Assembly: GCF_030027245.1 (NCBI RefSeq)
Contig: NZ_JASERT010000004.1
Span: forward strand, 1-64,000
DNA length: 64,000 nucleotides
Reading direction: 5' to 3'
Origin: Asticcacaulis sp. EMRT-3
GTDB lineage: Bacteria; Pseudomonadota; Alphaproteobacteria; Caulobacterales; Caulobacteraceae
Shown here piece by piece: positions 1-64,000 of this stretch. Every line of letters begins with the position of its first letter. The first letter of the stretch is position 1. Made by a program: the position numbers and the translations under genes. The notes below the pieces were generated by a model, which was given only the letters and a program-made list of their open reading frames with translations, searched no databases and was not told the DNA's origin.

Positions 1-1311
1 TGCCAGACGCATTTCGGCGCGTAACCCGCCGGAGGGGCGAGTCTCAAGGTGCAGACTGCCGCCCATGCGATCCATCGCCATGTCAACAATGGCCAGACCC
101 AGACCACTGCCGACGGGCGACCTGTATTGCCCGCGAAAAAAGCGGTCGCGAACCTTTGGCAGGTCTTCGGGCGGAATACCCGGCCCGTCATCTTCGATCA
201 CCATCGCAACCCAGTCTTGCGCATCGTGCAGGCTGACTCGCACAGGACGCCCGGGTGGCGCATGATTGCGGGCATTGTCGAGCAGATTGCGCGCCGCCAG
301 AGCGAGCCGTTCGGGCGGCACACGCAGTTGGGCGCGCGCCAGTTCGGGCGCGATCTCAAATCCGTCCGCCCCCATATCCATCGTCAGGGCGGCGAGAAAA
401 GGCCCCATGTCAACGGGCTCTGCCGCATCGTCTGACCGACCATTTTCAACCCCCGTCAGATCGGTTAATTGCCGGACAAGACGGGCGGTGCGGTCAACGC
501 TGATGATCATCTGGTTGAGGGCCTGAAGCCGCACAGCCTCCTGCCTTGCCGCAACCGCAATCTGGGCCTGGGTTTTCAGCCCGGCTATCGGCGTGCGAAG
601 CTCATGCGCGGCGAAGGCCGTAAAATCACGTTCATGGTCGCGCGCGGCGGTCACCCGGTTCAGTAAGCCATTCAGGGCATCGACAAGGGGCCTGATCTCG
701 GTCGGCAATCCGCTGGCGTCGAGCGGCGTCAGATCCGCAGCCCGACGGTGCGACAAGGTATGGGCAAGCCGGCGAAGCGGGGCCAGACCGCGCTGCACGC
801 AAAGCCAGGTGAGCAAGGCCAGCACGGGCAGGATCAGCAAAGCGGGCAAGGCCAGGCCCCGGATCACATCTGATGTAAGCCGGTCGCGCATGGCCAGACT
901 GTCGCCGACCAGAACCCGCACCCCTGTCTGGTCATCGACGGTGGCATAGACACGCCAGCGCGCGCCATTGATCACGGTGTCGGAAAATCCGCTTTTGGCA
1001 GGACTCATGGGGGTCACCGGCGCCGAGCCTGACCGGCCGATCAGGGCACCGTCCAGCGACCATATCTGACAGGCCAGTTGCCGCTCATAGGGCCGGTGCG
1101 CCGACAGGGTGCCGTGATTGAGGCGCGCTGAGGCATCGGCGGGCGTGACCATCAGGGATTGAACCATGCGGGCCGCCTCAATGAGGCGCGCGTCAAGGAC
1201 ATGTTCGAGCTTGGCGCGGGTGCTGAGGTCGATCCAGACAATGCCTGACAGCCAGACAAGGCCGGTCATCAGCATTAAAACCAGAAACAGCCGACCTCTG
1301 ATGGATGTCAT
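1..1311 (-). CDS. Sensor histidine kinase (3' end cut by window edge)
   Basis: Membrane histidine kinase of a two-component system; it should phosphorylate the response regulator encoded just upstream. The N-terminus has a hydrophobic segment (RLFLVLMLMTGLVWLSGIVW), an extracytoplasmic stretch of about 120 residues, a second membrane segment, a HAMP-like linker, then the H-box AAHELRTPIAG with the phospho-accepting His near residue 236. The ATPase part shows an N-box (LLDNARNHAPPG), a DDGPGIP motif and a GSGLGLAIV G-box. The frame is still open at base 1, so only the last few residues are missing. Its ATG overlaps the regulator's TGA (ATGA), implying translational coupling. Organisation is QseC/TctE-like; the signal is unknown. 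Confidence 0.93.
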   Translation of the reverse strand, partial: MTSIRGRLFLVLMLMTGLVWLSGIVWIDLSTRAKLEHVLDARLIEAARMVQSLMVTPADASARLNHGTLSAHRPYERQLACQIWSLDGALIGRSGSAPVTPMSPAKSGFSDTVINGARWRVYATVDDQTGVRVLVGDSLAMRDRLTSDVIRGLALPALLILPVLALLTWLCVQRGLAPLRRLAHTLSHRRAADLTPLDASGLPTEIRPLVDALNGLLNRVTAARDHERDFTAFAAHELRTPIAGLKTQAQIAVAARQEAVRLQALNQMIISVDRTARLVRQLTDLTGVENGRSDDAAEPVDMGPFLAALTMDMGADGFEIAPELARAQLRVPPERLALAARNLLDNARNHAPPGRPVRVSLHDAQDWVAMVIEDDGPGIPPEDLPKVRDRFFRGQYRSPVGSGLGLAIVDMAMDRMGGSLHLETRPSGGLRAEMRLA

Positions 1312-1967
1312 GATGTCGCCAGCCGGTAGCCCAGGCCGCGCACGGTTTCAATCACCCCGGCCCCCAGCTTGGCGCGCAAATGATGAATGTGCACCTCTAC
1401 GGCATTGCTTTCAATGTCTTCCTGCCAGCCATAGAGGCGGCTCTCCAGATGCGATTTGGACAGGATCTGCGTGGGCCGGTCGGTCAGGGCCTGAAGAATG
1501 GCAAATTCGCGCCGCGACAAACGTGCGCTGCGCCCTTCATAATGCGCCTCCTGCGTCAGCGGCTCCAGACTGAGGGCACCGCAGACGACGATGTGCTGAT
1601 CACCGGTCGGGGCGCGGCGCATCAGGGCGCGCAAACGTGCGGCCAGTTCATCGAGATCAAACGGCTTGCCCATATAGTCGTCAGCGCCTGCGTCCAGACC
1701 GGCAATCCGCTCCGGCACACGGTCGCGCGCGGTCAGCATCAAGGTACGGACATGCGTCCTGTCGGCCTTCAGGGCCCGCAACAGATCCATGCCTGAGCCA
1801 TCCGGCAACATCAGATCGAGCACGGCGACATCGAAATCGCTCACCGCCAGCGCCGCCAGCCCTTCGGCGCAGGACGCCGCGCCGGTCACGGCGAAACCGG
1901 CCAGACCCAGCCCGACCTCAAGACCATTCAGCAGGACGGGATCATCTTCGACCACAAGCGCGCGCAT
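1308..1967 (-). CDS. OmpR-family response regulator
   Basis: Two-component response regulator of 219 residues. The receiver domain (about 1-115) has the acidic pair E7-D8-D9, the phospho-acceptor D51 in VAVLDLMLPDGSG, and K101 in MGKPFD. A C-terminal winged helix of the OmpR type follows, ending in the ETVRGLGYRL signature. I chose the ATG at 1967, which follows AAGGAACGAT, rather than a GTG five codons upstream. It is first in a two-gene unit with the kinase and is divergent from a DsbA-like gene about 110 bases away, which may be a target. That link is inference from position only. Confidence 0.95.
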   Translation of the reverse strand: MRALVVEDDPVLLNGLEVGLGLAGFAVTGAASCAEGLAALAVSDFDVAVLDLMLPDGSGMDLLRALKADRTHVRTLMLTARDRVPERIAGLDAGADDYMGKPFDLDELAARLRALMRRAPTGDQHIVVCGALSLEPLTQEAHYEGRSARLSRREFAILQALTDRPTQILSKSHLESRLYGWQEDIESNAVEVHIHHLRAKLGAGVIETVRGLGYRLATS

Positions 1968-2077
1968 ATCGTTCCTTACCACCTTCTCGTAACGGACATT
2001 TATCGGCCAAGCTTAAGCCAGCCTTAAGGTGCCCGGTTCAAGCCGGTTTATCCGACATATCTATCAGGAGAGTTCAA

Positions 2078-2704
2078 TTGTCCGTCATCTCGCGCCGCCT
2101 GTTTGCGGCTGCCGCCGCTATCGTCCTGACCAGTTTGGCCCTGCCCGTTGTGGCCGGGGCTCAATCCCAACCCGTCACAAAAGACCTGATCCTGAACGAT
2201 CCCGCCGCCCCGGTCGGCGGCAATCCCGATGGCAAGCTGACGATTGTCGCCTTCATGGACTACAACTGCCCCTATTGCAAAGTCAGCGCGCCCGCCCTCA
2301 ACCGGATCGTGCGGGAAGATCACGATATACGTCTGGTTTACAAGGACTGGCCGGTCATCCGCGCCACCTCGATGGACGGCGCACAACTGGCCCTGGCGGC
2401 GAAATATCAAGGGCGGTACGTTAAAGCCCATGATGCGATGATGGCGATACCGGGCAGTCATCTCACCAGAGCCCAGATGCTTGCCGCCTTGCGCAAGGCG
2501 GGCATCGATATGACGCGGCTGCAAAGCGACCTGAAGACCCATCGCCGCGACATCGACGCCCTCATCGCCAGCAATGGCGCTCAGGCCGACGCTCTGGGCC
2601 TGACCGGAACGCCGACCTTCCTGATTGGCGGATACCGCGCCGCCACGCTTGATTATAACGGCTTTGTCCAGGCCGTAGCCAGGGCGCGCGCCGCGCCACA
2701 GTGA
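2078..2704 (+). CDS. DsbA-family thiol:disulfide oxidoreductase, TTG start
   Basis: Exported thioredoxin-fold protein of 208 residues that probably makes or isomerises disulfide bonds in the periplasm. A signal peptide covers about residues 1-28 (SRR, then an Ala/Leu-rich core ending VVAGA). The fold carries the active-site C64-P-Y-C67 and, near residue 183, the cis-proline loop GTPTF. This arrangement fits the DsbA-like thioredoxin_4 group (Com1/BdbD). The reading frame is open far upstream, but the TTG at 2078 is chosen because CAGGAG precedes it by seven bases and it gives a clean signal peptide. It is divergent from the two-component operon. Confidence 0.9.
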   Translation: MSVISRRLFAAAAAIVLTSLALPVVAGAQSQPVTKDLILNDPAAPVGGNPDGKLTIVAFMDYNCPYCKVSAPALNRIVREDHDIRLVYKDWPVIRATSMDGAQLALAAKYQGRYVKAHDAMMAIPGSHLTRAQMLAALRKAGIDMTRLQSDLKTHRRDIDALIASNGAQADALGLTGTPTFLIGGYRAATLDYNGFVQAVARARAAPQ

Positions 2705-2752
2705 CGGTGCGCCCGCCTTGCCTGTTCATGTCTGAGCCTGTAGGATTGCCGA

Positions 2753-3406
2753 ATGACCAAAAATGCCTCTGATCTTCCGCCAAATCCCTGGAACAGTCGC
2801 TTTGACCGGGCCGACTATCTGTTCGGCACCGAACCGAGCGCCTTTGTGAAAGCAAATGCGCATTGGCTCACTTCGGGGCTCACTTCGGGGCGCGCGCCTG
2901 CCCGTGAGGTTTTTCTCCCCGCCGACGGTGAAGGCCGCAACAGCACCTATCTGGCCGGACTGGGCCACAAGGTCACAGCCTCCGACTATTCGACGGTGGC
3001 GCTGGAAAAGGCCCGAACCTTGGCCGCCAGCAAAGGCGTATCGGTCGATTTTCGTCAGGTGGACCTGAATGGCTGGGCCTGGCCGCAGAGCCGGTTCGAT
3101 GCCGTCGTCGCCGTCTTTATCCAGTTTGCCGATCCGTCCTTCCGAACGGAAATATTCAACGGTATCAAAGGCGCAATCCGGCCCGGCGGCCTGATACTGC
3201 TGCACGGTTACACGCCCAAACAGCTCGAATACAAGACGGGCGGCCCCTCGCAGGTCGAGAACCTCTATACGGAGGCGCTGCTGACATCGGCTTTTGCAGG
3301 CTGGCAAATCCACCGCCTGACATCGTATGAGGCCGATCTGACGGAAGGGGCAGGCCACAATGGCCGCTCCGCCCTGATCGATTTCATTGCCCGAAAGCCA
3401 GACTAG
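2753..3406 (+). CDS. Class I SAM-dependent methyltransferase
   Basis: Cytosolic protein of 217 residues with a Rossmann-type methyltransferase fold. Motif I is the variant LPADGEGRN instead of the usual LDxGCGxG; this variant occurs in the TehB/thiopurine-methyltransferase-like group. It is followed by ASDYS (acidic end of beta-2), an acidic RQVDL segment, FDAVVAVF (motif IV) and RPGGLILL (post-motif). The substrate cannot be read from the sequence. Residues around 40-46 (LTSGLTSG) are encoded by a perfect 12-bp tandem duplication at 2867-2890. It lies 48 bases after the DsbA-like gene and is convergent with the next gene. Confidence 0.88.
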   Translation: MTKNASDLPPNPWNSRFDRADYLFGTEPSAFVKANAHWLTSGLTSGRAPAREVFLPADGEGRNSTYLAGLGHKVTASDYSTVALEKARTLAASKGVSVDFRQVDLNGWAWPQSRFDAVVAVFIQFADPSFRTEIFNGIKGAIRPGGLILLHGYTPKQLEYKTGGPSQVENLYTEALLTSAFAGWQIHRLTSYEADLTEGAGHNGRSALIDFIARKPD

Positions 3407-3426
3407 ATCGCTCCCCGAAAGATGCG

Positions 3427-3909
3427 TCAGAACCACCAGATCCAGCGCGGCGTCGTGGCGCAATATTCCCGCCAGTCATCACCAAACCTTGCCGCCAGAT
3501 GGCGCTCTTCGCGGGCAATGGCCAGTTGGCCCACCAGACCTGTGCTCACAATCGTCATCAGCAAAAGCCAGGGCCATGCGAGGGCAAGGCTCAGACCGGC
3601 AATGACCAGCGTATTGCCAAGATAGATAGGATTGCGCGACTGAGAAAACGGCCAGGCGGTCACGAGATGCGAGGCGGCGCGATTGGGCAGGATGGTGGTT
3701 CTGGCACGGTGCAGCGCCAGCATGGCGCCGAAATCCAGAACAAGCCCCGGCACGATAAATAGTGCGCCCAGAGCACGACACCACAGCGGGATATGCAGGT
3801 GCCAGACCGGCACGAATTCTTGCAGGGCCCAACTCGCGCCGAGCGCCAGCCCATAGATGACCGGCGGCCAGGGAATCCGATTGGGCGCAGTATCCTGAGA
3901 AATGGTCAT
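3427..3909 (-). CDS. Isoprenylcysteine carboxyl methyltransferase-like membrane protein
   Basis: Small integral membrane protein of about 160 residues with four hydrophobic segments and the C-terminal signature of the PEMT/ICMT family: SQSRNPIYLGN followed by REERHLAARFGDDWREYCATTPRWIW. Bacterial members are mostly uncharacterised and may methylate lipid or small-molecule acceptors. I place the start at the ATG at 3909, preceded by GAGGATCCGT; a longer frame beginning at 3972 would overlap the TauE/SafE gene by 41 bases. It is downstream of that transporter on the same strand and probably co-transcribed with it. Confidence 0.85.
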   Translation of the reverse strand: MTISQDTAPNRIPWPPVIYGLALGASWALQEFVPVWHLHIPLWCRALGALFIVPGLVLDFGAMLALHRARTTILPNRAASHLVTAWPFSQSRNPIYLGNTLVIAGLSLALAWPWLLLMTIVSTGLVGQLAIAREERHLAARFGDDWREYCATTPRWIWWF

Positions 3910-3931
3910 ACGGATCCTCGTGTTCGTGGCC

Positions 3932-4723
3932 TCATTTGCCAAACAGGCTGCTGGCGCTTCGGTACAGGACATAGATGGCGACCAGAAAAATCAAACCGGC
4001 AAAAATGCGGTTGAGCGCATTTTTATTAACCGACAGCCGGGTGGCCAGCGCAGTGCCCAGCCAGCCGCCGCCGATGCCCCCGGCGATAAATTCTGCCGCG
4101 ACCAGCCAGTCCACCCATCCTGACAGCGCGTAGTTCAGGGCCGTCACAAGGCCGAATGTCCCAACCGCGAACAAAGACGTGCCTACCGCGTTAATCGTGG
4201 GCATTCCGGTTGCCAGAATGAGCCCCGGCACAATCAGAAAGCCGCCGCCAATGCCAAAAAAGCCCGACGCAAAGCCGGATGCCAGGGCAACGGCGCCGGT
4301 CAGAAAACACATTCGGCCATCGACCGTCCGGGCGACGCCGTCAGTCTCACGGCGCGGGCGCAGCATGGCCACGCCAACCGCAAGCATGACAAAGGCGAAG
4401 AGAAACAGAAGCGTCTGGCCGCCCACGGCCTTGCCAAGCGTCGATCCCGCCAGGACGCCTATGGTGCCGACAAGCCCGAACACCAGCGCGCACCGCCACC
4501 AGACCGTGCCGCGTCTGGCGTGGCCGATCAGCCCGGAATAAGCATTGGCCGATACCGCCAGCGCACCTGTGCCTATCGCCATGTGCGGATCTTTTATCCC
4601 GACGACATAAAGAAGCAGCGGCGTTGCCAGAATGGAACCGCCGCCACCGATAAGGCCGAGGCTGAAGCCGACGAGGCTCCCCGACCCGATGGCTGCGATC
4701 ACTTCGCCGAGCCAGTTCTCCAT
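3932..4723 (-). CDS. Sulfite exporter TauE/SafE family protein
   Basis: Polytopic inner-membrane protein of 263 residues with two homologous halves, each opening with a glycine-rich motif: GFSLGLIGGGGSILATPLLLY near the N-terminus and GFASGFFGIGGGFLIVPGLIL in the middle. This is the DUF81/TauE-SafE pattern; members export sulfite, sulfoacetate or other organic anions. About eight membrane segments are visible. The start at 4723 follows AGGAGAGGTAC; an alternative ATG eight codons upstream has no clear ribosome site. The substrate is not determinable from sequence. Confidence 0.9.
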   Translation of the reverse strand: MENWLGEVIAAIGSGSLVGFSLGLIGGGGSILATPLLLYVVGIKDPHMAIGTGALAVSANAYSGLIGHARRGTVWWRCALVFGLVGTIGVLAGSTLGKAVGGQTLLFLFAFVMLAVGVAMLRPRRETDGVARTVDGRMCFLTGAVALASGFASGFFGIGGGFLIVPGLILATGMPTINAVGTSLFAVGTFGLVTALNYALSGWVDWLVAAEFIAGGIGGGWLGTALATRLSVNKNALNRIFAGLIFLVAIYVLYRSASSLFGK

Positions 4724-4762
4724 GTACCTCTCCTGCCTCTGCGCCAAACATTGATCGCCGCC

Positions 4763-4843
4763 AGAGCGAACCGGATCCCGCTATTTTACGTTTTACCGCA
4801 TCTCGCATTCAATTTGTAAGTCAAATGAAACGCGCATTGCTCT
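4763..4843. repeat. Degenerate copy of dispersed repeat family 1
   Basis: Shortened copy of the about 113-bp palindromic element seen in full at 14607-14720. The right part (TTTTACGTTTTACCGCATCT, then CAATTTGTAAGTCAAAT and TTGCTCT) is well kept; the left hairpin half is reduced to AGAGCG...CCGCT. It lies just upstream of the TauE/SafE gene. Confidence 0.75.
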
Positions 4844-4959
4844 GGACTGTAACCGCATGACGCCCGTTAGCAATGGAAGAAGGCCCGGACAAGCTCACAT
4901 TTTTTTATCCCAAAAGATGGCTTTAGCCCAAAAGATGGAGTCACGTTTGGGAAAACGCC

Positions 4960-5745
4960 CTACGCCTCGAAGGGTTTTGACGGCAGGTCTTCGAGCGCGT
5001 CCATGTGCAGCAGATCCTTTACCGCCAGCCGGACGAGATATTGCATACACCAGTGCGCCTCTTCGGCATCGCGCTGCTGAATGGCTTCGAACACGGCCAG
5101 GTGGGCCGGAACCGGGTCCCTGCCGAGCAGATTGTGCCTGATCTTGTAGCGCGTCGAAAGCGCCACCGTGGCGCCGATCGAGGCGTTCAGGGCCGAAAGC
5201 TGCTCATTGCCCGCCGCCGCCATCAGGGCTGAGTGAAAATCCATATCGGCCTGTAAGCCTGCGTCGGTCAGCAAGGTGTGGCGCGCCATCCCCTTCAGGG
5301 CTTCCGACATGGCGTCGAGGTGCGCATCGGTGCGTCTTTGCGCCGCCAGCCGGGCGGCGGCGGGCTCAAGAATCAGGCGCATCTCGAAAAGGTTTTTGAC
5401 GAGCTGTTCGTCAGGTGTGGAGGCGAACATCCAGCTCAGCACGACCGGATCGAGCATGTTCCACTGCGCCCGGTCGGTGACGCAGGTGCCGCGCTTGCGG
5501 CGCGGTTCCACTATGCCCTTGGCGGCCAGAGTCCGTATCGCCTCGCGTACGGCCGAACGCGAAATGGCGTACATATTGGCCATGTCGATCTCACTGGGCA
5601 AGACCTCGCCCGGCAGCCAGCGCCGCCCCAGAATGTCGATACCCAGCTTCTGCGCCAACTGGGTGTGCAGTTCTCCCGGCTTTCCCGGCGTCAGGGCGTC
5701 GTCTTCCGAATCGCTGGCCAGCCGCTTGCCGCCGAGTTTACTCAT
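4960..5745 (-). CDS. GntR-family regulator, FadR/FCD subfamily
   Basis: DNA-binding regulator of 261 residues. The N-terminal winged helix (about 20-90) contains LPSEIDMANMYAISRSAVREAIRTLAAKGIV, a typical GntR helix-turn-helix. The all-helical FCD ligand domain follows, with candidate metal-binding residues in ADMDFHSAL, VPAHLAVFEAI and EEAHWCMQYLV. FCD regulators commonly sense sugar acids. The ATG at 5745 is chosen because GGGAG lies eight bases upstream. It is divergent from the MFS-GH43 operon, and GTCAGAC repeats between them and before the TonB receptor match the GT-N3-AC core known for FadR-type regulators, so it is a likely local controller. Confidence 0.93.
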   Translation of the reverse strand: MSKLGGKRLASDSEDDALTPGKPGELHTQLAQKLGIDILGRRWLPGEVLPSEIDMANMYAISRSAVREAIRTLAAKGIVEPRRKRGTCVTDRAQWNMLDPVVLSWMFASTPDEQLVKNLFEMRLILEPAAARLAAQRRTDAHLDAMSEALKGMARHTLLTDAGLQADMDFHSALMAAAGNEQLSALNASIGATVALSTRYKIRHNLLGRDPVPAHLAVFEAIQQRDAEEAHWCMQYLVRLAVKDLLHMDALEDLPSKPFEA

Positions 5746-5794
5746 GGGTTGCTTCTCCCGCCTGTTCGCCATGCGCTACGCTATCTGCATTCTT

Positions 5795-5812
5795 TATATA
5801 TGGCCATATATA
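5795..5812. promoter_or_regulatory. 18-bp perfect AT-rich palindrome upstream of the GntR gene
   Basis: TATATATGGCCATATATA reads identically on both strands and lies 50 bases upstream of the GntR start. It overlaps the expected promoter region. It could be a regulator site or simply a cruciform-forming AT tract; which protein binds is unknown. Confidence 0.5.
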
Positions 5813-5860
5813 TGGAAAGATCGCGCGAGTCAGGTCATGGCCGGGATTTTCCTTATATTA

Positions 5861-5879
5861 GGTCAGACCATAGTCTGAC
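5861..5879. promoter_or_regulatory. Candidate FCD-regulator operator (double site)
   Basis: GGTCAGACC, itself a near-perfect palindrome with a GT-N3-AC core, is followed four bases later by GTCTGAC, its inverted partner. It lies between the divergent GntR gene and MFS gene. The same word recurs at 5956, 9133 and 9353. Confidence 0.55.
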
Positions 5880-5955
5880 AATAAGCGCGGTCACGAAGAT
5901 TGCATGGCCCTGAATGGCTGGACAAGGCCAGTTAGCCGCATACCCAGACTTGAAC

Positions 5956-5968
5956 AAGTCAGACATAA
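5956..5968. promoter_or_regulatory. Candidate FCD-regulator operator
   Basis: AAGTCAGACATAA, about 110 bases before the MFS start. It matches the site at 9133 (AAGTCAGACCTAA) and, inverted, the one at 9353. A position near the promoter of the MFS-GH43 operon fits repression by the divergent GntR protein. Confidence 0.5.
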
Positions 5969-6075
5969 TATGTTAGGTTTGCGACCAGAACGCCCGCAGA
6001 ACGCCCGCCGCCTGACAACAGGCTGAGAGGTGCGCGCAAACAGAGCGCATGTTGAGCCAGGGCGGCGGGGGCGGA

Positions 6076-7365
6076 ATGCTGAAAGGCAAGGGCGGCATAA
6101 GGTGGTGGATCATCAGCCTGGTCATGCTGGGCACCGTCATCAACTATCTGACGCGCAGCGTGCTCAGCGTCGCCGCGCCGACCATGATGGCTTCGCTGCA
6201 TATGAGCGAACAAAATTACGGCGTCATCACCGGGGTTTTTCAGTTCGGCATCATGCTGCAACCGGTGGCGGGCTATATGCTCGATCTGACCGGGCTGAGG
6301 CTGGGCCTGACCCTGTTTGCCATCGCCTGGGGACTGGTCACAATGGCGCACGCGCTGGCCGGCAACTGGCAGGGATTGGCGTTTCTGCGCGGCCTGCAAG
6401 GCTTCGCCGAAGGCATAGCCCAGCCGGGCGGGCTGAAGGTGGTGGCCGAATGGTTTCCCGCCAGGGAACGCGGATTCGCCAGCGGCATCTATAATATCGG
6501 CGCTTCCGCAGGCTCGATCCTGGCCCCGCCTCTGGTGGCCTGGGCCATTCTCAGCTACAACTGGCAGGCCGCCTTCATCATCTCCGGCGGCCTGGCCCTG
6601 ATCTGGGCCCTCGCCTGGTTTTTCGGCTACCAGACGCCCGACCGCCACAAACATCTCTCCGGGGCGGAACGCGCCTATATCCGGGCGGGCCAGAATGTGG
6701 GCCAGGACGCCATCGGCCAAACCCAGCCTGCTGTCATGGTGCAAAAGCCTTCGCCGCTGCGCATCCTGCGCCAGCGCAATTTCTGGGGCATGGCCATCGC
6801 GCGCTTTCTGGCCGATCCGACCTGGAGCACGCTGGTCTTCTGGGTGCCGCTCTATTTGAGCACGGCGCGCGGCTTCGACCTGAAACACATAGCGCTTTTC
6901 GCCTGGCTGCCTTTTGTGGCGGCCGATCTCGGCTGTCTGTTCGGCCCGGCCCTGGCGCTGTGGCTGCAAAATCGAGGCGTCAGCCTGATCAATGCCCGGC
7001 GTGGGGCCTTCACCATCGGCGCGTGCATGATGCTATGCGTGCCGTTTGTCGGCCTTGTCGCCAGCCCCTATATGGCCATCGCCCTGCTCTGCGTCGGGGC
7101 GTTCGCCCACCAGACCCTGTCGGTCAATGTCATCACCCTGGCGTCGGATCTGTTTGCACCCCATGAAGTGGCCACAGTGGCCGGCATGGTCGGCACCGTG
7201 GCCAATCTCGGTGCCTTGCTGATGTCGGTGGCGATGGGGTTTCTGGTGGCGAAGACCGGCTATGGCCCCTTTTTCATGCTGATCGGCGGACTTGATCTGA
7301 TCGGCGCGGCCTGGCTGTGGCTGATGATCAGGCCCGTGGCCGCCGCGACGGAGCGCCATCCATGA
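6076..7365 (+). CDS. MFS transporter, hexuronate/anion:cation symporter (ExuT-like) type
   Basis: Inner-membrane transporter of 429 residues with twelve predicted membrane segments. The start of helix 1 (LGTVINYLTRSVLSVAAPTM) is characteristic of the anion:cation symporter family that imports hexuronates and related sugar acids. The loop 2-3 motif is replaced by DLTGLRLGL. The ATG at 6076, after a GGCGGGGGCGGA purine-rich tract, starts the conserved LKGKGGIRWW; an ATG nine codons upstream (6049) is possible. The stop codon overlaps the ATG of the GH43 gene (ATGA), so uptake and hydrolysis of a plant-wall oligomer are probably co-expressed. Confidence 0.9.
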   Translation: MLKGKGGIRWWIISLVMLGTVINYLTRSVLSVAAPTMMASLHMSEQNYGVITGVFQFGIMLQPVAGYMLDLTGLRLGLTLFAIAWGLVTMAHALAGNWQGLAFLRGLQGFAEGIAQPGGLKVVAEWFPARERGFASGIYNIGASAGSILAPPLVAWAILSYNWQAAFIISGGLALIWALAWFFGYQTPDRHKHLSGAERAYIRAGQNVGQDAIGQTQPAVMVQKPSPLRILRQRNFWGMAIARFLADPTWSTLVFWVPLYLSTARGFDLKHIALFAWLPFVAADLGCLFGPALALWLQNRGVSLINARRGAFTIGACMMLCVPFVGLVASPYMAIALLCVGAFAHQTLSVNVITLASDLFAPHEVATVAGMVGTVANLGALLMSVAMGFLVAKTGYGPFFMLIGGLDLIGAAWLWLMIRPVAAATERHP

Positions 7366-8981
7366 TCCGCAACCCTGTTCTGACGGGTTTCAATCCCGAC
7401 CCCTCTTTCCTGCGCGTCGGCGACGACTATTATCTGGCCACCTCGACCTTTGAATGGTTTCCCGGCATCCAGATCCACCATTCGCGCGACCTGGTTCACT
7501 GGCGTCTCGTCAGCCGCCCGCTCAACCGGCCTTCACAGCTCGATCTGCGTGGCGTGCCCGATGGCTGCGGCCTGTGGGCGCCGTGCCTCAGCCACAGGGA
7601 CGGCCTGTTTTTCCTCACCTATTCGCTGGTGCTGCGCTATGGCCGGACAACGGTCAGCGGGGCGGACGGACTGGCCTTGCGCGACTTTCACAATTTTCTG
7701 GTGACAGCCCCTTCGATCGCGGGCGAATGGTCCGATCCCGTCGCGCTCAACAGCAGCGGCTTCGATCCGTCGCTGTTTCACGATGAAGACGGCAGGAGCT
7801 ATCTGCTCAACATGCTGTGGGATCACCGCTCCGGCCAGCAGCATTTCGCCGGTATCCTCCTTCAGGAATACGACATTGCCAACCGGGCCCTGGTCGGCGA
7901 ACGGCGCATTATCTACAGCGGCACGACGCTCGGCTTCACCGAAGGCCCCCACCTGCTGCGCCGCAATGGCTGGTATTATCTGATCGTCGCCGAAGGTGGC
8001 ACGGGCTGGGATCACGCCGTCACGATGGCCCGGTCGCGCCATATCGACGGCCCTTACGAAACCTGCCCGACCGGCCCCATACTGACAAGCCGTGGCCACC
8101 CCGACAGGCCGCTGCAAAGGGCCGGACACGGCGATCTCGTCCAGGCCAGTGACGGAAGCTGGCTGATCGCCTATCTGTGCGGCCGCCCCGTGCCCGGTCG
8201 GGCCTGCTGCGTCATGGGGCGCGAAACGGCGATCCAGCCCATGCGCTGGCGCGATGACGGCTGGCCGGAAACCCTGAACGGCGACGCCCTGCCCGCCCTG
8301 GTGGCCCCAAGCCCGCAGCCCGTGGAAACGCCCCCGCCCGACGCGGCGCACCGCGACTTTGACCAGCCCCACCTGCCCGGCGAGTTTCAGTGGCTGCGTT
8401 CGCCACAGCCCGAACGCCTGTTCAGCCTGACGCAGAGGCCGGGCTTTCTGCGTCTTTTTGGCCGCGAAAGCCTCGGCAGCCAGTTCGAGCAGGCGCTGGT
8501 GGCCCGCCGCCAGCAGGATTTCTGTTTTCAGGCCACCACCCGGCTCGACTATGCACCGCGCAATTTCCAGCAATCGGCGGGGCTTGTCCTCTATTACAAT
8601 GCCCGCAAATACCATTATTGCTACATCACATGCGATGAATCCACCGGACGACGCCTGCGTCTTATGTCTGGTCTATCGGGTGCGGAAGGCGCTGAAGCCC
8701 GTACAGACAGCCTGCCCCTGAGCGATGGCCCGGTCGAAATCACGGCTGAGGTCATCTATGACCGCCTGCGCTTCGGCTTCCGTCAGGGCGAGACGGCGGA
8801 CTGGACGTGGTTTGCGGTGACGCTCGACATGTGCGCCCTGTCGGATGAGGCCGGGCCGCGCGACGTGCCGAACTTCACCGGCACATTTGTCGGCATGGCC
8901 TGCCAGGACATGTCGGGCGAGCGGCTGGCCGCCGATTTTGACGGGTTCTGCTATCAGCCCTTGCCCGCCGAATCTGCCTGA
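7362..8981 (+). CDS. Glycoside hydrolase family 43 (beta-xylosidase / arabinofuranosidase type)
   Basis: Enzyme of 539 residues with no signal peptide, so probably cytosolic. The five-bladed propeller holds the three GH43 acidic residues: D13 in NPDPSF (base), D135 in GFDPSLF (pKa modulator) and E194 in TEGPHL (acid). The C-terminal part (about 330-539) looks like the beta-sandwich of XynB-type GH43 enzymes, with FDQPHLPGEFQWLRSP at its start. Likely action is removal of xylose or arabinose from short oligosaccharides imported by the coupled MFS porter. Start and upstream stop overlap as ATGA. Confidence 0.93.
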   Translation: MIRNPVLTGFNPDPSFLRVGDDYYLATSTFEWFPGIQIHHSRDLVHWRLVSRPLNRPSQLDLRGVPDGCGLWAPCLSHRDGLFFLTYSLVLRYGRTTVSGADGLALRDFHNFLVTAPSIAGEWSDPVALNSSGFDPSLFHDEDGRSYLLNMLWDHRSGQQHFAGILLQEYDIANRALVGERRIIYSGTTLGFTEGPHLLRRNGWYYLIVAEGGTGWDHAVTMARSRHIDGPYETCPTGPILTSRGHPDRPLQRAGHGDLVQASDGSWLIAYLCGRPVPGRACCVMGRETAIQPMRWRDDGWPETLNGDALPALVAPSPQPVETPPPDAAHRDFDQPHLPGEFQWLRSPQPERLFSLTQRPGFLRLFGRESLGSQFEQALVARRQQDFCFQATTRLDYAPRNFQQSAGLVLYYNARKYHYCYITCDESTGRRLRLMSGLSGAEGAEARTDSLPLSDGPVEITAEVIYDRLRFGFRQGETADWTWFAVTLDMCALSDEAGPRDVPNFTGTFVGMACQDMSGERLAADFDGFCYQPLPAESA

Positions 8982-9132
8982 AAATCGCCCGCAAAAACAG
9001 GTTTCTATATTTTACGTTTTTCCGCATTGCGCATGGCGGCGCTCATTTCGCCCATAGACGGCGAGATTCGACCACATTACATCATACCTTATAGATAGCT
9101 CATCTACAGAGACATCTATCTGAATTGCCATC

Positions 9133-9145
9133 AAGTCAGACCTAA
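9133..9145. promoter_or_regulatory. Candidate FCD-regulator operator
   Basis: AAGTCAGACCTAA, the same word as at 5956 with one change, 330 bases before the TonB receptor start. Confidence 0.5.
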
Positions 9146-9352
9146 TTTTCTGAATCCTTCCGTGGGGGCCGTAAGGGCTAAAATGCACGGATTCATTTTT
9201 ATATATTTGATTTAATTGATGTTATATCGATAAATCCCATAAAATTTTACGATTTACAGCGCAAAATTCCTGTGATGATGCAAATTTGTCGCGCTCATAT
9301 AATTTTGTTATGTCTGCCATAAAGTCGGTTGCGTAATAGAACTCGTGCTTTT

Positions 9353-9367
9353 AAGGTCTGACATAAC
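9353..9367. promoter_or_regulatory. Candidate FCD-regulator operator (inverted)
   Basis: AAGGTCTGACATAAC; its complement GTTATGTCAGACCTT matches the other GTCAGAC sites. It lies about 110 bases before the receptor start, a position suited to promoter control. Confidence 0.5.
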
Positions 9368-9473
9368 ATCCGCGACATATCCTGTCCGGGTGCCAATCGG
9401 GCCGCCAGAGCCTGACCGGCAGGCCAGGCGCCATCCATAAAAATTGCCGAATGGCAAGGGAGAGGAAATCAAG

Positions 9474-12452
9474 ATGAAAATGGGAAGCTTATTCCGCAGT
9501 TCTGACCGCGACGTGTCGGGTGCGCAAACGCCGTATCTCAAGCGCACATGGCAGATCGGCGGGGCCTCGATGCTGGCCCTGGCCCTGGCCACGAGTACGG
9601 CCTGGGCCGCCGATGCGGCCAGCTCCAAGCCCGCCGACGACACGACGGTCGTGGTCGTCACCGCCTCGCGCATCACGACGCGCGGCTTCAAGGCCCCGAC
9701 GCCGACCACCTCAATCGATACGCTGGACATCGCCAATATGGCCCAGCCCAACCTGTTCACAACCGTGGCGCAACTGCCCTCGCTTCAGGGCTCCAGCGGC
9801 GTGGCCACCAACACCTACAGCACGTCGAGCGGCCAGCAGGGGCTCAGCTCCTTCTCCCTGCGCGGCTTAGGCGTCAGCCGCACCCTGACCCTGCTGGACG
9901 GCCAGCGCGTGGTGCCGGCCAATATCGGCACCGGCGCGCCCGACATCAGCCTGTTCCCGCAACTGCTGGTCAAGCGCATCGATGTGGTCAATGGCGGCGC
10001 ATCGGCCTCATGGGGCTCGGATGCGGTGGGCGGCGTGGTCAACTTCATCACCGACAAGCATTTCGAGGGCATCAAGGGCAATATCGAGGCCGGGCAGACC
10101 ACCTATGGCGACGACCAGCAGGGCCTGTATCAGCTTGCCTTCGGCAAGTCCTTCTTCGATAAGCGGCTGCACACCGAATTTGCCCTCGAATATCACCGCG
10201 AGTCGGGCGTTCCGGCCGGGGATTTCGGCGATTCCGCGCCGAATGGCCGCGGCTGGTATCGCAGCTCCACCCTGGTCAATACCGGCATCACCAATAACGG
10301 ATCGCCGCAATACAGGTTTGTCGATCATGCCCAGTCCTATACCTATTCCAAATACGGCCTGATCACCTCAGGCCCCTTGCAAGGCATCGCCTTCGATCAG
10401 AACGGCAGTCCCTACAACTTCGTCTATGGCTCAAACGGCGTGCCGCAAAAGAATGCAGCGGGCGGGGTGACGGGCTGCTATGTCGGCTTCTGCGTCGGCG
10501 GCGATACGTCCGGCAATGTCGGCATCGGAGCGTCCCTGCAATCGTCGATCAACCGCGCGGACATCTATAACCGCACCTCGTTCGACCTCAATTCGGACAA
10601 TGAGGTCTATTTCACTATCAACTATGCTAAGGTCGGCACGGCCAACCAGCCCAATCCGGGCTTTACCGAACCGGGCCTGACGATCCAGTGCGCCAACCCC
10701 TATGTGCCCACATCCATCTCGGCCCAGTGCGCCAGCAACAATATTACCAGCTTCAAGCTGGGTACGGTCACGCCCTTCCTGCCGAATATCCGCGTCAATA
10801 CCGAACGCGAACAGTCGCGCTTCGTGCTGGGCGCCGATGGCCGGTTCAATATGTTCGGCACCGACTGGAACTATGACAGCTACTACCAGTACGGCAAGAA
10901 CGTCTCCGACATCCTTGTCCACAATCTGCTGGTGAAAAGCCGCTTCACGGCAGCGATCAACGCCATCTCCCTGAACGGCGCTATTGTATGCGCCGATCCG
11001 GTGGCGCGCGCCAATGGCTGCCAGCCGATCAATGTCATCGGCGACGAAACACCGAGCGCCTCGGCGATTGCCTATCTGCAACCGGCGGCGGGGGCCTTCC
11101 AGCATACGGTGGAAACCCAGGAGGTGGCCAGCGCCAGCCTGTCGGGTGAGCCCTTCTCGCTGTGGGCGGGCCCCGTCTCGGTGGCCTTCGGTGCCGAAGC
11201 GCGGCGCGAAGCCTATCATGCCGTCGCCGATCCCTATGGCAATGGCGTGAGCAGCGAAAGCCCGTACAGCGCCGACTATCCCGCCGATCCGTTACTGAGC
11301 ACCAGCGGCAATAATTTCTACGCCGGCAACTACCGCGACGGCAGAGGCAGCTACACTGTGGCCGAAGCCTTCCTCGAATTCAACGCGCCTTTGATCAACA
11401 ACACCGGCTTCGGCGTGCTGAACCTCAATGCCGCCGGACGCGCCACCCATTACAGCACGTCGGGCAATGTCAATGCGTGGAAGGTGGGCTTCACCTGGGA
11501 GACGCCGTTTGACGGCCTGCGCCTGCGCACGGTCAGGTCGCAGGATGTTCGCGCGCCCAATCTGAACGATCTGTTCGGCCCGGTCACCTCGACCAACCTG
11601 CCCAACTTCACCAATCCGTTCAACAATACGACGCTCACCGTCTCGCAGAACAATTCCGGCAATGCCAATCTCAAGCCGGAAATCGCGCAGAACTTCGAAT
11701 TTGGCGTTGTTCTGGCCAATCCGCACTGGGCGCCCGGCTTCAATGCCTCGATCGACTATTATGACATCAAGCTGGAAGGCGCGATCATCGGCGGCTTAAG
11801 CGCCGCCCAGGAAGTGCAGTACTGCTTCGACAAGTCGGTGCCGTCGGCGTGCAGCGCCTTCAATCTGGATGGCCCCAATCCTTATGTGAACGTGACCACC
11901 TTCAATGCCGGTTCGATCAAGACCAGCGGCGTCGATTACGAGCTGAGCTATCAGCATCAGCATCCGTTCGGTATGCAGGGCAATCTGGTCTTGCGTGCCC
12001 TGGCCACCAATGTGCGCGACTTCACCACCACCAACGCCCTGCCCGGCACCGTGGCCGTGCAGTCCGCCGGGGTCAATTCCGGGGCTACGCCGAAATGGAA
12101 GGCCCTGTTCGTGCAGAGCTACTCCACCAAGACCTACAGCCTGACGCTTCAGGAACGCACCTTCAGCGATGGCGTCATCGGCTCGCAATATGTGGTGTGC
12201 GACACCGGCTGCCCGGTTTCGACCTCCAACAACCCGACCCTCGACAATAACAACATGCCGGGCGCAACCTATGTCGATCTGGCCGGTTCCTACAATATCA
12301 GCAAGGGCGTCGTGGCCTATTTCAAGATCGACAATATGTTCGATGTGGCGCCCTATCCCATGCCGCAAACGGGCACCGGGCTCGATGTCAATCCGGCGCT
12401 CTATGACACATTGGGCCGCTTGTACCATGTCGGTGTGCGCTTCTCCTTCTAG
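9474..12452 (+). CDS. TonB-dependent receptor
   Basis: Outer-membrane active transporter of 992 residues. A long signal peptide (about 1-43, ending STAWAADA) is followed by a TonB-box-like VVVVTASR, a plug domain with LRGLGVSRTLTLLDGQRV and SASWGSDAVGGVVNFIT, and a 22-stranded barrel ending in YHVGVRFSF with terminal Phe. The ATG at 9474 follows GAGAGGAAATCAAG. It sits between the MFS-GH43 operon and gluconate genes and is preceded by the same GTCAGAC sites, so it probably imports the oligosaccharide or sugar acid handled by these neighbours. The ligand is not known. Confidence 0.95.
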   Translation: MKMGSLFRSSDRDVSGAQTPYLKRTWQIGGASMLALALATSTAWAADAASSKPADDTTVVVVTASRITTRGFKAPTPTTSIDTLDIANMAQPNLFTTVAQLPSLQGSSGVATNTYSTSSGQQGLSSFSLRGLGVSRTLTLLDGQRVVPANIGTGAPDISLFPQLLVKRIDVVNGGASASWGSDAVGGVVNFITDKHFEGIKGNIEAGQTTYGDDQQGLYQLAFGKSFFDKRLHTEFALEYHRESGVPAGDFGDSAPNGRGWYRSSTLVNTGITNNGSPQYRFVDHAQSYTYSKYGLITSGPLQGIAFDQNGSPYNFVYGSNGVPQKNAAGGVTGCYVGFCVGGDTSGNVGIGASLQSSINRADIYNRTSFDLNSDNEVYFTINYAKVGTANQPNPGFTEPGLTIQCANPYVPTSISAQCASNNITSFKLGTVTPFLPNIRVNTEREQSRFVLGADGRFNMFGTDWNYDSYYQYGKNVSDILVHNLLVKSRFTAAINAISLNGAIVCADPVARANGCQPINVIGDETPSASAIAYLQPAAGAFQHTVETQEVASASLSGEPFSLWAGPVSVAFGAEARREAYHAVADPYGNGVSSESPYSADYPADPLLSTSGNNFYAGNYRDGRGSYTVAEAFLEFNAPLINNTGFGVLNLNAAGRATHYSTSGNVNAWKVGFTWETPFDGLRLRTVRSQDVRAPNLNDLFGPVTSTNLPNFTNPFNNTTLTVSQNNSGNANLKPEIAQNFEFGVVLANPHWAPGFNASIDYYDIKLEGAIIGGLSAAQEVQYCFDKSVPSACSAFNLDGPNPYVNVTTFNAGSIKTSGVDYELSYQHQHPFGMQGNLVLRALATNVRDFTTTNALPGTVAVQSAGVNSGATPKWKALFVQSYSTKTYSLTLQERTFSDGVIGSQYVVCDTGCPVSTSNNPTLDNNNMPGATYVDLAGSYNISKGVVAYFKIDNMFDVAPYPMPQTGTGLDVNPALYDTLGRLYHVGVRFSF

Positions 12453-12497
12453 TGTAGTGCCTGGCTAGTATCATGTCTGGCTAGTATCGTGCCTGGC

Positions 12498-12532
12498 GCG
12501 GATACACCCTGCCCGAAACCGGGTGTATCCGC
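12498..12532. terminator. Hairpin after the TonB receptor
   Basis: GCGGATACACCC pairs perfectly with GGGTGTATCCGC across an 11-base loop. No T-run follows directly. It is preceded by a short direct repeat CTGGCTAGTATC. Confidence 0.6.
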
Positions 12533-12581
12533 CTGAATGCCTGCAAGACTTGCGATTTATGCGATCGGCCCTTGCAGGCCT

Positions 12582-12639
12582 CATGTTTCCGGATAGGGTC
12601 TGGAGCTCCCCCTCACCCGTCCGGAAACATGTCTTTTTT
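12582..12639 (+). terminator. Rho-independent-type terminator before gntK
   Basis: CATGTTTCCGGA (12582-12593) pairs perfectly with TCCGGAAACATG (12620-12631) and is followed by TCTTTTTTG. A further stem, GCCTGCAAG/CTTGCAGGC, lies just upstream. The pair probably ends receptor transcription. Confidence 0.65.
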
Positions 12640-12704
12640 GAATATGACGCCAAAGCTTGAGGGGCCGGTTACAGGCTTTCCGCGTCAAGATTGAGGTTTT
12701 CCTG

Positions 12705-13247
12705 TTGATCCAGTTTCTTCCCGGCATTGTCATCATGGGCGTCAGCGGCTGCGGCAAATCCACCCTCGGTCAGCGGCTGGCCGCAGATCTTGGCTGCCGT
12801 TTCATCGAGGGCGACGACCTGCATCCGCAGGCCAATATCGACAAGATGGCCAGCGGCATCGCGCTGGATGATGACGACCGCTGGCCCTGGCTCAAACGGG
12901 TGGCCAGCGAACTCAGCCGCCCCGCCGGTCAGGCCGCCGATCAGGGCTGCGTCGTCTCCTGTTCGGCACTGAAGCGCAGCTACCGCGACGCCATCCGCCG
13001 CGAGGCCGGTGTCGGCGTGCTGTTCGTCTATCTCGAAGTCCCTGCCGCCACGCTCCACGACCGGCTCGTGCAGCGCCCCGGCCACTATATGCCGGCCAGC
13101 CTGCTCGACAGCCAGTTGGCCACGCTGCAAGCGCCGACACCCGATGAAGGCGCTCTGACGCTTGACGGCACGCAGCCGGTCAAGGCGCTGGCCGCCGCCG
13201 TCATGACCAGACTGGCAGCGGACGCACCCGGAGAAAGCGAATCATGA
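12705..13247 (+). CDS. gntK: Gluconokinase
   Basis: Phosphorylates D-gluconate to 6-phosphogluconate, feeding the Entner-Doudoroff or pentose phosphate route. A P-loop GVSGCGKST at the N-terminus is followed by the family motifs GDDLHPQANIDKMASGIALDDDDRWPWL and SCSALKRSYRD, then QRPGHYMPASLLDSQLATLQAP, all diagnostic for the GntK/GntV family. Usual length is about 170-180. The frame is open from 12657; I place the start at the TTG at 12705, which keeps the first strand GIVIMG and has GAGG nine bases upstream. Its stop overlaps the gntP start. Confidence 0.93.
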   Translation: MIQFLPGIVIMGVSGCGKSTLGQRLAADLGCRFIEGDDLHPQANIDKMASGIALDDDDRWPWLKRVASELSRPAGQAADQGCVVSCSALKRSYRDAIRREAGVGVLFVYLEVPAATLHDRLVQRPGHYMPASLLDSQLATLQAPTPDEGALTLDGTQPVKALAAAVMTRLAADAPGESES

Positions 13248-14608
13248 CCAGCCCCTTAGCTGCCCTCTTCGGCCTGCAACCCATCGCCTGGGCGATGATC
13301 GCCGTCCTCATCTCGGTGGCCCTGCTGACCGTCATGATCGCCTGGGGCCGCCTTCAGCCGCTGCTGGCCTTTGTGGTGGCGGCACTGGTGGCGGCCCTGC
13401 TGCTCAATATGCCGCTCACCACCATACCCGGCGCCATCGAAAAGGGTATAGGCGACCTGCTCGGCTCGCTGGTGGTCATCATCTGTCTCGGTGCCGTTTT
13501 CGGCAAGCTGATCGCCGACAGCGGCGCCGCCCAGCGCATCGCCACCTGGCTGATCGGCGTGTTCGGCCCGAAGCGGGTGCCCATCGCGCTGACCCTGACC
13601 GGCTTCATTGTCGGCATTCCGCTCTATTACAATGTCGGCTTCGTCCTGCTGGTGCCGCTGATCTTTTCGCTGGTCTATCAATCCAAGCGCCCGGCCGTCG
13701 CCCTGGCCATTCCGCTGCTGGCCGGGCTGTCGATCGCCCACGGCTTTTTGCCGCCGCACCCCTCGCCCACCGCGCTGGTGGCGCAGTTTCACGCCGATAT
13801 GGGCAAGACCCTGATCTATGGCCTGATCGTCGCCATCCCCACCCTGATCATTGCCGGGCCGGTCTTCGCCATGAGCCTCAAGGGCATCAGGGCCGAACCG
13901 GCGGCGATCTTCCATACAGAACCGCGCGCCGAAGCGGATCTGCCCGGCGTGTTCAACAGTTTCGCCACCGCCTTGCTGCCGGTCGTGCTGCTGGCCGCGG
14001 CCACCGGCCTGAGCCTGCTGGCAGTCAGCGATCCGGCGCTGAAAAGCCTGATCGGCTTTCTGGCCAATCCCACCATTGTCATGCTGATCGCCTATGCGGT
14101 GGCCGTCGTCACCCTGGGCATCGGGCGCGGTCAGGGCCTGCCCGCCGTCATGCAGGGAGCGCAAGGTGCCTTGCGCGATATTGCCCCCATCCTGCTGATC
14201 ATCGCCGGAGCGGGCGCGCTGAAAGAGGTGCTGGTCGATTCCGGCGTCAGCGCCCAGCTCGGCGTCACGCTCGGCCACTTGCCCCTGCCGCCTCTGGTGC
14301 TGGCCTGGCTGGTGGCCACCCTGATCCGCATCTGCCTTGGCTCGGCCACTGTGGCGGGCGTCACCGCCGCCGGGATCGTGGCGCCGCTGGTGCAAAGCAC
14401 CGGCGCGGATCCCTGCCTGATGGTTCTGGCCGTTGGCGCCGGCAGCCTGATGTGCAGCCACGTCAATGATTCCGGCTTCTGGATGTTCAAGGAATATTTC
14501 GGCGTGTCGCTGAAGGACACGTTTCTCTCGTGGTCGCTGATGGAAACCCTGGTCGGACTGTTCGGCCTGTTGTTTATTCTGCTGCTGCAAAACGTCCTGC
14601 ACCCTTAG
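13244..14608 (+). CDS. gntP: GntP-family gluconate:H+ symporter
   Basis: Inner-membrane permease of 454 residues with about 12-14 hydrophobic segments. It has the GntP signature regions GFIVGIPLYYNVGFVLLVPL, HGFLPPHPSPTALV and SLMCSHVNDSGFWMFKEYFG. It imports gluconate or a related aldonate, directly supplying the gluconokinase with which it overlaps (ATGA at 13244-13247). The TAG stop is formed at the first bases of a downstream family 1 repeat (TAGAGCGG). Confidence 0.94.
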   Translation: MTSPLAALFGLQPIAWAMIAVLISVALLTVMIAWGRLQPLLAFVVAALVAALLLNMPLTTIPGAIEKGIGDLLGSLVVIICLGAVFGKLIADSGAAQRIATWLIGVFGPKRVPIALTLTGFIVGIPLYYNVGFVLLVPLIFSLVYQSKRPAVALAIPLLAGLSIAHGFLPPHPSPTALVAQFHADMGKTLIYGLIVAIPTLIIAGPVFAMSLKGIRAEPAAIFHTEPRAEADLPGVFNSFATALLPVVLLAAATGLSLLAVSDPALKSLIGFLANPTIVMLIAYAVAVVTLGIGRGQGLPAVMQGAQGALRDIAPILLIIAGAGALKEVLVDSGVSAQLGVTLGHLPLPPLVLAWLVATLIRICLGSATVAGVTAAGIVAPLVQSTGADPCLMVLAVGAGSLMCSHVNDSGFWMFKEYFGVSLKDTFLSWSLMETLVGLFGLLFILLLQNVLHP

Positions 14609-14720
14609 AGCGGTTTGCATTCTGATTGAATCGGTCAAAGGCATGCAAACCGCTCTACATTTTACGTTTTTTCCGCATCTCGCCTTCAATTTGTAAGTCA
14701 AATTAAACGCTCGTTGCTCT
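14607..14720. repeat. Dispersed repeat family 1, full copy
   Basis: About 114 bp. The left half is a hairpin: AGAGCGGTTTGCAT...ATGCAAACCGCTCT around GATTGAATC. The right half is AT-rich, TTTTACG...TTCCGCATCTCG then AATTTGTAAGTCAAATT (a palindrome), ending CGTTGCTCT. Its ends are short inverted repeats (AGAGC/GCTCT). The first bases overlap the gntP stop codon. Confidence 0.9.
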
Positions 14721-14822
14721 GGAGCCGAATGACTTTAAAACAGGCGCGTTACTCTGTTCTAACCTCTTGATTACGCCTCATGGTTCGAGGCTTAAAAATA
14801 AAAACACAGGTATGGATCCCCC

Positions 14823-17800
14823 ATGAAAGCCCAGATGAAAGCCCAGATGTTCGCCCGGAAACTCCCGAAAAGGCTTAAGGTCAGCGCCTCGGTCGCTGCG
14901 CTGATCGCGCTGGCCGCCCTGCCCGGTCTGGCCTTCGCCGCGACCAGCCCCGCACCGTCGCATTCGGTTTTCCTGACCCGTCCTGATGATCCGCACGCCA
15001 TCATCGCTAGGGCCAGCGGCGACGGCAAGACCGACGACACCGCCGCCCTGCAAGCGGCCATCGACAGCGCCGCCCATTCAGGCGATGGCGGCCTCGTCTT
15101 CCTGCCGTCGGGCCGTTACCGCATCACGCGCACCCTGCTGGTGCCGCTGGCCGTGCGCATCTATGGTTATGGCCCCACCCGCCCCGTGCTGGTGCTGGCC
15201 GATAATACACCCGGCTTCCAGACCGGCGTGGCCAATATGGTCGTCTTTACCGGCGGCGACATCTATGTGTCGGGCAAGGTGCCCGTGCCGGTCATGTCGG
15301 CTGTGCCCTATAGCGACACGGTGCGCGACGCCAATTCCTCGACCTTCTATTCGGCGCTCAGCAATGTCGATTTCGAGATCGGCGACGGCAATCCCGCCGC
15401 CGCCGCCGTGCGGATGCGCACCGCCCAGCATTCCTTCCTCAGCCACGTCGATTTCCATATCGGATCAGGTCTGGCGGGGCTTTATATGGCTGGCAATGAA
15501 GGCGAAGACCTGCATTTCTATGGCGGGCGCTACGGCATCCTGACCGAAAAGACCTCGCCCGCCTGGCAATATACGCTGATCGATTCCAGCTTCGACGGCC
15601 AGCGTGACGCCGCCATCCGCGAGCACGAGGCCGACCTCACCCTCGTCCATACCGACATTCGCAACACGCCTGTCGGCATCGAGATCGACCAGGGCTACAG
15701 CGATTCCCTGTGGGGCAAGGATGTCCATTTCGACAATGTCTCGAAGGCCGCCGTCATCATCAGCAATGAGGCCAGCGCCTTCACCCAGATCGGTTTTGAT
15801 CACGCCACAGCGCGCAATACACCCGTCTTTGCCCGCTTCCGTGACAGCGGCAAAACCCTGCCCGGCCAGGGAAAAGCCTATGCGGTCAGCCGCTTCACCT
15901 ACGGGCTGAACGTCTCAGCTCCCGGCGAAATGGGCCAGATGGCCACCGACATCGCCATGACCCCGCTGTCGGGCCCGTCACCCGTTACGCCCAACGCCAT
16001 CCGCGCCCTGCCGCCGGTGGCGCAATGGGTCAGCGCCACGACCTTCGGCGCGAAAGGCGACGGCACGACCGACGACACCGCCGCCCTTCAGGCCGCCATT
16101 GACGCAAGCCCCGTCGTCTATCTGCCGATGGGCTTTTACCGCGTCACCGACACCCTGCATCTCAAGCCCGACACCGTGCTGCTGGGCCTGCATCCCAGCC
16201 TGACGCAACTGATCCTGCCCGACAGCACACCGGCCTTTATGGGCGTCGGCCCGGCCAAAGCCCTGCTGGAAAGCGCGAAAGGCGGGGCGGCGGTCGTTTC
16301 GGGCATCGGCCTGTCCACCGGCGTGATCAATCCGCGCGCCACGGCCCTGCTGTGGAAGGCGGGGGCGGATTCACTGGTCGATGATGTCAAGATTCAGGGC
16401 GGCCACGGTACGCAACTGGCCAATGGGGCGCGCGTCAACCCCTATGCCGCCGCGCCCGGTTTCGACCCGACCGCCGAATGGGATCGCCAGCACCCCAGCA
16501 TCTGGGTCACCGATGGCGGCGGCGGCACCTTCGCCGACATCTGGTCGCCCAATACCTATGCCCAGGCCGGTTTCTATGTCAGCAACACCACCACGCCCGG
16601 CCACGTCTATGAGCTGTCGGCCGAGCACCATATGCGCAACGAAATCGTCCTCGACCATGTGCAGAACTGGGAGTTTCTGGCCCCGCAGACCGAGGAAGAG
16701 GTGCGCGAAAGTCAGGATACGGTGTCGCTCGACATCCGCAATTCATCGCATCTGCTGTTCGCCAATTATCACGGCTACCGCGTCACGCGCACGATCAAAC
16801 CGGCCCTCAGCGCCATCCGGCTGCAAAATTCCGGCGATTTGCAGTTCCGCAATGTCCACGTCAATGGCGAAAGCGGTTTTGCGATCTGCGACGATAATGG
16901 CTGCGGCACCTATCTGCGCGCCAGCAAGTTCCCATTCGACAATGCCCTGATCGACGTGACGCATGGCGGGCTTGAGGTGCGCGAACGCGAATTTGCCACG
17001 CTCGATATTCCCGCCGCTACGCCCGCCACGCCCGCAACCTCTTCGGCCTCGCCTAGCGTCACCAGGCTGGAAGATGGTTTTTATTCGATTTCGGGGGCCG
17101 CCGTCGATGGCGCGGGCAAGCTCTATTTCGTCGATCACCGCTTCCAGCGCATCTATAGCTGGTCGCAGGCGCAGGGGCTGGCCATTGTCCGCGATGCGCC
17201 GCTCGATCCGGTCAATCTGGCCTTCGATGCGTCGGGCAATCTGCTGGTTCTGTCCTCCGATGGGCCAGAAGCCACGGTTTACAGCTTCCGTCCCGATCAA
17301 CCCGGCAGCACCATCAGCCTGATCGCCCCGACGCCGGTGGCCGATCACCCGCAGGCCGTCATGGCCCTGCCCGGCAATCTGTGGGACAATGGCGAGTTCC
17401 GCGACCAGATCGATCCGAAGACCTACCGGTTCACCACGCTGGCCGAAATGTTCGCCCGCGACATGGCCCTGCCCAAGGCGCGCGAATATGTCTCGCCCGA
17501 CGGCTCGCTGGTTCTGCCCGCCTTCCGCGTCTATCAGCAGGGGCCGTCCAACCACCTCGGCTGGCGCTTTTCCGATACGCTCGATACCTATGGTTTCGTG
17601 ACGGCCAAAGCAGGTCAGCGCCTCTATGTCGTCAACGGTTCGGAGGACAAGACCTATAGCGCACTGGCGGGCAAGGGCGGCACCCTGACCGATCTCAAGC
17701 CGTTCGCCGATCGCGGCGGCGAGAGCGTGGCGGTCGATGCGGCGGGCAATGTCTATGTCGCCAATGGCCAGGTCTTCGTCTATGCCCCGGATGGCCGCGA

Positions 17801-17921
17801 AATCCGCCGCATCGATGTGCCGGAAAGGCCGCTGCAACTGATCTTCGGCGGGCCGGATGGCAAGACCCTGTTCATCCTGACCCATCACGCGCTGTACGCC
17901 GCCAGCCCCGCCTCGTCCTGA
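14823..17921 (+). CDS. Exported tandem pectate-lyase-3 (GH55-like) protein fused to an SMP-30/gluconolactonase-like domain
   Basis: Secreted protein of 1032 residues. After a signal peptide (about 1-40, ending LAFAA) come two right-handed beta-helix modules, each opening with the same motif: GDGKTDDTAALQAAID near residue 64 and FGAKGDGTTDDTAALQAAID near 405. Paired Pectate_lyase_3 modules are the architecture of GH55 beta-1,3-glucanases, but the catalytic residues cannot be confirmed by eye. Residues about 740-1032 look like a beta-propeller of the SMP-30/gluconolactonase class (GAAVDGAGKLYFVDHRF, GGPDGKTLFILTHHALY). A perfect 12-bp duplication makes the first eight residues MKAQMKAQ. Gluconate uptake and kinase genes lie immediately upstream. 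Confidence 0.8.
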   Translation: MKAQMKAQMFARKLPKRLKVSASVAALIALAALPGLAFAATSPAPSHSVFLTRPDDPHAIIARASGDGKTDDTAALQAAIDSAAHSGDGGLVFLPSGRYRITRTLLVPLAVRIYGYGPTRPVLVLADNTPGFQTGVANMVVFTGGDIYVSGKVPVPVMSAVPYSDTVRDANSSTFYSALSNVDFEIGDGNPAAAAVRMRTAQHSFLSHVDFHIGSGLAGLYMAGNEGEDLHFYGGRYGILTEKTSPAWQYTLIDSSFDGQRDAAIREHEADLTLVHTDIRNTPVGIEIDQGYSDSLWGKDVHFDNVSKAAVIISNEASAFTQIGFDHATARNTPVFARFRDSGKTLPGQGKAYAVSRFTYGLNVSAPGEMGQMATDIAMTPLSGPSPVTPNAIRALPPVAQWVSATTFGAKGDGTTDDTAALQAAIDASPVVYLPMGFYRVTDTLHLKPDTVLLGLHPSLTQLILPDSTPAFMGVGPAKALLESAKGGAAVVSGIGLSTGVINPRATALLWKAGADSLVDDVKIQGGHGTQLANGARVNPYAAAPGFDPTAEWDRQHPSIWVTDGGGGTFADIWSPNTYAQAGFYVSNTTTPGHVYELSAEHHMRNEIVLDHVQNWEFLAPQTEEEVRESQDTVSLDIRNSSHLLFANYHGYRVTRTIKPALSAIRLQNSGDLQFRNVHVNGESGFAICDDNGCGTYLRASKFPFDNALIDVTHGGLEVREREFATLDIPAATPATPATSSASPSVTRLEDGFYSISGAAVDGAGKLYFVDHRFQRIYSWSQAQGLAIVRDAPLDPVNLAFDASGNLLVLSSDGPEATVYSFRPDQPGSTISLIAPTPVADHPQAVMALPGNLWDNGEFRDQIDPKTYRFTTLAEMFARDMALPKAREYVSPDGSLVLPAFRVYQQGPSNHLGWRFSDTLDTYGFVTAKAGQRLYVVNGSEDKTYSALAGKGGTLTDLKPFADRGGESVAVDAAGNVYVANGQVFVYAPDGREIRRIDVPERPLQLIFGGPDGKTLFILTHHALYAASPASS

Positions 17922-17967
17922 GGCGGTAAAAAACCTGACGCAACGGGCTGGACAGCCGTCGTCGTGC

Positions 17968-18004
17968 AATATATAGGCCCCCATTATATGGGAGCCTATA
18001 TATT
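17968..18004. promoter_or_regulatory. 37-bp inverted repeat abutting the MarR start (probable auto-operator)
   Basis: AATATATAGGC at the left pairs with GCCTATATATT at the right around CCCATTATATGGG. The repeat ends at the base before the ATG at 18005 and contains the only candidate ribosome site (GGGAG, 17990-17994). Binding here would block both transcription and translation of the MarR-ClC pair. Confidence 0.7.
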
Positions 18005-18529
18005 ATGTCCGCGCCTGAAGACGAGCTGAAAACCGAGCTGAAAACCGAACGGGCGGGCCCTGCCGGTCAGCCGCAGATCATCATGGACGCCCTGCGCCGC
18101 ATCGTGCAGAGCCTGCGCCATGCTTCGGCCCGCCATGAGCGCGATTCCGGCCTGACCAGCGCGCAGGTCTTTTTGCTGAAAACCCTGCACGCCCGTCCCG
18201 GCGGTTCGGTCAATGATCTGGCGGCGGCGGCCCATACGCATCAGAGCACGGTGTCCGAAATCGTGGCGCGGCTGGAAGGCAAGGGGCTGATCGCGCGCCG
18301 CGCCGCGCCGAACGACCGCCGCCGCGTCGAACTGCGGCTGACGCCACAGGGTGAGCAGAGCATCGCCACCGGCGGCCATACGCCGCAGGAAGCCTTGCTG
18401 GCCGCCATCGCCGTCCTGCCCGACGCACAGCGCACCGCCCTGGCCGAGGGCTTAAGCGCCCTGATCGCCACCGCCGGTCTGGACGGCGAAACCCCGCATC
18501 TTTTCTTTGAATCTCAGGAGACGCCATGA
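18005..18529 (+). CDS. MarR-family transcriptional regulator
   Basis: Protein of 174 residues. The winged helix-turn-helix has SVNDLAAAAHTHQSTVSEIVARLEGKGLIARRAAPNDRR, the standard MarR recognition helix and basic wing DRRR. The N-terminus holds a duplicated ELKTELKTE, from a perfect 12-bp tandem repeat at 18023-18046. Its TGA overlaps the ATG of the ClC gene, so it probably controls that channel. The 37-bp palindrome touching its start codon is the likely operator. The ligand is unknown. Confidence 0.9.
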   Translation: MSAPEDELKTELKTERAGPAGQPQIIMDALRRIVQSLRHASARHERDSGLTSAQVFLLKTLHARPGGSVNDLAAAAHTHQSTVSEIVARLEGKGLIARRAAPNDRRRVELRLTPQGEQSIATGGHTPQEALLAAIAVLPDAQRTALAEGLSALIATAGLDGETPHLFFESQETP

Positions 18530-19947
18530 GCGCCGACGCGCTGAAAAAAGCTTCGACCACACCCGGCCTGCCCCTGTCGCTCGGCATAGGGCCGCTGATC
18601 GAAAAGGCCGATGTCGAAACCCATCCGCGCGCCCTCGATGCGCGCAGCCTGCTGATCTGCCTCCTGGCCATAGCGCTGGGCGCCCTGATCACGCCCGTGG
18701 CGCGCGCCCTGATGCTGCTGATCGGGCTGATCACCAATCTCGTCTTTTACGGGCGCGTGTCGGGCGATCTTGTCTCACCGGCGGGCAGCCCGCTTGGCGT
18801 GTTTATCGTTGTCGTGCCGGTGATCGGCTCGGTTCTGGTCGGCCTGATGGCGCGTTATGGCGCAAAAGCCATTCGCGGCCACGGCATTCCCGAAGCGATG
18901 GAGCAGATCCTTAACAATGACAGCCGCATTCCGGTGCGCATGACCTTTTTAAAGCCCTTGTCCGCAGCCATCGCCATCGGCACGGGCGGCCCGTTCGGCG
19001 CCGAAGGCCCGATCATCGCCACAGGCGGCGCGCTCGGTTCGCTGCTGGGCCAGGTGATCCATGTCAGCGCCCATGAGCGCAAGACCCTGCTGGCGGCGGG
19101 CGCGGCGGCGGGCATGACCGCCATCTTCGCCACGCCGTTTTCAGCCATATTGCTGGCTATCGAACTTCTGGTGTTCGAGTTCCGGCCGCGCTCCTTCATT
19201 CCCATCGCCCTGGCGGCCCTGACGGCGATCTGGCTGCAGCCCTATCTGTTCGGCGTCCATCCGGTCTTCGCCGTGCCGCACCTGCCCGCCGCACCTCAGG
19301 CGGCGCTGATCGGTTATGCGCTGGAAGGCCTGATCATGGGCGGGCTGGCGGTCTGTATCGCGCGCGCCACCTATCTGGTCGAAGACCTGTTCGAGACGTT
19401 GCCCCTGCACTGGATGTGGTGGCCCGCCATAGGTGGCCTCGCGGTCGGGCTGATCGGCCTCGTTTCGCCGCACACACTGGGCGTCGGCTATGACAATATC
19501 GAGCGCATTCTGAGCGGCCATTTCCTCGGCACGGCGCTTCTGGTCTTCTGCCTGTTCAAGTTTCTGTCATGGTCGATTGCGCTGGGCAGCGGCACATCGG
19601 GCGGCACACTGGCGCCGATCTTTACCATTGGCGGCGGTTTAGGCGTGCTGATCGGTCAGGGATTGAGCAGCATGGGCCTCGGCGTCGATGTGCGCATGGC
19701 CGGTCTGGTCGGCATGGCGGCCTGCTTTGCCGGGGCATCGCGCGCCCTGTTCGCCTCGATCCTGTTCGCGCTGGAAATCACCGGCCAGTTCAGCCCGCTT
19801 GTGCCGCTGATCGCAGGCTGCGTCACCGCCTATCTCGTTTCGGCCTTCCTGATGCGCACCACCATCATGACCGAAAAGCTGGCCCGGCGCGGCACGCATG
19901 TACCTTCAGACTATGTGGCGGTGGCGACAGGCTCCCGAAAACCCTGA
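18526..19947 (+). CDS. ClC-family chloride channel or H+/Cl- antiporter
   Basis: Integral membrane protein of 473 residues. The ClC signatures are present: GHGIPEAMEQ (first helix-D anion motif, with GHGIP in place of GSGIP), GGPFGAEGPIIATGGALGSLLG (second motif, with the gating Glu of xEGP) and GGTLAPIFTIGGGLGVLIG (third motif). There is no C-terminal CBS pair, as in many bacterial members. It may serve acid resistance or anion balance; channel versus exchanger cannot be settled here. Translation is coupled to the upstream MarR gene. Confidence 0.93.
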   Translation: MSADALKKASTTPGLPLSLGIGPLIEKADVETHPRALDARSLLICLLAIALGALITPVARALMLLIGLITNLVFYGRVSGDLVSPAGSPLGVFIVVVPVIGSVLVGLMARYGAKAIRGHGIPEAMEQILNNDSRIPVRMTFLKPLSAAIAIGTGGPFGAEGPIIATGGALGSLLGQVIHVSAHERKTLLAAGAAAGMTAIFATPFSAILLAIELLVFEFRPRSFIPIALAALTAIWLQPYLFGVHPVFAVPHLPAAPQAALIGYALEGLIMGGLAVCIARATYLVEDLFETLPLHWMWWPAIGGLAVGLIGLVSPHTLGVGYDNIERILSGHFLGTALLVFCLFKFLSWSIALGSGTSGGTLAPIFTIGGGLGVLIGQGLSSMGLGVDVRMAGLVGMAACFAGASRALFASILFALEITGQFSPLVPLIAGCVTAYLVSAFLMRTTIMTEKLARRGTHVPSDYVAVATGSRKP

Positions 19948-20018
19948 AGGGACGCCATTGTGACTTGCCTTGGCGGCGGCGGGCGTTACAAGGACGCACC
20001 TTTCCCCTCTGAGGCCCC

Positions 20019-21113
20019 ATGACGGATTTCGCCGCCGAACTTGCCCGCCTGCGCGCCGCCGACCGTTACCGCAGCCTGAACCTGCCGGGCGGTATCGACC
20101 TGTCGTCGAATGACTATCTCGGCCTGTCGCGCCATCCGGCCCTGGCGCAGGTGGCGATTGCGGCCCTGCAAAACGGTCTGAGCGCCGGGGCCACCGGTTC
20201 GCGCCTGCTGCGCGGCCACCAGCAGGCCCATGCCGAACTCGAAGCCTTCGCCGCCCGCTATTTCGATGCGCCGCGCACCCTGTTCTTCGCCAATGGCTTT
20301 CAGGCCAATTACGCCCTGATCACCACACTGATCGACCGCCATGATGTGGCGATTTTCGATAGTCTCTGCCACGCCAGTATGCGCGACGGCCTGCACGCCA
20401 GCCATTGCCGCAGCCTGAAGGTGCGCCACAATGACCTCGATGCGTTTGAGGCCGCCCTGCAAAAACCGCGCTCAGGCCGGGCCTGGGTGCTGATCGAGTC
20501 GGTGTACAGCATGGAGGGCGATGTGGCCCCGGTGGCCGAATTGCTGGGCTTATGCGAACGCCATGACGCCATGCTGATCGTCGATGAAGCGCACGGCACA
20601 GGCGTCTTTGGCGCGCATGGGCGCGGCGTCAGCGAGGGTCTGGCCCATGAACGCCTGATCAGCCTGCACACCTGCGGCAAGGCGCTCGGCGTCGCGGGCG
20701 GACTGGTCTGCGCGCGCGCCGACATCATCGAGTATCTGATCAATTTCGCCCGCCCCTTCATCTATTCCACCGCCCCCATGCCGCTTCAGGCCGTGCTGGT
20801 GCAAAAAGCGCTCGAACTGGTGCGCGACGAACCCGAACGGCGCGAACGGCTCCTTGGCCTGCAAGGCTTTGCCGCCGAACGCCTGAAGATGGCGGTATCG
20901 AGCCCGATCATCCCCATCCTGATCGGTGAGGACGCCAAAGCCGTCGCCATCGCACACAGCCTGCAACAGCAGGGCTTTGACATCCGCGCCATCCGCCCGC
21001 CCACCGTGCCCGCTAGCACGGCGCGCCTGCGTTTGTCGCTCAATGCCGGTCTGACGCCGGACGACATCGCCGCTTTCGCCACCGCCCTCTCGCCGCTGCT
21101 GGAGACGCCATGA
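20019..21113 (+). CDS. bioF: 8-amino-7-oxononanoate synthase
   Basis: PLP-dependent enzyme of 364 residues joining a pimeloyl thioester with L-alanine to give KAPA, the first step of biotin ring assembly. The alpha-oxoamine synthase signatures are visible: LSSNDYLGLSRHP, GATGSRLLRGHQQAHAELE, IVDEAHGTGVFGAHGRGV, and the PLP-lysine segment LHTCGKALGVAGG. First gene of a tight bioF-bioD-bioA run with 4-base overlaps. No bioB, bioC or bioH is in the window. Confidence 0.96.
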   Translation: MTDFAAELARLRAADRYRSLNLPGGIDLSSNDYLGLSRHPALAQVAIAALQNGLSAGATGSRLLRGHQQAHAELEAFAARYFDAPRTLFFANGFQANYALITTLIDRHDVAIFDSLCHASMRDGLHASHCRSLKVRHNDLDAFEAALQKPRSGRAWVLIESVYSMEGDVAPVAELLGLCERHDAMLIVDEAHGTGVFGAHGRGVSEGLAHERLISLHTCGKALGVAGGLVCARADIIEYLINFARPFIYSTAPMPLQAVLVQKALELVRDEPERRERLLGLQGFAAERLKMAVSSPIIPILIGEDAKAVAIAHSLQQQGFDIRAIRPPTVPASTARLRLSLNAGLTPDDIAAFATALSPLLETP

Positions 21114-21733
21114 GCCGTTTCATCATCACCGGCACCGATACGGGCATCGGCAAGACGGCGGTTTCGGCCATGCTGACGCTTTCGCTTCATGCCGATTACT
21201 GGAAGCCGATCCAGTCTGGAGCCGAAGACGGCACCGACCGTAACACGGTACAAAGCCTGACCGGCCTGCCCGATGCGCGCTTCCTGCCCGAAGCCTATAT
21301 CCTGACCCAGCCCCTGTCGCCGCACCGCGCCGCCGAACTGGACGGCGTGGCGATCGACGAAGCCCGCCTGGCCGTGCCGCCCACGTCCAACCCGCTGATC
21401 ATCGAAGGGGCGGGCGGCCTGCTGGTGCCGGTGACGCGCCAGCTTTTGCAGATCGACCTGTTCAAAGCTTGGGACGCGCCGCTGATCCTGTGCGCCCGCA
21501 CCGGGCTTGGCACGATCAACCACACGCTTCTCTCCATTGAAGCCCTGCGCGCCCGCCACATGCCCTTGCACGGCCTCATCTTTATCGGCGACGATAATAC
21601 CGATAATATCCGCACCATCGCCGACACCTCCGGCGCGCGCGTGCTGGGCCGCCTGCCCCGGCTGGAGCGGCTGGACAAAGACGCCCTGACAGCCGCCTTC
21701 GCCGATCATTTCCACAAGGCCGATTTCCCATGA
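21110..21733 (+). CDS. bioD: ATP-dependent dethiobiotin synthetase
   Basis: Protein of 207 residues that closes the ureido ring of dethiobiotin from DAPA, CO2 and ATP. The N-terminal P-loop is FIITGTDTGIGKTAVSA; YWKPIQSGAEDGTD, the LSPHRAAELDG segment and IIEGAGGLLVPVT are family hallmarks. It overlaps bioF and bioA by four bases each (ATGA at both junctions), so the three are co-translated. Confidence 0.96.
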   Translation: MSRFIITGTDTGIGKTAVSAMLTLSLHADYWKPIQSGAEDGTDRNTVQSLTGLPDARFLPEAYILTQPLSPHRAAELDGVAIDEARLAVPPTSNPLIIEGAGGLLVPVTRQLLQIDLFKAWDAPLILCARTGLGTINHTLLSIEALRARHMPLHGLIFIGDDNTDNIRTIADTSGARVLGRLPRLERLDKDALTAAFADHFHKADFP

Positions 21734-23004
21734 CCTCCCCCCTCTGGCATCCGTTTACGCAGCACGCCCTCATGCCGGAACAGGTGTTTATCGACCGGGC
21801 TGAGGGTGCCTATCTCTATGATCGCTCAGGAAAACGCATTATCGACGCCATTTCCTCATGGTGGGTCAATATTCACGGCCATAACCATCCGAAGATCGTC
21901 AGCGCCGTACAGGCGCAGGCCGCGCAGCTTGACCAGATCATCTTCGCCGGTTTCACCCACGCCCCCGCCGAAGAACTGGCAGCCAGGCTGGTGGCCCTGA
22001 CCGGCCCCGAACTGACGCGGGTGTTTTTCTCCGACAGCGGTTCCACCGCCGTTGAGGTGGCCCTGAAAATGGCGCTCGGCTACTGGACGCATAAGGGCAA
22101 AGCGCGCGGTGGCATCGTCACGCTCGATCACGCCTATCACGGCGATACGTTCGGCGGCATGTCGGTGGGCGGGCGCAGCGTTTTCAACGCCGCCTATGAG
22201 CCGATGCTGTTCGATGTCCACCGCCTGCCCTGCCCCATGCCGGGCGCTGAGCACCTGACCGTCGAAGCATTCGAGCGGCTTTTGCAGACGCAAGGCGACG
22301 ACATGGCCGCCCTGATCCTTGAGCCGCTGGTGCTGGGGGCCGCCGGTATGCTGATGTACAGCCCCACCACCTTGCGCGCGCTTTATGATCTGTGTCAGCG
22401 CTATGGCGTGCTGTTCATCGCCGATGAGGTGATGACCGGCTGGGGCCGCACCGGCACGCGCTTCGCCTGCGATCAGGCGGGGATCACGCCCGATATTGTC
22501 TGCCTGTCCAAAGGCTTAACCGGCGGCTACCTGCCCCTGGCCGTCACAATGGCCAGCGAAGAGATTTACCAGGCCTTTTATAGTCCCGACCGCGCCAAGA
22601 CCTTCTTCCACTCCTCGTCCTTTACCGGCAATCCGCTGGCCTGCGCCGCCGCCAATGCGTCACTGGCCCTGTGGGACGAAGAGCCGGTGATGGCGCGCAT
22701 CCAGACCCTGCATCGCCAGCAGGCCGCCCTGATCCCGCATCTCGCCGCCCGCCCGGACGTGACGAATATCCGCCATACCGGCACGATCCTCGCCTTTGAT
22801 CTGCGCGTTGACGATCCCGGCTATCTGTCGGGCATCGGGCCGAAGCTTTATCGTTATTTCATCAACCACGGCATTCTGTTGCGTCCGCTCGGTGAAACCC
22901 TTTATATGCTGCCACCCTATTGCGTTACGAAAGACGATCTGGATGTTATTGTCGCAACCCTTGACGGCGCCCTTGATGCTCTCGCGCATGGCGAGCTTGA
23001 ATAG
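21730..23004 (+). CDS. bioA: Adenosylmethionine-8-amino-7-oxononanoate aminotransferase
   Basis: Class III aminotransferase of 424 residues converting KAPA to DAPA with S-adenosylmethionine as amino donor. Visible are WHPFTQHALMPEQ at the N-terminus, SSWWVNIHGHNHP, FSDSGSTAVEVALKMAL, the PLP-binding FIADEVMTGWGRTG, and the lysine segment LSKGLTGGYLPLAVT, all typical of BioA. The 3' end overlaps the start of a ferritin-like gene by 17 bases. Confidence 0.96.
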   Translation: MTSPLWHPFTQHALMPEQVFIDRAEGAYLYDRSGKRIIDAISSWWVNIHGHNHPKIVSAVQAQAAQLDQIIFAGFTHAPAEELAARLVALTGPELTRVFFSDSGSTAVEVALKMALGYWTHKGKARGGIVTLDHAYHGDTFGGMSVGGRSVFNAAYEPMLFDVHRLPCPMPGAEHLTVEAFERLLQTQGDDMAALILEPLVLGAAGMLMYSPTTLRALYDLCQRYGVLFIADEVMTGWGRTGTRFACDQAGITPDIVCLSKGLTGGYLPLAVTMASEEIYQAFYSPDRAKTFFHSSSFTGNPLACAAANASLALWDEEPVMARIQTLHRQQAALIPHLAARPDVTNIRHTGTILAFDLRVDDPGYLSGIGPKLYRYFINHGILLRPLGETLYMLPPYCVTKDDLDVIVATLDGALDALAHGELE

Positions 23005-23605
23005 CGAGCAGGAGACGCCGTTTTACGACTTTCTGACGGCTGTCATCGCCCGGCCTGACGACCACATCCGCTTTCTCAACCTGTTGTCTTTGCTCGAACA
23101 TACCGGCAGCCGCAAGATCATGCTGTCGCAGATGAAGGGTATATTGACGCAGGATATTCTCAAGCATCTGGCTGAGGAAACGCGCCATGCCTTCTTCTTC
23201 AAGCGCGAGGCCGAGAAGCTGGCCATGCGCCCGCTCGAAGGCTATCCGCCCGCCGATACGATGTGCGCAGGCCCCGGCCAGCTCTATTTCGGCCGGCTGG
23301 ATGCGGGCCTGACAGGCGGTTTTCCGGCCAAAAGCCACGCCGAAATCGGCTATCTGTGGGTGTCTCTGGTGGTCGAGCTGCGCGCGCTCTGGGTCTATCG
23401 CCTGTACCAGAAGGCGCTCAGCGCCGCCAGCTATCCCCTGCCGCTCAAAGGCATTATCGCCGAGGAAGACAACCACCTGATCAGCATGGTGGAGCGGCTC
23501 GACGAACTGGGTTTCGATACCGAAGCCGCCCTCGCTCCCGCCTGTGAGCTTGAAAAGCACCTGTTCGGCAAGCTGTTCGGTCATCTGCGTTCGGCGGTGC
23601 TCTGA
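22988..23605 (+). CDS. Ferritin-like di-iron protein in the biotin operon
   Basis: Protein of 205 residues, all-helical by appearance, without signal peptide. It carries a full di-iron carboxylate pattern spaced as in ferritin-like four-helix bundles: E37 (LLEHTGS), E64-T-R-H67, E130 (VVELRALW) and E160-D-N-H163. No domain name comes to mind with certainty. The ATG at 22988 overlaps the end of bioA by 17 bases, so the gene belongs to the biotin operon. An oxidative role in making or trimming the pimeloyl precursor is a reasonable guess but is inference from context; storage or regulatory roles are alternatives. Confidence 0.8.
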   Translation: MASLNSEQETPFYDFLTAVIARPDDHIRFLNLLSLLEHTGSRKIMLSQMKGILTQDILKHLAEETRHAFFFKREAEKLAMRPLEGYPPADTMCAGPGQLYFGRLDAGLTGGFPAKSHAEIGYLWVSLVVELRALWVYRLYQKALSAASYPLPLKGIIAEEDNHLISMVERLDELGFDTEAALAPACELEKHLFGKLFGHLRSAVL

Positions 23606-23628
23606 CCGCCCATAAACCGCGATAAGTT

Positions 23629-23741
23629 AGAGCGGTCTGCATTCTGATTGAATCGGTCAAAGGCATGCAATCCGCTCTATGTTTTACATTTTTCCGCATC
23701 TCGCATTCAATTTGTAAGTCAAATTAAACGCTCGTTGCTCT
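23629..23741. repeat. Dispersed repeat family 1, first of a tandem pair
   Basis: Full-length copy, AGAGCGGTCTGCATTCTGAT to CGCTCGTTGCTCT, with the left hairpin and right AT-rich half intact. A second copy starts at the next base. Confidence 0.9.
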
Positions 23742-23854
23742 AGAGCGGTCTGCATTCTGATTGAATCGGTCAAAGGCATGCAACCCGCTCTACATTTTAC
23801 GTTTTTCCGCATCTCGCATTCAATTTGTAAGTCAAATTAAACGCTCGTTGCTCT
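23742..23854. repeat. Dispersed repeat family 1, second of a tandem pair
   Basis: Full-length copy in the same orientation as its neighbour, nearly identical in sequence. Its last bases (GCTCTAG) contain the complement of the GH130-like gene's TAG stop codon. The tandem pair separates the convergent biotin and glycosidase operons. Confidence 0.9.
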
Positions 23855-24788
23855 AGCTTCGGCGCAGGCGGGCCCGCGACAGGCGCTGGTCTTCGAGCGA
23901 ATAATAGAGCCAGATATTGCCCTGATCGACGATGGCCGAGGCGGCGAAGGCAATATCGGTATCGGTGCGGTTGCTGGTGGGCGGCGGGGTCAGCAGCGGC
24001 TGGATACAGCGATCAACCACGCTCAGGCAATCGGGCGAAAACGCCACCCAGCCGATGCGCCAGCGCGCATCGCGCGTCGCGCCGTTGTAAAACATGACCG
24101 GCCTTGCGGGATCGTCCATCAGCATCGGCCCGGTCGAGAGGTGCCAGTTGTCCCAGCCGTCCTCGCGCGGCAGAAACGGGGCCGGTTTTTCCTGCCACGG
24201 CCCATCAACATCGGGGCCGATGGCCAGACCGATGCGCGACGCCTCATCGGCGGCATATTCGTAAAAGAGTCGCCACTGGCCATCACGGGTGCGCCCGACC
24301 GTCGCCTCCTTGGTATTGCCCATCGACTTGCTGGAGGCCAGGGCCACGCCGTTCTTCTTCAGGCTTTGCAGGTCAGGCCCCGTGGCGTAAAACAGTTCGC
24401 CGTGCGTCATATCGGCGCTCACCCCGGTATAATAGACGAGATAGCCGCCCTCAGCCAGACAGACCACGGTCGGATCCTCGACCCCGCCCGTATCATTGGG
24501 CTGCGGGCCGCCGATAATCGAAGGCTCGTCAAACATATCGAAGGTCACGCCGTCATGGCTCCAGCCGGCCCAGATCTGGCCGGTATCGGTCTGCGGCTGA
24601 TCCTTCGCGGGCACGGCGCGCACCATGATGCCGAAACGGCCATCAGCCTCCTGCCAGACATAGGGGCTCATCAGGCTCCGCCCGCACAGGGCCAGCGGGC
24701 CGTTCAGCCAGACGCCCTGTATCTCCTCGACATTGAAATCGAGGCTCTGACTGGCTTTTTGCATCTTGTCTTTTTTGGGCTTGTTCAT
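23853..24788 (-). CDS. GH130/GH43-like glycosidase or phosphorylase
   Basis: Cytosolic protein of 311 residues with repeated beta-blade segments of a five-bladed propeller. GGVEDPTVVCLAEGGYLVYYTG matches the EDPR-type motif region of GH130 phosphorylases and related GH32/43/62/68 enzymes; GWDNWHLSTGPMLMDDPARPVMFYNGATRD is the later conserved block. GH130 members phosphorolyse beta-mannosides, so a mannoside substrate is possible but not proven. Its start overlaps the stop of the upstream dehydrogenase (TGATG). The TAG stop is merged with the adjacent repeat. Confidence 0.75.
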   Translation of the reverse strand: MNKPKKDKMQKASQSLDFNVEEIQGVWLNGPLALCGRSLMSPYVWQEADGRFGIMVRAVPAKDQPQTDTGQIWAGWSHDGVTFDMFDEPSIIGGPQPNDTGGVEDPTVVCLAEGGYLVYYTGVSADMTHGELFYATGPDLQSLKKNGVALASSKSMGNTKEATVGRTRDGQWRLFYEYAADEASRIGLAIGPDVDGPWQEKPAPFLPREDGWDNWHLSTGPMLMDDPARPVMFYNGATRDARWRIGWVAFSPDCLSVVDRCIQPLLTPPPTSNRTDTDIAFAASAIVDQGNIWLYYSLEDQRLSRARLRRS

Positions 24789-25570
24789 CAGGCACCGACT
24801 CCGAGCAGCAGCGACAGGCCACCATCAATGACGATGCTGGCGCCGGTAATATAGCCCGCCTCTTCCGAAGCCAGCCACAGGGCAAGCCGCGCCACCTCTT
24901 CGGGCTGACCGGCGCGCTGCATGGGAATGTTTTTCTCCAGCTTTTTGCGGTAGGCCTCGTCCTGCATGGCGCGGGCATTCATCGGCGTCAGGATCATGCC
25001 CGGCTCGATGGCGTTGATGCGCACACCGCGCGCCGCCTCCTCGATCGCCAGTGTTTCAACCAGATTTTTCAGCCCGCCCTTGGCCGCGCCATAGGCCGCC
25101 CCACCGGCCCTGACCACCTCGGCATGGATCGAGGAAATGTGCAGGATGGCGGCGGGGACTGCGCCCTCGCCCCGGCCCTTCAGAAACCGTTTCGAGGTCA
25201 GGAACGCACCGGTCAGATCGGTATCGATACGCAGTCGCCAGTCGGCCAGACTCATCTCGCGCACATGGACGCCCTGCATATTGACGCCCGCCGAATTGAC
25301 CAGCACCTGAGCCGGGCCATAGTCGGCCTCGGTGGCGGTGAAGGCGGCCTCCACCGAGGCCTCGTCATCGACCGAACACTGTACGATGCGGGCGTGGCCG
25401 CCCCTGGCGCGCGCTTTCTGGGCCACGGCCTCGGCGGCGGCCCTGTCCTGATGGTAAAGAATGGCCACCCGGTCGCCTGCCCCGGCAAAGGCCATGACGC
25501 AGGCCGCCCCTATGCCGGAATCGCCGCCGGTGACGATCACACATCTGCCCTGTGCCTTATCCGATGCCAT
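24788..25570 (-). CDS. SDR-family oxidoreductase (glucose 1-dehydrogenase-like)
   Basis: Short-chain dehydrogenase of 260 residues. The cofactor motif is TGGDSGIG at residues 15-22; NSAG follows in the NNAG position; the catalytic set is Ser in HISSIHAE and Tyr-x3-Lys in YGAAKGG. The C-terminal GYITGASIVIDGGLSLL is usual. The closest class by motif is glucose/ribitol dehydrogenase. It is first in a two-gene unit with the GH130-like enzyme, suggesting oxidation of a sugar released or modified by that partner. Substrate and cofactor preference cannot be fixed from sequence. Confidence 0.9.
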   Translation of the reverse strand: MASDKAQGRCVIVTGGDSGIGAACVMAFAGAGDRVAILYHQDRAAAEAVAQKARARGGHARIVQCSVDDEASVEAAFTATEADYGPAQVLVNSAGVNMQGVHVREMSLADWRLRIDTDLTGAFLTSKRFLKGRGEGAVPAAILHISSIHAEVVRAGGAAYGAAKGGLKNLVETLAIEEAARGVRINAIEPGMILTPMNARAMQDEAYRKKLEKNIPMQRAGQPEEVARLALWLASEEAGYITGASIVIDGGLSLLLGVGA

Positions 25571-25998
25571 ATTCCGTCTCTTTATATCTGCTTTGTGGCA
25601 CTATATTGCCGCAGCCAATCTAGGGAGAGCGCGCCTCTGAATCCTATAGGGTTTAGGGCTTTAGAAATAAATTTCCGGTGCTGCATTTAATAAGTACCCA
25701 AATATTGGTGAATATTTGCAATATAATTTTGAAATTAAAGCCTGTTTCTCATATTTATCCGAAAGTATCTCAATAGAAATATTTCAATTTAGAAATATAT
25801 AATCACCGTAATCGACCATTAGGTCTGAATATATACAAACCGAGACGCGAATGCACGTAAAGCGCCAAAGTCATATTTACATAATATTTATATCAGCGCC
25901 CGGTTTCAGTCTCACCTCTTCATGGTTTTCGCCTGAAGCGTCTGGTGTCGCTGACAAGTGGGCGGGTTCATTGCCTGCCCTCAAACCTTCCGGCCGTT
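25571..25998. other. AT-rich promoter region of the SDR operon
   Basis: About 430 bases without a gene. From 25660 to 25900 the DNA is far more AT-rich than the window average and rich in AATATTT words. It includes TTAGGTCTGAATA (25819-25831), a half-match to the GTCAGAC operator words near the GntR gene. Probably regulatory DNA for the leftward operon. Confidence 0.5.
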
Positions 25999-26095
25999 AG
26001 AGCGTGTTCCGATCTGATTGGATCAGATCGGCGCTCTAAGCTTATGTTTTTACGCGCATCCCGAAAAGTGCGTCACACTTTTCGGGATGCGCTCT
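25999..26095. repeat. Dispersed repeat family 2
   Basis: Two hairpins in series: a CCGATCTGAT...ATCAGATCGG stem inside AGAGCG/CGCTCT, then CATCCCGAAAAGTG with CACTTTTCGGGATG, closing in CGCTCT. The second stem is of the AAAAGTG...CACTTTT type widespread in alphaproteobacterial intergenic DNA. It is fused end to end with a family 1 copy. Confidence 0.85.
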
Positions 26096-26208
26096 AGAGC
26101 AACGAGCGTTTAATTTGACTTACAAATTGAAGGCGAGATGCGGAAAAACGTAAAATGTAGAGCGGGTTGCATGCCTTTGACCGATTCAATCAGAATGCAG
26201 ACCGCTCT
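26096..26208. repeat. Dispersed repeat family 1, inverted copy
   Basis: Full-length copy in reverse orientation (AGAGCAACGAGCG to CAGACCGCTCT), sharing the CTCTAGAG junction with the family 2 element. The next 190 bases, up to the Fic gene, hold no recognisable feature apart from a palindromic GCTTCGCTCGAT tract. Confidence 0.9.
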
Positions 26209-26402
26209 AGTCAAGAAAGGTGACCCCGTTGGTTGTCGCCGCCCCCCTCCCCTTCTTCGCTTCGCTCGATCGGAAGGGTGGCAGACGGCACAGCCGACGC
26301 AGGTGTCTATTTCTTAGCGGACATGATAGCGGACACAGAACCGGTCATATAAACGGCCTTGTTATAAATTTATTGATATTATATAAGATATTATAAACCC
26401 TG

Positions 26403-27650
26403 ATGACCGGCATTTATAACGGACATAACATCATGATCGATCGCGGCGAACATGTCGGGCTGATGGAGCCGGTCATTCCCGGCAGCGCGGCGCGCGGGCG
26501 CGGCGAGCTGATCGATCTGGCCCTCGAACTGGCGCAGCAATCGGCGGGTTTCCGCCGCAGCCTGCCGCCGGAAATCGCCACCTCCTTAAGCGATCTCGTC
26601 CGGGCGATGAACTGCTATTACAGCAATCTGATCGAGGGCCACAACACCCATCCGGTCGAGATCGAAAGGGCGCTGCAACAGGATTACAGCACAGACAGCG
26701 CCAAGCGCGACCTGCAACTGGAGGCCGCCGCCCATATCGCCGTCCAGGCCTGGATAGATAAGGGGGGGATAGACAAGGGGGGGATTGATAAGGGCGGACT
26801 TGCGTGTGATCCGCTCAGCACCGCCGCCATTTTCGAGATTCACCGCCGCTTTTACGACCACCTGCCCGACAGCCTGAAATGGGTCGAAAACCCCGATACG
26901 GGCCAGCGCATCGCGGTGACGGGCGGGGCGGCGCGCACGCTCGATGTCCGCGTCGGACGCCATGTCAGCATCAGCCCCGGCGCCGTCATGCGCTTCATGG
27001 CAAGGCTTGAAGAGGCGTTTCGCCATCTCGGCAAGGCGGAGCGGATCATGGCCACGGCGGCGGCCCATCATCGTCTGTTGTGGATCCACCCGTTTCTCGA
27101 CGGCAATGGCCGGGTGGCCCGCCTCGTGTCACATGCCATGTGGCTGGAGCCGCTCGAAACCGGCGGCCTGTGGTCGGTGTCGCGCGGCCTGGCCCGTCAG
27201 GTCGAAACCTATAAGCGCCATCTGGCCCAGTGCGACGAAGGCCGTCAGGGCGACCGCGACGGTCGGGGCAATCTGAGCGAGGCCGCCCTCGTCGATTTCA
27301 CGCGCTTCTTCCTGCAAACCGCGCTCGATCAGGTGCGCTTCATGGAGAGCCTCGTCCAGCCAGACCGGCTGCGCGCCCGGCTCAGGCTATGGGCGCAGGA
27401 AGAGATGGCGCTGGGCACCCTGCCCGCTCGCTGCAACCTGTTGCTCGACGCCCTGCTCTATCGCGGCGAAATCCAGCGCGGCGATGCAGCGGCGATCACC
27501 GGCCTTGGTGAGCGGCAGGCGCGCCGCGTCCTGTCGGCCTTAAGCGATGCCGGCGTGCTGGCCTCGCCCTCTCCGCGCGGCGCCATCCGGCTGGCCTTCC
27601 CGGCACGACTGGCCGGGCGCTGGATGCCGGGCCTTTTCCCCGAAGCCTGA
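26403..27650 (+). CDS. Fic/DOC-family protein (class II, autoinhibited) with C-terminal winged helix
   Basis: Protein of 415 residues, probably an AMP-transferase that modifies a target hydroxyl. The Fic motif H229-PFLDGNGRVAR is complete. The inhibitory motif S74-NLI-E78-G lies before it, as in class II Fic proteins whose own helix blocks ATP. A winged-helix-like end (about 350-410: TGLGERQARRVLSALSDAGVL) resembles other DNA-associated Fic proteins. Residues 118-132 are three IDKGG units from a 15-bp tandem repeat. An alternative start is the ATG at 26433. It stands directly before the partition region; a role in replicon upkeep is only inference. Confidence 0.9.
   Translation: MTGIYNGHNIMIDRGEHVGLMEPVIPGSAARGRGELIDLALELAQQSAGFRRSLPPEIATSLSDLVRAMNCYYSNLIEGHNTHPVEIERALQQDYSTDSAKRDLQLEAAAHIAVQAWIDKGGIDKGGIDKGGLACDPLSTAAIFEIHRRFYDHLPDSLKWVENPDTGQRIAVTGGAARTLDVRVGRHVSISPGAVMRFMARLEEAFRHLGKAERIMATAAAHHRLLWIHPFLDGNGRVARLVSHAMWLEPLETGGLWSVSRGLARQVETYKRHLAQCDEGRQGDRDGRGNLSEAALVDFTRFFLQTALDQVRFMESLVQPDRLRARLRLWAQEEMALGTLPARCNLLLDALLYRGEIQRGDAAAITGLGERQARRVLSALSDAGVLASPSPRGAIRLAFPARLAGRWMPGLFPEA
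26754..26798 (+). repeat. 15-bp x 3 in-frame tandem repeat inside the Fic gene
   Basis: Three units of ATAGATAAGGGGGGG type, the third diverged, encode IDKGG-IDKGG-IDKGG. Unit gain or loss would keep the frame; slippage inside the G7 runs would break it. Confidence 0.9.
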
Positions 27651-27940
27651 ATCAGACTATCAGATAGCTACCGGATAGCGGTTAGCTATCTTACGTCTTT
27701 ACGGCTAGCTATCCGCTAGCTGGCCGAAAGCTTTTGTCTATCTGTTAAGTATATATTAGCTTTCGGAAAGCTATGGGTAAGTTGTCTGGTGACTATCTGG
27801 CGGCTTTACGGAAGCTTTCTAACCTCAGCCGAATCAGGCTAGCTTCACTGCAAGCATAGGCTATCGGCCAGCTACCAGATAGCCGTCCGCTATCCGTCCG
27901 GGTTCACAAAGCCACCTGTGCGCAAATTCAAAGGAAGACC
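27651..27940. repeat. Centromere-like repeat region upstream of parA
   Basis: Contains seven GATAGC/GCTATC words, at 27663, 27674, 27685, 27708, 27860, 27878 and 27889. Three consecutive ones, and the last two, are exactly 11 bases apart (one helical turn). Between the two clusters are four GAAAGC/GCTTTC words (27726, 27759, 27766, 27814) and several GCTAGC. This arrangement is what a ParA/RHH system needs as a partition site and as an operator for its own promoter. Assignment rests on position and repeat structure. Confidence 0.65.
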
Positions 27941-28645
27941 ATGCCCGTCATCTCGTTCATTTCCCCCAAGGGCGGGGTCGGCAAGACCACCGCCGCCACG
28001 CTGCTGGCCACGCAACTGGCGCGCAAGGCCCGCGTGATCGTCATCGACGCCGACCCGAACCGGCCGATTGCCGCCTGGTCGCAACTCAAGGGCTGCCCGG
28101 AAAACCTGACCATTATTTCCGACGCCAATCAGGAAAACATCCTCGACAAGATCGAGCAGGCCGCCGCCGAAGCGCCGTTTGTGGTCGTCGATTGCGAAGG
28201 CACGGCGTCGCTGACCGTCGCCTATGCCATCGGCGCCTCCGATCTGGTGGTGGTGCCGACGCAAGGCTCGCAGCTTGACGCCAAACAGGCCGCCAAGGCC
28301 TTGTCTCTGATCAAGAATACCGAGCGCCAGTCGCGCCGCCCGATCCCGCACGCCGTCCTGTTGACCCGCACCAATCCGGTCATCAAACCGCGCACCCTGA
28401 CCAGCATCCACCAGCAATTGCGCGACCACGGCGTCAGCCTGTTCCAGACCCAGATGCACGAGCGCGAGGCCTTCAAGGCGATGTTTTCGTTTGGCGGCAC
28501 CTTAGAAGGCCTCGACCGCGCCCAGGTCAATAATATCGACAAGGCCATCAGCAATGCGCGCAGTTTCGCCGCCGAGGTGATCGATATTCTCAAAGGCGGG
28601 GAGGGGGCGCAAACCCCCGCCGCCACCAGCACAAAGGTCGCCTGA
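27941..28645 (+). CDS. parA: ParA-family partition ATPase
   Basis: Walker-type ATPase of 234 residues that segregates the replicon by dynamic binding to nucleoid DNA. The deviant Walker A is K10-GGVGK15-TT; Walker A' region VIVIDADPNRP and Walker B FVVVDCEG follow. It lacks an N-terminal DNA-binding domain, so it is the short (type Ib-like) form, usually paired with a small ribbon-helix-helix partner, which is the next gene. It is preceded by the repeat-rich partition-like region and followed after one base by its partner. Confidence 0.93.
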   Translation: MPVISFISPKGGVGKTTAATLLATQLARKARVIVIDADPNRPIAAWSQLKGCPENLTIISDANQENILDKIEQAAAEAPFVVVDCEGTASLTVAYAIGASDLVVVPTQGSQLDAKQAAKALSLIKNTERQSRRPIPHAVLLTRTNPVIKPRTLTSIHQQLRDHGVSLFQTQMHEREAFKAMFSFGGTLEGLDRAQVNNIDKAISNARSFAAEVIDILKGGEGAQTPAATSTKVA

Positions 28646-28646
28646 T

Positions 28647-29033
28647 ATGACCCCCGACACAAGCAGCGAAACCCATAGCCAGCGCGCCTCGATCTTCGAC
28701 GATGATCTCGATCTCGACCTGTCGGCCTTTGCGCCGCGCAGGCCCGAAAACGTCAAGCCCGACAAGGAGGCCTTGCGCACGGTCGCCGAATCGCGCGGTT
28801 TTTCGAGCCGCGAACCGGTCAGCGCGCCGCCCGCCGCCCCCGAACCGCAGCTTCAGCGCCGTTACCGCACCGGGCGCAACCGCCAGCTCAATCTGAAGGT
28901 GACCGACGAGGCGCTGCGCCGCTTCTACGCCCTGGCCGATGCGCAGGGCCTGGTGCTGGGTGAGGTGTTCGAGCAGGCCGTCAGCGCCCTGGAAGACGCC
29001 CTGAAAGCCGCTGATAAGACCGGGCGCCCCTGA
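28647..29033 (+). CDS. Small RHH partition partner (ParB/ParG-like)
   Basis: Protein of 128 residues: a disordered acidic and proline-rich N-terminus (about 1-80) and a C-terminal segment, RNRQLNLKVTDEALRRFYALADAQGLVLGEVFEQAV, that fits a ribbon-helix-helix fold (strand, helix, helix). This is the usual plan of centromere-binding partners of short ParA proteins, with the flexible tail stimulating ParA. I know no specific family name. The ATG at 28647 comes right after the parA stop and the gene ends two bases before repA, so the three form one operon. Confidence 0.8.
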   Translation: MTPDTSSETHSQRASIFDDDLDLDLSAFAPRRPENVKPDKEALRTVAESRGFSSREPVSAPPAAPEPQLQRRYRTGRNRQLNLKVTDEALRRFYALADAQGLVLGEVFEQAVSALEDALKAADKTGRP

Positions 29034-29035
29034 TC

Positions 29036-29956
29036 ATGGCCAGGCGTCACGCAGAAAGCCAGTTCGACCTGTTCATCCCGCTGATCAGCGACCTGTCGCT
29101 GAAAGACCAGCGTGAAATCATGGAGCGGCCCTTCTTCTCGCTCGCCAAGCGCAAGCGGCTGAAACCGATCGAATATACCTCACCGGACGGCGATACCTGG
29201 GTCAAGGTGTCGGGGAATGCCGAATTCGGCATCGCCACCATCTGGGACGCCGATGTGCTGATCTGGGCGGCGTCGCAGCTCAACCGCATGAAGGAGCAGG
29301 GGGTCAATGACCTGCCGCGCACCCTGCGCACCACCTCCTATGACCTGTTGCGCGCCATCAAACGCGATACGGGCGGCAAGAGCTATCAGGAGCTGCACGC
29401 CGCCCTGCAAAGGCTGGAATCGACCACCATCCAGACCTCCTTGCGCGCCCCCAAGCGCAAGGACAAGGCGCAGTTCGGCTGGATCGACGCCTTTCAGTTG
29501 GAGGTCGATCCCGAAACAGAGGCCCCGCGCGGCATTTCGATCACCCTGTCGGACTGGGTCTATCAGGGCATTGTCACCGACAAGGCGCTGCTGACCATGC
29601 ACCAGGACTATTTCCTTTTGACCGGCGGCATGGAGCGCGCCCTTTACCGCGCGGCCCGCAAACACGCCGGTGAACAGGAGCAGGGCTGGACGTGCCGGGT
29701 GTCCTTGCTGCACGAAAAGACCGGATCGGACAGTCCGCTCAAACAATTCACCTATCTGCTGAAGCGCGTCATCGCCAAGAATGCCCTGCCGGAATATGTG
29801 ATGAGCCTGACCAGGGTGGCCGATGGTTCGCCCGCCGTGCATTTTGTCCGCCGCGATATAGGGGTGCGGACAGATATTCGTGAGGAACTGAAGCGGCTGG
29901 AACGGCTGAACGCCGAAGACCGCCGCCGCCTCGAACTGGATGGTCTGGAAAGATAA
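29036..29956 (+). CDS. repA: Replication initiator protein (RPA/RepA type)
   Basis: Initiator of 306 residues of the kind found on alphaproteobacterial plasmids (replication protein A family). It shows ESQFDLFIPLISDLSLKDQREIMERPFFSLAKRKR at the N-terminus, a winged-helix region around LRTTSYDLLRAIKRDTGGKSYQELHAALQRLESTTIQT, and a second one around YFLLTGGMERALYRAARKHAG. It should bind the iterons that begin 20 bases after its stop codon and open the origin. Its operon with parA and the RHH gene is a standard replication-partition module. Confidence 0.92.
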   Translation: MARRHAESQFDLFIPLISDLSLKDQREIMERPFFSLAKRKRLKPIEYTSPDGDTWVKVSGNAEFGIATIWDADVLIWAASQLNRMKEQGVNDLPRTLRTTSYDLLRAIKRDTGGKSYQELHAALQRLESTTIQTSLRAPKRKDKAQFGWIDAFQLEVDPETEAPRGISITLSDWVYQGIVTDKALLTMHQDYFLLTGGMERALYRAARKHAGEQEQGWTCRVSLLHEKTGSDSPLKQFTYLLKRVIAKNALPEYVMSLTRVADGSPAVHFVRRDIGVRTDIREELKRLERLNAEDRRRLELDGLER

Positions 29957-30360
29957 GGGCTTGTGGAAAAGCCGTCGGGGGAACAGTGACTTTTTACGGC
30001 GCAGATGTCGGGGGAACAGTGACCGGACTTGACACCATCTGTCGGGGGATTAGTGACCGATTCGCACCGGCTGGCGGGCGGCTGAGTCGGGGGAACAGTG
30101 ACCGGATCAGGCTGATTCGCGCAAAACACGGCCAAAAGCGCCACGCGCCGCTGGAAAAGCGGTTTTCGGGGGAACAGTGACCGATTATCCCCGCTGTTTT
30201 GGCTGTGCAGGCGTCCTTCCGGGCCTGCGGATTCATCCCGCCCTGTGGATACAGGCGGGCCGGGCGGGCAAAATCATCGGGGGAACAGTGACCTTCACCA
30301 CGGGGGATTGATGACTGGACAGGCGGGGGAACAGTGACGAAATCACGGGGGAACAGTGAC
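29957..30360. other. Iteron-type replication origin
   Basis: Nine direct copies of a 15-base iteron, CGGGGGAACAGTGAC. Seven are perfect, starting at 29976, 30009, 30088, 30167, 30278, 30324 and 30346; two are diverged (30043 with GATTAGTGAC, 30301 with GATTGATGAC). Start spacings are 33, 34, 45, 79, 111, 23, 23 and 22 bases, so the last four form a regular cluster. TGTGGATAC at 30244-30252 is an 8/9 match, inverted, to the DnaA box TTATCCACA. The location directly after repA supports origin function. Confidence 0.88.
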
Positions 30361-30460
30361 CGGACACTCTCATATGTCTATGATTTAAAAGGTGTTTTTG
30401 CCGTTTATTTCAACCTTAACTTACTTAACTTGACTCCTTAACAAGAGTCTTTAACGCGCC
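30361..30460. other. AT-rich tract beside the iterons (possible unwinding element)
   Basis: Immediately after the last iteron the sequence turns AT-rich, with repeated TTAAC words (CCTTAACTTACTTAACTTGA and CCTTAACAAG). Such tracts beside iterons commonly serve as the melting site. From about 30460 to 30678 I see no further feature. Confidence 0.55.
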
Positions 30461-30678
30461 GGAGAACGGGCAGGGGTCAGGGCGCGTCACTGGCCTCGCC
30501 GACCCGAAAGACGGTCGGCGGGCCAGACCGGTCAAAAAGAGCGGGAAAAAGCCGGGTGTTTGCGGCGCATTGTGGTCAAAAACCGGCAGCCAGCGGCGAT
30601 AAGCCTCAGGACTGGACAGGCAGGCGGCAGGCGGTTCATATTGTCTTACAAAAAAGGCCAGTTCAGGAACCACGCAGC

Positions 30679-32061
30679 ATGACATCCGATAAGCTTCATC
30701 TCTCACGGCGCGGGCTCTTGGGCGGTCTGGCCCTGACCGGAGCGATCACCACCCGTTTGGGTACGCAGGCTTCAGCGAAGGTGGCCGACAGCGCCCCCGC
30801 CGGGCTGGCCGCAACCCCGCCAATGGGCTGGAATAGCTGGAACAGCTTCGCCACCACCATCACCGAGGCGCAGGCCCTGCAAACGGCGCGCATTATGGCC
30901 GACAGGCTGCTGCCGCACGGCTATCATGTCTTCACCATCGACATCCAGTGGTATGAGCCGGACGCGACGAGTTACACCTACAGCGCCAAACCGCAACCGG
31001 TGATGGATGGCTATGGCAGGCTTTTGCCCGCCCCCAATCGCTTTCCGTCCAGTGCCGATGGCAAGGGTTTCAGCGCCATTGCCGATCAGGTGCACGCGCT
31101 GGGCCTCACCTTCGGCATTCACCTGATGCGCGGCATTCCGCGTCTGGCGGTCGAGCGCAACCTGCCGGTGTTCGGCACAGCCTATCATGCCCGCGACATC
31201 GCCAATACGGCCAGCACCTGTCCGTGGAACCCCGATATGTACGGCGTTGATATGCGAAAGCCCGGCGCGCAGGCCTATTATGACAGCGTATTTGCCCTCT
31301 ATGCCGGCTGGGGCGTCGATTTCGTCAAGATGGACGATATGAGCCGTCCCTATGACGCCCACGCGCCGGAAATTGAGGCCGCCCATGCCGCTATCGTCAA
31401 CAGCGGGCGACCGATCATTTTGAGCCTGTCGCCCGGCGAAACCCCGCTGCCGCGCGCTGATCATGTCAAGCGCTTTGCCCAGATGTGGCGCATCAGCGAT
31501 GATTTCTGGGACGAATGGCCGCTGTTGGAGGCGCAGTTCACCCGGCTGGAAAACTGGAACGCCCACCGCAGCCCCGGTGCCTGGCCCGATGCCGACATGC
31601 TGCCCCTGGGGCGGCTGGCTTTGGGCCAGCGCGACAGCAAATTTACGCCGGATGAGCAGAAAACCCTGATGACTCTGTGGTCGATTGCGCGCTCGCCGCT
31701 GATCATGGGCGGCGACCTGCGCTATCTCGACGACGCCACGCTTTCGCTGCTGACGAATGACGAGGTGCTGGCCGTCAATCAGCACAGCCACGATAATCAG
31801 CCGCATTTCTTTGCCGACGGCACGCGCATCTGGACGGCGCGGGCGGAGAATAACGACGCCTATCTGGCCCTGTTCAACACAACCGACGCCGAAAAGGCGG
31901 TCGGTTTCGATCCGGGTGTGATCGGGCTTTCAGGGGGGCTTTCAGGCACGGTGGCGGTGCGCGATCTGTGGGCGGGCAGGGCGCTTGCACCGGTACAGGG
32001 TTCAGTGAGCGCCACCTTGCCGCCACATGGCGCGGCCCTGTATCGCCTGAGCCCGGCCTAG
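30679..32061 (+). CDS. Glycoside hydrolase family 27 (alpha-galactosidase type)
   Basis: Exported protein of 460 residues with a twin-arginine-like leader (LSRRGLLGGLALTGA). It begins the catalytic barrel with PPMGWNSWNSF, the GH27 signature. The nucleophile Asp is expected in VDFVKMDDMSR (usual form YLKxD), and PGAWPDADMLPLG matches the PGxWNDPDML block. It probably removes alpha-galactosyl or related alpha-linked residues from plant glycans. The ATG at 30679 is used; the frame is open to 30556 but lacks a leader there. A LSGGLSG stretch near the end comes from a short tandem duplication. The TAG stop merges with a repeat element. Confidence 0.9.
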   Translation: MTSDKLHLSRRGLLGGLALTGAITTRLGTQASAKVADSAPAGLAATPPMGWNSWNSFATTITEAQALQTARIMADRLLPHGYHVFTIDIQWYEPDATSYTYSAKPQPVMDGYGRLLPAPNRFPSSADGKGFSAIADQVHALGLTFGIHLMRGIPRLAVERNLPVFGTAYHARDIANTASTCPWNPDMYGVDMRKPGAQAYYDSVFALYAGWGVDFVKMDDMSRPYDAHAPEIEAAHAAIVNSGRPIILSLSPGETPLPRADHVKRFAQMWRISDDFWDEWPLLEAQFTRLENWNAHRSPGAWPDADMLPLGRLALGQRDSKFTPDEQKTLMTLWSIARSPLIMGGDLRYLDDATLSLLTNDEVLAVNQHSHDNQPHFFADGTRIWTARAENNDAYLALFNTTDAEKAVGFDPGVIGLSGGLSGTVAVRDLWAGRALAPVQGSVSATLPPHGAALYRLSPA

Positions 32062-32172
32062 GGCGGTCTGCATTCTGATTGAATCGGTCAAAGGCATGCA
32101 ATCCGCTCTATATTTTACGTTTTTCCGCATCTCGCCTTCAATTTGTAAGTCAAATGAAACGCGCGTTGCTTT
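32060..32172. repeat. Dispersed repeat family 1 between convergent genes
   Basis: Copy starting AGGGCGGTCTGCATTC and ending CGCGTTGCTTT. Both flanking genes end in it: the GH27 stop TAG on the left and, on the other strand, the ABC ATPase stop TAA on the right. It fills the whole space between the two genes and is placed to act as a shared terminator. Confidence 0.9.
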
Positions 32173-32947
32173 AGGGCGCGGGCAGGGCGCCCGACAGTTG
32201 CGCCAGAATGGCCGGATCGGGCAGGGCCTTGCGGTCGAGCGGCAGGTCGTACACGGCGGTTGAGCCATAGCGGTGCGGCGTCTGCGGGTCGTGGCGGCGC
32301 TTGTCGAAGGCCAGGACGCGCGTGCCCAGCTTGAAGGCCTCCTTGATGTCGTGCGTCACCATCAGCACGGTCAGGTTCTGCTCCTGCCACAGCCGCGTGA
32401 TCAGTTCGTGCATGTCGAGGCGGATGCCGGGATCGAGCGCGCCGAACGGTTCATCGAGCAGCATGACGCGCGGTTTTTTGATCAGGGCCTGCGCAATGGC
32501 CAGCCTTTGCTGCATCCCGCCCGATAGCTGGCCCGGATAGACGTGCAGGCTGTGTTCCAGCCCCACCGCCGCCAGCATCTCCTCGGCCAGCAGGCGCGCC
32601 TCCTTGCGGCGTTTGCCAAATAGCGTGCCAAGAAGGGGCGAGGCGGCGAATTCGAGGCCCAGCACCACATTGTCGCGCACGCTCAAATGCGGAAACACCG
32701 AATAGCGTTGAAAAACGACGCCGCGATCCGGCCCCGGTTCGGGCGAAAGAGGCTTGCCGTCCAGCTCGACCGTGCCCTTGGTCGGCGATTCCTCGCCTAA
32801 GACCAGCCGCAAAAACGTGCTCTTGCCCGCGCCCGACGGGCCGATGATCGAGACGAAACTGCCCTCGGCAATATCGAGCGAAACGCGCTCCAGCACGATC
32901 TTCTCGCCATATTCGACCCAGACATTCTTGAACGACAAAAAGGCCAT
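32171..32947 (-). CDS. ABC transporter ATP-binding protein (nitrate/taurine/guanidine importer type)
   Basis: ATPase subunit of 258 residues. Walker A is GPSGAGKST, the Q-loop is in VVFQRYSVFP, the signature is LSGGMQQRLAIAQAL, Walker B is VMLLDEPFGALD and the switch His is in VTHDIKEA. It belongs to the SsuB/TauB/NrtD class. Its start overlaps the permease stop (TGATG). In UAAP-carboxylase loci this importer is annotated for urea; later work on such loci makes guanidine the more likely substrate. Confidence 0.93.
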   Translation of the reverse strand: MAFLSFKNVWVEYGEKIVLERVSLDIAEGSFVSIIGPSGAGKSTFLRLVLGEESPTKGTVELDGKPLSPEPGPDRGVVFQRYSVFPHLSVRDNVVLGLEFAASPLLGTLFGKRRKEARLLAEEMLAAVGLEHSLHVYPGQLSGGMQQRLAIAQALIKKPRVMLLDEPFGALDPGIRLDMHELITRLWQEQNLTVLMVTHDIKEAFKLGTRVLAFDKRRHDPQTPHRYGSTAVYDLPLDRKALPDPAILAQLSGALPAP

Positions 32948-33765
32948 CAGCCCGCCTTCCTGTGCGCCCAGGGGAAGCTTTCGCGGCTCAAGGCGCGCAG
33001 CACGAAATCCATCATCAGGGCCAGTATGGCGATCCACGCCACATAGGGCAGGATGATGTCCATCGCCAGATAGCGCCGCACCAGAAAGATGCGGTAGCCC
33101 AGACCGACATCCGACGCGATGGCCTCGGCGGAAATCAGGAACACCCAGGCGGGCCCCAGCGACAGGCGCACGCTGTCGATCAGGCGCGGCAGGATCTGCG
33201 GCAGCACGACGCGGATGGCCAGTTGCCAGGTGCTGGCCCCCAGGGTCTGGGCCTTGACGATCTGCTCACTGGGCAGGGCGGCGACGCAGGCGGCCAGATC
33301 GCGCACCATAAAGGGGGTGATGCCGATAATGATCAGGATCACCTTCGAGGTTTCGCCCAGGCCAAAGGCGATGAACAGGATCGGCAGGACGGCAATCGGC
33401 GGAATGACGGCCAGGGTCGCCACAAACGGCGAAAAGCTGGCGCGCACCAGCGGCACAATGCCCAGCGCCATGCCGATAACCAAAGCCAGAACGGTGGAGA
33501 TCAGGATGCCGAGGCCGAGGCGTTGCAGGCTGGCCAGTGTGTCGGCCACCATCAGCACATGGCCGGTCATCGGGTCTTGCGTGAAGGCCATTTTGGCGAA
33601 GCTGGCGGCCATTTGCGACAGGGTGGGCAGCACCTTGTCGGCGGCATTGGCAGCGTGGCGCAAGGTGGCGGCGTGGACATACACCAGAAAGGCGGCCATC
33701 AGGGGCAGGCTGCCCAGCACAAAGGCCAGCCCCCCTTTCGGGGTGATATTCACCAATCGGCGCAT
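32947..33765 (-). CDS. ABC transporter permease
   Basis: Membrane subunit of 272 residues of the SsuC/TauC type with about six hydrophobic segments. The cytoplasmic EAA loop is KAQTLGASTWQLAIRVVLPQILPRLIDSVRLSLGPAW. It should pair with the downstream ATPase and with the lipoprotein encoded about 230 bases upstream, from which it is separated by strong hairpins. Confidence 0.92.
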   Translation of the reverse strand: MRRLVNITPKGGLAFVLGSLPLMAAFLVYVHAATLRHAANAADKVLPTLSQMAASFAKMAFTQDPMTGHVLMVADTLASLQRLGLGILISTVLALVIGMALGIVPLVRASFSPFVATLAVIPPIAVLPILFIAFGLGETSKVILIIIGITPFMVRDLAACVAALPSEQIVKAQTLGASTWQLAIRVVLPQILPRLIDSVRLSLGPAWVFLISAEAIASDVGLGYRIFLVRRYLAMDIILPYVAWIAILALMMDFVLRALSRESFPWAHRKAG

Positions 33766-33835
33766 ACGGCACTCACGGGTTGGAACTTGAGGGTATCGGA
33801 AGAAAAGGTGCAGACATAGTCTTCAATCGCTTCCC

Positions 33836-33979
33836 CTCTCCCCTCGGTGAGGGGAGAGGACGGGAGGCTTGCGCGAAGCGTAAGGTGACCGGGTGAGGGG
33901 CATGTCTGGCGTATATAAAGAGCCCCTCATCCGCCCTTCGCTTCGCTCCGGCCACCTTCTCCCCTCTTGAGGGGAGAAG
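33836..33979. repeat. Paired GAGGGGAG hairpins inside the ABC operon
   Basis: Two strong stems: CTCTCCCCTC/GAGGGGAGAG at 33836-33858 and CTTCTCCCCTC/GAGGGGAGAAG at 33956-33979. Between them are GTGAGGGGC and GCCCCTCA, which also pair. They lie between the binding-protein gene and the permease gene, and could stabilise the upstream message or attenuate the downstream part, giving more binding protein than permease. Confidence 0.7.
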
Positions 33980-33996
33980 GGAAAGGAAAGCGCATC

Positions 33997-35127
33997 CTAA
34001 AGCGTATTATTCTCCGCCTCTTCCGTATAGGTCGGATCGAAGCGCAGGGTGACATGGGACGCATCACCCAGCGTCTTGTTGCCGGGGAAGGCGATGCCGA
34101 TGGCGTCCACCGAGGTGGCGCTGGGGCCATATAACCCCTTGGCGAAGCTGAATTTGCGCACCTTGTCCATCGTGTCTTCCAGCGCCTGTGAATCAAATTC
34201 CTTCACGGCGGCGTCAGGCGTGGCATAGAGATAGGTGGTCGAAAGCTGGCTGTCGAAATCGGCGGGCGTGGTGCCCGACAAGGCGGCCATAGCGGCGCGC
34301 GCCTTGGCCCCTTCGGGCGTCTTGGCGGTCATGATCTTCATCGTGTCGAACCAGATACCGGCCAGCGCCTTGCCGAGCTTCGGATTGGCCTTCAGCGTGG
34401 CCGTATCGACCGCCATCAGATCGAGAATTTCGCCGGGAATTTTCGACGAATCAAACACTTCGGTGGCGCCCTTGACCTTTTTGAGCTGCGAAAGCTGCGG
34501 GTTCCACGTCACCACATTTTTAATGTCGGGGCTGGCAAAGGCGCTGACAATATCGGCGTCGCCCGTATTGACGGTCTTCACGTCCGACAGCTTCAGCCCG
34601 GACATTTCCAGCCCGCGCGCCAGCAGATAGTGCGACACCGAAAACTCGACCAGATTGACCGTCTGGCCCTTGATGGCGCTTAAGGACTTGGCGTCCTTCA
34701 TGATGATGCCGTCATTGCCGTTGGAATAGTCGCCGATGATGATGGCGCTGGTATCCTTGCCGCCCGCCGCCGGAATGGTCAGGGCGTCCATATTGGTGAC
34801 GGTCACGCCATCCAGCTTGCCCGCCGTATATTGGTTGATCGATTCCACATAGTCATTGACCTGGATGATATTGATCTTGATGCCGTACTTGTCTTCCCAT
34901 TTCTTGACGATCCCCGCCTGTTCGGCATAGGGCCAGGGCATCCAGCCGGCATAGATCGACCAGCCGATATTGAAGGTGTTCTTGGCGACGCCGGTGGCCG
35001 GTGCGGCGGCGGCGCTGTCGGAAGCCGGAGCCTCGGCCTTCTTGGCGGCGGGGCTACAGGCGGACAGGGCGGCGGCGGTGAGCAGGGCCATCAGGCCGCA
35101 GCTAAGAGCTTTGTGCGAAATTGACAT
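33997..35127 (-). CDS. Substrate-binding lipoprotein of the UAAP-linked ABC importer
   Basis: Lipoprotein of 376 residues; signal peptide with lipobox LSAC (Cys24), then a Ser/Ala-rich linker. The body fits the nitrate/taurine-binding (NMT1-like) fold and the specific group annotated as 'putative urea ABC transporter substrate-binding protein' beside urea carboxylase genes: NIGWSIYAGWMPWPYAEQAG, DALTIPAAGGKDTSAIIIGDYSNGNDGI. First gene of the leftward importer operon, divergent from the NikR-like regulator. Since loci of this type have been shown to process guanidine, the ligand is probably guanidine; urea is the alternative. Confidence 0.88.
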   Translation of the reverse strand: MSISHKALSCGLMALLTAAALSACSPAAKKAEAPASDSAAAAPATGVAKNTFNIGWSIYAGWMPWPYAEQAGIVKKWEDKYGIKINIIQVNDYVESINQYTAGKLDGVTVTNMDALTIPAAGGKDTSAIIIGDYSNGNDGIIMKDAKSLSAIKGQTVNLVEFSVSHYLLARGLEMSGLKLSDVKTVNTGDADIVSAFASPDIKNVVTWNPQLSQLKKVKGATEVFDSSKIPGEILDLMAVDTATLKANPKLGKALAGIWFDTMKIMTAKTPEGAKARAAMAALSGTTPADFDSQLSTTYLYATPDAAVKEFDSQALEDTMDKVRKFSFAKGLYGPSATSVDAIGIAFPGNKTLGDASHVTLRFDPTYTEEAENNTL

Positions 35128-35327
35128 CGGGCTTTTCGACTCCGGGAGGGTGACAGCGGGGCAGGCGTATCAGATAGGCGTCAGTATTACTAATTTTAAA
35201 ATTCATCGCATTTGTGCGCTGCAATCGACAATGGCCAATTCAGGGAGGGCGTCCAATCACAAGGATGAAACAAATGGAAATGTTTATTTTCAATCCGGTG
35301 CTTCCTATTAAAAATATTATCAAATAA

Positions 35328-35356
35328 GGTATTGGTAATATCGCAAATCGGATACC
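35328..35356. promoter_or_regulatory. Inverted repeat, candidate NikR-like operator
   Basis: GGTAT at 35328-35332 and ATACC at 35352-35356, 19 bases apart, just before the regulator start. NikR of Escherichia coli uses GTATGA-N16-TCATAC, that is GTAT and ATAC 20 bases apart; here the gap is 19. It lies in the divergent promoter region, able to control both the importer and the catabolic operon. Confidence 0.5.
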
Positions 35357-35359
35357 AGA

Positions 35360-35857
35360 ATGAGCGTTTCAGACACCAGCAACCTGGCCCGGCTGAGCAT
35401 GACATTGCCAGCCGATCTCTTTGAATCTCTTGATCAAATGATCGCAGAGCGCGGCCTGAAATCGCGCTCAAGCCTGATCGTTGAGCTGATACGCGGCGCG
35501 GTGGCCGACCACGCCGAAGCCTCGCGCCCCGATGATGTGGTGGCGGGCACGGTCACCATGACCTATCGCTCGGACGCCGGTACGGTGCGCCACCGCATTG
35601 CACAAAAACAGCGCGATTATCTGAAGGAGGTCATCTCCTCGCAGCACATATTTTTAGAAAACGATCAGTCGCTTGAGGTGCTGCTGGTGCAGGGGCCGCC
35701 GCAGAAACTGGCCGATCTGTGCGATGATCTGCGCCGGGTGCGCGGCGTCTATCAGGTCAAGCTGGTCACCACGGTGGCCCTGCTGCCGCAACTGCACGAT
35801 CATGCCGGGGGTGGGGCTGAGGGCGCGCATATGGATTCCGAAAGACAAGCGCAATGA
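35360..35857 (+). CDS. NikR-like ribbon-helix-helix regulator lacking most nickel ligands
   Basis: Protein of 165 residues with the two NikR parts: an N-terminal ribbon-helix-helix (about 9-50, ARLSMTLPADLFESLDQMI) and a C-terminal ACT-like domain (about 60-145). Aligned by eye to Escherichia coli NikR, the nickel ligands H76, H87, H89 and C95 become R85, H96, F98 and S104, so the high-affinity site cannot form. It therefore probably responds to another ligand. It is the first gene of the carboxylase operon (its stop overlaps the next ATG) and is divergent from the importer, making it the evident local regulator. No good ribosome site is seen; GGATACC partly overlaps the operator. Confidence 0.85.
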   Translation: MSVSDTSNLARLSMTLPADLFESLDQMIAERGLKSRSSLIVELIRGAVADHAEASRPDDVVAGTVTMTYRSDAGTVRHRIAQKQRDYLKEVISSQHIFLENDQSLEVLLVQGPPQKLADLCDDLRRVRGVYQVKLVTTVALLPQLHDHAGGGAEGAHMDSERQAQ

Positions 35858-36666
35858 CGACCACAGCCGATCCGAAAAGCGCTCAGGCCCATGCCCGTTC
35901 TCAGGCCGGTACGCAGGTTGAGGCCATGCCGGTTGTGCCCGCCCGCGCCGCCGATGCCCCCGAAGGCGCTGAGGTCATCTGGGAAGAAACCATCGCGGCG
36001 GGCGGCTATAGCCACAAATGGCTGAAACGCGGCGCATCTGTGCGCCTGATCGACGTGCATGGCGATGGCTGTCTGTCCATGCTGCTCTTCAATGCCGAAC
36101 TGCCGACCGAGCGGCTCAATGTCGCCGACACGATCAAGGTGCAGTGGAACGGCTATCTCGGTCAGGGCAGGCTGCTCCTGTCCGATATGGGCCGGGTGAT
36201 GATGAGCATTGTCGCCGATGAGGCGGGCACGCATGATGTGTTTTGCGGGGCCTCCAATCCGGCGGCCTATACCCGCAAATACGGCGAGGGGGATAATTAC
36301 GGCCCGCACCCCAATGCGCGCGACCGCTTTATGCTGGCCGTCGGCAAGTACGGTCTGGGCCGCAAGGACGTGCATCCGTCGATCAACTGGTTCAAGGGCG
36401 TGCGCATTGCCGAAGATGGCGCAACCCAGCCCGACATCGGCCCGTTTGCCCCCGGTCGCAGCCTGATTTTGCGTGCCGAAATGGATGTGATCATCGTATT
36501 GGCCAATACGCCGCATGTGCTCGATCCGCGCCCCGATTACACGGTGACGCCCGTGCGGGTGACGGCCTGGCGCGGGCCGGTGACGCCGCCCGACGACGCC
36601 ATTCGCAACGCCACGCCGGAGGGCCAGCGCGCCTTTCTCAACACCGAAGATTTTTATGAGCGTTAA
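35854..36666 (+). CDS. Urea-amidolyase-associated protein 1 (carboxyguanidine deiminase subunit-like)
   Basis: Protein of 270 residues of the UAAP1 family (DUF1989-type). Conserved-looking segments are GYSHKWLKRGASVRLIDVHGDGCLSMLLFNA, ERLNVADTIKVQW, GRLLLSDMGRVMMSI and DVFCGASNPAAYTRKYG, including Cys and His residues suited to metal binding. In characterised guanidine pathways the two UAAPs form the deiminase that converts carboxyguanidine to allophanate. It overlaps the next gene by 11 bases, as expected for subunits of one complex. Confidence 0.87.
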   Translation: MTTTADPKSAQAHARSQAGTQVEAMPVVPARAADAPEGAEVIWEETIAAGGYSHKWLKRGASVRLIDVHGDGCLSMLLFNAELPTERLNVADTIKVQWNGYLGQGRLLLSDMGRVMMSIVADEAGTHDVFCGASNPAAYTRKYGEGDNYGPHPNARDRFMLAVGKYGLGRKDVHPSINWFKGVRIAEDGATQPDIGPFAPGRSLILRAEMDVIIVLANTPHVLDPRPDYTVTPVRVTAWRGPVTPPDDAIRNATPEGQRAFLNTEDFYER

Positions 36667-37309
36667 GAAGATGACCGAAGATATGGCACTGACAGGCCTT
36701 GCGGGGTCGGTTGTTCACGATGAGGTGGTGCCGGCGCGCGCGCCGTGGATGCACACGGTACGCAAGGGCCAGTCTTTGCGCATCCTCGATCTGGAGGGCA
36801 ATCAGGCCGTCGATTTCCTGATCTATGCGGCGCACGACGATGCGGAACGCTACAGCGCGCAGGATACGATTGCGGCGCAGGGCAATCTGTTTTTGCGCAA
36901 AGGGGCGCAGCTTTTATCGAACGAAGGCCGCGTCATGATGACGATCACCGACACCTCGGTGGCCTATCATGACACCATTGGCGGGGCGTGCAGTTGTGAA
37001 TCGAACACCCTGCGCTATGGCCATCACACCAAATCGCACCACGCCTGCGTCGATAATTTTCTCGACGCCAATGTCCGCGCCGGACGCAACAAACGCGACA
37101 TGGTGTCGAACATCAACTTCTTCATGAATGTGCCGGTCGAGGCCGATGGCACGCTCGGTATTGTCGATGGTATTTCCGCACCGGGCTTAAGCGTCGATCT
37201 CAAGGCGGCGATGGACGTGGTGGTGGTGGTGTCCAACTGCCCGCAGATCAATAATCCCTGCAATGGCTTCAACCCGACGCCGGTGCGCATGGTGGTGGTG
37301 AGCAACTGA
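36656..37309 (+). CDS. Urea-amidolyase-associated protein 2 (carboxyguanidine deiminase subunit-like)
   Basis: Protein of 217 residues, paralogous to the previous one. It has GQSLRILDLEGNQAVDFLIYAAHDDAERYSAQDTI, NEGRVMMTITD and a Cys-rich centre, GGACSCESNTLRYGHHTKSHHACVDNFL, that looks like a metal or catalytic site. The C-terminus MDVVVVVSNCPQINNPCNGFNPTPVRM is typical of the family. Its stop codon overlaps the carboxylase start (TGATG). Confidence 0.88.
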   Translation: MSVKKMTEDMALTGLAGSVVHDEVVPARAPWMHTVRKGQSLRILDLEGNQAVDFLIYAAHDDAERYSAQDTIAAQGNLFLRKGAQLLSNEGRVMMTITDTSVAYHDTIGGACSCESNTLRYGHHTKSHHACVDNFLDANVRAGRNKRDMVSNINFFMNVPVEADGTLGIVDGISAPGLSVDLKAAMDVVVVVSNCPQINNPCNGFNPTPVRMVVVSN

Positions 37310-40300
37310 TGTTCAAAAAAGTTCTCATCGCCAATCGCGGCGCCATCGCCTGCCGCATCATCCGCACGCTGAAAAAAATGGGTATCGGTTCGGTGGCCGT
37401 GTTCAGCGAAGCCGATGTCGGATCGCTGCATGTGGCGCAGGCCGATGAGGCGGTGTTTATCGGCGCGTCTCCGGCTGCGGAAAGCTATCTGAAGATCGAC
37501 GCCATTATCGACGCCGCCAGGGCCACGGGTGCCGAGGCCATCCATCCCGGCTATGGTTTCCTGTCGGAAAATGCCGGTTTTGCCGAACGGTGCGCGGCGG
37601 AAGGGCTGGTCTTTATCGGCCCGACGCCGGAAAATATGCGCGTCTTTGGCCTGAAGCACACGGCGCGCGACATGGCCGCCAGCTTAGGTGTGCCTCTGGC
37701 CCCCGGCACCGACCTTCTGACCGATGCCGAAGCGGCGGTCGCGTCGGCGGTAGCTATCGGCTATCCGGTCATCCTGAAGGCCACGGCGGGCGGCGGCGGC
37801 ATTGGCATGAAGATCTGCGAAAACCCTGATGACATCCGCGAGGGCTTTGCCACTGTGGCGCGGCTGGGGGCCGGTAATTTCGGCGATGGCGGCGTGTTTC
37901 TCGAACGCTATGTCCGCGTGGCGCGTCATATCGAGGTGCAGGTGTTCGGCGACGGCAAAGGCCGCGTCACGGCGCTGGGCGAACGCGATTGCTCGCTGCA
38001 ACGCCGCAATCAAAAGGTGGTCGAGGAAACGCCCGCGCCCCATCTGCCGCAAGCGACGCGCACAGCCCTGATCGACGCGGCGGTCAAACTGGCCTCAGGG
38101 GCCGGATATTTGTCGGCGGGCACGGTCGAATTTTTGTATGATGCGGGGCGCGATGATTTCTTCTTCCTTGAGGTCAATACGCGCCTTCAGGTCGAACACG
38201 GCGTCACCGAACAGGTGACCGGCATTGATCTGGTTGAGTGGATGATCAGGGGCGCTGCGGGCGATTTCGCCTTTCTCGATGCGCCAGCACCCACGCCAAC
38301 GGGTGCGTCAATTCAGGTGCGCCTCTATGCCGAAGACCCGGCGGAGGGCTATCGCCCCAGTTCCGGGCGGCTGATCGAGGTGGGCTTTCCCGGCGATGCG
38401 CGCGTCGATAGCTGGGTGGCCAGCGGTTCGGATGTCAGCGCCTTTTACGACCCGATGCTGGCCAAGCTGATCGTCACCGCGCCCGACCGCGATGCGGCGG
38501 TGAAGGCCATGCAGGCGGCGCTCGATCAGACGATTCTGGCCGGGATCGAAACCAATCTCGACTGGCTGAAAACGGTCGTGCGCTCGGAAGCCTTCACCAG
38601 CGGCGAAGTCTCGACGCGGGCACTGGCCGACATCGCCTATCACCCGCAGACGGTCAGCGTGCTGTCGGGTGGCACGGCCACCACGGTGCAGGACTATCCG
38701 GGGCGGACGGGCCTGTGGGACATCGGCGTGCCGCCTTCGGGGCCGATGGATGGCTTTGCCTTCCGGCTCGGCAACCGGCTTTTGGGCAATGAGGACAGTG
38801 CGCCGGGTCTGGAAATCACCGCCACGGGGCCGACACTGGCCTTCAAGGCGGCGGCGCGCCTGTGCCTGTCGGGCGCGATCTTTGAAGCGACGCTGGATGG
38901 CGAATCCGTGGCCTTTCATCAGCCATTTGAGGTGGCCGCCGGTCAGGTTCTGAAGATCGGCCGGGTCAGCGGGGCGGGCCTGCGCGGCTATGTTTTGTTT
39001 GCCGGTGGGCTGAACGTGCCGGCCTATCTCGGCAGCGCCAGCGCCTTTACGCTCGGCGAATTTGGCGGCCATGCCGGTCGTGCCGTCATGACCGGCGACA
39101 CCCTGCATCTCAACCCCTTGCCTGCTGTGCCCTCGTCCCTGCCGGGGCCGGGCGTGGTGCCGCAGATGTCGCGCACCTGGGCCTTGCGGGTGCTGTATGG
39201 CCCGCACGGCGCGCCCGATTTCTTCACGACCGAAGATATTGAGATGATCACCGCCACCGAATGGAAGGTGCATTACAATTCCAACCGCACCGGCGTGCGC
39301 CTGAGCGGCCCGAAGCCCAACTGGGCGCGTACGGATGGCGGCGAGGCGGGGCTGCACCCCTCCAATATCCACGATAACGCCTATGCTATCGGCGCGGTCG
39401 ATTTCACCGGCGACATGCCGATCATTCTCGGGCCGGACGGCCCATCGCTTGGCGGGTTTGTCTGTCCGTTCGTGGTGATACAGGCCGATCTGTGGCAGGT
39501 GGGCCAGTTGGCCCCCGGCGATACAGTCCGCTTTCAGGCCGTCGATGACGCTGTGGCGGTGGCCGCCGAACGGGCGCAGGACGCGACCCTGGCCACGCTG
39601 ACACTGGCCGAAGCGCCGCCCGCCACAGCCCCCGCCGCGTCGCCGATCCTGCATGAGATCGCCGAACAAGATCACAGGCCGCGCGTCATCTATCGCCGTC
39701 AGGGTGATCGTCACCTGCTGGTCGAATACGGCCCGATTGTGCTTGATCTCGAACTGCGCCTGCGCATCCACGCCCTGATGCTGGATGTGCAGTCTCAGGT
39801 GGCCGAGGGCAGGCTGCCCGGCATTATCGACATCACGCCGGGCATCCGCTCGCTGCAAATCCATTTCGACAGCCGCGTCCTGTCGCAAGGCCGGTTGCTT
39901 CAGGCGCTCGAAGTCGCCGAAGACCGTCTGGGCGGGCTTGATGATTTCGAGATACCGACGCGCATCGTCCATCTGCCCCTAAGCTGGGGCGATCCGGCCA
40001 TCTACCAGACCATCGACAAATACATGGCCTCGGTGCGCGATGATGCGCCGTGGTGCCCCGACAATATCGAGTTCATTCGCCGCATCAACGGACTTAACAG
40101 CGTCGAGGATGTCAAGAAAACGGTGTTCGACGCCAGCTATCTGGTCATGGGGCTGGGTGATGTCTATCTCGGCGCGCCGGTGGCCACGCCGATTGATCCG
40201 CGTCACCGGCTGGTCACCACCAAATATAACCCCGCCCGCACCTGGACGCCGCCCAATGTGGTCGGCATCGGCGGGGCCTATATGTGCATTTACGGCATGG

Positions 40301-40923
40301 AGGGGCCGGGCGGTTATCAGCTCTTTGGCCGGACGATTCAGGTGTGGAACACCTATCGCCAGACGGAGGTGTTTACCGACGGCAAGCCGTGGCTGCTGCG
40401 TTTCTTCGACCAGATCCGCTTTTTCCCGGTCAGCCACGACGAACTGACCGAATGGCGGCGCGATTTCCCGCTGGGGCGGCGCGCCATCCGCATCGACGAA
40501 GAGGTGTTTCGCCTGCGCGATTACCGCGCCTTCCTGAAAGACAATGCCTCTTCGATCACGCGCTTCCAGACCGAACGCCAGACCGCCTTCGAGGCCGAGC
40601 GCGCCGACTGGCACCGCCGTGGCGAGTTCGACCGGCTGGCGGCGCTCAGCGAAGAGGCGGGCGGGGCCGCCGAGGTCGCCGCCATCACCGTGCCCGAAGG
40701 CAGCGAGGTGATCGAAGCGCCGTTCGGCGGCAGCGTGTGGAAGATGCTGGTCACGCCCGGCATGGCGGTCGAAAAGGGCGAGGTGATCGCCGTCATCGAG
40801 GCGATGAAGACCGAATGCGCCGTCACCAGTCCGGCGAAAGGCACGATCCGCGCCGTCTTCGCCGCCGAGAAACAGGCGGTCAGCCCCGGTGCGGCGCTGG
40901 TGGCGCTGGAGGCGGCGTCGTGA
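37309..40923 (+). CDS. Urea/guanidine carboxylase
   Basis: Biotin-dependent carboxylase of 1204 residues, full length for the family. Domains in order: biotin carboxylase (about 1-450; NRGAIACRIIRT, ATAGGGGIGMKI, EVNTRLQVEHGVTE), the KipA-like carboxyltransferase half (about 455-770; TTVQDYPGRTGLWDIGVPPSGPMD), the KipI-like half (about 785-1000), and a biotinyl domain with EAMK1167T. Classically called urea carboxylase (EC 6.3.4.6); enzymes accompanied by UAAP genes have been shown to prefer guanidine. The deciding active-site residue cannot be placed safely by eye. Coupled on both sides by overlapping stops and starts. It needs biotin, and bioFDA lie in the same window. Confidence 0.93.
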   Translation: MFKKVLIANRGAIACRIIRTLKKMGIGSVAVFSEADVGSLHVAQADEAVFIGASPAAESYLKIDAIIDAARATGAEAIHPGYGFLSENAGFAERCAAEGLVFIGPTPENMRVFGLKHTARDMAASLGVPLAPGTDLLTDAEAAVASAVAIGYPVILKATAGGGGIGMKICENPDDIREGFATVARLGAGNFGDGGVFLERYVRVARHIEVQVFGDGKGRVTALGERDCSLQRRNQKVVEETPAPHLPQATRTALIDAAVKLASGAGYLSAGTVEFLYDAGRDDFFFLEVNTRLQVEHGVTEQVTGIDLVEWMIRGAAGDFAFLDAPAPTPTGASIQVRLYAEDPAEGYRPSSGRLIEVGFPGDARVDSWVASGSDVSAFYDPMLAKLIVTAPDRDAAVKAMQAALDQTILAGIETNLDWLKTVVRSEAFTSGEVSTRALADIAYHPQTVSVLSGGTATTVQDYPGRTGLWDIGVPPSGPMDGFAFRLGNRLLGNEDSAPGLEITATGPTLAFKAAARLCLSGAIFEATLDGESVAFHQPFEVAAGQVLKIGRVSGAGLRGYVLFAGGLNVPAYLGSASAFTLGEFGGHAGRAVMTGDTLHLNPLPAVPSSLPGPGVVPQMSRTWALRVLYGPHGAPDFFTTEDIEMITATEWKVHYNSNRTGVRLSGPKPNWARTDGGEAGLHPSNIHDNAYAIGAVDFTGDMPIILGPDGPSLGGFVCPFVVIQADLWQVGQLAPGDTVRFQAVDDAVAVAAERAQDATLATLTLAEAPPATAPAASPILHEIAEQDHRPRVIYRRQGDRHLLVEYGPIVLDLELRLRIHALMLDVQSQVAEGRLPGIIDITPGIRSLQIHFDSRVLSQGRLLQALEVAEDRLGGLDDFEIPTRIVHLPLSWGDPAIYQTIDKYMASVRDDAPWCPDNIEFIRRINGLNSVEDVKKTVFDASYLVMGLGDVYLGAPVATPIDPRHRLVTTKYNPARTWTPPNVVGIGGAYMCIYGMEGPGGYQLFGRTIQVWNTYRQTEVFTDGKPWLLRFFDQIRFFPVSHDELTEWRRDFPLGRRAIRIDEEVFRLRDYRAFLKDNASSITRFQTERQTAFEAERADWHRRGEFDRLAALSEEAGGAAEVAAITVPEGSEVIEAPFGGSVWKMLVTPGMAVEKGEVIAVIEAMKTECAVTSPAKGTIRAVFAAEKQAVSPGAALVALEAAS

Positions 40924-42686
40924 CGCGCTGGCATATCATTCGCCTCGCCGCCGAGGTGCGGGCCGGGCAACGGACGGCGGTGGAGGTCGCCTCGGAGGTG
41001 TTACAGCGCCTTGCCGCCTATGACCGCGTGCAGCCGCAGGCGTGGATTTCGCGGCCTGCGCCGGAGGACATCCTGGCGGCGGCGCAGGTGATTGATGCAC
41101 GCATCGCGGCGGGCGAAGACCTGCCGCTGGCGGGGGTGCCGTTCGCGGTCAAGGACAATATCGATGTGGCGGGCATGGCTACCACGGCGGCCTGCCCCGA
41201 TTTCAGCTATGTGGCCGAAGATCACGCCCATGTCGTGGCGCGCGTGCTGGCGGCGGGCGCGCTCTATGTCGGCAAGACCAATCTCGACCAGTTCGCCACG
41301 GGGCTGAACGGCACGCGCAGCCCTTACGGCGCACCGGCCTGCGTCTTTAACCGCGCCTATATCAGCGGCGGCTCCAGTTCGGGGTCTTCTGTCGCGGTGG
41401 GGGCGGGGCTGGTGGCGTTTGCGTTTGGCACCGATACGGCGGGGTCGGGCCGCGTGCCCGCCGCCTTCAATCATTTGACCGGGTTCAAGCCGACCAAAGG
41501 GCGCTGGAGCACGTCGGGCCTCGTGCCCGCCTGCCGCTCGCTTGATTGCATCAGCGTCTTTACCGCCTCGCCCGCCGAGGCCGCTCTGATCGATGAGGTG
41601 GTGGCCGGGTTCGATGCCAGCGATGTCTATTCAAGGCCGTTGCAGGATCAGGCGCGCCCTATGCGCGTCATCGGCGTGCCGCGCGACGATCAGCTCAACG
41701 GGTGCGGCGATGCGCAATCGGCGCGGCTGTTCGCGGCGGCGATGGAGCGGCTGATCGCCACGGGCCATGAGATTGTGCGGCTCGATATTTCGTCGCTTAG
41801 CCGTGCCGCCGCGCTTTTGTACCAAGGGCCGTGGGTGGCCGAACGCACGGCGGCGCTGGGCGACCGGCCCTTGAACCGGCCCGAAACGATGGACCCGACC
41901 GTGCGCGACATCGTGCTGGGCGGGCTTGGGATCACGGCGGTCGAGGCCTTTAAGGGGCAGTATGAACTGGCAGGCTTCATGCGTGACGCCGAGGCCATCT
42001 GGGCGCAGGTCGATGCCCTGATGCTGCCGACCGCCCCCACCATCTACCGCATCGCCGAGATGCAGGCCGCACCCATCGTGCTCAATGCCCAGCTTGGCCT
42101 CTATACCAATTTCGTCAACCTGCTCGACATGGCGGCGGTGGCCATACCGGCGGGATTCCGCGCCAATGGCACCGGTTTCGGCGTCACCTTTATGGGCCCC
42201 GCCTGGACCGACAAGGCGCTGATCACTATAGCTACAACCTGTGAGGTGGCGGCGGATTTCGCTGTGCCGCCGCTTGATCTTGATAGGGAGACACGTATGG
42301 AAACGGTGAAACTGGCGGTCGTCGGGGCGCATCTGAAGGATATGCCGCTGCACTGGCAACTGACCTCACGCGAGGCGGTTTTCGTGACGGCCACCGAAAC
42401 CGCCCCGACCTACCGGCTCTATGCCATGACCCACACCACCCCGCCCAAGCCCGCCCTGATCCATGATGCGGGCGGCGCGGCGATCCAGGTCGAGGTCTAT
42501 GAGCTGGACGTGGCCGCCTTTGGCAGCTTCGTCGCCGAAGTGCCTGCGCCTCTGGCCATCGGCACGGTGACGCTTTCCGACGGCAGCGAGGTCAAGGGCT
42601 TCGTGGCCGAACCGCGCGCGATGGAGGGGGCCCAGGACATTACGGCGCTGGGTGGCTGGCGCGCCTATATCGCCGCCAGGGCTTAG
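40920..42686 (+). CDS. atzF: Allophanate hydrolase
   Basis: Protein of 588 residues hydrolysing allophanate to ammonia and CO2, the last step of the pathway. The amidase-signature core has catalytic Lys78 in VPFAVKDNID, the ISGGSSSGSSVAVG segment with the cis-Ser near 152-153, and the nucleophile Ser near 176 in TDTAGSGR. The separate C-terminal domain of AtzF follows (about 460-588, from VKLAVVGAHLKDMPLHWQL). The GTG start overlaps the carboxylase stop (GTGA). The TAG stop is merged with the first bases of a family 2 repeat. Confidence 0.93.
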   Translation: MTRWHIIRLAAEVRAGQRTAVEVASEVLQRLAAYDRVQPQAWISRPAPEDILAAAQVIDARIAAGEDLPLAGVPFAVKDNIDVAGMATTAACPDFSYVAEDHAHVVARVLAAGALYVGKTNLDQFATGLNGTRSPYGAPACVFNRAYISGGSSSGSSVAVGAGLVAFAFGTDTAGSGRVPAAFNHLTGFKPTKGRWSTSGLVPACRSLDCISVFTASPAEAALIDEVVAGFDASDVYSRPLQDQARPMRVIGVPRDDQLNGCGDAQSARLFAAAMERLIATGHEIVRLDISSLSRAAALLYQGPWVAERTAALGDRPLNRPETMDPTVRDIVLGGLGITAVEAFKGQYELAGFMRDAEAIWAQVDALMLPTAPTIYRIAEMQAAPIVLNAQLGLYTNFVNLLDMAAVAIPAGFRANGTGFGVTFMGPAWTDKALITIATTCEVAADFAVPPLDLDRETRMETVKLAVVGAHLKDMPLHWQLTSREAVFVTATETAPTYRLYAMTHTTPPKPALIHDAGGAAIQVEVYELDVAAFGSFVAEVPAPLAIGTVTLSDGSEVKGFVAEPRAMEGAQDITALGGWRAYIAARA

Positions 42687-42786
42687 AGCGCTTTTCGATC
42701 TGATAGACTCAGATCGGCGCTCTAAGTTTTTGTTTTATCGCTCTTCCTTATCCAAAAAGTGGATCCACTTTTTGGGGAAACGCTCT
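42685..42786. repeat. Dispersed repeat family 2
   Basis: AGAGCG, then a CGATCTGA...TCAGATCG stem and CGCTCT, followed by CCAAAAAGTGGATCCACTTTTTGG and a closing CGCTCT. Same plan as 25999-26095. Its first bases supply the allophanate hydrolase TAG. Confidence 0.85.
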
Positions 42787-42845
42787 GGAGCGGGTCATAT
42801 GCAATAAAGACAGTACCCCTGCGTCTCGACGCGCTTCGCTTGCTC

Positions 42846-42948
42846 GCCACCTCCCCATGCCTTCGGCACAGGGAGGAGGGTGTGGTACTGGAAGAAAGAC
42901 TCAGGCGGCACCTCCCTCCTCCCTGTTGCGCAGCAATGGGGAGGTGGC
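42846..42948. repeat. Long nested hairpin between the guanidine and efflux operons
   Basis: Outer stem GCCACCTCCCCAT/ATGGGGAGGTGGC (13 of 13) and inner stem CAGGGAGGAGGG/CCCTCCTCCCTG (12 of 12) can form one extended structure. A related sequence follows the HAMP gene at 59719-59815, so it is itself a dispersed element. The rest of the gap up to 43009 contains nothing else recognisable. Confidence 0.75.
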
Positions 42949-43009
42949 GCGCAGCGCCGGAGGGGTATCTTCTTGAGAGGATGCGCTCTAAGCCTTTGTT
43001 TTTTAAGTC

Positions 43010-44416
43010 CTAAAGCCCGCCGCCGCCCAGCGCCGCATACAGGCTGGCCAGATTGGCGGCGCGCGCCAGTTGCACGGCGATCAAAGCCTGTTGCGCGCTG
43101 TAATCGGTGCGCTGCGCATCAAGCAGGTTGAGATAGGAATCGACCCCCTTGTCGTAGCGCGCCTTGCCTAAGTTTAGCGACACATCGGCGGCGTGGGCGG
43201 CCTTATCCGTGGCGCTGAGCCGGGTGGCGATGCTGGCGCGCACGGCCAGGGCGTCGGCCACATCGCGGAAGGCGGCCTGCACGCTCTTTTCATAGGTGGC
43301 CACGGCGATCTGCTGCTGCGCCTTTGCGCCCCTGAGATTGGCGATATTATAGCCGCCCCGGAAGATCGGCACGCTGATGGCGGGCGCAAAGCTCCAGGCA
43401 CCGCTGCCCGATGAGAACAGATGGCCGAGATCGGTGGAGGCCGAACCGGTGGAGCCGGTCAGGCTGATGCTGGGGAAGAAGGCGGCGCGCGCCGCGCCAA
43501 TATCGCCATTGGCGGCCCTGATCTGGTGCTCGGCGGCCAGAACATCGGGGCGCTGCGTCAACACATCCGAGGGCAGACCGGCGGGCAGGTCGCTGAGCAC
43601 AGCGTCCCCCGGCAGGCTGTCGGGCAGGTCGGCAGCAGCCAGTTGCGTGCCCGCGATCAGATTGAGCGCATCCTTGTCCTGCTGCACCTGCGCCTCGAAC
43701 TGCGCCGCGTCGGCGCGCGCCTGTTCGGTCAGGATTTCGAGCCCGCGCAGGTCGGTTTCCGAAGCCGCGCCCAGCGCGAACATGCGCTGGCTGAGATCAT
43801 AGCCCTCCTGGCGCGAACGCAGGGTTTCGCGGGCCAGCCGCAGCAGATCCTGATCGGCGGCCAGAGTCAGCCAGGCCTGCGCCGTTTGGCTGATCAGCGA
43901 TATTTGCGTGGCGCGGCGCGTTTCATCCGAGGCGAGGAAGCTTTCCTTCGCCGCCTGAGCCTGCGAGCGCGCCTTGCCGAACAGATCGATCTCCCACGCC
44001 GGAACGGCCAGGGCGGCGGCATAGATGTCGCTATCGATGCCCGGCTGACGGGTGCGCGTTTCGCTCAAGGTTCCGTTCAGCGACGGCACGAGGCCGGAGC
44101 GCGTCATCAGATAAGAGGCGCGCGCCGTTTCGATATTGAGCGCCGCGATGCGCAGGTCGCGGTTATGGGTCAGGGCCGCGTCGATGACGTGTTGCAGGCG
44201 CGGATCGAGGAAAACCTGCCGCCACGGCAGGTCGCCCGCATTTTGGCGCACATCCGGGCCTTGGGTCGTATCGGCGACGGGCCAGGTCTGCGCCACCGGC
44301 AGGGCGGGCCGCTCATATTTTGGCGTCATGGTGCAGGCGCTCAAACCCAAAGCCGAAGCCAGGGCAGAGGCCAGAGCAGAGGCCAGCATCAAAGAAGGAA
44401 GGGTGACAGATTTCAT
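43010..44416 (-). CDS. RND efflux outer-membrane lipoprotein (NodT/OprM family)
   Basis: Outer-membrane channel of 468 residues for drug or metabolite export. The signal peptide contains LASA repeated three times (36-bp tandem array at 44351-44386) and ends at lipobox LSAC (Cys28). The body has the TolC-like coiled coils, and family motifs such as FPSISLTGSTGSAS and YDKGVDSYLNLLDAQRT. Third gene of the leftward MFP-RND-OMF operon; it begins 14 bases after the RND pump stop. Confidence 0.92.
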   Translation of the reverse strand: MKSVTLPSLMLASALASALASALGLSACTMTPKYERPALPVAQTWPVADTTQGPDVRQNAGDLPWRQVFLDPRLQHVIDAALTHNRDLRIAALNIETARASYLMTRSGLVPSLNGTLSETRTRQPGIDSDIYAAALAVPAWEIDLFGKARSQAQAAKESFLASDETRRATQISLISQTAQAWLTLAADQDLLRLARETLRSRQEGYDLSQRMFALGAASETDLRGLEILTEQARADAAQFEAQVQQDKDALNLIAGTQLAAADLPDSLPGDAVLSDLPAGLPSDVLTQRPDVLAAEHQIRAANGDIGAARAAFFPSISLTGSTGSASTDLGHLFSSGSGAWSFAPAISVPIFRGGYNIANLRGAKAQQQIAVATYEKSVQAAFRDVADALAVRASIATRLSATDKAAHAADVSLNLGKARYDKGVDSYLNLLDAQRTDYSAQQALIAVQLARAANLASLYAALGGGGL

Positions 44417-44430
44417 GACCGGAACCTCAC

Positions 44431-47400
44431 TCAGTGCGCCGACGGGGGATGATCGCCATCATTGGCGGTGCGTTCCAGCTCGGCGTCCTCACGCATCTGC
44501 TTCAGCTTCAGCACATGTTTTTCGTCGGCCTTGAACCACTTTTGCACCAGTACGAAGAACAGGGGCACGAAGAAGATGGCCAGGAAGGTGGCCGACAGGA
44601 TGCCGCCGACCAGACCGGTGCCGATGGCGTGCTGCGCGCCCGAACCCGCGCCGTTGGAAATGGCCAGGGGCATGATACCGAAGGTGAAGGCGAGCGAGGT
44701 CATGATGATCGGCCGCAGGCGGATACGCACCGCCTCCAGCGTCGCCTCGGTCAGGCTGCGCCCGTCTTCGTGCAGCGATTTGGCGAATTCGACGATCAGG
44801 ATGGCGTTCTTCGCCGACAGGCCGATAATGGTCAGCAGCCCGACCTGGAAATAGACATCATTGTTCAGGCCACGGAAGCTCATGGCCACCAGAGCGCCCA
44901 GCACGCCCAGCGGAATCACCATGATGATGGCCAGCGGGATCGACCAGCTTTCATAGAGCGCCGCCAGCAGCAGGAAGACGACGGCAATCGACAGGGCATA
45001 GAGGGCCGAGGCCTGATTGCCCGATTGTTTTTCCTGCAAGGAAATGCCGGTCCATTCATAGCCAATGCCCGCCGGAAGCTGTTTGGCCAGCTTTTCCATC
45101 TCGGCCATCGCCGCACCGGAGCTTTTGCCGGGGGCGGGCGCGCCGTCGATCTCGACGGCGGACTGGCCGTTATAGCGCGTCAGGCTGGGCGCGCCGAAGC
45201 TCCATTTTTCGCTGGCGATCGACGACAGGGGCACCATCTGGTTATCGGCATTGCGCACATACCAGCGATCAAGATCGGCCGCGGTCATGCGGTAGGGCGC
45301 ATCGGCCTGGACATAGACCTTCTTGACGCGGCCACGATCAATGAAATCATTGACATAGGCCCCGCCCCAGGCGGTCGATAACACGCTGTTGACATCGGAC
45401 AGGGTCAGGTTCATCGCCCCGGCCTTGGCCTGATCGACATCGACATCGAGCTGGGCGGTGTCTTCCTGGCCAGTGGGCCGCACGGCGCTGAGCAGCGGGT
45501 CTTTCGCCGCCATGCCGAGCAACTGGTTGCGCGCCTTGATCAGGGTATCATGGCCGACATTGCCCTGATCCTCCAGCATCATGGTGAAGCCGGACGAGGT
45601 GCCGAGCGACGAGATGGCGGGCGGCACCACGGCGAAGACGCTGGCATTGGGATAGCTCGCAAAGTGCACGATGCCGCGCATGGCGACGGCGGCGGCCTTG
45701 TCCTTGGCGGCGTGGCGCTTGTCGAAATCCTTCAGGCGCACAAAGGCCATCGCCATGTTCTGGCCCTGTCCGCCGAAGCTGAAGCCGGTGACGCCGAACA
45801 CGGCCTCGACCGCCGGGTCCTTCTGGAAATAGGCGCGCACATCATCGACGACCTTTTGCGTGCGTTCCTGCGTCGCCCCGGCGGGCAACTGGATCAGGGT
45901 GAAGATGATGCCCTGATCTTCTTCCGGCAGAAAGGCGGTCGGCAGGCGCGTAAACAGCACCGCCACGGCGATGACGATCAGGGCAAAGCCGATCAGCCAG
46001 CGCACGGGCTGAACCAGAATTGTGCGCACAATGCCCTGATAGCGGTTGCTGGCGTCGTCGAAGCGATGATTGAACCAGCCGGCCAGTCCGGTCTGGATAT
46101 GGCCTTCGCCCTTTTTCACCGGCTTGAGCAAGGTGGCGCACAGGGCGGGCGTCAGGATCAGGGCCACCAGCACCGACAGGGCCATAGCCGACACCAGGGT
46201 CACCGAAAACTGGCGGTAGATCATGCCCTGTGAACCGGTGAAGAAGGCCATCGGAATAAACACGGCGGCCAGAACCAGCGCGATGCCGATCAGGGCGCCG
46301 GTGATTTCGCTCATCGATTTGCGCGTGGCGACGCGCGGCGGCAGTCCCTCTTCGGACATGATGCGCTCGACATTCTCGATCACCACGATGGCGTCATCGA
46401 CCAGCAGGCCGATGGCCAGCACCAGTCCGAACAGGGTCAGGGTATTGATCGAATAGCCAACCGCCGCCAGCACGCCGAACGTGCCCAGAAGCACGACCGG
46501 CACGGCGATGGTCGGGATCAGGGTGGCGCGCCAGTTTTGCAGGAAGACGTACATGACGAGGAAGACGAGCACGACCGCCTCAACCAGCGTCTTGACCACC
46601 TCCTCAATCGACAGGGTGATAAAGGGCGTGGTGTCGTAGGGCACGACATAGTGCATACCGTGGGGGAAGCTCTTCGACAGCTCGTCCATGCGCGCCTTGA
46701 CCGCCTTGGCGGTGTTGAGCGCATTGCCGCCCGGCGCCAGCTTGACCGCGATGCCCGACGCCGGGAAGCCGTTATAGGTGGCCGAGGAGGCATAGCTTTC
46801 CGCCCCCAGCTCAACGCGCGCCACATCGCTCAAATACACCCTGGCGCCATTGCTCTGGGTTTTGACGATGATGTTGCGGAACTGCTCCGGCGTGGTCAGG
46901 CGTGATTGCGCCGTGATGGTGGCGTTGAGCATGGTGCCCTTGACGGCGGGCAGGCCGCCCAGTTCGCCCGCCGACACCTGGGTGTTCTGGGTCTGGATGG
47001 CCGCCACCACATCGGACGGCATCAGATTATAGCTGGCCAGTTCCTGCGGATCGAGCCAGATGCGCATCGCATATTGCGCGCCGAACAACTGCACATCGCC
47101 GACGCCATCGACGCGGCTGATCTGATCCTTGATCGACGAGCCGATATAGTCGGAAATATCGGCCTGAGTGGTCTTGCCGTCATCGGCATAGACGCCGACC
47201 ACCAGAAGAAAGTTGGTGGTCGATTTCACGACCGAAATGCCCTGGGCCTGCACCGATTGCGGCAGAAGCGCCGTGACGGTTTGCAGCTTGTTCTGCACCT
47301 GCACCTGGGCGATGTCGGGATCGGTGCCCGATTTGAAGGTCAGGGTCAGGCTGGCCCCGCCGGTGGCGGTCGAGGTGGCGCTCATATACTGGAGGCCGTC

Positions 47401-47619
47401 CAGCCCCTTCATGCTCTGTTCGATGATCTGGGTGACGCTGTCTTCGACCGTCTTGGCCGAGGCCCCCGGATAGCTGGCCGAAACCGTCACCTGCGGCAGG
47501 GCGATGTCGGGATACTGCTCCACCGGCAGGCGCATGATGGACAGCGCCCCGGCCAGCATGATCACAATGGCGACGACCCAGGCGAAGATCGGCCGGTCGA
47601 TGAAAAAGCGCGACAGCAT
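44431..47619 (-). CDS. RND-family multidrug efflux permease (HAE1/AcrB type)
   Basis: Inner-membrane pump of 1062 residues, the full size for HAE1. Twelve membrane segments flank two large periplasmic loops. Visible are [22 protein letters not shown] at the N-terminus, the proton-relay Asp pair in [39 protein letters not shown] in the second loop, and the C-terminal [14 protein letters not shown]. It exports hydrophobic drugs or metabolites with the flanking adaptor and channel. Confidence 0.95.
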
Positions 47620-47641
47620 GGCGGCGTCCTATCCTGAATCT

Positions 47642-48784
47642 TTATTCGGCGCTGGTGACGACGGTGGCTTTCACCGGCGCGCCCGGCGCGATCTTTTGCA
47701 GCCCCTGCACGACCACCTTGTCGCCTGCGTTCAGGCCGCTGAGAACCAGCCATTTCTGCCCGATATTCGCCCCCAGCGTGACCGGGCGCACCGCGATCTT
47801 GCTGTCGGGGCCGACGACGAAGACCGAGGCATTGCCCTTCGGATCGCGCTGCACGGCGGCGGGATCGAGCAGAACGCCATGGGGAGCCACGCCCGTGGTG
47901 ATGCGGGCGCGCACGAACATGCCCGGCATCAGAAGCCCGTTCGGATTGTTGAACACGGCGCGCAGATTGACCGTGCCCGTGCCTTCATCGACCGTTGCGT
48001 CGGAAAATTCGAGATGGCCCGTGATCGGATACACGCTGCCATTATCGAGCACCAGTTGCACCTGAGCGCTGTCCGAAGCGCCGACCGTGCCCGCCTGCAC
48101 CGCCTGCTTCATGGCCAGCACATCCGAGGACGAGCGGCTGATATCGACATACATCTTATCCGATTCATGGATCGTGGTCAGGGCGTCGGCCTGACTGGCC
48201 GTGACCAGCGCGCCCGGCGTGTAGCTCGACTTGCCGATGAGGCCCGAAATCGGCGCGCGCACCGTGGTGTAGCCGAGATTGATCTGCGCCGCCTGCACCT
48301 GAGCCTGGGCGGACTGCACCTGGGCCTGCGCCTGTTGCAGGGCGGCCTGGGCGTCGTCATTATCCTGCTTCGAAATGGCGTTGATCCTGACCAGTTCGGC
48401 ATAGCGGTCGGCCTTGAGCTTCGCCGAGGTCCGGGCCGCCTGGGCATTGGCCAGCGCCGCCTGGGCGCTGCTGAGCGCCGCCTGATAGGTGGCCGGGTCG
48501 ATCTGGTAGAGCGGCTGGCCGGCCTTGACCGGGCCGCCTTCGGTGAACAGGCGCGCCTTGATGATGCCGCCGACCTGCGGGCGCACATCCGATACGAGGT
48601 AGGACGAGGTGCGCCCGCTCAGTTCGGTCGTCAGCGGCACGGCTTCGGTATGTACAATCTCGACCCCGACCTGGGCTGGCGGTTGCTGCATACCGCCGGG
48701 CTTGGCCCCGCAGGCGCTTAACAGCACGGCCAGCGCGGCGGCGGGGAGCAGGTGGCGGGCGGGCATGTGGAAAAGGGCGGTCAT
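47642..48784 (-). CDS. RND efflux periplasmic adaptor (AcrA type)
   Basis: Membrane-fusion lipoprotein of about 380 residues; leader with lipobox LLSAC (Cys25). It has the split lipoyl segments (VRPQVGGIIKARLFTEGGPVKAGQPLYQID and YTTVRAPISGLIGKSSYTPGALV) around a helical hairpin of Gln/Ala-rich repeats, then the beta-barrel part. I prefer the ATG at 48784; a GTG at 48820 would extend the leader and lie within a candidate operator. First gene of the efflux operon, divergent from tetR. Confidence 0.92.
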   Translation of the reverse strand: MTALFHMPARHLLPAAALAVLLSACGAKPGGMQQPPAQVGVEIVHTEAVPLTTELSGRTSSYLVSDVRPQVGGIIKARLFTEGGPVKAGQPLYQIDPATYQAALSSAQAALANAQAARTSAKLKADRYAELVRINAISKQDNDDAQAALQQAQAQVQSAQAQVQAAQINLGYTTVRAPISGLIGKSSYTPGALVTASQADALTTIHESDKMYVDISRSSSDVLAMKQAVQAGTVGASDSAQVQLVLDNGSVYPITGHLEFSDATVDEGTGTVNLRAVFNNPNGLLMPGMFVRARITTGVAPHGVLLDPAAVQRDPKGNASVFVVGPDSKIAVRPVTLGANIGQKWLVLSGLNAGDKVVVQGLQKIAPGAPVKATVVTSAE

Positions 48785-48806
48785 CAGGGCGGCTCGCACA
48801 AAATGA

Positions 48807-48826
48807 GAATGAGCGTTCACTCAACG
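48807..48826. promoter_or_regulatory. Candidate TetR operator of the efflux operon
   Basis: GAATGAGCGTTCACTCAAC contains an imperfect inverted repeat, TGAGCG-TTCACTCA, resembling TGAACG/CGTTCA-type sites of TetR efflux repressors. It lies just before the adaptor gene. Confidence 0.45.
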
Positions 48827-48913
48827 GTGGCTTCCCTTAATCGGGAGGCTGTGTTAGGTCAAGCGCGGAGTCATTAAAATAATTGCAACTCAGAATATGT
48901 CAGTAGCTTTACA

Positions 48914-49528
48914 ATGATGCGTCCGGTGACGCCTTCGCGCGAACAGCGCCGTCAGGAACGCCGCGCCATCATCCTCGACGCCGCCATTGCCTGCGCCATC
49001 CGCTCAGGCTTTCGCGGCGCTTCGATGGACGAGATCGCGCGCGAAGCCGGGCTCAGTGTCGGCGTCATCTATCGCTATTTTTCCAGCAAGGAAGCGATCA
49101 TCGAGGCGATTGTGGCGCGCGATCTGGACGAGATCCAGAACAAGGTGGCGCGCATCGGGGCGTGTGCGCCCGAAGAGCTGGTGGCGCTGGTTCTGGCCGA
49201 TGCCGATGATTTCGTCAGCCGCCAGCGTCAGCGCGACCGCGCCGCCCTGCGGCTGGAAATCTATGCCGAAGCGGCGCGCAATCCGCGCGTCGAGGCCATT
49301 TTGCGCGCCATTATCGAAGACGAGCGCGAACTGGGCCGCCAGCTTTTCCGCCGCACCCTGCCTTATGCGGCAAGCGAGGCCGAGCTGACGGCGCGCGCCG
49401 ATATGTTTCGCGTCATGGCCGACGGCCTGCTGGCCAATGGCCTCTACGCGGCGGATGGCGGCGACGCCTTTATCTCCACCCTGCGCACGGTGATGCGGGC
49501 CTTGCTGACAAAGGGCTGCGAGGCCTAA
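48914..49528 (+). CDS. TetR/AcrR-family repressor
   Basis: Regulator of 204 residues. The N-terminal helix-turn-helix is RRAIILDAAIACAIRSGFRGASMDEIAREAGLSVGVIYRYFSSKEAIIEAIV, a textbook TetR domain; the C-terminal ligand part is divergent. It is transcribed away from the RND operon, which it probably represses. Its stop codon overlaps, in convergent sense, the stop codon of the next gene by two bases. Confidence 0.93.
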   Translation: MMRPVTPSREQRRQERRAIILDAAIACAIRSGFRGASMDEIAREAGLSVGVIYRYFSSKEAIIEAIVARDLDEIQNKVARIGACAPEELVALVLADADDFVSRQRQRDRAALRLEIYAEAARNPRVEAILRAIIEDERELGRQLFRRTLPYAASEAELTARADMFRVMADGLLANGLYAADGGDAFISTLRTVMRALLTKGCEA

Positions 49529-51033
49529 AGCCTCGCACCCAGTTGCGGCAGGGCCCGGAAGGCGTCGGTGATGCGGCTGACGGCGCGGTTGCGATAGGCC
49601 AGCGGCCCGTCTTCGTCTTCGGGATGGACGAGCATGGTGGCATTGGCCTCGAAGACCAGCACGTGCCCGTCGGGCAGCAGGGAAAAATCCAGCCCGCAAT
49701 AGTCGAGATCGAGCCGCCGTCCGATTTCGGCGATGGCGGCGCTGGCCCGCGCGCCGAGAAAGGCTGCGGTGTCATAGAGGTAGCGCGCTTCCTCGGCGCG
49801 CCGCCAGTCAGCATCGCCGCCCCTGTTCATGTCCGAGCTGTCGTAATGCACCATCCAGTGGCTGGAAATGGCCCAGTGATAGGGCAGGGGCACGCGGTCG
49901 ATAAAGATCATCCGCCCCTTGCGAAACTGGCCGTCGGCCTGTTGGTAATCGACATATTGGGTGACATAGACCGCCTGACCGTCCAGCCGGGCGACAATCG
50001 CGGCCAGATCGTCAGGCGTGTCGGCGCGGTACAGTCCCACCCCGCCGTGCGAGGCCAGAGGGCGCACCAGCACGGGCAGGTCAAGCCCGCCTTGCACAAT
50101 GTCCTGCGCCATCACCCGCACGGTTCTGGGCGCGCAGACCCCTGTGATGTCGCCGAGCAGGGCGGGGATCAGGTGGCGAAATGTCTGCTGCACGCGCTCC
50201 GGCCGGTTGATGACGGGCCGGGTGTTGCGGGCGAGAAACTGCGCCACCGCTTCGGCGGAAGGCCCGGTCAGATCGGGATCGCCGAGGCTGTTGAACACCA
50301 CATCATAGGGCGGCAAAACCTGATCGGCGCGGGCGTGTTCCATATACCAGACGTGGCGGCTGTACAGGGTGGGCGGCATCAGAAACCGGTAGGGTATATT
50401 GCCCTGGGTGCGCGTGGCCAGCACCAGCACGTCGCACAGGCTGTCGGCCACCACATCATGAAACAGGGCGCAGGCGGCATAGGCGCGGTCGAGCCAGGCG
50501 TCCGCCGCCGCGCTGTCGCCATCGCGTTCGGCCAGGCTGGACAGGGTCTGGCAGGCCAGGGCCTGAGCCGGTTCCAGCTCTATGGCGGCCAGTGCCGCCT
50601 CACGCGCCTGATCGGGCAGACCGGCGCGCAGATAAAGGGCGGCCAGTCCGCCCTGCGCCTCGGCGTGCAGAGGATCAAGCCTCAGGGCGCGGCGAAACTG
50701 GCGCTCGGCATCGTGCAGACGTTCGCGCGTCGCATAGGCAAAGGCCAGTTCCATCTGCGGCGCGGCCTGATCAAAATGCAGGGCGGCGGCCAGCTCCAGC
50801 CTGATCAGCGCCGGTTCGGCGGCGGCGATCCGTTCGGACAGATGCTTATGCAGGCTGCGGGCGGGCAGGGCGCGCGGATCAAGCGCCCGGGCGCGTTCGA
50901 CGGCCATCATCGCCTCGCCCAGCCGGTCTGCCTGTGCCAGCTCTCTGGCCGCAGCCAGCCACGGGCCGGAATGACGGGCCAGAGCAGGTGCTATGCCGAA
51001 AAACTCGGCCAGAGGATCAGCGGTTGTCGTCAC
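49525..51033 (-). CDS. TPR-ATP-grasp fusion protein (putative ligase)
   Basis: Protein of 502 residues. Residues about 25-190 form TPR-like helical repeats (ELAFAYATRERLHDAERQFRRALRLDPLHAEAQGGLAALYLRAG). Residues about 215-500 resemble an ATP-grasp enzyme: a nucleotide-binding loop with VLVRPLASHGGVGL (SHGG at 328-331), a shared motif SSHWMVHY at 390-397, and a metal-binding end with GLDFSLLPDGHVLVFEAN (E462, N464). ATP-grasp enzymes join a carboxylate to an amine or thiol. A GTG start is used; the ribosome site is weak. Last gene of a leftward four-gene operon, 92 bases after the PLP gene. Substrate unknown. Confidence 0.8.
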   Translation of the reverse strand: MTTTADPLAEFFGIAPALARHSGPWLAAARELAQADRLGEAMMAVERARALDPRALPARSLHKHLSERIAAAEPALIRLELAAALHFDQAAPQMELAFAYATRERLHDAERQFRRALRLDPLHAEAQGGLAALYLRAGLPDQAREAALAAIELEPAQALACQTLSSLAERDGDSAAADAWLDRAYAACALFHDVVADSLCDVLVLATRTQGNIPYRFLMPPTLYSRHVWYMEHARADQVLPPYDVVFNSLGDPDLTGPSAEAVAQFLARNTRPVINRPERVQQTFRHLIPALLGDITGVCAPRTVRVMAQDIVQGGLDLPVLVRPLASHGGVGLYRADTPDDLAAIVARLDGQAVYVTQYVDYQQADGQFRKGRMIFIDRVPLPYHWAISSHWMVHYDSSDMNRGGDADWRRAEEARYLYDTAAFLGARASAAIAEIGRRLDLDYCGLDFSLLPDGHVLVFEANATMLVHPEDEDGPLAYRNRAVSRITDAFRALPQLGARL

Positions 51034-51125
51034 ACCGGGTAGCGATCCTTTCGGACAGGGTCAGTTTCAGCCTGGAGGCATGGCGTGAGTCTCAGGCATC
51101 AATAGGGCGCCGCGTTGCAAACCTG

Positions 51126-52619
51126 TCATTTTGCGGACAGCGCCTGTCTGGCCGCCGACTGGACAAGCTGCGCGGCGAGGGCGGCTGTCCGGTCAAGCGC
51201 CTGCATGGCTTCGGCGATAACGGCCTCCCGTCCGGCCTGATTTTGCGCCGCCCTGACCAGCAGCGGCGCGCTCAGGCACAGGCGCAGGATGGCGCTGTCG
51301 CTGGCGAAACGGATCGGCTGGCCGAGATGCACGGGCGGGCTGGCGGCGGCCAGATTCTGGTGCAGCAAAGCGGCCTGCGCAAAACTCAGGGCGCGTCCGT
51401 GTGGTGTGAGCTGAAACGGAAAAATGGTCGGCAGGCTGTCGAAATCATGTCCGCTCAACAGGGCCGAACGGTCAGGGGCGATGCTGTCGAGGGGCGCGAA
51501 GGCCGGATCGGCGATCAGGCGCGCCTGAACCGCCCCGGCAAAGGCGGCGGTGGCGGCGCGGCGGCGGGCGACGGGCAGGGCGTAACAGGCGCGCATTTCA
51601 AACAGCGCCGCCTGCCAGCGCAGCGCAAGGCCCCAGTTGGGCGCGTCATCCAGCGCCCGTCGGGCCGCCCAGCCGATGGGCCATTCGGCGCGGGCGCTGT
51701 AATCGCGCATCGCCGGGTGCAGGCTCTTGTGCCGCAGCCGCCCCGACCAGGCGGGCGGGCAGAGCAGGGCGCCGCTGAAGACGGGGCCTGCGAAGAATTT
51801 CGAGCCGGTGATGGCCACCAGAAAATTCTGCGCCAGACAGGCCCGGATCGTATCGGGCGCGAGGCGGCACTGGCAGGCATCGATCAGGATGTCGAGATGG
51901 TGCGGAAAGCGCTGTTTGAGGCGCAGCACGCTGGCCAGTCCGGGCGCGATCAGGCCGGTTTTCGACACATCGCTGACCACCAGCAGGCAGGGCTGGCCGC
52001 GCGCCACGGCCTCAGCGATGGCCGCTGTCAGTTCGGCCTCGATGTCCGTTTCGCGGCGCAAGCCCCCATCGGTGTCGCGCACGGCAAATTCATGCGTCTC
52101 GGCGCGGTCGCCAAAGCTCAGCTCTTCGCCCTTGGCCACGACGCGGCCATGCCGGGCGCTGGCCAGAAAATGACGGCCTGACACGGCCAGACCGACGCCG
52201 CTGCCCGTCTCATCGGGGCCGGGCGTCAAGACTTTCAGCGGCGTCTCATAAGCCCCGCCCAGCAGTTGCGACACCAGAAGATGGAGGTCGGTGCCCGACG
52301 CGGCCAGAACCACGCCGGTGGCGTCTGGCAGGCCGAACATGGCGCTGATCTCAGCGCGTAAGGCCGCCATCGCCTTTTCGTAAACAAGACCGGCATCTTG
52401 CGTTGTCAGCGCCGCGCCAAGCTGGTCGTGCAGGCTTTGCGCCGCCTGAAATGCGCCCGCTGTCGGGGTGGAGGCGGTGGAGGAGCCAAAGGCCAGAGCC
52501 TGCGGCACGGGATGGGGGGCATGGCCGTAGCGGTTCAGGCCGGACACAGGATCGGGCGTCAGGCGTTCATCGCCGCCTGACAGCCACGTCTCCATAACCG
52601 TGTCCGGCAATGTGTTCAT
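51126..52619 (-). CDS. PLP-dependent enzyme, class V aminotransferase-like
   Basis: Protein of 497 residues of fold type I. D247 in ILIDACQCRLAP is the expected PLP-pyridine Asp, and K274 in ITGSKFFAGPVFSGALL the Schiff-base Lys. SSTASTPTAGAFQAA and ASGTDLHLLVSQLLGG suit cofactor phosphate binding. The general layout is nearest to class V aminotransferases/lyases, but I do not recognise a named family. It is translationally coupled to the upstream ATP-grasp gene (ATGA). Could be a transaminase, desulfurase-like lyase or condensing enzyme. Confidence 0.75.
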   Translation of the reverse strand: MNTLPDTVMETWLSGGDERLTPDPVSGLNRYGHAPHPVPQALAFGSSTASTPTAGAFQAAQSLHDQLGAALTTQDAGLVYEKAMAALRAEISAMFGLPDATGVVLAASGTDLHLLVSQLLGGAYETPLKVLTPGPDETGSGVGLAVSGRHFLASARHGRVVAKGEELSFGDRAETHEFAVRDTDGGLRRETDIEAELTAAIAEAVARGQPCLLVVSDVSKTGLIAPGLASVLRLKQRFPHHLDILIDACQCRLAPDTIRACLAQNFLVAITGSKFFAGPVFSGALLCPPAWSGRLRHKSLHPAMRDYSARAEWPIGWAARRALDDAPNWGLALRWQAALFEMRACYALPVARRRAATAAFAGAVQARLIADPAFAPLDSIAPDRSALLSGHDFDSLPTIFPFQLTPHGRALSFAQAALLHQNLAAASPPVHLGQPIRFASDSAILRLCLSAPLLVRAAQNQAGREAVIAEAMQALDRTAALAAQLVQSAARQALSAK

Positions 52620-53842
52620 GCGCTGGTCATGGCCATAGCTTGCGGCTCCTGCGCCGCCATGTCGATAAAGGCGTCGAACAGACGCCGCATGGCGGGTTTC
52701 TTATAGGCATATAGTGCTTCGTCATCCATGTCATGCACCACCATAGCCACGTCGAGTTCGAAAATCAGCAGGCGGCCATCGGGCAGTTCGGCGCAGTCCA
52801 TGCCGAAATAGTCGAGCCCGATCAGCGCATAAAGCTCGGCGAAGGCGGCAGCGTGGCGGACGGCGAAATCCTGATCGAAGTCTTTCATCCATTGGGCCTC
52901 GGCGGCGCGCTTACCGGCGTTTTCGTGCATGTCGGCATTCATATAATGCACCATCCAGTGGCTGGATATGGCCTCATGGCTGGCGAACGGCCTGCCCTTG
53001 ATCTGGACGATGCGCTGCTTGGCATAGAGGCCATCGGCATTGCGGTAGTCGATAAAGGGGATGATATAGAAGGCGTCCGCCGTCTCGGCGCGCAAGGCCC
53101 CGGCCAGTTCGTCGGGGTTGCTGAGGCGGTGCATACCCTTACCGGCATGGGTGCCGATCGGGCGCAGAATGACCGGAAAATCCATGCCCTGCGCCGCCTC
53201 TGTCAGCGACATTGCGCCCTGGCTGACCGCCGCCAGCGCCGCGCGGCCAAGCCTTATCGTGGCGGGCGATAACAGCGCCTGTGCGTCTTTCAGTCGCTGG
53301 CTGACGCCATCGCGCGTCAGGGAGGCGATCATGGCCGGGTCATTATTCAGGATCGGCCCCGGCCAGTCTTTCAGCAGAACCTCCAGCCGTTCCAGCACAG
53401 GCTGATTGGCCGTCGATTCGCCAACCGCGAGGAAGGCGACATCGTGGGGCGGCAGGTCAGGCAGGCTTTGCGTGCTGGCATCGACAAAACACAGCCACAG
53501 GCGGCAGTTTGAACCGTGCAGCAGGAAATCGAGCGGCGTATTGGCCATCATGTCGCCCGCCGTGACGAAGGCGAGGATCGACAGGCCCGAACCATCGCCA
53601 TGCGTGATGCAGTAATCGCGCTGTTTGCCAATCGCCACGCCCTGCCAGGTCAGGCCGTCCTCCGCCTGACCCCGGCTGAGCAATATGGTCGAAATATCCA
53701 TCAGGGCTGAGGCATCATCGGGATTATCGGTGGCGCGCTTGATCAGATGATCCCACAGGGGCGTTATATCCTTGCCGTGGTGGCAGGTGCGGACGATCTC
53801 GCTCATGCCGGTAATATCATGCAGCGAAGCATGGGTCTTCAT
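52616..53842 (-). CDS. ATP-grasp protein (putative ligase), paralogue of the TPR-ATP-grasp gene
   Basis: Protein of 408 residues. A mixed N-terminal domain (about 80-170, with LSILAFVTAGDMMANTPLDF) precedes an ATP-grasp region: VILRPIGTHAGKGM (HAGKG at 232-236), SSHWMVHY (293-300), and YFGMDCAELPDGRLLIFELD. The last motif has D364 where the paralogue has Asn (E-x-D against E-x-N), a change at a magnesium-binding position. Both paralogues also share an IDYRNADGLYAKQRIV / VDYQQADGQFRKGRMI segment. Coupled on both sides by ATGA overlaps. It may ligate the amine made by the adjacent decarboxylase; this is inference. Confidence 0.78.
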   Translation of the reverse strand: MKTHASLHDITGMSEIVRTCHHGKDITPLWDHLIKRATDNPDDASALMDISTILLSRGQAEDGLTWQGVAIGKQRDYCITHGDGSGLSILAFVTAGDMMANTPLDFLLHGSNCRLWLCFVDASTQSLPDLPPHDVAFLAVGESTANQPVLERLEVLLKDWPGPILNNDPAMIASLTRDGVSQRLKDAQALLSPATIRLGRAALAAVSQGAMSLTEAAQGMDFPVILRPIGTHAGKGMHRLSNPDELAGALRAETADAFYIIPFIDYRNADGLYAKQRIVQIKGRPFASHEAISSHWMVHYMNADMHENAGKRAAEAQWMKDFDQDFAVRHAAAFAELYALIGLDYFGMDCAELPDGRLLIFELDVAMVVHDMDDEALYAYKKPAMRRLFDAFIDMAAQEPQAMAMTSA

Positions 53843-55296
53843 AGGGCTGGCCCCTTCAGTTGGCGGGCGAACAATAAGACGCCGTCGATCAGGGCGTCGA
53901 TGTCGGCCTCCGTGGTGCGGTGGTTGACGATGGCGGCGCGGATCGCTTTTCTGCCGTCGATCAGGGTGAGGGAAGGGGCGACGCGACCCGCCGCGTGCAG
54001 GGCTTCGATGATGCGGCCGTTCAAGGCGCCACTGGCGTCATCGCGCACGCCGAAACAGACGATATTGAGGCTGACCGGGGCCAGGACTTCCAGTTCCGGC
54101 TCGGCCTCGATGCGCCGCGCAAGACCGGCGGCCAGACGGCAATTGGCGGCCATCGACGCACCCAGCGCATCGAGGCCATAGACCTTAAGCGTGAACCAGG
54201 TCTTCAGCGCGCGAAAGCCGCGTGACAGGTCGGGGCCGTAATCGCACGGCCACAGATCGCCCGCCGCCAGACCGTGTTCGGCGCGGGTCAGATAGGCGGC
54301 CTCATTGGCGAACACCGCCTTTTGCGCCGCGCCGTCGTGCGTCAAAAGGAAACCGGCATCATAGGGCACCTGCCCCCATTTGTGAAAATCGAAGGCCAGA
54401 CTGTCGCTTAAGTTTATGCCCGCAAACAAAGGGGCCAGTTCGGGGGCGCAGACGCCGAGCGCCCCCAGCGCGCCGTCGATATGGTAATAGAGGCCGTGCT
54501 CAGAGGCGATGGCGGCCAGCGCCGTCAGGTCGTCAATGGCCCCGGTATTGACCGTTCCCGCCGTGCCGATCAGCATGAAGGGCTTGAGGCCCCCTTTCTG
54601 GTCTTGCCGGATCGCAGCTTGCAGGGCGTCCGTGTCCATCCGGCCCGCTGCATCCGTGGCGATGCGGCGCAGATGTTGCGCTCCGATCCCCGCCATATCG
54701 AAGGCGCGCGGAATGCAGCCATGCGCCGCCTGAGACGTATAGGCCACGAGGGGGGCCTGTGGCGCTGTGGAAAGCGCCCTGTGCCGCGCCAGCAGAACCG
54801 CCACGAAATTGGCCTGTGAGGCCCCGGTCAGGAAGAGGCCGTGCGCCGTTTCGGGAAAGCCGAACAGGTCGCGCATCCACAGGGCGATCTGGCGCTCGAC
54901 CGCGATGGCCATGTGATTGCGTCCGCCGAGATTGGCGTTGAGGCCCGCCGCCAGCATCTCGGCCAGCATCCCGACCGGCGTGCCGCCGCCCTGCACCCAG
55001 CCCATGAAACCCGGATGGGCATTGCCGCTGCTAAAGGGCAATATGTCGTCGAGAAATTGCTGATGCACATCGCCCAGCGGTGAGGGGCCAAGCGGCAGGG
55101 GGGCATGAAAACGGGCGCGCGCCGCAGCGGGCGGGGCCTGCCATACCGGCTGCTGGCGTAAAGATTCCAGATGATCGAACATATCGTCGAGCATCTGATG
55201 GCCATGCGTCCGCAAACCTGACCAGTCCTGTGGGTCGAGTGAGGTGGGCGATGCTGCCGCGGCGGGTTCCGCAGCCTGTTTTTGTGAGACAGCCAA
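53839..55296 (-). CDS. Group II PLP-dependent decarboxylase
   Basis: Protein of 485 residues of the aromatic-L-amino-acid/glutamate/diaminobutyrate decarboxylase family (PF00282). HPGFMGWVQGGGTPVGMLAEMLAA, GLFLTGASQANFVAVLLARH, LIGTAGTVNTGAIDD, and YHIDGALGALGV lead to the PLP-lysine segment FDFHKWGQVPYDAGFLL. It should release CO2 from an amino acid to give an amine; the substrate class cannot be read by eye. The frame is open to 55422, but the TTG at 55296 has GGAG seven bases upstream and begins just before the conserved part. First gene of the four-gene operon; 176 bases separate it from the araC-type gene upstream on the same strand. Confidence 0.88.
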   Translation of the reverse strand: MAVSQKQAAEPAAAASPTSLDPQDWSGLRTHGHQMLDDMFDHLESLRQQPVWQAPPAAARARFHAPLPLGPSPLGDVHQQFLDDILPFSSGNAHPGFMGWVQGGGTPVGMLAEMLAAGLNANLGGRNHMAIAVERQIALWMRDLFGFPETAHGLFLTGASQANFVAVLLARHRALSTAPQAPLVAYTSQAAHGCIPRAFDMAGIGAQHLRRIATDAAGRMDTDALQAAIRQDQKGGLKPFMLIGTAGTVNTGAIDDLTALAAIASEHGLYYHIDGALGALGVCAPELAPLFAGINLSDSLAFDFHKWGQVPYDAGFLLTHDGAAQKAVFANEAAYLTRAEHGLAAGDLWPCDYGPDLSRGFRALKTWFTLKVYGLDALGASMAANCRLAAGLARRIEAEPELEVLAPVSLNIVCFGVRDDASGALNGRIIEALHAAGRVAPSLTLIDGRKAIRAAIVNHRTTEADIDALIDGVLLFARQLKGPAL

Positions 55297-55472
55297 AAGG
55301 ATACTCCAGAAAACGCAGAAGCCTTTTGGCGCAGAGCCGCACCGTTTTGGCGCGGTTAGGGGCGGAAACGGGCGGAGATTGCATCCGTATGTCCGTGAGT
55401 CGCAATCCCCGCTATACCACAATATGCCAAAGAGCCAATGTCAGAGAACCGCTTGCGGCTTCGTCAGCCCGT

Positions 55473-56531
55473 TCAGGCACCGGCCTCATGGTCTGGAGTC
55501 TCAAAATGCTGTGGCGTCGTCCTGTGGCGGCGTGTTTCGGACGGACTTTCACCGAACAGGCGCGCATAATATTGGGCAAAGCGGCCAATATGATAAAAGC
55601 CCAGATCGCGGGCAATGGCGCTGATCGGGCGGTGATTATCCGGCGAAATCAACAGTTCGCGCGCGCGCCTCAGGCGTAAGGTGCGCAGATAGATGAGCGG
55701 CGTCGTGTCCAGAAAGGTGCGAAACCCGATCTCCAGCGTGCGAAGACTGACCTGAACTTCGTCGGCGATGTCGGCGATCGTCAGGGGTTCGTGGTAGTGC
55801 TGGCGCATAAAGTCGCGCGCCCGGCGGATATAGCCCGGCACCGCCCCGCCGCCCGACTGCACCATGCGTTCCGAATAGCGGTGCAGCGAACATTCCAGCA
55901 CAAGGTGGGTAAAGGCCTCGACCAGCCGCTGCTGTAGCCGTGGCGTCAGGGGCGGGTGGGAATCCGTGTGCGGCAGGGTGCTCAGTTGCTCAATCATCGA
56001 GGCGACGATGCGGCCGTGGGTCGTGTCCAGTTCCAGACGGGGCGACAGCTTTAAGTCACTTTCCACGGGAAACTGGAGAATGTCCGACAGGACACGTTCG
56101 GCATTGCGAAAATCCATCGTGAAACCGACGCTCTCATGACAGGTCGCGTCCGGTTCGTGCCGCCTGCGGCTATGACCATCGCTCTGATACAATAGGGCGA
56201 GGCCCGGTTCGGCTTCAATATATTCGTCCCCGCGGATCAGGGACACCCGGCCGCGCAACGGCATAACCATATTGATGATCGAACGGTCCGGGTGATCGAC
56301 GCGCGTCCAGGCCCCGTCGCAAATAATACGATAGAAATACATCTCCGGCGCAAGCGATGCCGCGTTCCGGCCCAGTCCGAGAAAGTTCAGTTTCCAGTTA
56401 AATTGACCCTTATCGACATCCGGATTCATGTGCGACGCCAGCTTACGCTCGATAAAAAACGCTCTCAGGCTGTCAAAAGTCTCACCCTTCAGAAAATGTT
56501 GTGCGCTGGCCTGACCCTGACACTCACTCAT
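55473..56531 (-). CDS. AraC-family transcriptional regulator
   Basis: Protein of 352 residues. The C-terminal 100 residues have two helix-turn-helix units: EPLTIADIADEVQVSLRTLEIGFRTFLDTTPLIYLRTLRLRRARELL and PISAIARDLGFYHIGRFAQYYARLFGESPSE. The N-terminal part is a cupin-like sensor domain of the AraC_binding_2 type. The ATG at 56531 follows AGGGAGCGAAATGC. It lies directly upstream of the decarboxylase/ATP-grasp operon on the same strand and is the most likely regulator of it. Confidence 0.9.
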   Translation of the reverse strand: MSECQGQASAQHFLKGETFDSLRAFFIERKLASHMNPDVDKGQFNWKLNFLGLGRNAASLAPEMYFYRIICDGAWTRVDHPDRSIINMVMPLRGRVSLIRGDEYIEAEPGLALLYQSDGHSRRRHEPDATCHESVGFTMDFRNAERVLSDILQFPVESDLKLSPRLELDTTHGRIVASMIEQLSTLPHTDSHPPLTPRLQQRLVEAFTHLVLECSLHRYSERMVQSGGGAVPGYIRRARDFMRQHYHEPLTIADIADEVQVSLRTLEIGFRTFLDTTPLIYLRTLRLRRARELLISPDNHRPISAIARDLGFYHIGRFAQYYARLFGESPSETRRHRTTPQHFETPDHEAGA

Positions 56532-57066
56532 GCATTTCGCTCCCTGGCCCCGAAAGCCCTGCTGATGGTTGTGTCTGGTGAGTGACCGGCGTGTAGAAGC
56601 AACATTACAAAAAGACGTGATCACGATGCGGGAGGGCGTCCGTTTTCAAACACATCAATCCGGAATCCGAATCAAAATGTAAAATACAGTATTTCCTTGA
56701 CGATAGTTAGAATTATTGACTCAATTTACAATGGCACGCATTTGACTGAATAAAATACTTTGATTCGGTAATTAACTACTGCTAAATGCGTCAGAAAGCG
56801 CAGGCAACATCCATTTTCCGAAACGAAATTCGGACACGGGTGATGAATAGATACCGGTAACATTATCCTTAGGGCTTTATTAACCACACAGGGTGATTTC
56901 ATCCATATTCCTCAGGGAATGGCTGGTAAAATTCACATCACGCGCTTCCGGCGAGAGCACCTCCCCCCTCTCGCTGACGCCGAACCTGGGATCTTTGAAC
57001 AGACCTCAAAGCCGACGCCTTTCGGAATCACGTGACACAACTTCTCTTTGAAACGTGAGGTAGAAC
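56532..57066. other. AT-rich divergent promoter region
   Basis: About 535 bases without a gene, between the AraC gene and the chemoreceptor. The centre (56660-56880) is AT-rich. AAATACAGTATTT at 56682-56694 is a perfect palindrome and could be a regulator site. No RNA gene is recognised. Confidence 0.5.
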
Positions 57067-58755
57067 GTGTCACTCAAAAATATACCGATGATGGGAAAGG
57101 TGCTTGCCCTTATGCTGCTTATGTCCGCCGTTACTGTGATCACGGTGGCCTTGACCACGTCACGCATGGCGGCCATCGCCCAAACCTATGGTGCGGTGAT
57201 CAGCGGGCCCGGCCTGGCCAGCGTCAAGATGGAGCGCGCCGCCAAGCAGATTATCAAATCCGAGGCTGCGCTTTACAAAATGGTCTCCGCCAAAGATCCG
57301 GCGGATCTGAAAACGGCCGATAAGGAGCTGAAAAAGGCCGAAGCCACCTTTGATAGCCAGACCAGCGCGGCGCTGAACTTGCTGCCCAAGGAAACGACCC
57401 GCATTTCCGGCATCCAGTCCTCCTATCAGTCGGCCATTGCCCAAGCCTGCGGAATGGCGGAAAATGCCGCTTTGCAGGATGATGACACCACAGCCGTGCA
57501 CCAGATGAACAGCGCCTGTGATCCGGCCATTGTCAGTGTCGAGGCGCGGATGAGCAAGGTGGTTGACGATACGCTCGCCGATAATGTCTCCGCCTCCGCC
57601 GCCGCCGGAGCCGCTACGCACAAGACGATCAGCCTGACCTGGGACGCGCTGGGCATTGGTGTGCAGGGCGTCCTGTGCATCGCCTTCTTCGTGACGCGCT
57701 TCTCTATTGTGCGCCCGCTGAAATCCCTGACCGACGCCCTGCGCTCGATGTCGAACGGTGATCTGGCGCTCACGATTCCCGGTCAGGAGCGCAAGGACGA
57801 ACTCGGCGCTATGGCGCGTTCTGCCGATGTTTTCCGTCAGGGTCTGGCCGAAGCCGAGCACTTGCGCGTTGACGCCGCCAATCAGGAATTGCGCGCCGCC
57901 GAACGGCTGGTCGCCGAACGCAATGCGATTGCAGATTCCTTCCAGTCGCGCATGGGCGCCCTGGCGTCGGCCTTCCATAAATCATCCATCGAAGTCTCTG
58001 AGGCTGCACAAAGCCTTGCGGCTACAGCTGAGGAAACCACCCGTCAGTCCCAGGTTGTCTCCGGCGCAGCCGAAGCCGCCGCTGGCAATGTTCAGACTGT
58101 CGCCGCCGCCACTGAAGAGATGAGCGTCTCGGTTCGTGAGATCAATCAGCAGGTCAACAACGCCGCTTCCGTCACGCTTGAAGCCGCCGAGGAGACCTCC
58201 CGAACGGAAAGTGAAATCCGGGAGCTGGCCGAGGCTGCCGGCAACATCAGCGAAGTCGTCAAACTGATCAGCGACATCGCCGCCCAGACCAATCTTCTGG
58301 CGCTGAATGCCACGATTGAATCTGCCCGAGCGGGCGAGGCGGGCAAAGGCTTTGCGGTCGTCGCCTCCGAAGTCAAGGCGCTGGCCGGTCAGACAGCGCG
58401 CGCAACCGAGGACATTAGTAACAAGGTGGGGCTCATCCAGGGCGCGACCAACCGGACAGTCGATTCGATCTCGCGCATCGTGTCCACCATTCAGAATGTG
58501 CGCTCCATCTCGACCATGATTGCCTCGGCTGTCGAGCAGCAAAGCGCCGCCACCAATGAGATAGCCAGCAATACCTCCCGCGCTGCCGAAGGCGCGGGAC
58601 AGGTGACCGAAAACATATTTGGTGTCGGTCGGGCCGCCGAAATGACAGGGGCCGCCTCGACCCAACTTATGGGGCTTTCAGGCAGTCTGACCAGTCAGGC
58701 CGATAGCCTGCGGGCGGAAGTGGAAAGCTTCGTTACGCAACTTCGCGCGGCCTGA
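57067..58755 (+). CDS. Methyl-accepting chemotaxis protein
   Basis: Chemoreceptor of 562 residues. N-terminal membrane helix ([20 protein letters not shown]), a periplasmic four-helix-bundle sensor of about 160 residues with one Cys near each end, a second membrane helix (about 195-215), HAMP ([32 protein letters not shown]), then the coiled-coil signalling domain with the hairpin tip [40 protein letters not shown]. No C-terminal NWETF-type pentapeptide. The GTG at 57067 follows GAGGTAGAAC. The ligand is unknown; a 4HB sensor suggests a small organic compound. Confidence 0.94.
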
Positions 58756-58853
58756 ACGCATAACTTAACCCGCATCCCCCTTCCACCAGAAGATCAGAGG
58801 GCGTGGGCCGCAAAGCTCCCGGCCTCTGATCCGACATATTGCGGAATGTATCC

Positions 58854-59678
58854 ATGACCCTGAAAACGCGTATACTTATCTATTACTCATCCTGCATATG
58901 CCTGTTTTTTCTCATGCTGGGCATTGCCCTGACAGATTTCAATAATTTCGATCAGGTGCTCGACAAGGATCAGAGCACCGTGAACGAACTTGCTACCGTT
59001 AGCCAGCTTCGCGCCAGTCTCGATATTATCCAATCCGAAACACAGGCACTGGCGGCCAGAAACGGCCCGCCGACACGTGTCCTGAAAAGCCAGCTATCCA
59101 GTGATCTCCACCCGGCCATCGCCGATCTGACGGCGTGGGAAAAGGGTGCCCAACCCACAAGTCTGTCGACCAGAGCCGATCTGCAAACCCGTGTCGGTGC
59201 CCTGTTGCAGGCTGTATCGGGTCTGACCGCGGCGAGGCAGACCCAGATTTTTGCGCAGCGGCTGCTGCCCGCTGAAGCGGAGATCGGGTTAAAAATGACA
59301 GCCTATGCCGCCGGAATGGATCAGAAACTGAATAGTGGCGACAGAACCGTCGACCGGTTTCGCACGCGCGACCAGCACCGCCTGATAATCGGTCTGATGG
59401 CGGGCACGGCCCTGTTGTTTGCCGGCCTGTTCTGGCTGATGGCCACCAGGGTAACGGCACCGCTGCAAAAAGCCTCGGATGCGATCCTGCGCCTTTCGGA
59501 GGGCGATCTCGACATGCCTCTGCCCCAGCGCAGCGAGGGCAAGGATGAGATTGCCGCCCTGTGGAACGCGATCGGTGTGCTGACCTTTCGCGCCAAACAG
59601 GCGAAAATTACCGCCGAGGCGCTGGAGCGATTGCATCAGGAGCGCGAAATGCAGTTGCGGGCAGTCTTCGTTGATTAA
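58854..59678 (+). CDS. Membrane sensor with HAMP domain but no output domain (possibly truncated)
   Basis: Protein of 274 residues: membrane helix (about 5-28), a helical periplasmic sensor of about 155 residues, a second membrane helix (LIIGLMAGTALLFAGLFWLMATRV), HAMP (APLQKASDAILRLSEGDLDMPLPQRSEGKDEIAALWNAIGVL) and a short coiled coil. Kinase, MCP or cyclase domains normally follow such a HAMP; here the frame ends in TAA exactly where a palindromic repeat begins. It may be a remnant cut by repeat insertion, or a partner that acts through the chemoreceptor 98 bases upstream. The ATG at 58854 is preferred to the TTG at 58839. Confidence 0.8.
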   Translation: MTLKTRILIYYSSCICLFFLMLGIALTDFNNFDQVLDKDQSTVNELATVSQLRASLDIIQSETQALAARNGPPTRVLKSQLSSDLHPAIADLTAWEKGAQPTSLSTRADLQTRVGALLQAVSGLTAARQTQIFAQRLLPAEAEIGLKMTAYAAGMDQKLNSGDRTVDRFRTRDQHRLIIGLMAGTALLFAGLFWLMATRVTAPLQKASDAILRLSEGDLDMPLPQRSEGKDEIAALWNAIGVLTFRAKQAKITAEALERLHQEREMQLRAVFVD

Positions 59679-59815
59679 AGCGTTTCCCCAAAAAGTGGAT
59701 TCACTTTTTGGATAAGGAGGAGGATGTGCCGCCTGTCTCCCTCCTCCCTGCGCGCAGCGTGGGGGAGGTGGGGTCGAGCCCGCCAGGGCGAAGATGACGG
59801 GGGGGTATCTTAATA
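59677..59815. repeat. Partial family 2 repeat and GGGAGG hairpin sequence
   Basis: Begins AAAGCGTTTCCCC, with the stem CCAAAAAGTG/CACTTTTTGG (the second half of family 2, inverted relative to 42685-42786), then CTCCCTCCTCCCTG...GGGGGAGGTGG similar to 42846-42948. The same pair of elements thus occurs together at two loci. The first bases form the TAA stop of the HAMP protein. Confidence 0.75.
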
Positions 59816-59825
59816 CCAATCAGCA

Positions 59826-60599
59826 TCAGGCATCATCGCGCCGGTAACGGCTGGGCGGGGCACCGAGCCAACGCCGGAACATGGTCGAAAACGCCGCCGG
59901 GCTGTCATAGCCGAGATCGAGCGCGATCATGGTCACCGGCTCGCCCAGAGCCAGCCGTGGCAGGGCCGCCAGCACACAGGCCTGCTGCCGCCATTCGGCA
60001 AAGCTCATGCCGGTTTCGCGGCGGAACAGGCGCGTGAAGGCGCGGCGGTTCAGGTGGAGGTTTTCGGCCCATTTGTCGATGGTTTCACCCGCATCGGGCC
60101 GCGCCACAAAGGCATGGCAGCGCGCCCGCAAGGCCGGGCTTTGCGGAAACGGCACCGACAGCGGAATGATCGGCGCGCGGTCGATTTCGGCCATTAACAG
60201 CTTCATCACCAGCCCGTCACGGCCCTGTTCGGCGTATTCGGCCTCCAGATCGACCGCCTCCATCAGCAGGGCCCGCAGCAGGGGCGAGACGGCCAGCACC
60301 TCGCAATGACCGGCGCGCGCCGGGCAATAGCCGTCCGAGATCAGCACCGAGCGCGTGCGCACGGCCCCGACCATGCTGACCGCGTGGGGCACGCCCGCCG
60401 GGATCCACACCGCGCGCTCGAGCGGCACCACCCAGGCGCCATGCGTGGTATCGACCGTCACCACCCCTTTCGCCGGATAGAGGAGCTGGGCGCGGGCGTG
60501 CGTATGGTGCGCCAGCTCGAAGGCGGGCGGATAGTCATTGCCGATGGCGATGACAGGCCGAGGGATGGCCTCATAGAGGTTCGGATCGGCATTGCGCAT
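59826..60599 (-). CDS. AraC-family regulator with cupin sensor
   Basis: Protein of 257 residues. The N-terminal cupin has FELAHHTHARAQLLYPAKGVVTV and VWIPAGVPHAV, typical of AraC members of the NimR/YdeE-like class. The C-terminal helix-turn-helix pair is TIDKWAENLHLNRRAFTRLFRRETGMSFAEWRQQACVLAALPRLALGEPVTMIALDLGYDSPAAFSTMFRRWLG. It is divergent from an MFS exporter 365 bases away, the usual arrangement for this class, and probably controls it. Confidence 0.92.
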   Translation of the reverse strand: MRNADPNLYEAIPRPVIAIGNDYPPAFELAHHTHARAQLLYPAKGVVTVDTTHGAWVVPLERAVWIPAGVPHAVSMVGAVRTRSVLISDGYCPARAGHCEVLAVSPLLRALLMEAVDLEAEYAEQGRDGLVMKLLMAEIDRAPIIPLSVPFPQSPALRARCHAFVARPDAGETIDKWAENLHLNRRAFTRLFRRETGMSFAEWRQQACVLAALPRLALGEPVTMIALDLGYDSPAAFSTMFRRWLGAPPSRYRRDDA

Positions 60600-60664
60600 C
60601 GCATCTGTCCCATTCGCAAAAATGATTATCCCATACAGGAAAGCGGGACATTGAAAAAGGGCCT

Positions 60665-60711
60665 AATACCAACTTGCGCAGCCCAGAATCTTTCAGGTGC
60701 AAGTTGGTATT
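60665..60711. repeat. 13-bp perfect inverted repeat between araC and the MFS gene
   Basis: AATACCAACTTGC pairs with GCAAGTTGGTATT across 21 bases, followed by CGCATTTTTTGC. It could be an operator, or a transcription stop. A related TAATACCAAT occurs at 59812. The rest of 60600-60807 shows no other feature. Confidence 0.65.
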
Positions 60712-60807
60712 CGCATTTTTTGCAGCTCAAGCGCCGCATGGCTCCTCGCATAAGCTCGGGCGGCCAGTCGGCCTTGCCAAGTACGATGATTCATAATCAT
60801 CGCACCT

Positions 60808-60920
60808 AGAGCAACGAGCGTTTAATTTGACTTACAAATTGAATGCGAGATGCGGAAAAATGTAAAATGTAGAGTGGGTTGCATTCCTTTGACCGATTCA
60901 ATCAGAATGCAGACCGCTCT
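60808..60920. repeat. Dispersed repeat family 1, inverted copy
   Basis: Full-length reverse-orientation copy (AGAGCAACGAGCG to GCAGACCGCTCT), ending 43 bases before the MFS start, so any promoter of that gene must lie inside or beyond the element. Confidence 0.9.
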
Positions 60921-60963
60921 AGCATTAAAGACGGCTCGCTTTTTGACAACAGGAGTGCTTGTC

Positions 60964-62187
60964 ATGACCGCTCAGGTCTCGGAACCCGCCATATCGATAC
61001 AGGAAAAAACCGCCACGGCCATCGTGCTGCCGGTGATTGTGGCGGTCAGTTTCTGTCATCTGCTCAATGACATGATGCAGTCGCTTCTGCCCGCCATCTA
61101 TCCGAATCTTCAGGTGCGCTTCGGCCTCAGCTTCGCGCAGATCGGCCTCGTCACCCTGGCCTATCAGATCACCGCCTCGTTGTTGCAGCCTCTGGTGGGG
61201 CTGTATGCTGACCGCAGCCCGACGCCGCTGGCCCTGCCGGGCGGCACCATGTTTACCCTGGCCGGTCTGGTCGTTTTGTCGATGGCGCACAGCTATGGCG
61301 TGCTGCTGGCGGGCGCGTGCCTGCTCGGCGTCGGCTCGTCGGTCTTTCACCCGGAATCGTCGCGCGTGGTGCGCATGGCGGCGGGCGGACGGCATGGGCT
61401 GGGTCAGTCCCTGTTTCAGGTCGGCGGCAATGCCGGTTCGGCCTTAGGCCCGCTGGCCGCCGCCATCGTGGTGGTGCGGCTGGGCCAGTCGAGCCTCGCC
61501 CTGTTCGCGCTGCTGGCCCTGCTGGCCTGCGCCGTTTTGTGGTTTGTCAGCCGCTGGTACAAGCACCACGGTCTGGCGCGCATCCACAGTGCCCACGGGC
61601 GCGAAACGGTGGTCGTGCCTTCAAAAACCGCCCTGGGCGGCATCGCCATCCTGCTGGGCCTGATCTTTTCGAAATATGTCTATCTGGCCAGCATCACCAG
61701 CTATTTCACCTTCTACCTCATCCACCGCTTCCATGTGTCCGTCGAAAACGCCCAGATGCACCTGTTCGTCTTTCTGGCCGCCGTCGCGGTGGGCACGGTG
61801 GCGGGCGGGCCGCTGGGCGACCGGTTCGGGCGCAAATATGTGATCTGGTTCTCGATCCTCGGCACCCTGCCTTTCACCCTGCTGCTGCCGCACGCCAGCC
61901 TGTTCTGGACGGGGCCCTTGAGCGTGATCATCGGCCTGATCCTGGCCTCGGCCTTCCCGGCCATCGTGGTGTTCGCGCAGGAGTTGATGCCGGGCAAGGT
62001 GGGCATGATTTCCGGCCTGTTCTTCGGCTTCTCGTTCGGCATGGGTGGTCTGGGCGCGGCGGCTCTGGGCTGGCTGGCCGACCAGACGGGCATTGAAACC
62101 GTGTATGGCGTCTGCGCCGTCCTGCCCGCCATCGGCCTGATGGCCGCCTTCCTGCCCGATCTGCGCAGAAAACCTGCCCGCCGGTGA
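60964..62187 (+). CDS. MFS exporter, fosmidomycin-resistance (Fsr) type
   Basis: Membrane transporter of 407 residues with twelve segments. CHLLNDMMQSLLPAIYPNLQVRFGLSFAQIGLVTLAYQITASLLQPLVG is the hallmark beginning of Fsr-like exporters, and GVGSSVFHPESSRVVRMAAGGRHGLGQSLFQVGGNAGSALGPL the conserved centre. Members export fosmidomycin and other small polar compounds. The ATG at 60964 has AGGAG about nine bases upstream. Divergent from an AraC-type regulator. Confidence 0.92.
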   Translation: MTAQVSEPAISIQEKTATAIVLPVIVAVSFCHLLNDMMQSLLPAIYPNLQVRFGLSFAQIGLVTLAYQITASLLQPLVGLYADRSPTPLALPGGTMFTLAGLVVLSMAHSYGVLLAGACLLGVGSSVFHPESSRVVRMAAGGRHGLGQSLFQVGGNAGSALGPLAAAIVVVRLGQSSLALFALLALLACAVLWFVSRWYKHHGLARIHSAHGRETVVVPSKTALGGIAILLGLIFSKYVYLASITSYFTFYLIHRFHVSVENAQMHLFVFLAAVAVGTVAGGPLGDRFGRKYVIWFSILGTLPFTLLLPHASLFWTGPLSVIIGLILASAFPAIVVFAQELMPGKVGMISGLFFGFSFGMGGLGAAALGWLADQTGIETVYGVCAVLPAIGLMAAFLPDLRRKPARR

Positions 62188-62426
62188 TGACGGCGACTTC
62201 TCGCAGGTCTGTTCCGGGTTCACCCTGCCACCATCAGCGGCCAATTTCAGAATGACTCTAAAAAAGAGGCTTGTCCGGTGAGGGAGGACAACGGACACGC
62301 CTTCGGCTCTCTGAATCTGTGCCCCACTCAGGTTCAAGGAGCAGAAAACACGGCCTGAGCTTAATCGAAACGCGGAAGACTCCATGTGTTTCGGGGCTCG
62401 CGGCCAGCAGTGGTTTAGAATTTAGA

Positions 62427-62466
62427 CATCTTGCGGCACTATGTGTCAGACATGTGCCGCAAGATG
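62427..62466. terminator. Hairpin at the 3' end of the TonB receptor gene
   Basis: CATCTTGCGGCAC pairs perfectly with GTGCCGCAAGATG across 14 bases. It begins 12 bases beyond the stop of the leftward receptor gene and 240 bases beyond the rightward MFS gene, so it could end transcription from both. No strong T-run is present. The gap 62188-62426 holds nothing else recognisable. Confidence 0.65.
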
Positions 62467-62478
62467 CTTACCGGAGTA

Positions 62479-64000
62479 TCAGTACTGGGCGCGCCATCCG
62501 AGAATGATGGTCTGGCCAGGGCTTTGGAAGCCAGTTGTCATGTTGGTATAGGTATCATAGCTCTTGAAGCCCTGATCATCCAGATTTGTCGCGTCAAGCG
62601 TGATGCTCTGGTCAAGACCATAGGCCTTGAACTTGTATGATGCCGACAGGTCGATCTGGTGACGAGCGGCATTGATGGCGTTTAGGATAATATTGTTGGC
62701 CTGCAAGGGTACGCCTGTCACAACCTGGCTGACCTTGACGTAGCTCAGGTGGGCAGAGAAGCCGCCGTGCTCGTAATAGGCCGTGACATTATAGGTATAG
62801 TCAGGAATACCAATCGCATACTGCGCCGGAGTAGCACTGAAATGGGTGTAGTTTGTCGTAAAGCCGAGACCCGAAAGTAGATTATCGAGAGGCTGCACCC
62901 ACATGAATTCCTCACCCGTCAGTTTCATCAACTGGGTCAGGTTGGTCGGCTGCGTCAGATTGATATTCGCATTGGCCACCAGCGATGGATTGGCGAGGGC
63001 CGCCGCCCAGGTTGTGCCGGCATTGAGCGCCAGACCCTGTTGCTGGTTTTCGGTGAGGGTTGAATAATCTACGCCCAATGATGAGAAGGGCACCGAATTG
63101 ATCTTGTTATAGGTGAAGTTCTTGATGTCCTTCTTGAAGATGGTCAGACCGACATAACCCGCCTTACCGGTATAGTATTCACCGCCAATATCGAAATTGT
63201 TCGAATAGAAGGGCTTCAGGTTCGGATTACCCGTATTGCCGGACGAACCCGATGTATCCAGGCCGAGCGATGAGGTCAGCAAGGCCGGATTGGCGCGGGT
63301 CATGGTCTTTGACAAGGCAAAGCGCAGATTCATATGCTCCGTGACGTTGGCGACGAAGTTAAACGAGGGCAGGACGTCTTTATAACTGGCCTTGGTTGTC
63401 AGATACACAATATTGCCGCCAATAACGGACGGCGCCGTGACAGACTGATCCGTCGAGACGAAGCGGGCCCCGAAATTGGATTTGACCGGCACGCTGAACA
63501 AGTCGCCCTTATAGGCGGCCATGACATAGGTGCCGTTAACCTTTTCATCGATCGTCGCTGCCCCGGCACCATTATAGGAGCCACCCGTCGAGGTTGTGCC
63601 CGGCCCTTTCAGCAGGGCGTCATAGTTGACGGCTTTTGATATTTTGTTGAAATCCGGAATGACCCATTTGTTAAACCCACCCCCGCTGACACCGTTCGAA
63701 TAGATAGAGCGCGTCATGGGTGTGAGATATTGCGAAACGTCGGATTCCGGGATGGCGGCGGCGTAAGCGTCTTTGAGCGCCTGCGTCAGATCGATCACGT
63801 TGATATTGCGATGGTAGCCATCATAAGCGTAACCGGTTTTTAATGTCCAGTCGCCCAATTCCTTACTCAGATCGAGATGCAGGCCCTTGGTGTCGGCATT
63901 GCGCTTGTCCCGCTGCATCGTCGTCTGGCCGGTAAAAGTCTGCCAACCGATATTGGGGTCGTTCAGGTTGACATTGGTCGTGATGGTGGGGACGTCGTTT
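62479..64000 (-). CDS. TonB-dependent receptor, C-terminal part (5' end beyond window)
   Basis: About 507 residues of an outer-membrane receptor barrel; the frame is open through base 64000. Features are alternating aromatic strands, FNFVANVTEHMNLRFALSKTMTRANPALLTSSLG, PNLKPFYSNNFDIGGEYYTGKAGYVGLTIFKKDIKNF, and the end QSPGQTIILGWRAQY. The NLKP...DIGGEYY block with short 'TMTRAN' motif is typical of the large receptors that take up glycans in Caulobacter-type bacteria. The plug and signal peptide are outside the window. Ligand unknown. Confidence 0.92.
   Translation of the reverse strand, partial: NDVPTITTNVNLNDPNIGWQTFTGQTTMQRDKRNADTKGLHLDLSKELGDWTLKTGYAYDGYHRNINVIDLTQALKDAYAAAIPESDVSQYLTPMTRSIYSNGVSGGGFNKWVIPDFNKISKAVNYDALLKGPGTTSTGGSYNGAGAATIDEKVNGTYVMAAYKGDLFSVPVKSNFGARFVSTDQSVTAPSVIGGNIVYLTTKASYKDVLPSFNFVANVTEHMNLRFALSKTMTRANPALLTSSLGLDTSGSSGNTGNPNLKPFYSNNFDIGGEYYTGKAGYVGLTIFKKDIKNFTYNKINSVPFSSLGVDYSTLTENQQQGLALNAGTTWAAALANPSLVANANINLTQPTNLTQLMKLTGEEFMWVQPLDNLLSGLGFTTNYTHFSATPAQYAIGIPDYTYNVTAYYEHGGFSAHLSYVKVSQVVTGVPLQANNIILNAINAARHQIDLSASYKFKAYGLDQSITLDATNLDDQGFKSYDTYTNMTTGFQSPGQTIILGWRAQY

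Follow-up and report, generated by a model that had tools for sequence, protein, structure and literature searches.

Do four neighbouring genes of Asticcacaulis sp. EMRT-3, a member of the Caulobacteraceae, constitute a single biosynthetic pathway, and what might such a pathway make? The genes lie within the window, the whole stretch of 64,000 nucleotides analysed here (contig NZ_JASERT010000004.1, positions 1 to 64,000), in a host genome of 3.3 Mb and four contigs. A preliminary description had read them as an operon of a pyridoxal phosphate (PLP) decarboxylase, two ATP-grasp proteins and a second PLP enzyme, preceded by an AraC regulator, and had proposed an amine-containing, amidated or peptide-like product. 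The genes are called D, C, B and A here, in order of transcription.

Gene organization of the locus

All four open reading frames are present on the minus strand. D (53839..55296, minus strand) comes first and encodes a group II PLP decarboxylase resembling aromatic-amino-acid decarboxylases, assigned from its PF00282 match, start context and invariant residues. C (52616..53842, minus strand) encodes an ATP-grasp ligase with TPR-like N-terminal helices, identified by motifs, profile comparison and the fold of a homologue. B (51126..52619, minus strand) encodes a divergent, class V-like PLP enzyme of fold-type I, assigned from its modelled fold and residues. The ATGA overlaps said to tie three of the genes exist: D and C share 4 nt (CCCTATGAAG), as do C and B (GCGCATGAAC), so that two overlaps link D, C and B. 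A (49525..51033, minus strand), a TPR and ATP-grasp protein, begins with a GTG at 51033, 92 nt past the stop of B. A TTG at 55296 with GGAG immediately 5' is the likeliest start of D, as had been proposed; the mechanical reading frame opens at 55422, from which residues of D are numbered. The AraC-type gene (55473..56624, minus strand; PF12833 and PF14525 both above cut-off) does lie on the strand of D, upstream of it. On the downstream side, a TetR gene (PF00440) in convergent orientation shares four bases with the end of A, and past it lies an apparent RND efflux set, judged from the reading frames. The GC content of the four genes is 65.5%, against 62.2% for the window. A promoter and terminator scan returned sites no commoner than in shuffled sequences (1 versus a shuffled mean of 1.6; 5 versus 5.5).

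A recurring unit of three genes

The recurring unit consists of three genes, D, C and B, not four. Five C sequences served to scan named genomes for two motifs (HWMVHY-type and GDxMAN-type); this yielded 187 relatives of C, of which the best 80 were analysed. D, B or both adjoin C in 53 of these 80 loci, a fraction that holds only for close relatives of C, given the two motifs and the selection of the best 80 of 187. Among the same 80, both partners are present in 38 loci, D only in 13, B only in two and neither in 27. The order varies: CBD (26 of the 53 loci), DCB (nine), DC (nine) and DC with a convergent B (three), and more rarely CB (two), C with a convergent D (two), CD (one) and DCC (one). 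Carriers span the Alpha-, Beta- and Gammaproteobacteria and include Rhizobium, Mesorhizobium, Hyphomicrobium, metagenome-assembled Caulobacter and Phenylobacterium, Novosphingobium, Undibacterium, Pseudoduganella and Methylobacter. On annotated plasmids, C, B and D adjoin in Rhizobium tumorigenes, with 52%, 34% and 56% identity to the window proteins, respectively. In a single metagenome-assembled genome (locus L116), the D and C frames form one open reading frame of 884 residues, with B next to it.

The three genes are co-inherited with their conserved residues intact. Aligned with their relatives (50 rows for D, 78 for C and 39 for B), the window proteins retain the invariant PLP- and ATP-site residues, and depart from positions of at least 95% consensus once in D, once in C and twice in B. 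These counts omit seven gene calls that lack a start or run off a contig; for C, counts and tree also omit a second C label at one locus (L081), a stand-alone C39-like reading frame, and for D the L116 fusion was trimmed to its first 480 residues.

A and the regulator do not travel with the unit. A carries a TPR_14 match (33.7 bits) and a match to TIGR00768, rimK_fam, at E 3.2e-4, under the cut-off. Matches to A at E 0.001 occur in 60 of 149 genomes of the family, many of them TPR-only or C genes; full-length relatives, at 40–51% identity, are found in several genera. None of the 14 loci labelled A, some of which are short or end at a contig edge, has B, C or D beside A, and no common partner appears among the other neighbours of A relatives. 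A is therefore treated as a local addition, accessory to the unit. One A-like gene (36% identity to A) adjoins D in genome G034. The AraC gene has no relative of at least 50 bits in the 80 loci and is likewise local. Thus the expectation that the genes stay together elsewhere stands for D, C and B and fails for A and the regulator.

The unit is sporadic. Among 25 genomes of the genus, the host included, B occurs solely in the host, and beyond the host copy C gives no strong match, just four at E 4e-4 to 8e-4. Of 289 genomes sampled across the class, three, the host among them, gave a strong B match, and there was one weak match besides; a contig scan with B alone as query returned no relative. 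This sparse distribution fits a horizontally shared accessory pathway. No match to C was found among 50,697 phage records.

Loci with C alone

What weighs most against a strict operon reading is the set of C-only loci, together with the grouping of window C among them. At least 3 kb is available on each side in 19 of the 27, and B and D were sought in 16 of those 19 genomes. Five contain B, and all five also contain D at 54–67% identity, although B is in two pieces in one (G473) and D has one internal stop in another (G472). Within these five, G467 has a complete D-C-B unit at another site, G470 has a D-C pair and a lone B, and G462, G472 and G473 have the members on separate contigs or 20 kb apart. 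The remaining 11 genomes have D at 53% identity in one, 41–43% in two and 29–33% in five, and no D in three. In the tree, 14 C-only rows, mostly from Paracoccaceae, form one clade; for the nine rows of this clade that were followed up, B was found in none and D above 43% in none. Window C adjoins the clade with weak support (84/44) and belongs to a well-supported group of 19 rows, 15 of them C-only.

These loci bear on the reading that D, C and B are independent genes sharing a popular insertion region. C alone at 27 of 80 loci, B alone at L006 and others, and the lack of any flanking gene that tracks the unit across lineages would all suit such a region. Against it stand the recurrence of the same members in several orders with frequent overlaps, the D-C fusion and the genome-wide co-occurrence, and we regard it as very improbable. 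Among the matches listed, other clusters of neighbouring genes either belong to big, widespread families found at varying positions (response regulators, ABC ATPases, RND pumps) or are local to close relatives.

The decarboxylase D

D matches PF00282 with 170.1 bits against a gathering cut-off of 27 and is the sole PF00282 match of the host genome. The lysine noted earlier in an FHKWG motif is present (residues 346–350). H234, D316 and K348 are invariant in 50/50 rows; we take K348 to be the Schiff-base lysine, H234 the PLP-stacking histidine and D316 the PLP-site aspartate. D is homologous to the aromatic-amino-acid decarboxylase family (group II; e.g. PDB 4obu) along most of its length, and the PLP-site Lys, His and Asp are kept in both. 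Its relatives form a group of their own, at 52–66% identity to window D where window D is the best query, and linkage to C and B sets them apart from that family. The best NCBIfam equivalog, DABA decarboxylase, scores 142 bits, where its cut-off is 900.

The ATP-grasp ligase C

The SSHWMVHY motif that had been singled out occurs in both C and A. C, too, has a helical, TPR-like N-terminus: a profile of nine C sequences compared with solved structures matched a designed TPR chain (7obi; whole-chain E 5.4e-5), with no single stretch passing alone, and helices are also present in the model of a C homologue. A is thus not the sole TPR-like ATP-grasp protein of the locus. The nearest folds to the model of the C homologue L051 are RimK, LysX and ArgX by VIA-align Z, and the model has the ligase-core fold. 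D349, E362 and D364, assigned by motif as candidate metal ligands, occur in 78/78 rows. E-x-N is the usual motif of RimK/LysX/ArgX-type ligases; C reads E-x-D, with Asp where Asn is expected. C further differs from these ligases in its TPR-like N-terminus, in its near-invariant HWMVHY-type motif and in scoring far beneath NCBIfam cut-offs: against the 143.4 bits set for rimK_fam, C reaches 12.3 bits and A 20.2 bits.

Ten C homologues (that of L022 and nine from the set of 80) bear a C-terminal domain of about 150 residues. At L081 this domain stands apart as a gene of its own, joined to the end of C by an ATGA overlap. It occurs in some rhizobia and a Hyphomicrobium; window C lacks it, and a search of the host genome, run without a positive control, gave no match. 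The extension resembles peptidase C39 below threshold (Pfam E 0.054) and has no solved relative by sequence; its model is poor, with pLDDT below 50 over residues 483–569. On a Paraburkholderia plasmid, the gene for a SerC-type enzyme overlaps that for a C homologue; as a single locus, this was set aside.

RimK, ArgX and LysX act on protein C-termini. For RimK, this activity is described in PMC4431377. The strongest rival to a small-molecule pathway is the tailoring of a protein or peptide: the TPR-like part of C, and of A, would grip a macromolecule whose carboxylate takes the D-derived amine or a B-made amino acid, much as RimK acts on ribosomal protein S6. The nearest folds of the C homologue favour this, as do the TPR-like N-terminus and the C39-like, peptidase-type domain fused to C or encoded adjacent to it in some genomes. 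The flanks of the unit argue the other way. Reading frames of 22–110 residues within 1.2 kb of either end of 54 units were clustered with BLAST, which is weak on peptides of this length; the widest of the 12 largest clusters is the tail of D, the other 11 are each limited to one of two groups of close relatives, and none of the 12 supplies a conserved short peptide, a LysW-type carrier or a linked acceptor gene. A substrate or carrier may, however, be encoded at a distance from the unit. Tailoring is doubtful on this balance.

The PLP enzyme B

At E 1, neither Pfam (PF00266 included) nor NCBIfam has a model that matches B. Of three further homologues, two match no Pfam family and the third has one unrelated weak match. 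The structure predicted for B (pLDDT 90) adopts the fold of class V aminotransferases and cysteine desulfurases, and the D247 and K274 pointed out earlier are correct and invariant in 39/39 aligned B sequences. B shares with the class V superfamily (NifS/SufS, C-DES, AGT) the fold, the PLP lysine, Asp, Gln and a C-terminal Arg; it differs in its low identity, 9–17% among the matches listed, and in conserved motifs of its own, GGDxR, SGTD, ETG and DxSKTG. By motif, GQ(P/A)(V/I) stands where the persulfide Cys loop of cysteine desulfurases is expected. B might instead mobilize sulfur, as a cysteine desulfurase or C-S lyase, with a sulfur-containing amide or thio-compound as the product; we consider this reading unlikely.

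Other neighbours hint at the kind of substrate. One B homologue overlaps the end of a large non-ribosomal peptide synthetase (NRPS) gene on pSMED03 of Sinorhizobium medicae, and another lies near D-aminopeptidase and D-alanine aminotransferase genes in Neorhizobium, hints that B acts on peptides or amino acids. The earlier statement that no NRPS is present holds for the region of the window that was read, yet does not extend to this Sinorhizobium homologue.

Relation to known systems

A search for a housekeeping orthologue of each gene found none, C and D falling far under NCBIfam cut-offs and B going unmatched. Glutathionylspermidine synthetase/amidase joins an ATP-grasp ligase to a cysteine amidase. 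The C-C39 fusions, likened to it by description, share the idea of ligase plus cysteine amidase; its amidase is of a different type from the C39-like domain, which window C lacks. Glutathionylspermidine synthetase is absent among the 50 fold matches listed. In graspetides and other ATP-grasp peptide ligase systems the ligase is central, and TPR proteins lie near some, according to PMC8939145. The ligase is central to the D-C-B unit too, which differs in that no precursor peptide is found among the 12 largest clusters of short reading frames in its flanks. Neither the main text of PMC8939145 nor that of PMC4431377 uses the words decarboxylase, pyridoxal or PLP. No description of the D-C-B gene set was found among the matches listed in the open PMC literature, a coverage outside which most subscription journals fall. 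The enzymes belong to known superfamilies, and we found no description of their combination or of the PLP family of B.

Proposed pathway

ATP-grasp ligases form amides through an acyl phosphate. We consider it about an even chance (roughly 0.5) that D, C and B constitute one small, mobile, NRPS-independent pathway in which D supplies an amine, C performs the amide ligation and B provides the amino-acid partner. (i) D would decarboxylate an L-amino acid, perhaps of aromatic type, to yield an amine. (ii) C, as a RimK/LysX-type ligase, would activate a carboxylate to the acyl phosphate and join it to this amine. The single L116 fusion suggests that D may channel its product to C. (iii) B would use transamination, elimination or a related reaction to make or trim the amino-acid partner. 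(iv) In the host genome, A may add a further residue, and where C bears the C39-like domain, in some rhizobia and a Hyphomicrobium, that domain may act on the amide by hydrolysis or transfer. The simplest joint reading of these activities, plausible from sequence, is an amine-capped amide or a short, peptide-like compound. The product first envisaged therefore remains plausible, with the functional unit narrowed to D, C and B, to the exclusion of A and the regulator.

Significance

Standard cluster finders, which search for NRPS, PKS or RiPP signatures, may miss a unit of three enzymes such as this one, which includes a PLP enzyme family uncaught by Pfam and NCBIfam models at E 1. With three genes, the unit is small enough to be expressed whole in E. 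coli, so that its product is directly testable. Rhizobia, hyphomicrobia, caulobacters and a sphingomonad carry it, as do some beta- and gammaproteobacteria. Tentatively, D-C-B may represent an undescribed, horizontally shared minimal pathway, in which a decarboxylase feeds an ATP-grasp ligase by direct channelling and a new class V PLP family takes part, and which would give soil and aquatic proteobacteria new amine-capped amide metabolites.

Neighbouring genes in the window

Judged by their open reading frame sequences, genes within 43010-49528 of the window appear to encode an RND efflux set, comprising an outer membrane factor, a pump and an adaptor. In the same interval a TetR gene lies divergent to this apparent set, and its end overlaps convergently with the end of the gene for A, the TPR and ATP-grasp protein.

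Fusions and associated domains

D, the group II PLP decarboxylase, and C, the ATP-grasp ligase, are fused in a single 884-aa open reading frame at locus L116 (6537-9191), from an alphaproteobacterial MAG. The gene for B, the class V-like PLP enzyme, lies downstream of the fused frame. A C39-like cysteine-peptidase-type domain of about 150 aa occurs in two arrangements, as part of the C protein or as the product of a separate ATGA-coupled gene. The domain, whose Pfam match is weak (E 0.054 only), occupies the C-terminus of C at L022, L047, L048, L051, L057, L058, L060, L066, L074 and L080; the separate gene is found at L081 (9185-9646).

Plasmid-borne and alternative contexts

On plasmid pSMED03 of Sinorhizobium medicae, a 26.7 kb NRPS gene has its end overlapped by a PLP gene of the B family. 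Downstream come SagB-family and phosphopantetheinyl transferase genes. A plasmid of Rhizobium sp. 007 carries a B 93% identical to the pSMED03 protein. The loci concerned are L005 (pSMED03, 1-12835) and L008 (7980-9515). Plasmid p352-3 of Cupriavidus sp. EM10 combines metal-resistance genes with two C-type ATP-grasp genes (L024, 11962-13223; L025, 9662-10918), one of them split over two reading frames.

In Paracoccaceae copies of C lacking adjoining D and B, genes for a class III-type aminotransferase and a small TPR protein precede C on the same strand, as at L085 (5826-9164), L063 (5816-9167) and comparable loci. The aminotransferase family and the TPR protein family were each found at nine loci. 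On a plasmid of Paraburkholderia sp. FT54 (L023, 11962-14327), a C homologue is joined by an ATGA overlap to the gene for a phosphoserine aminotransferase of the SerC type (NF003764, 400 bits against a cut-off of 253). This SerC-type enzyme is another class V PLP partner.
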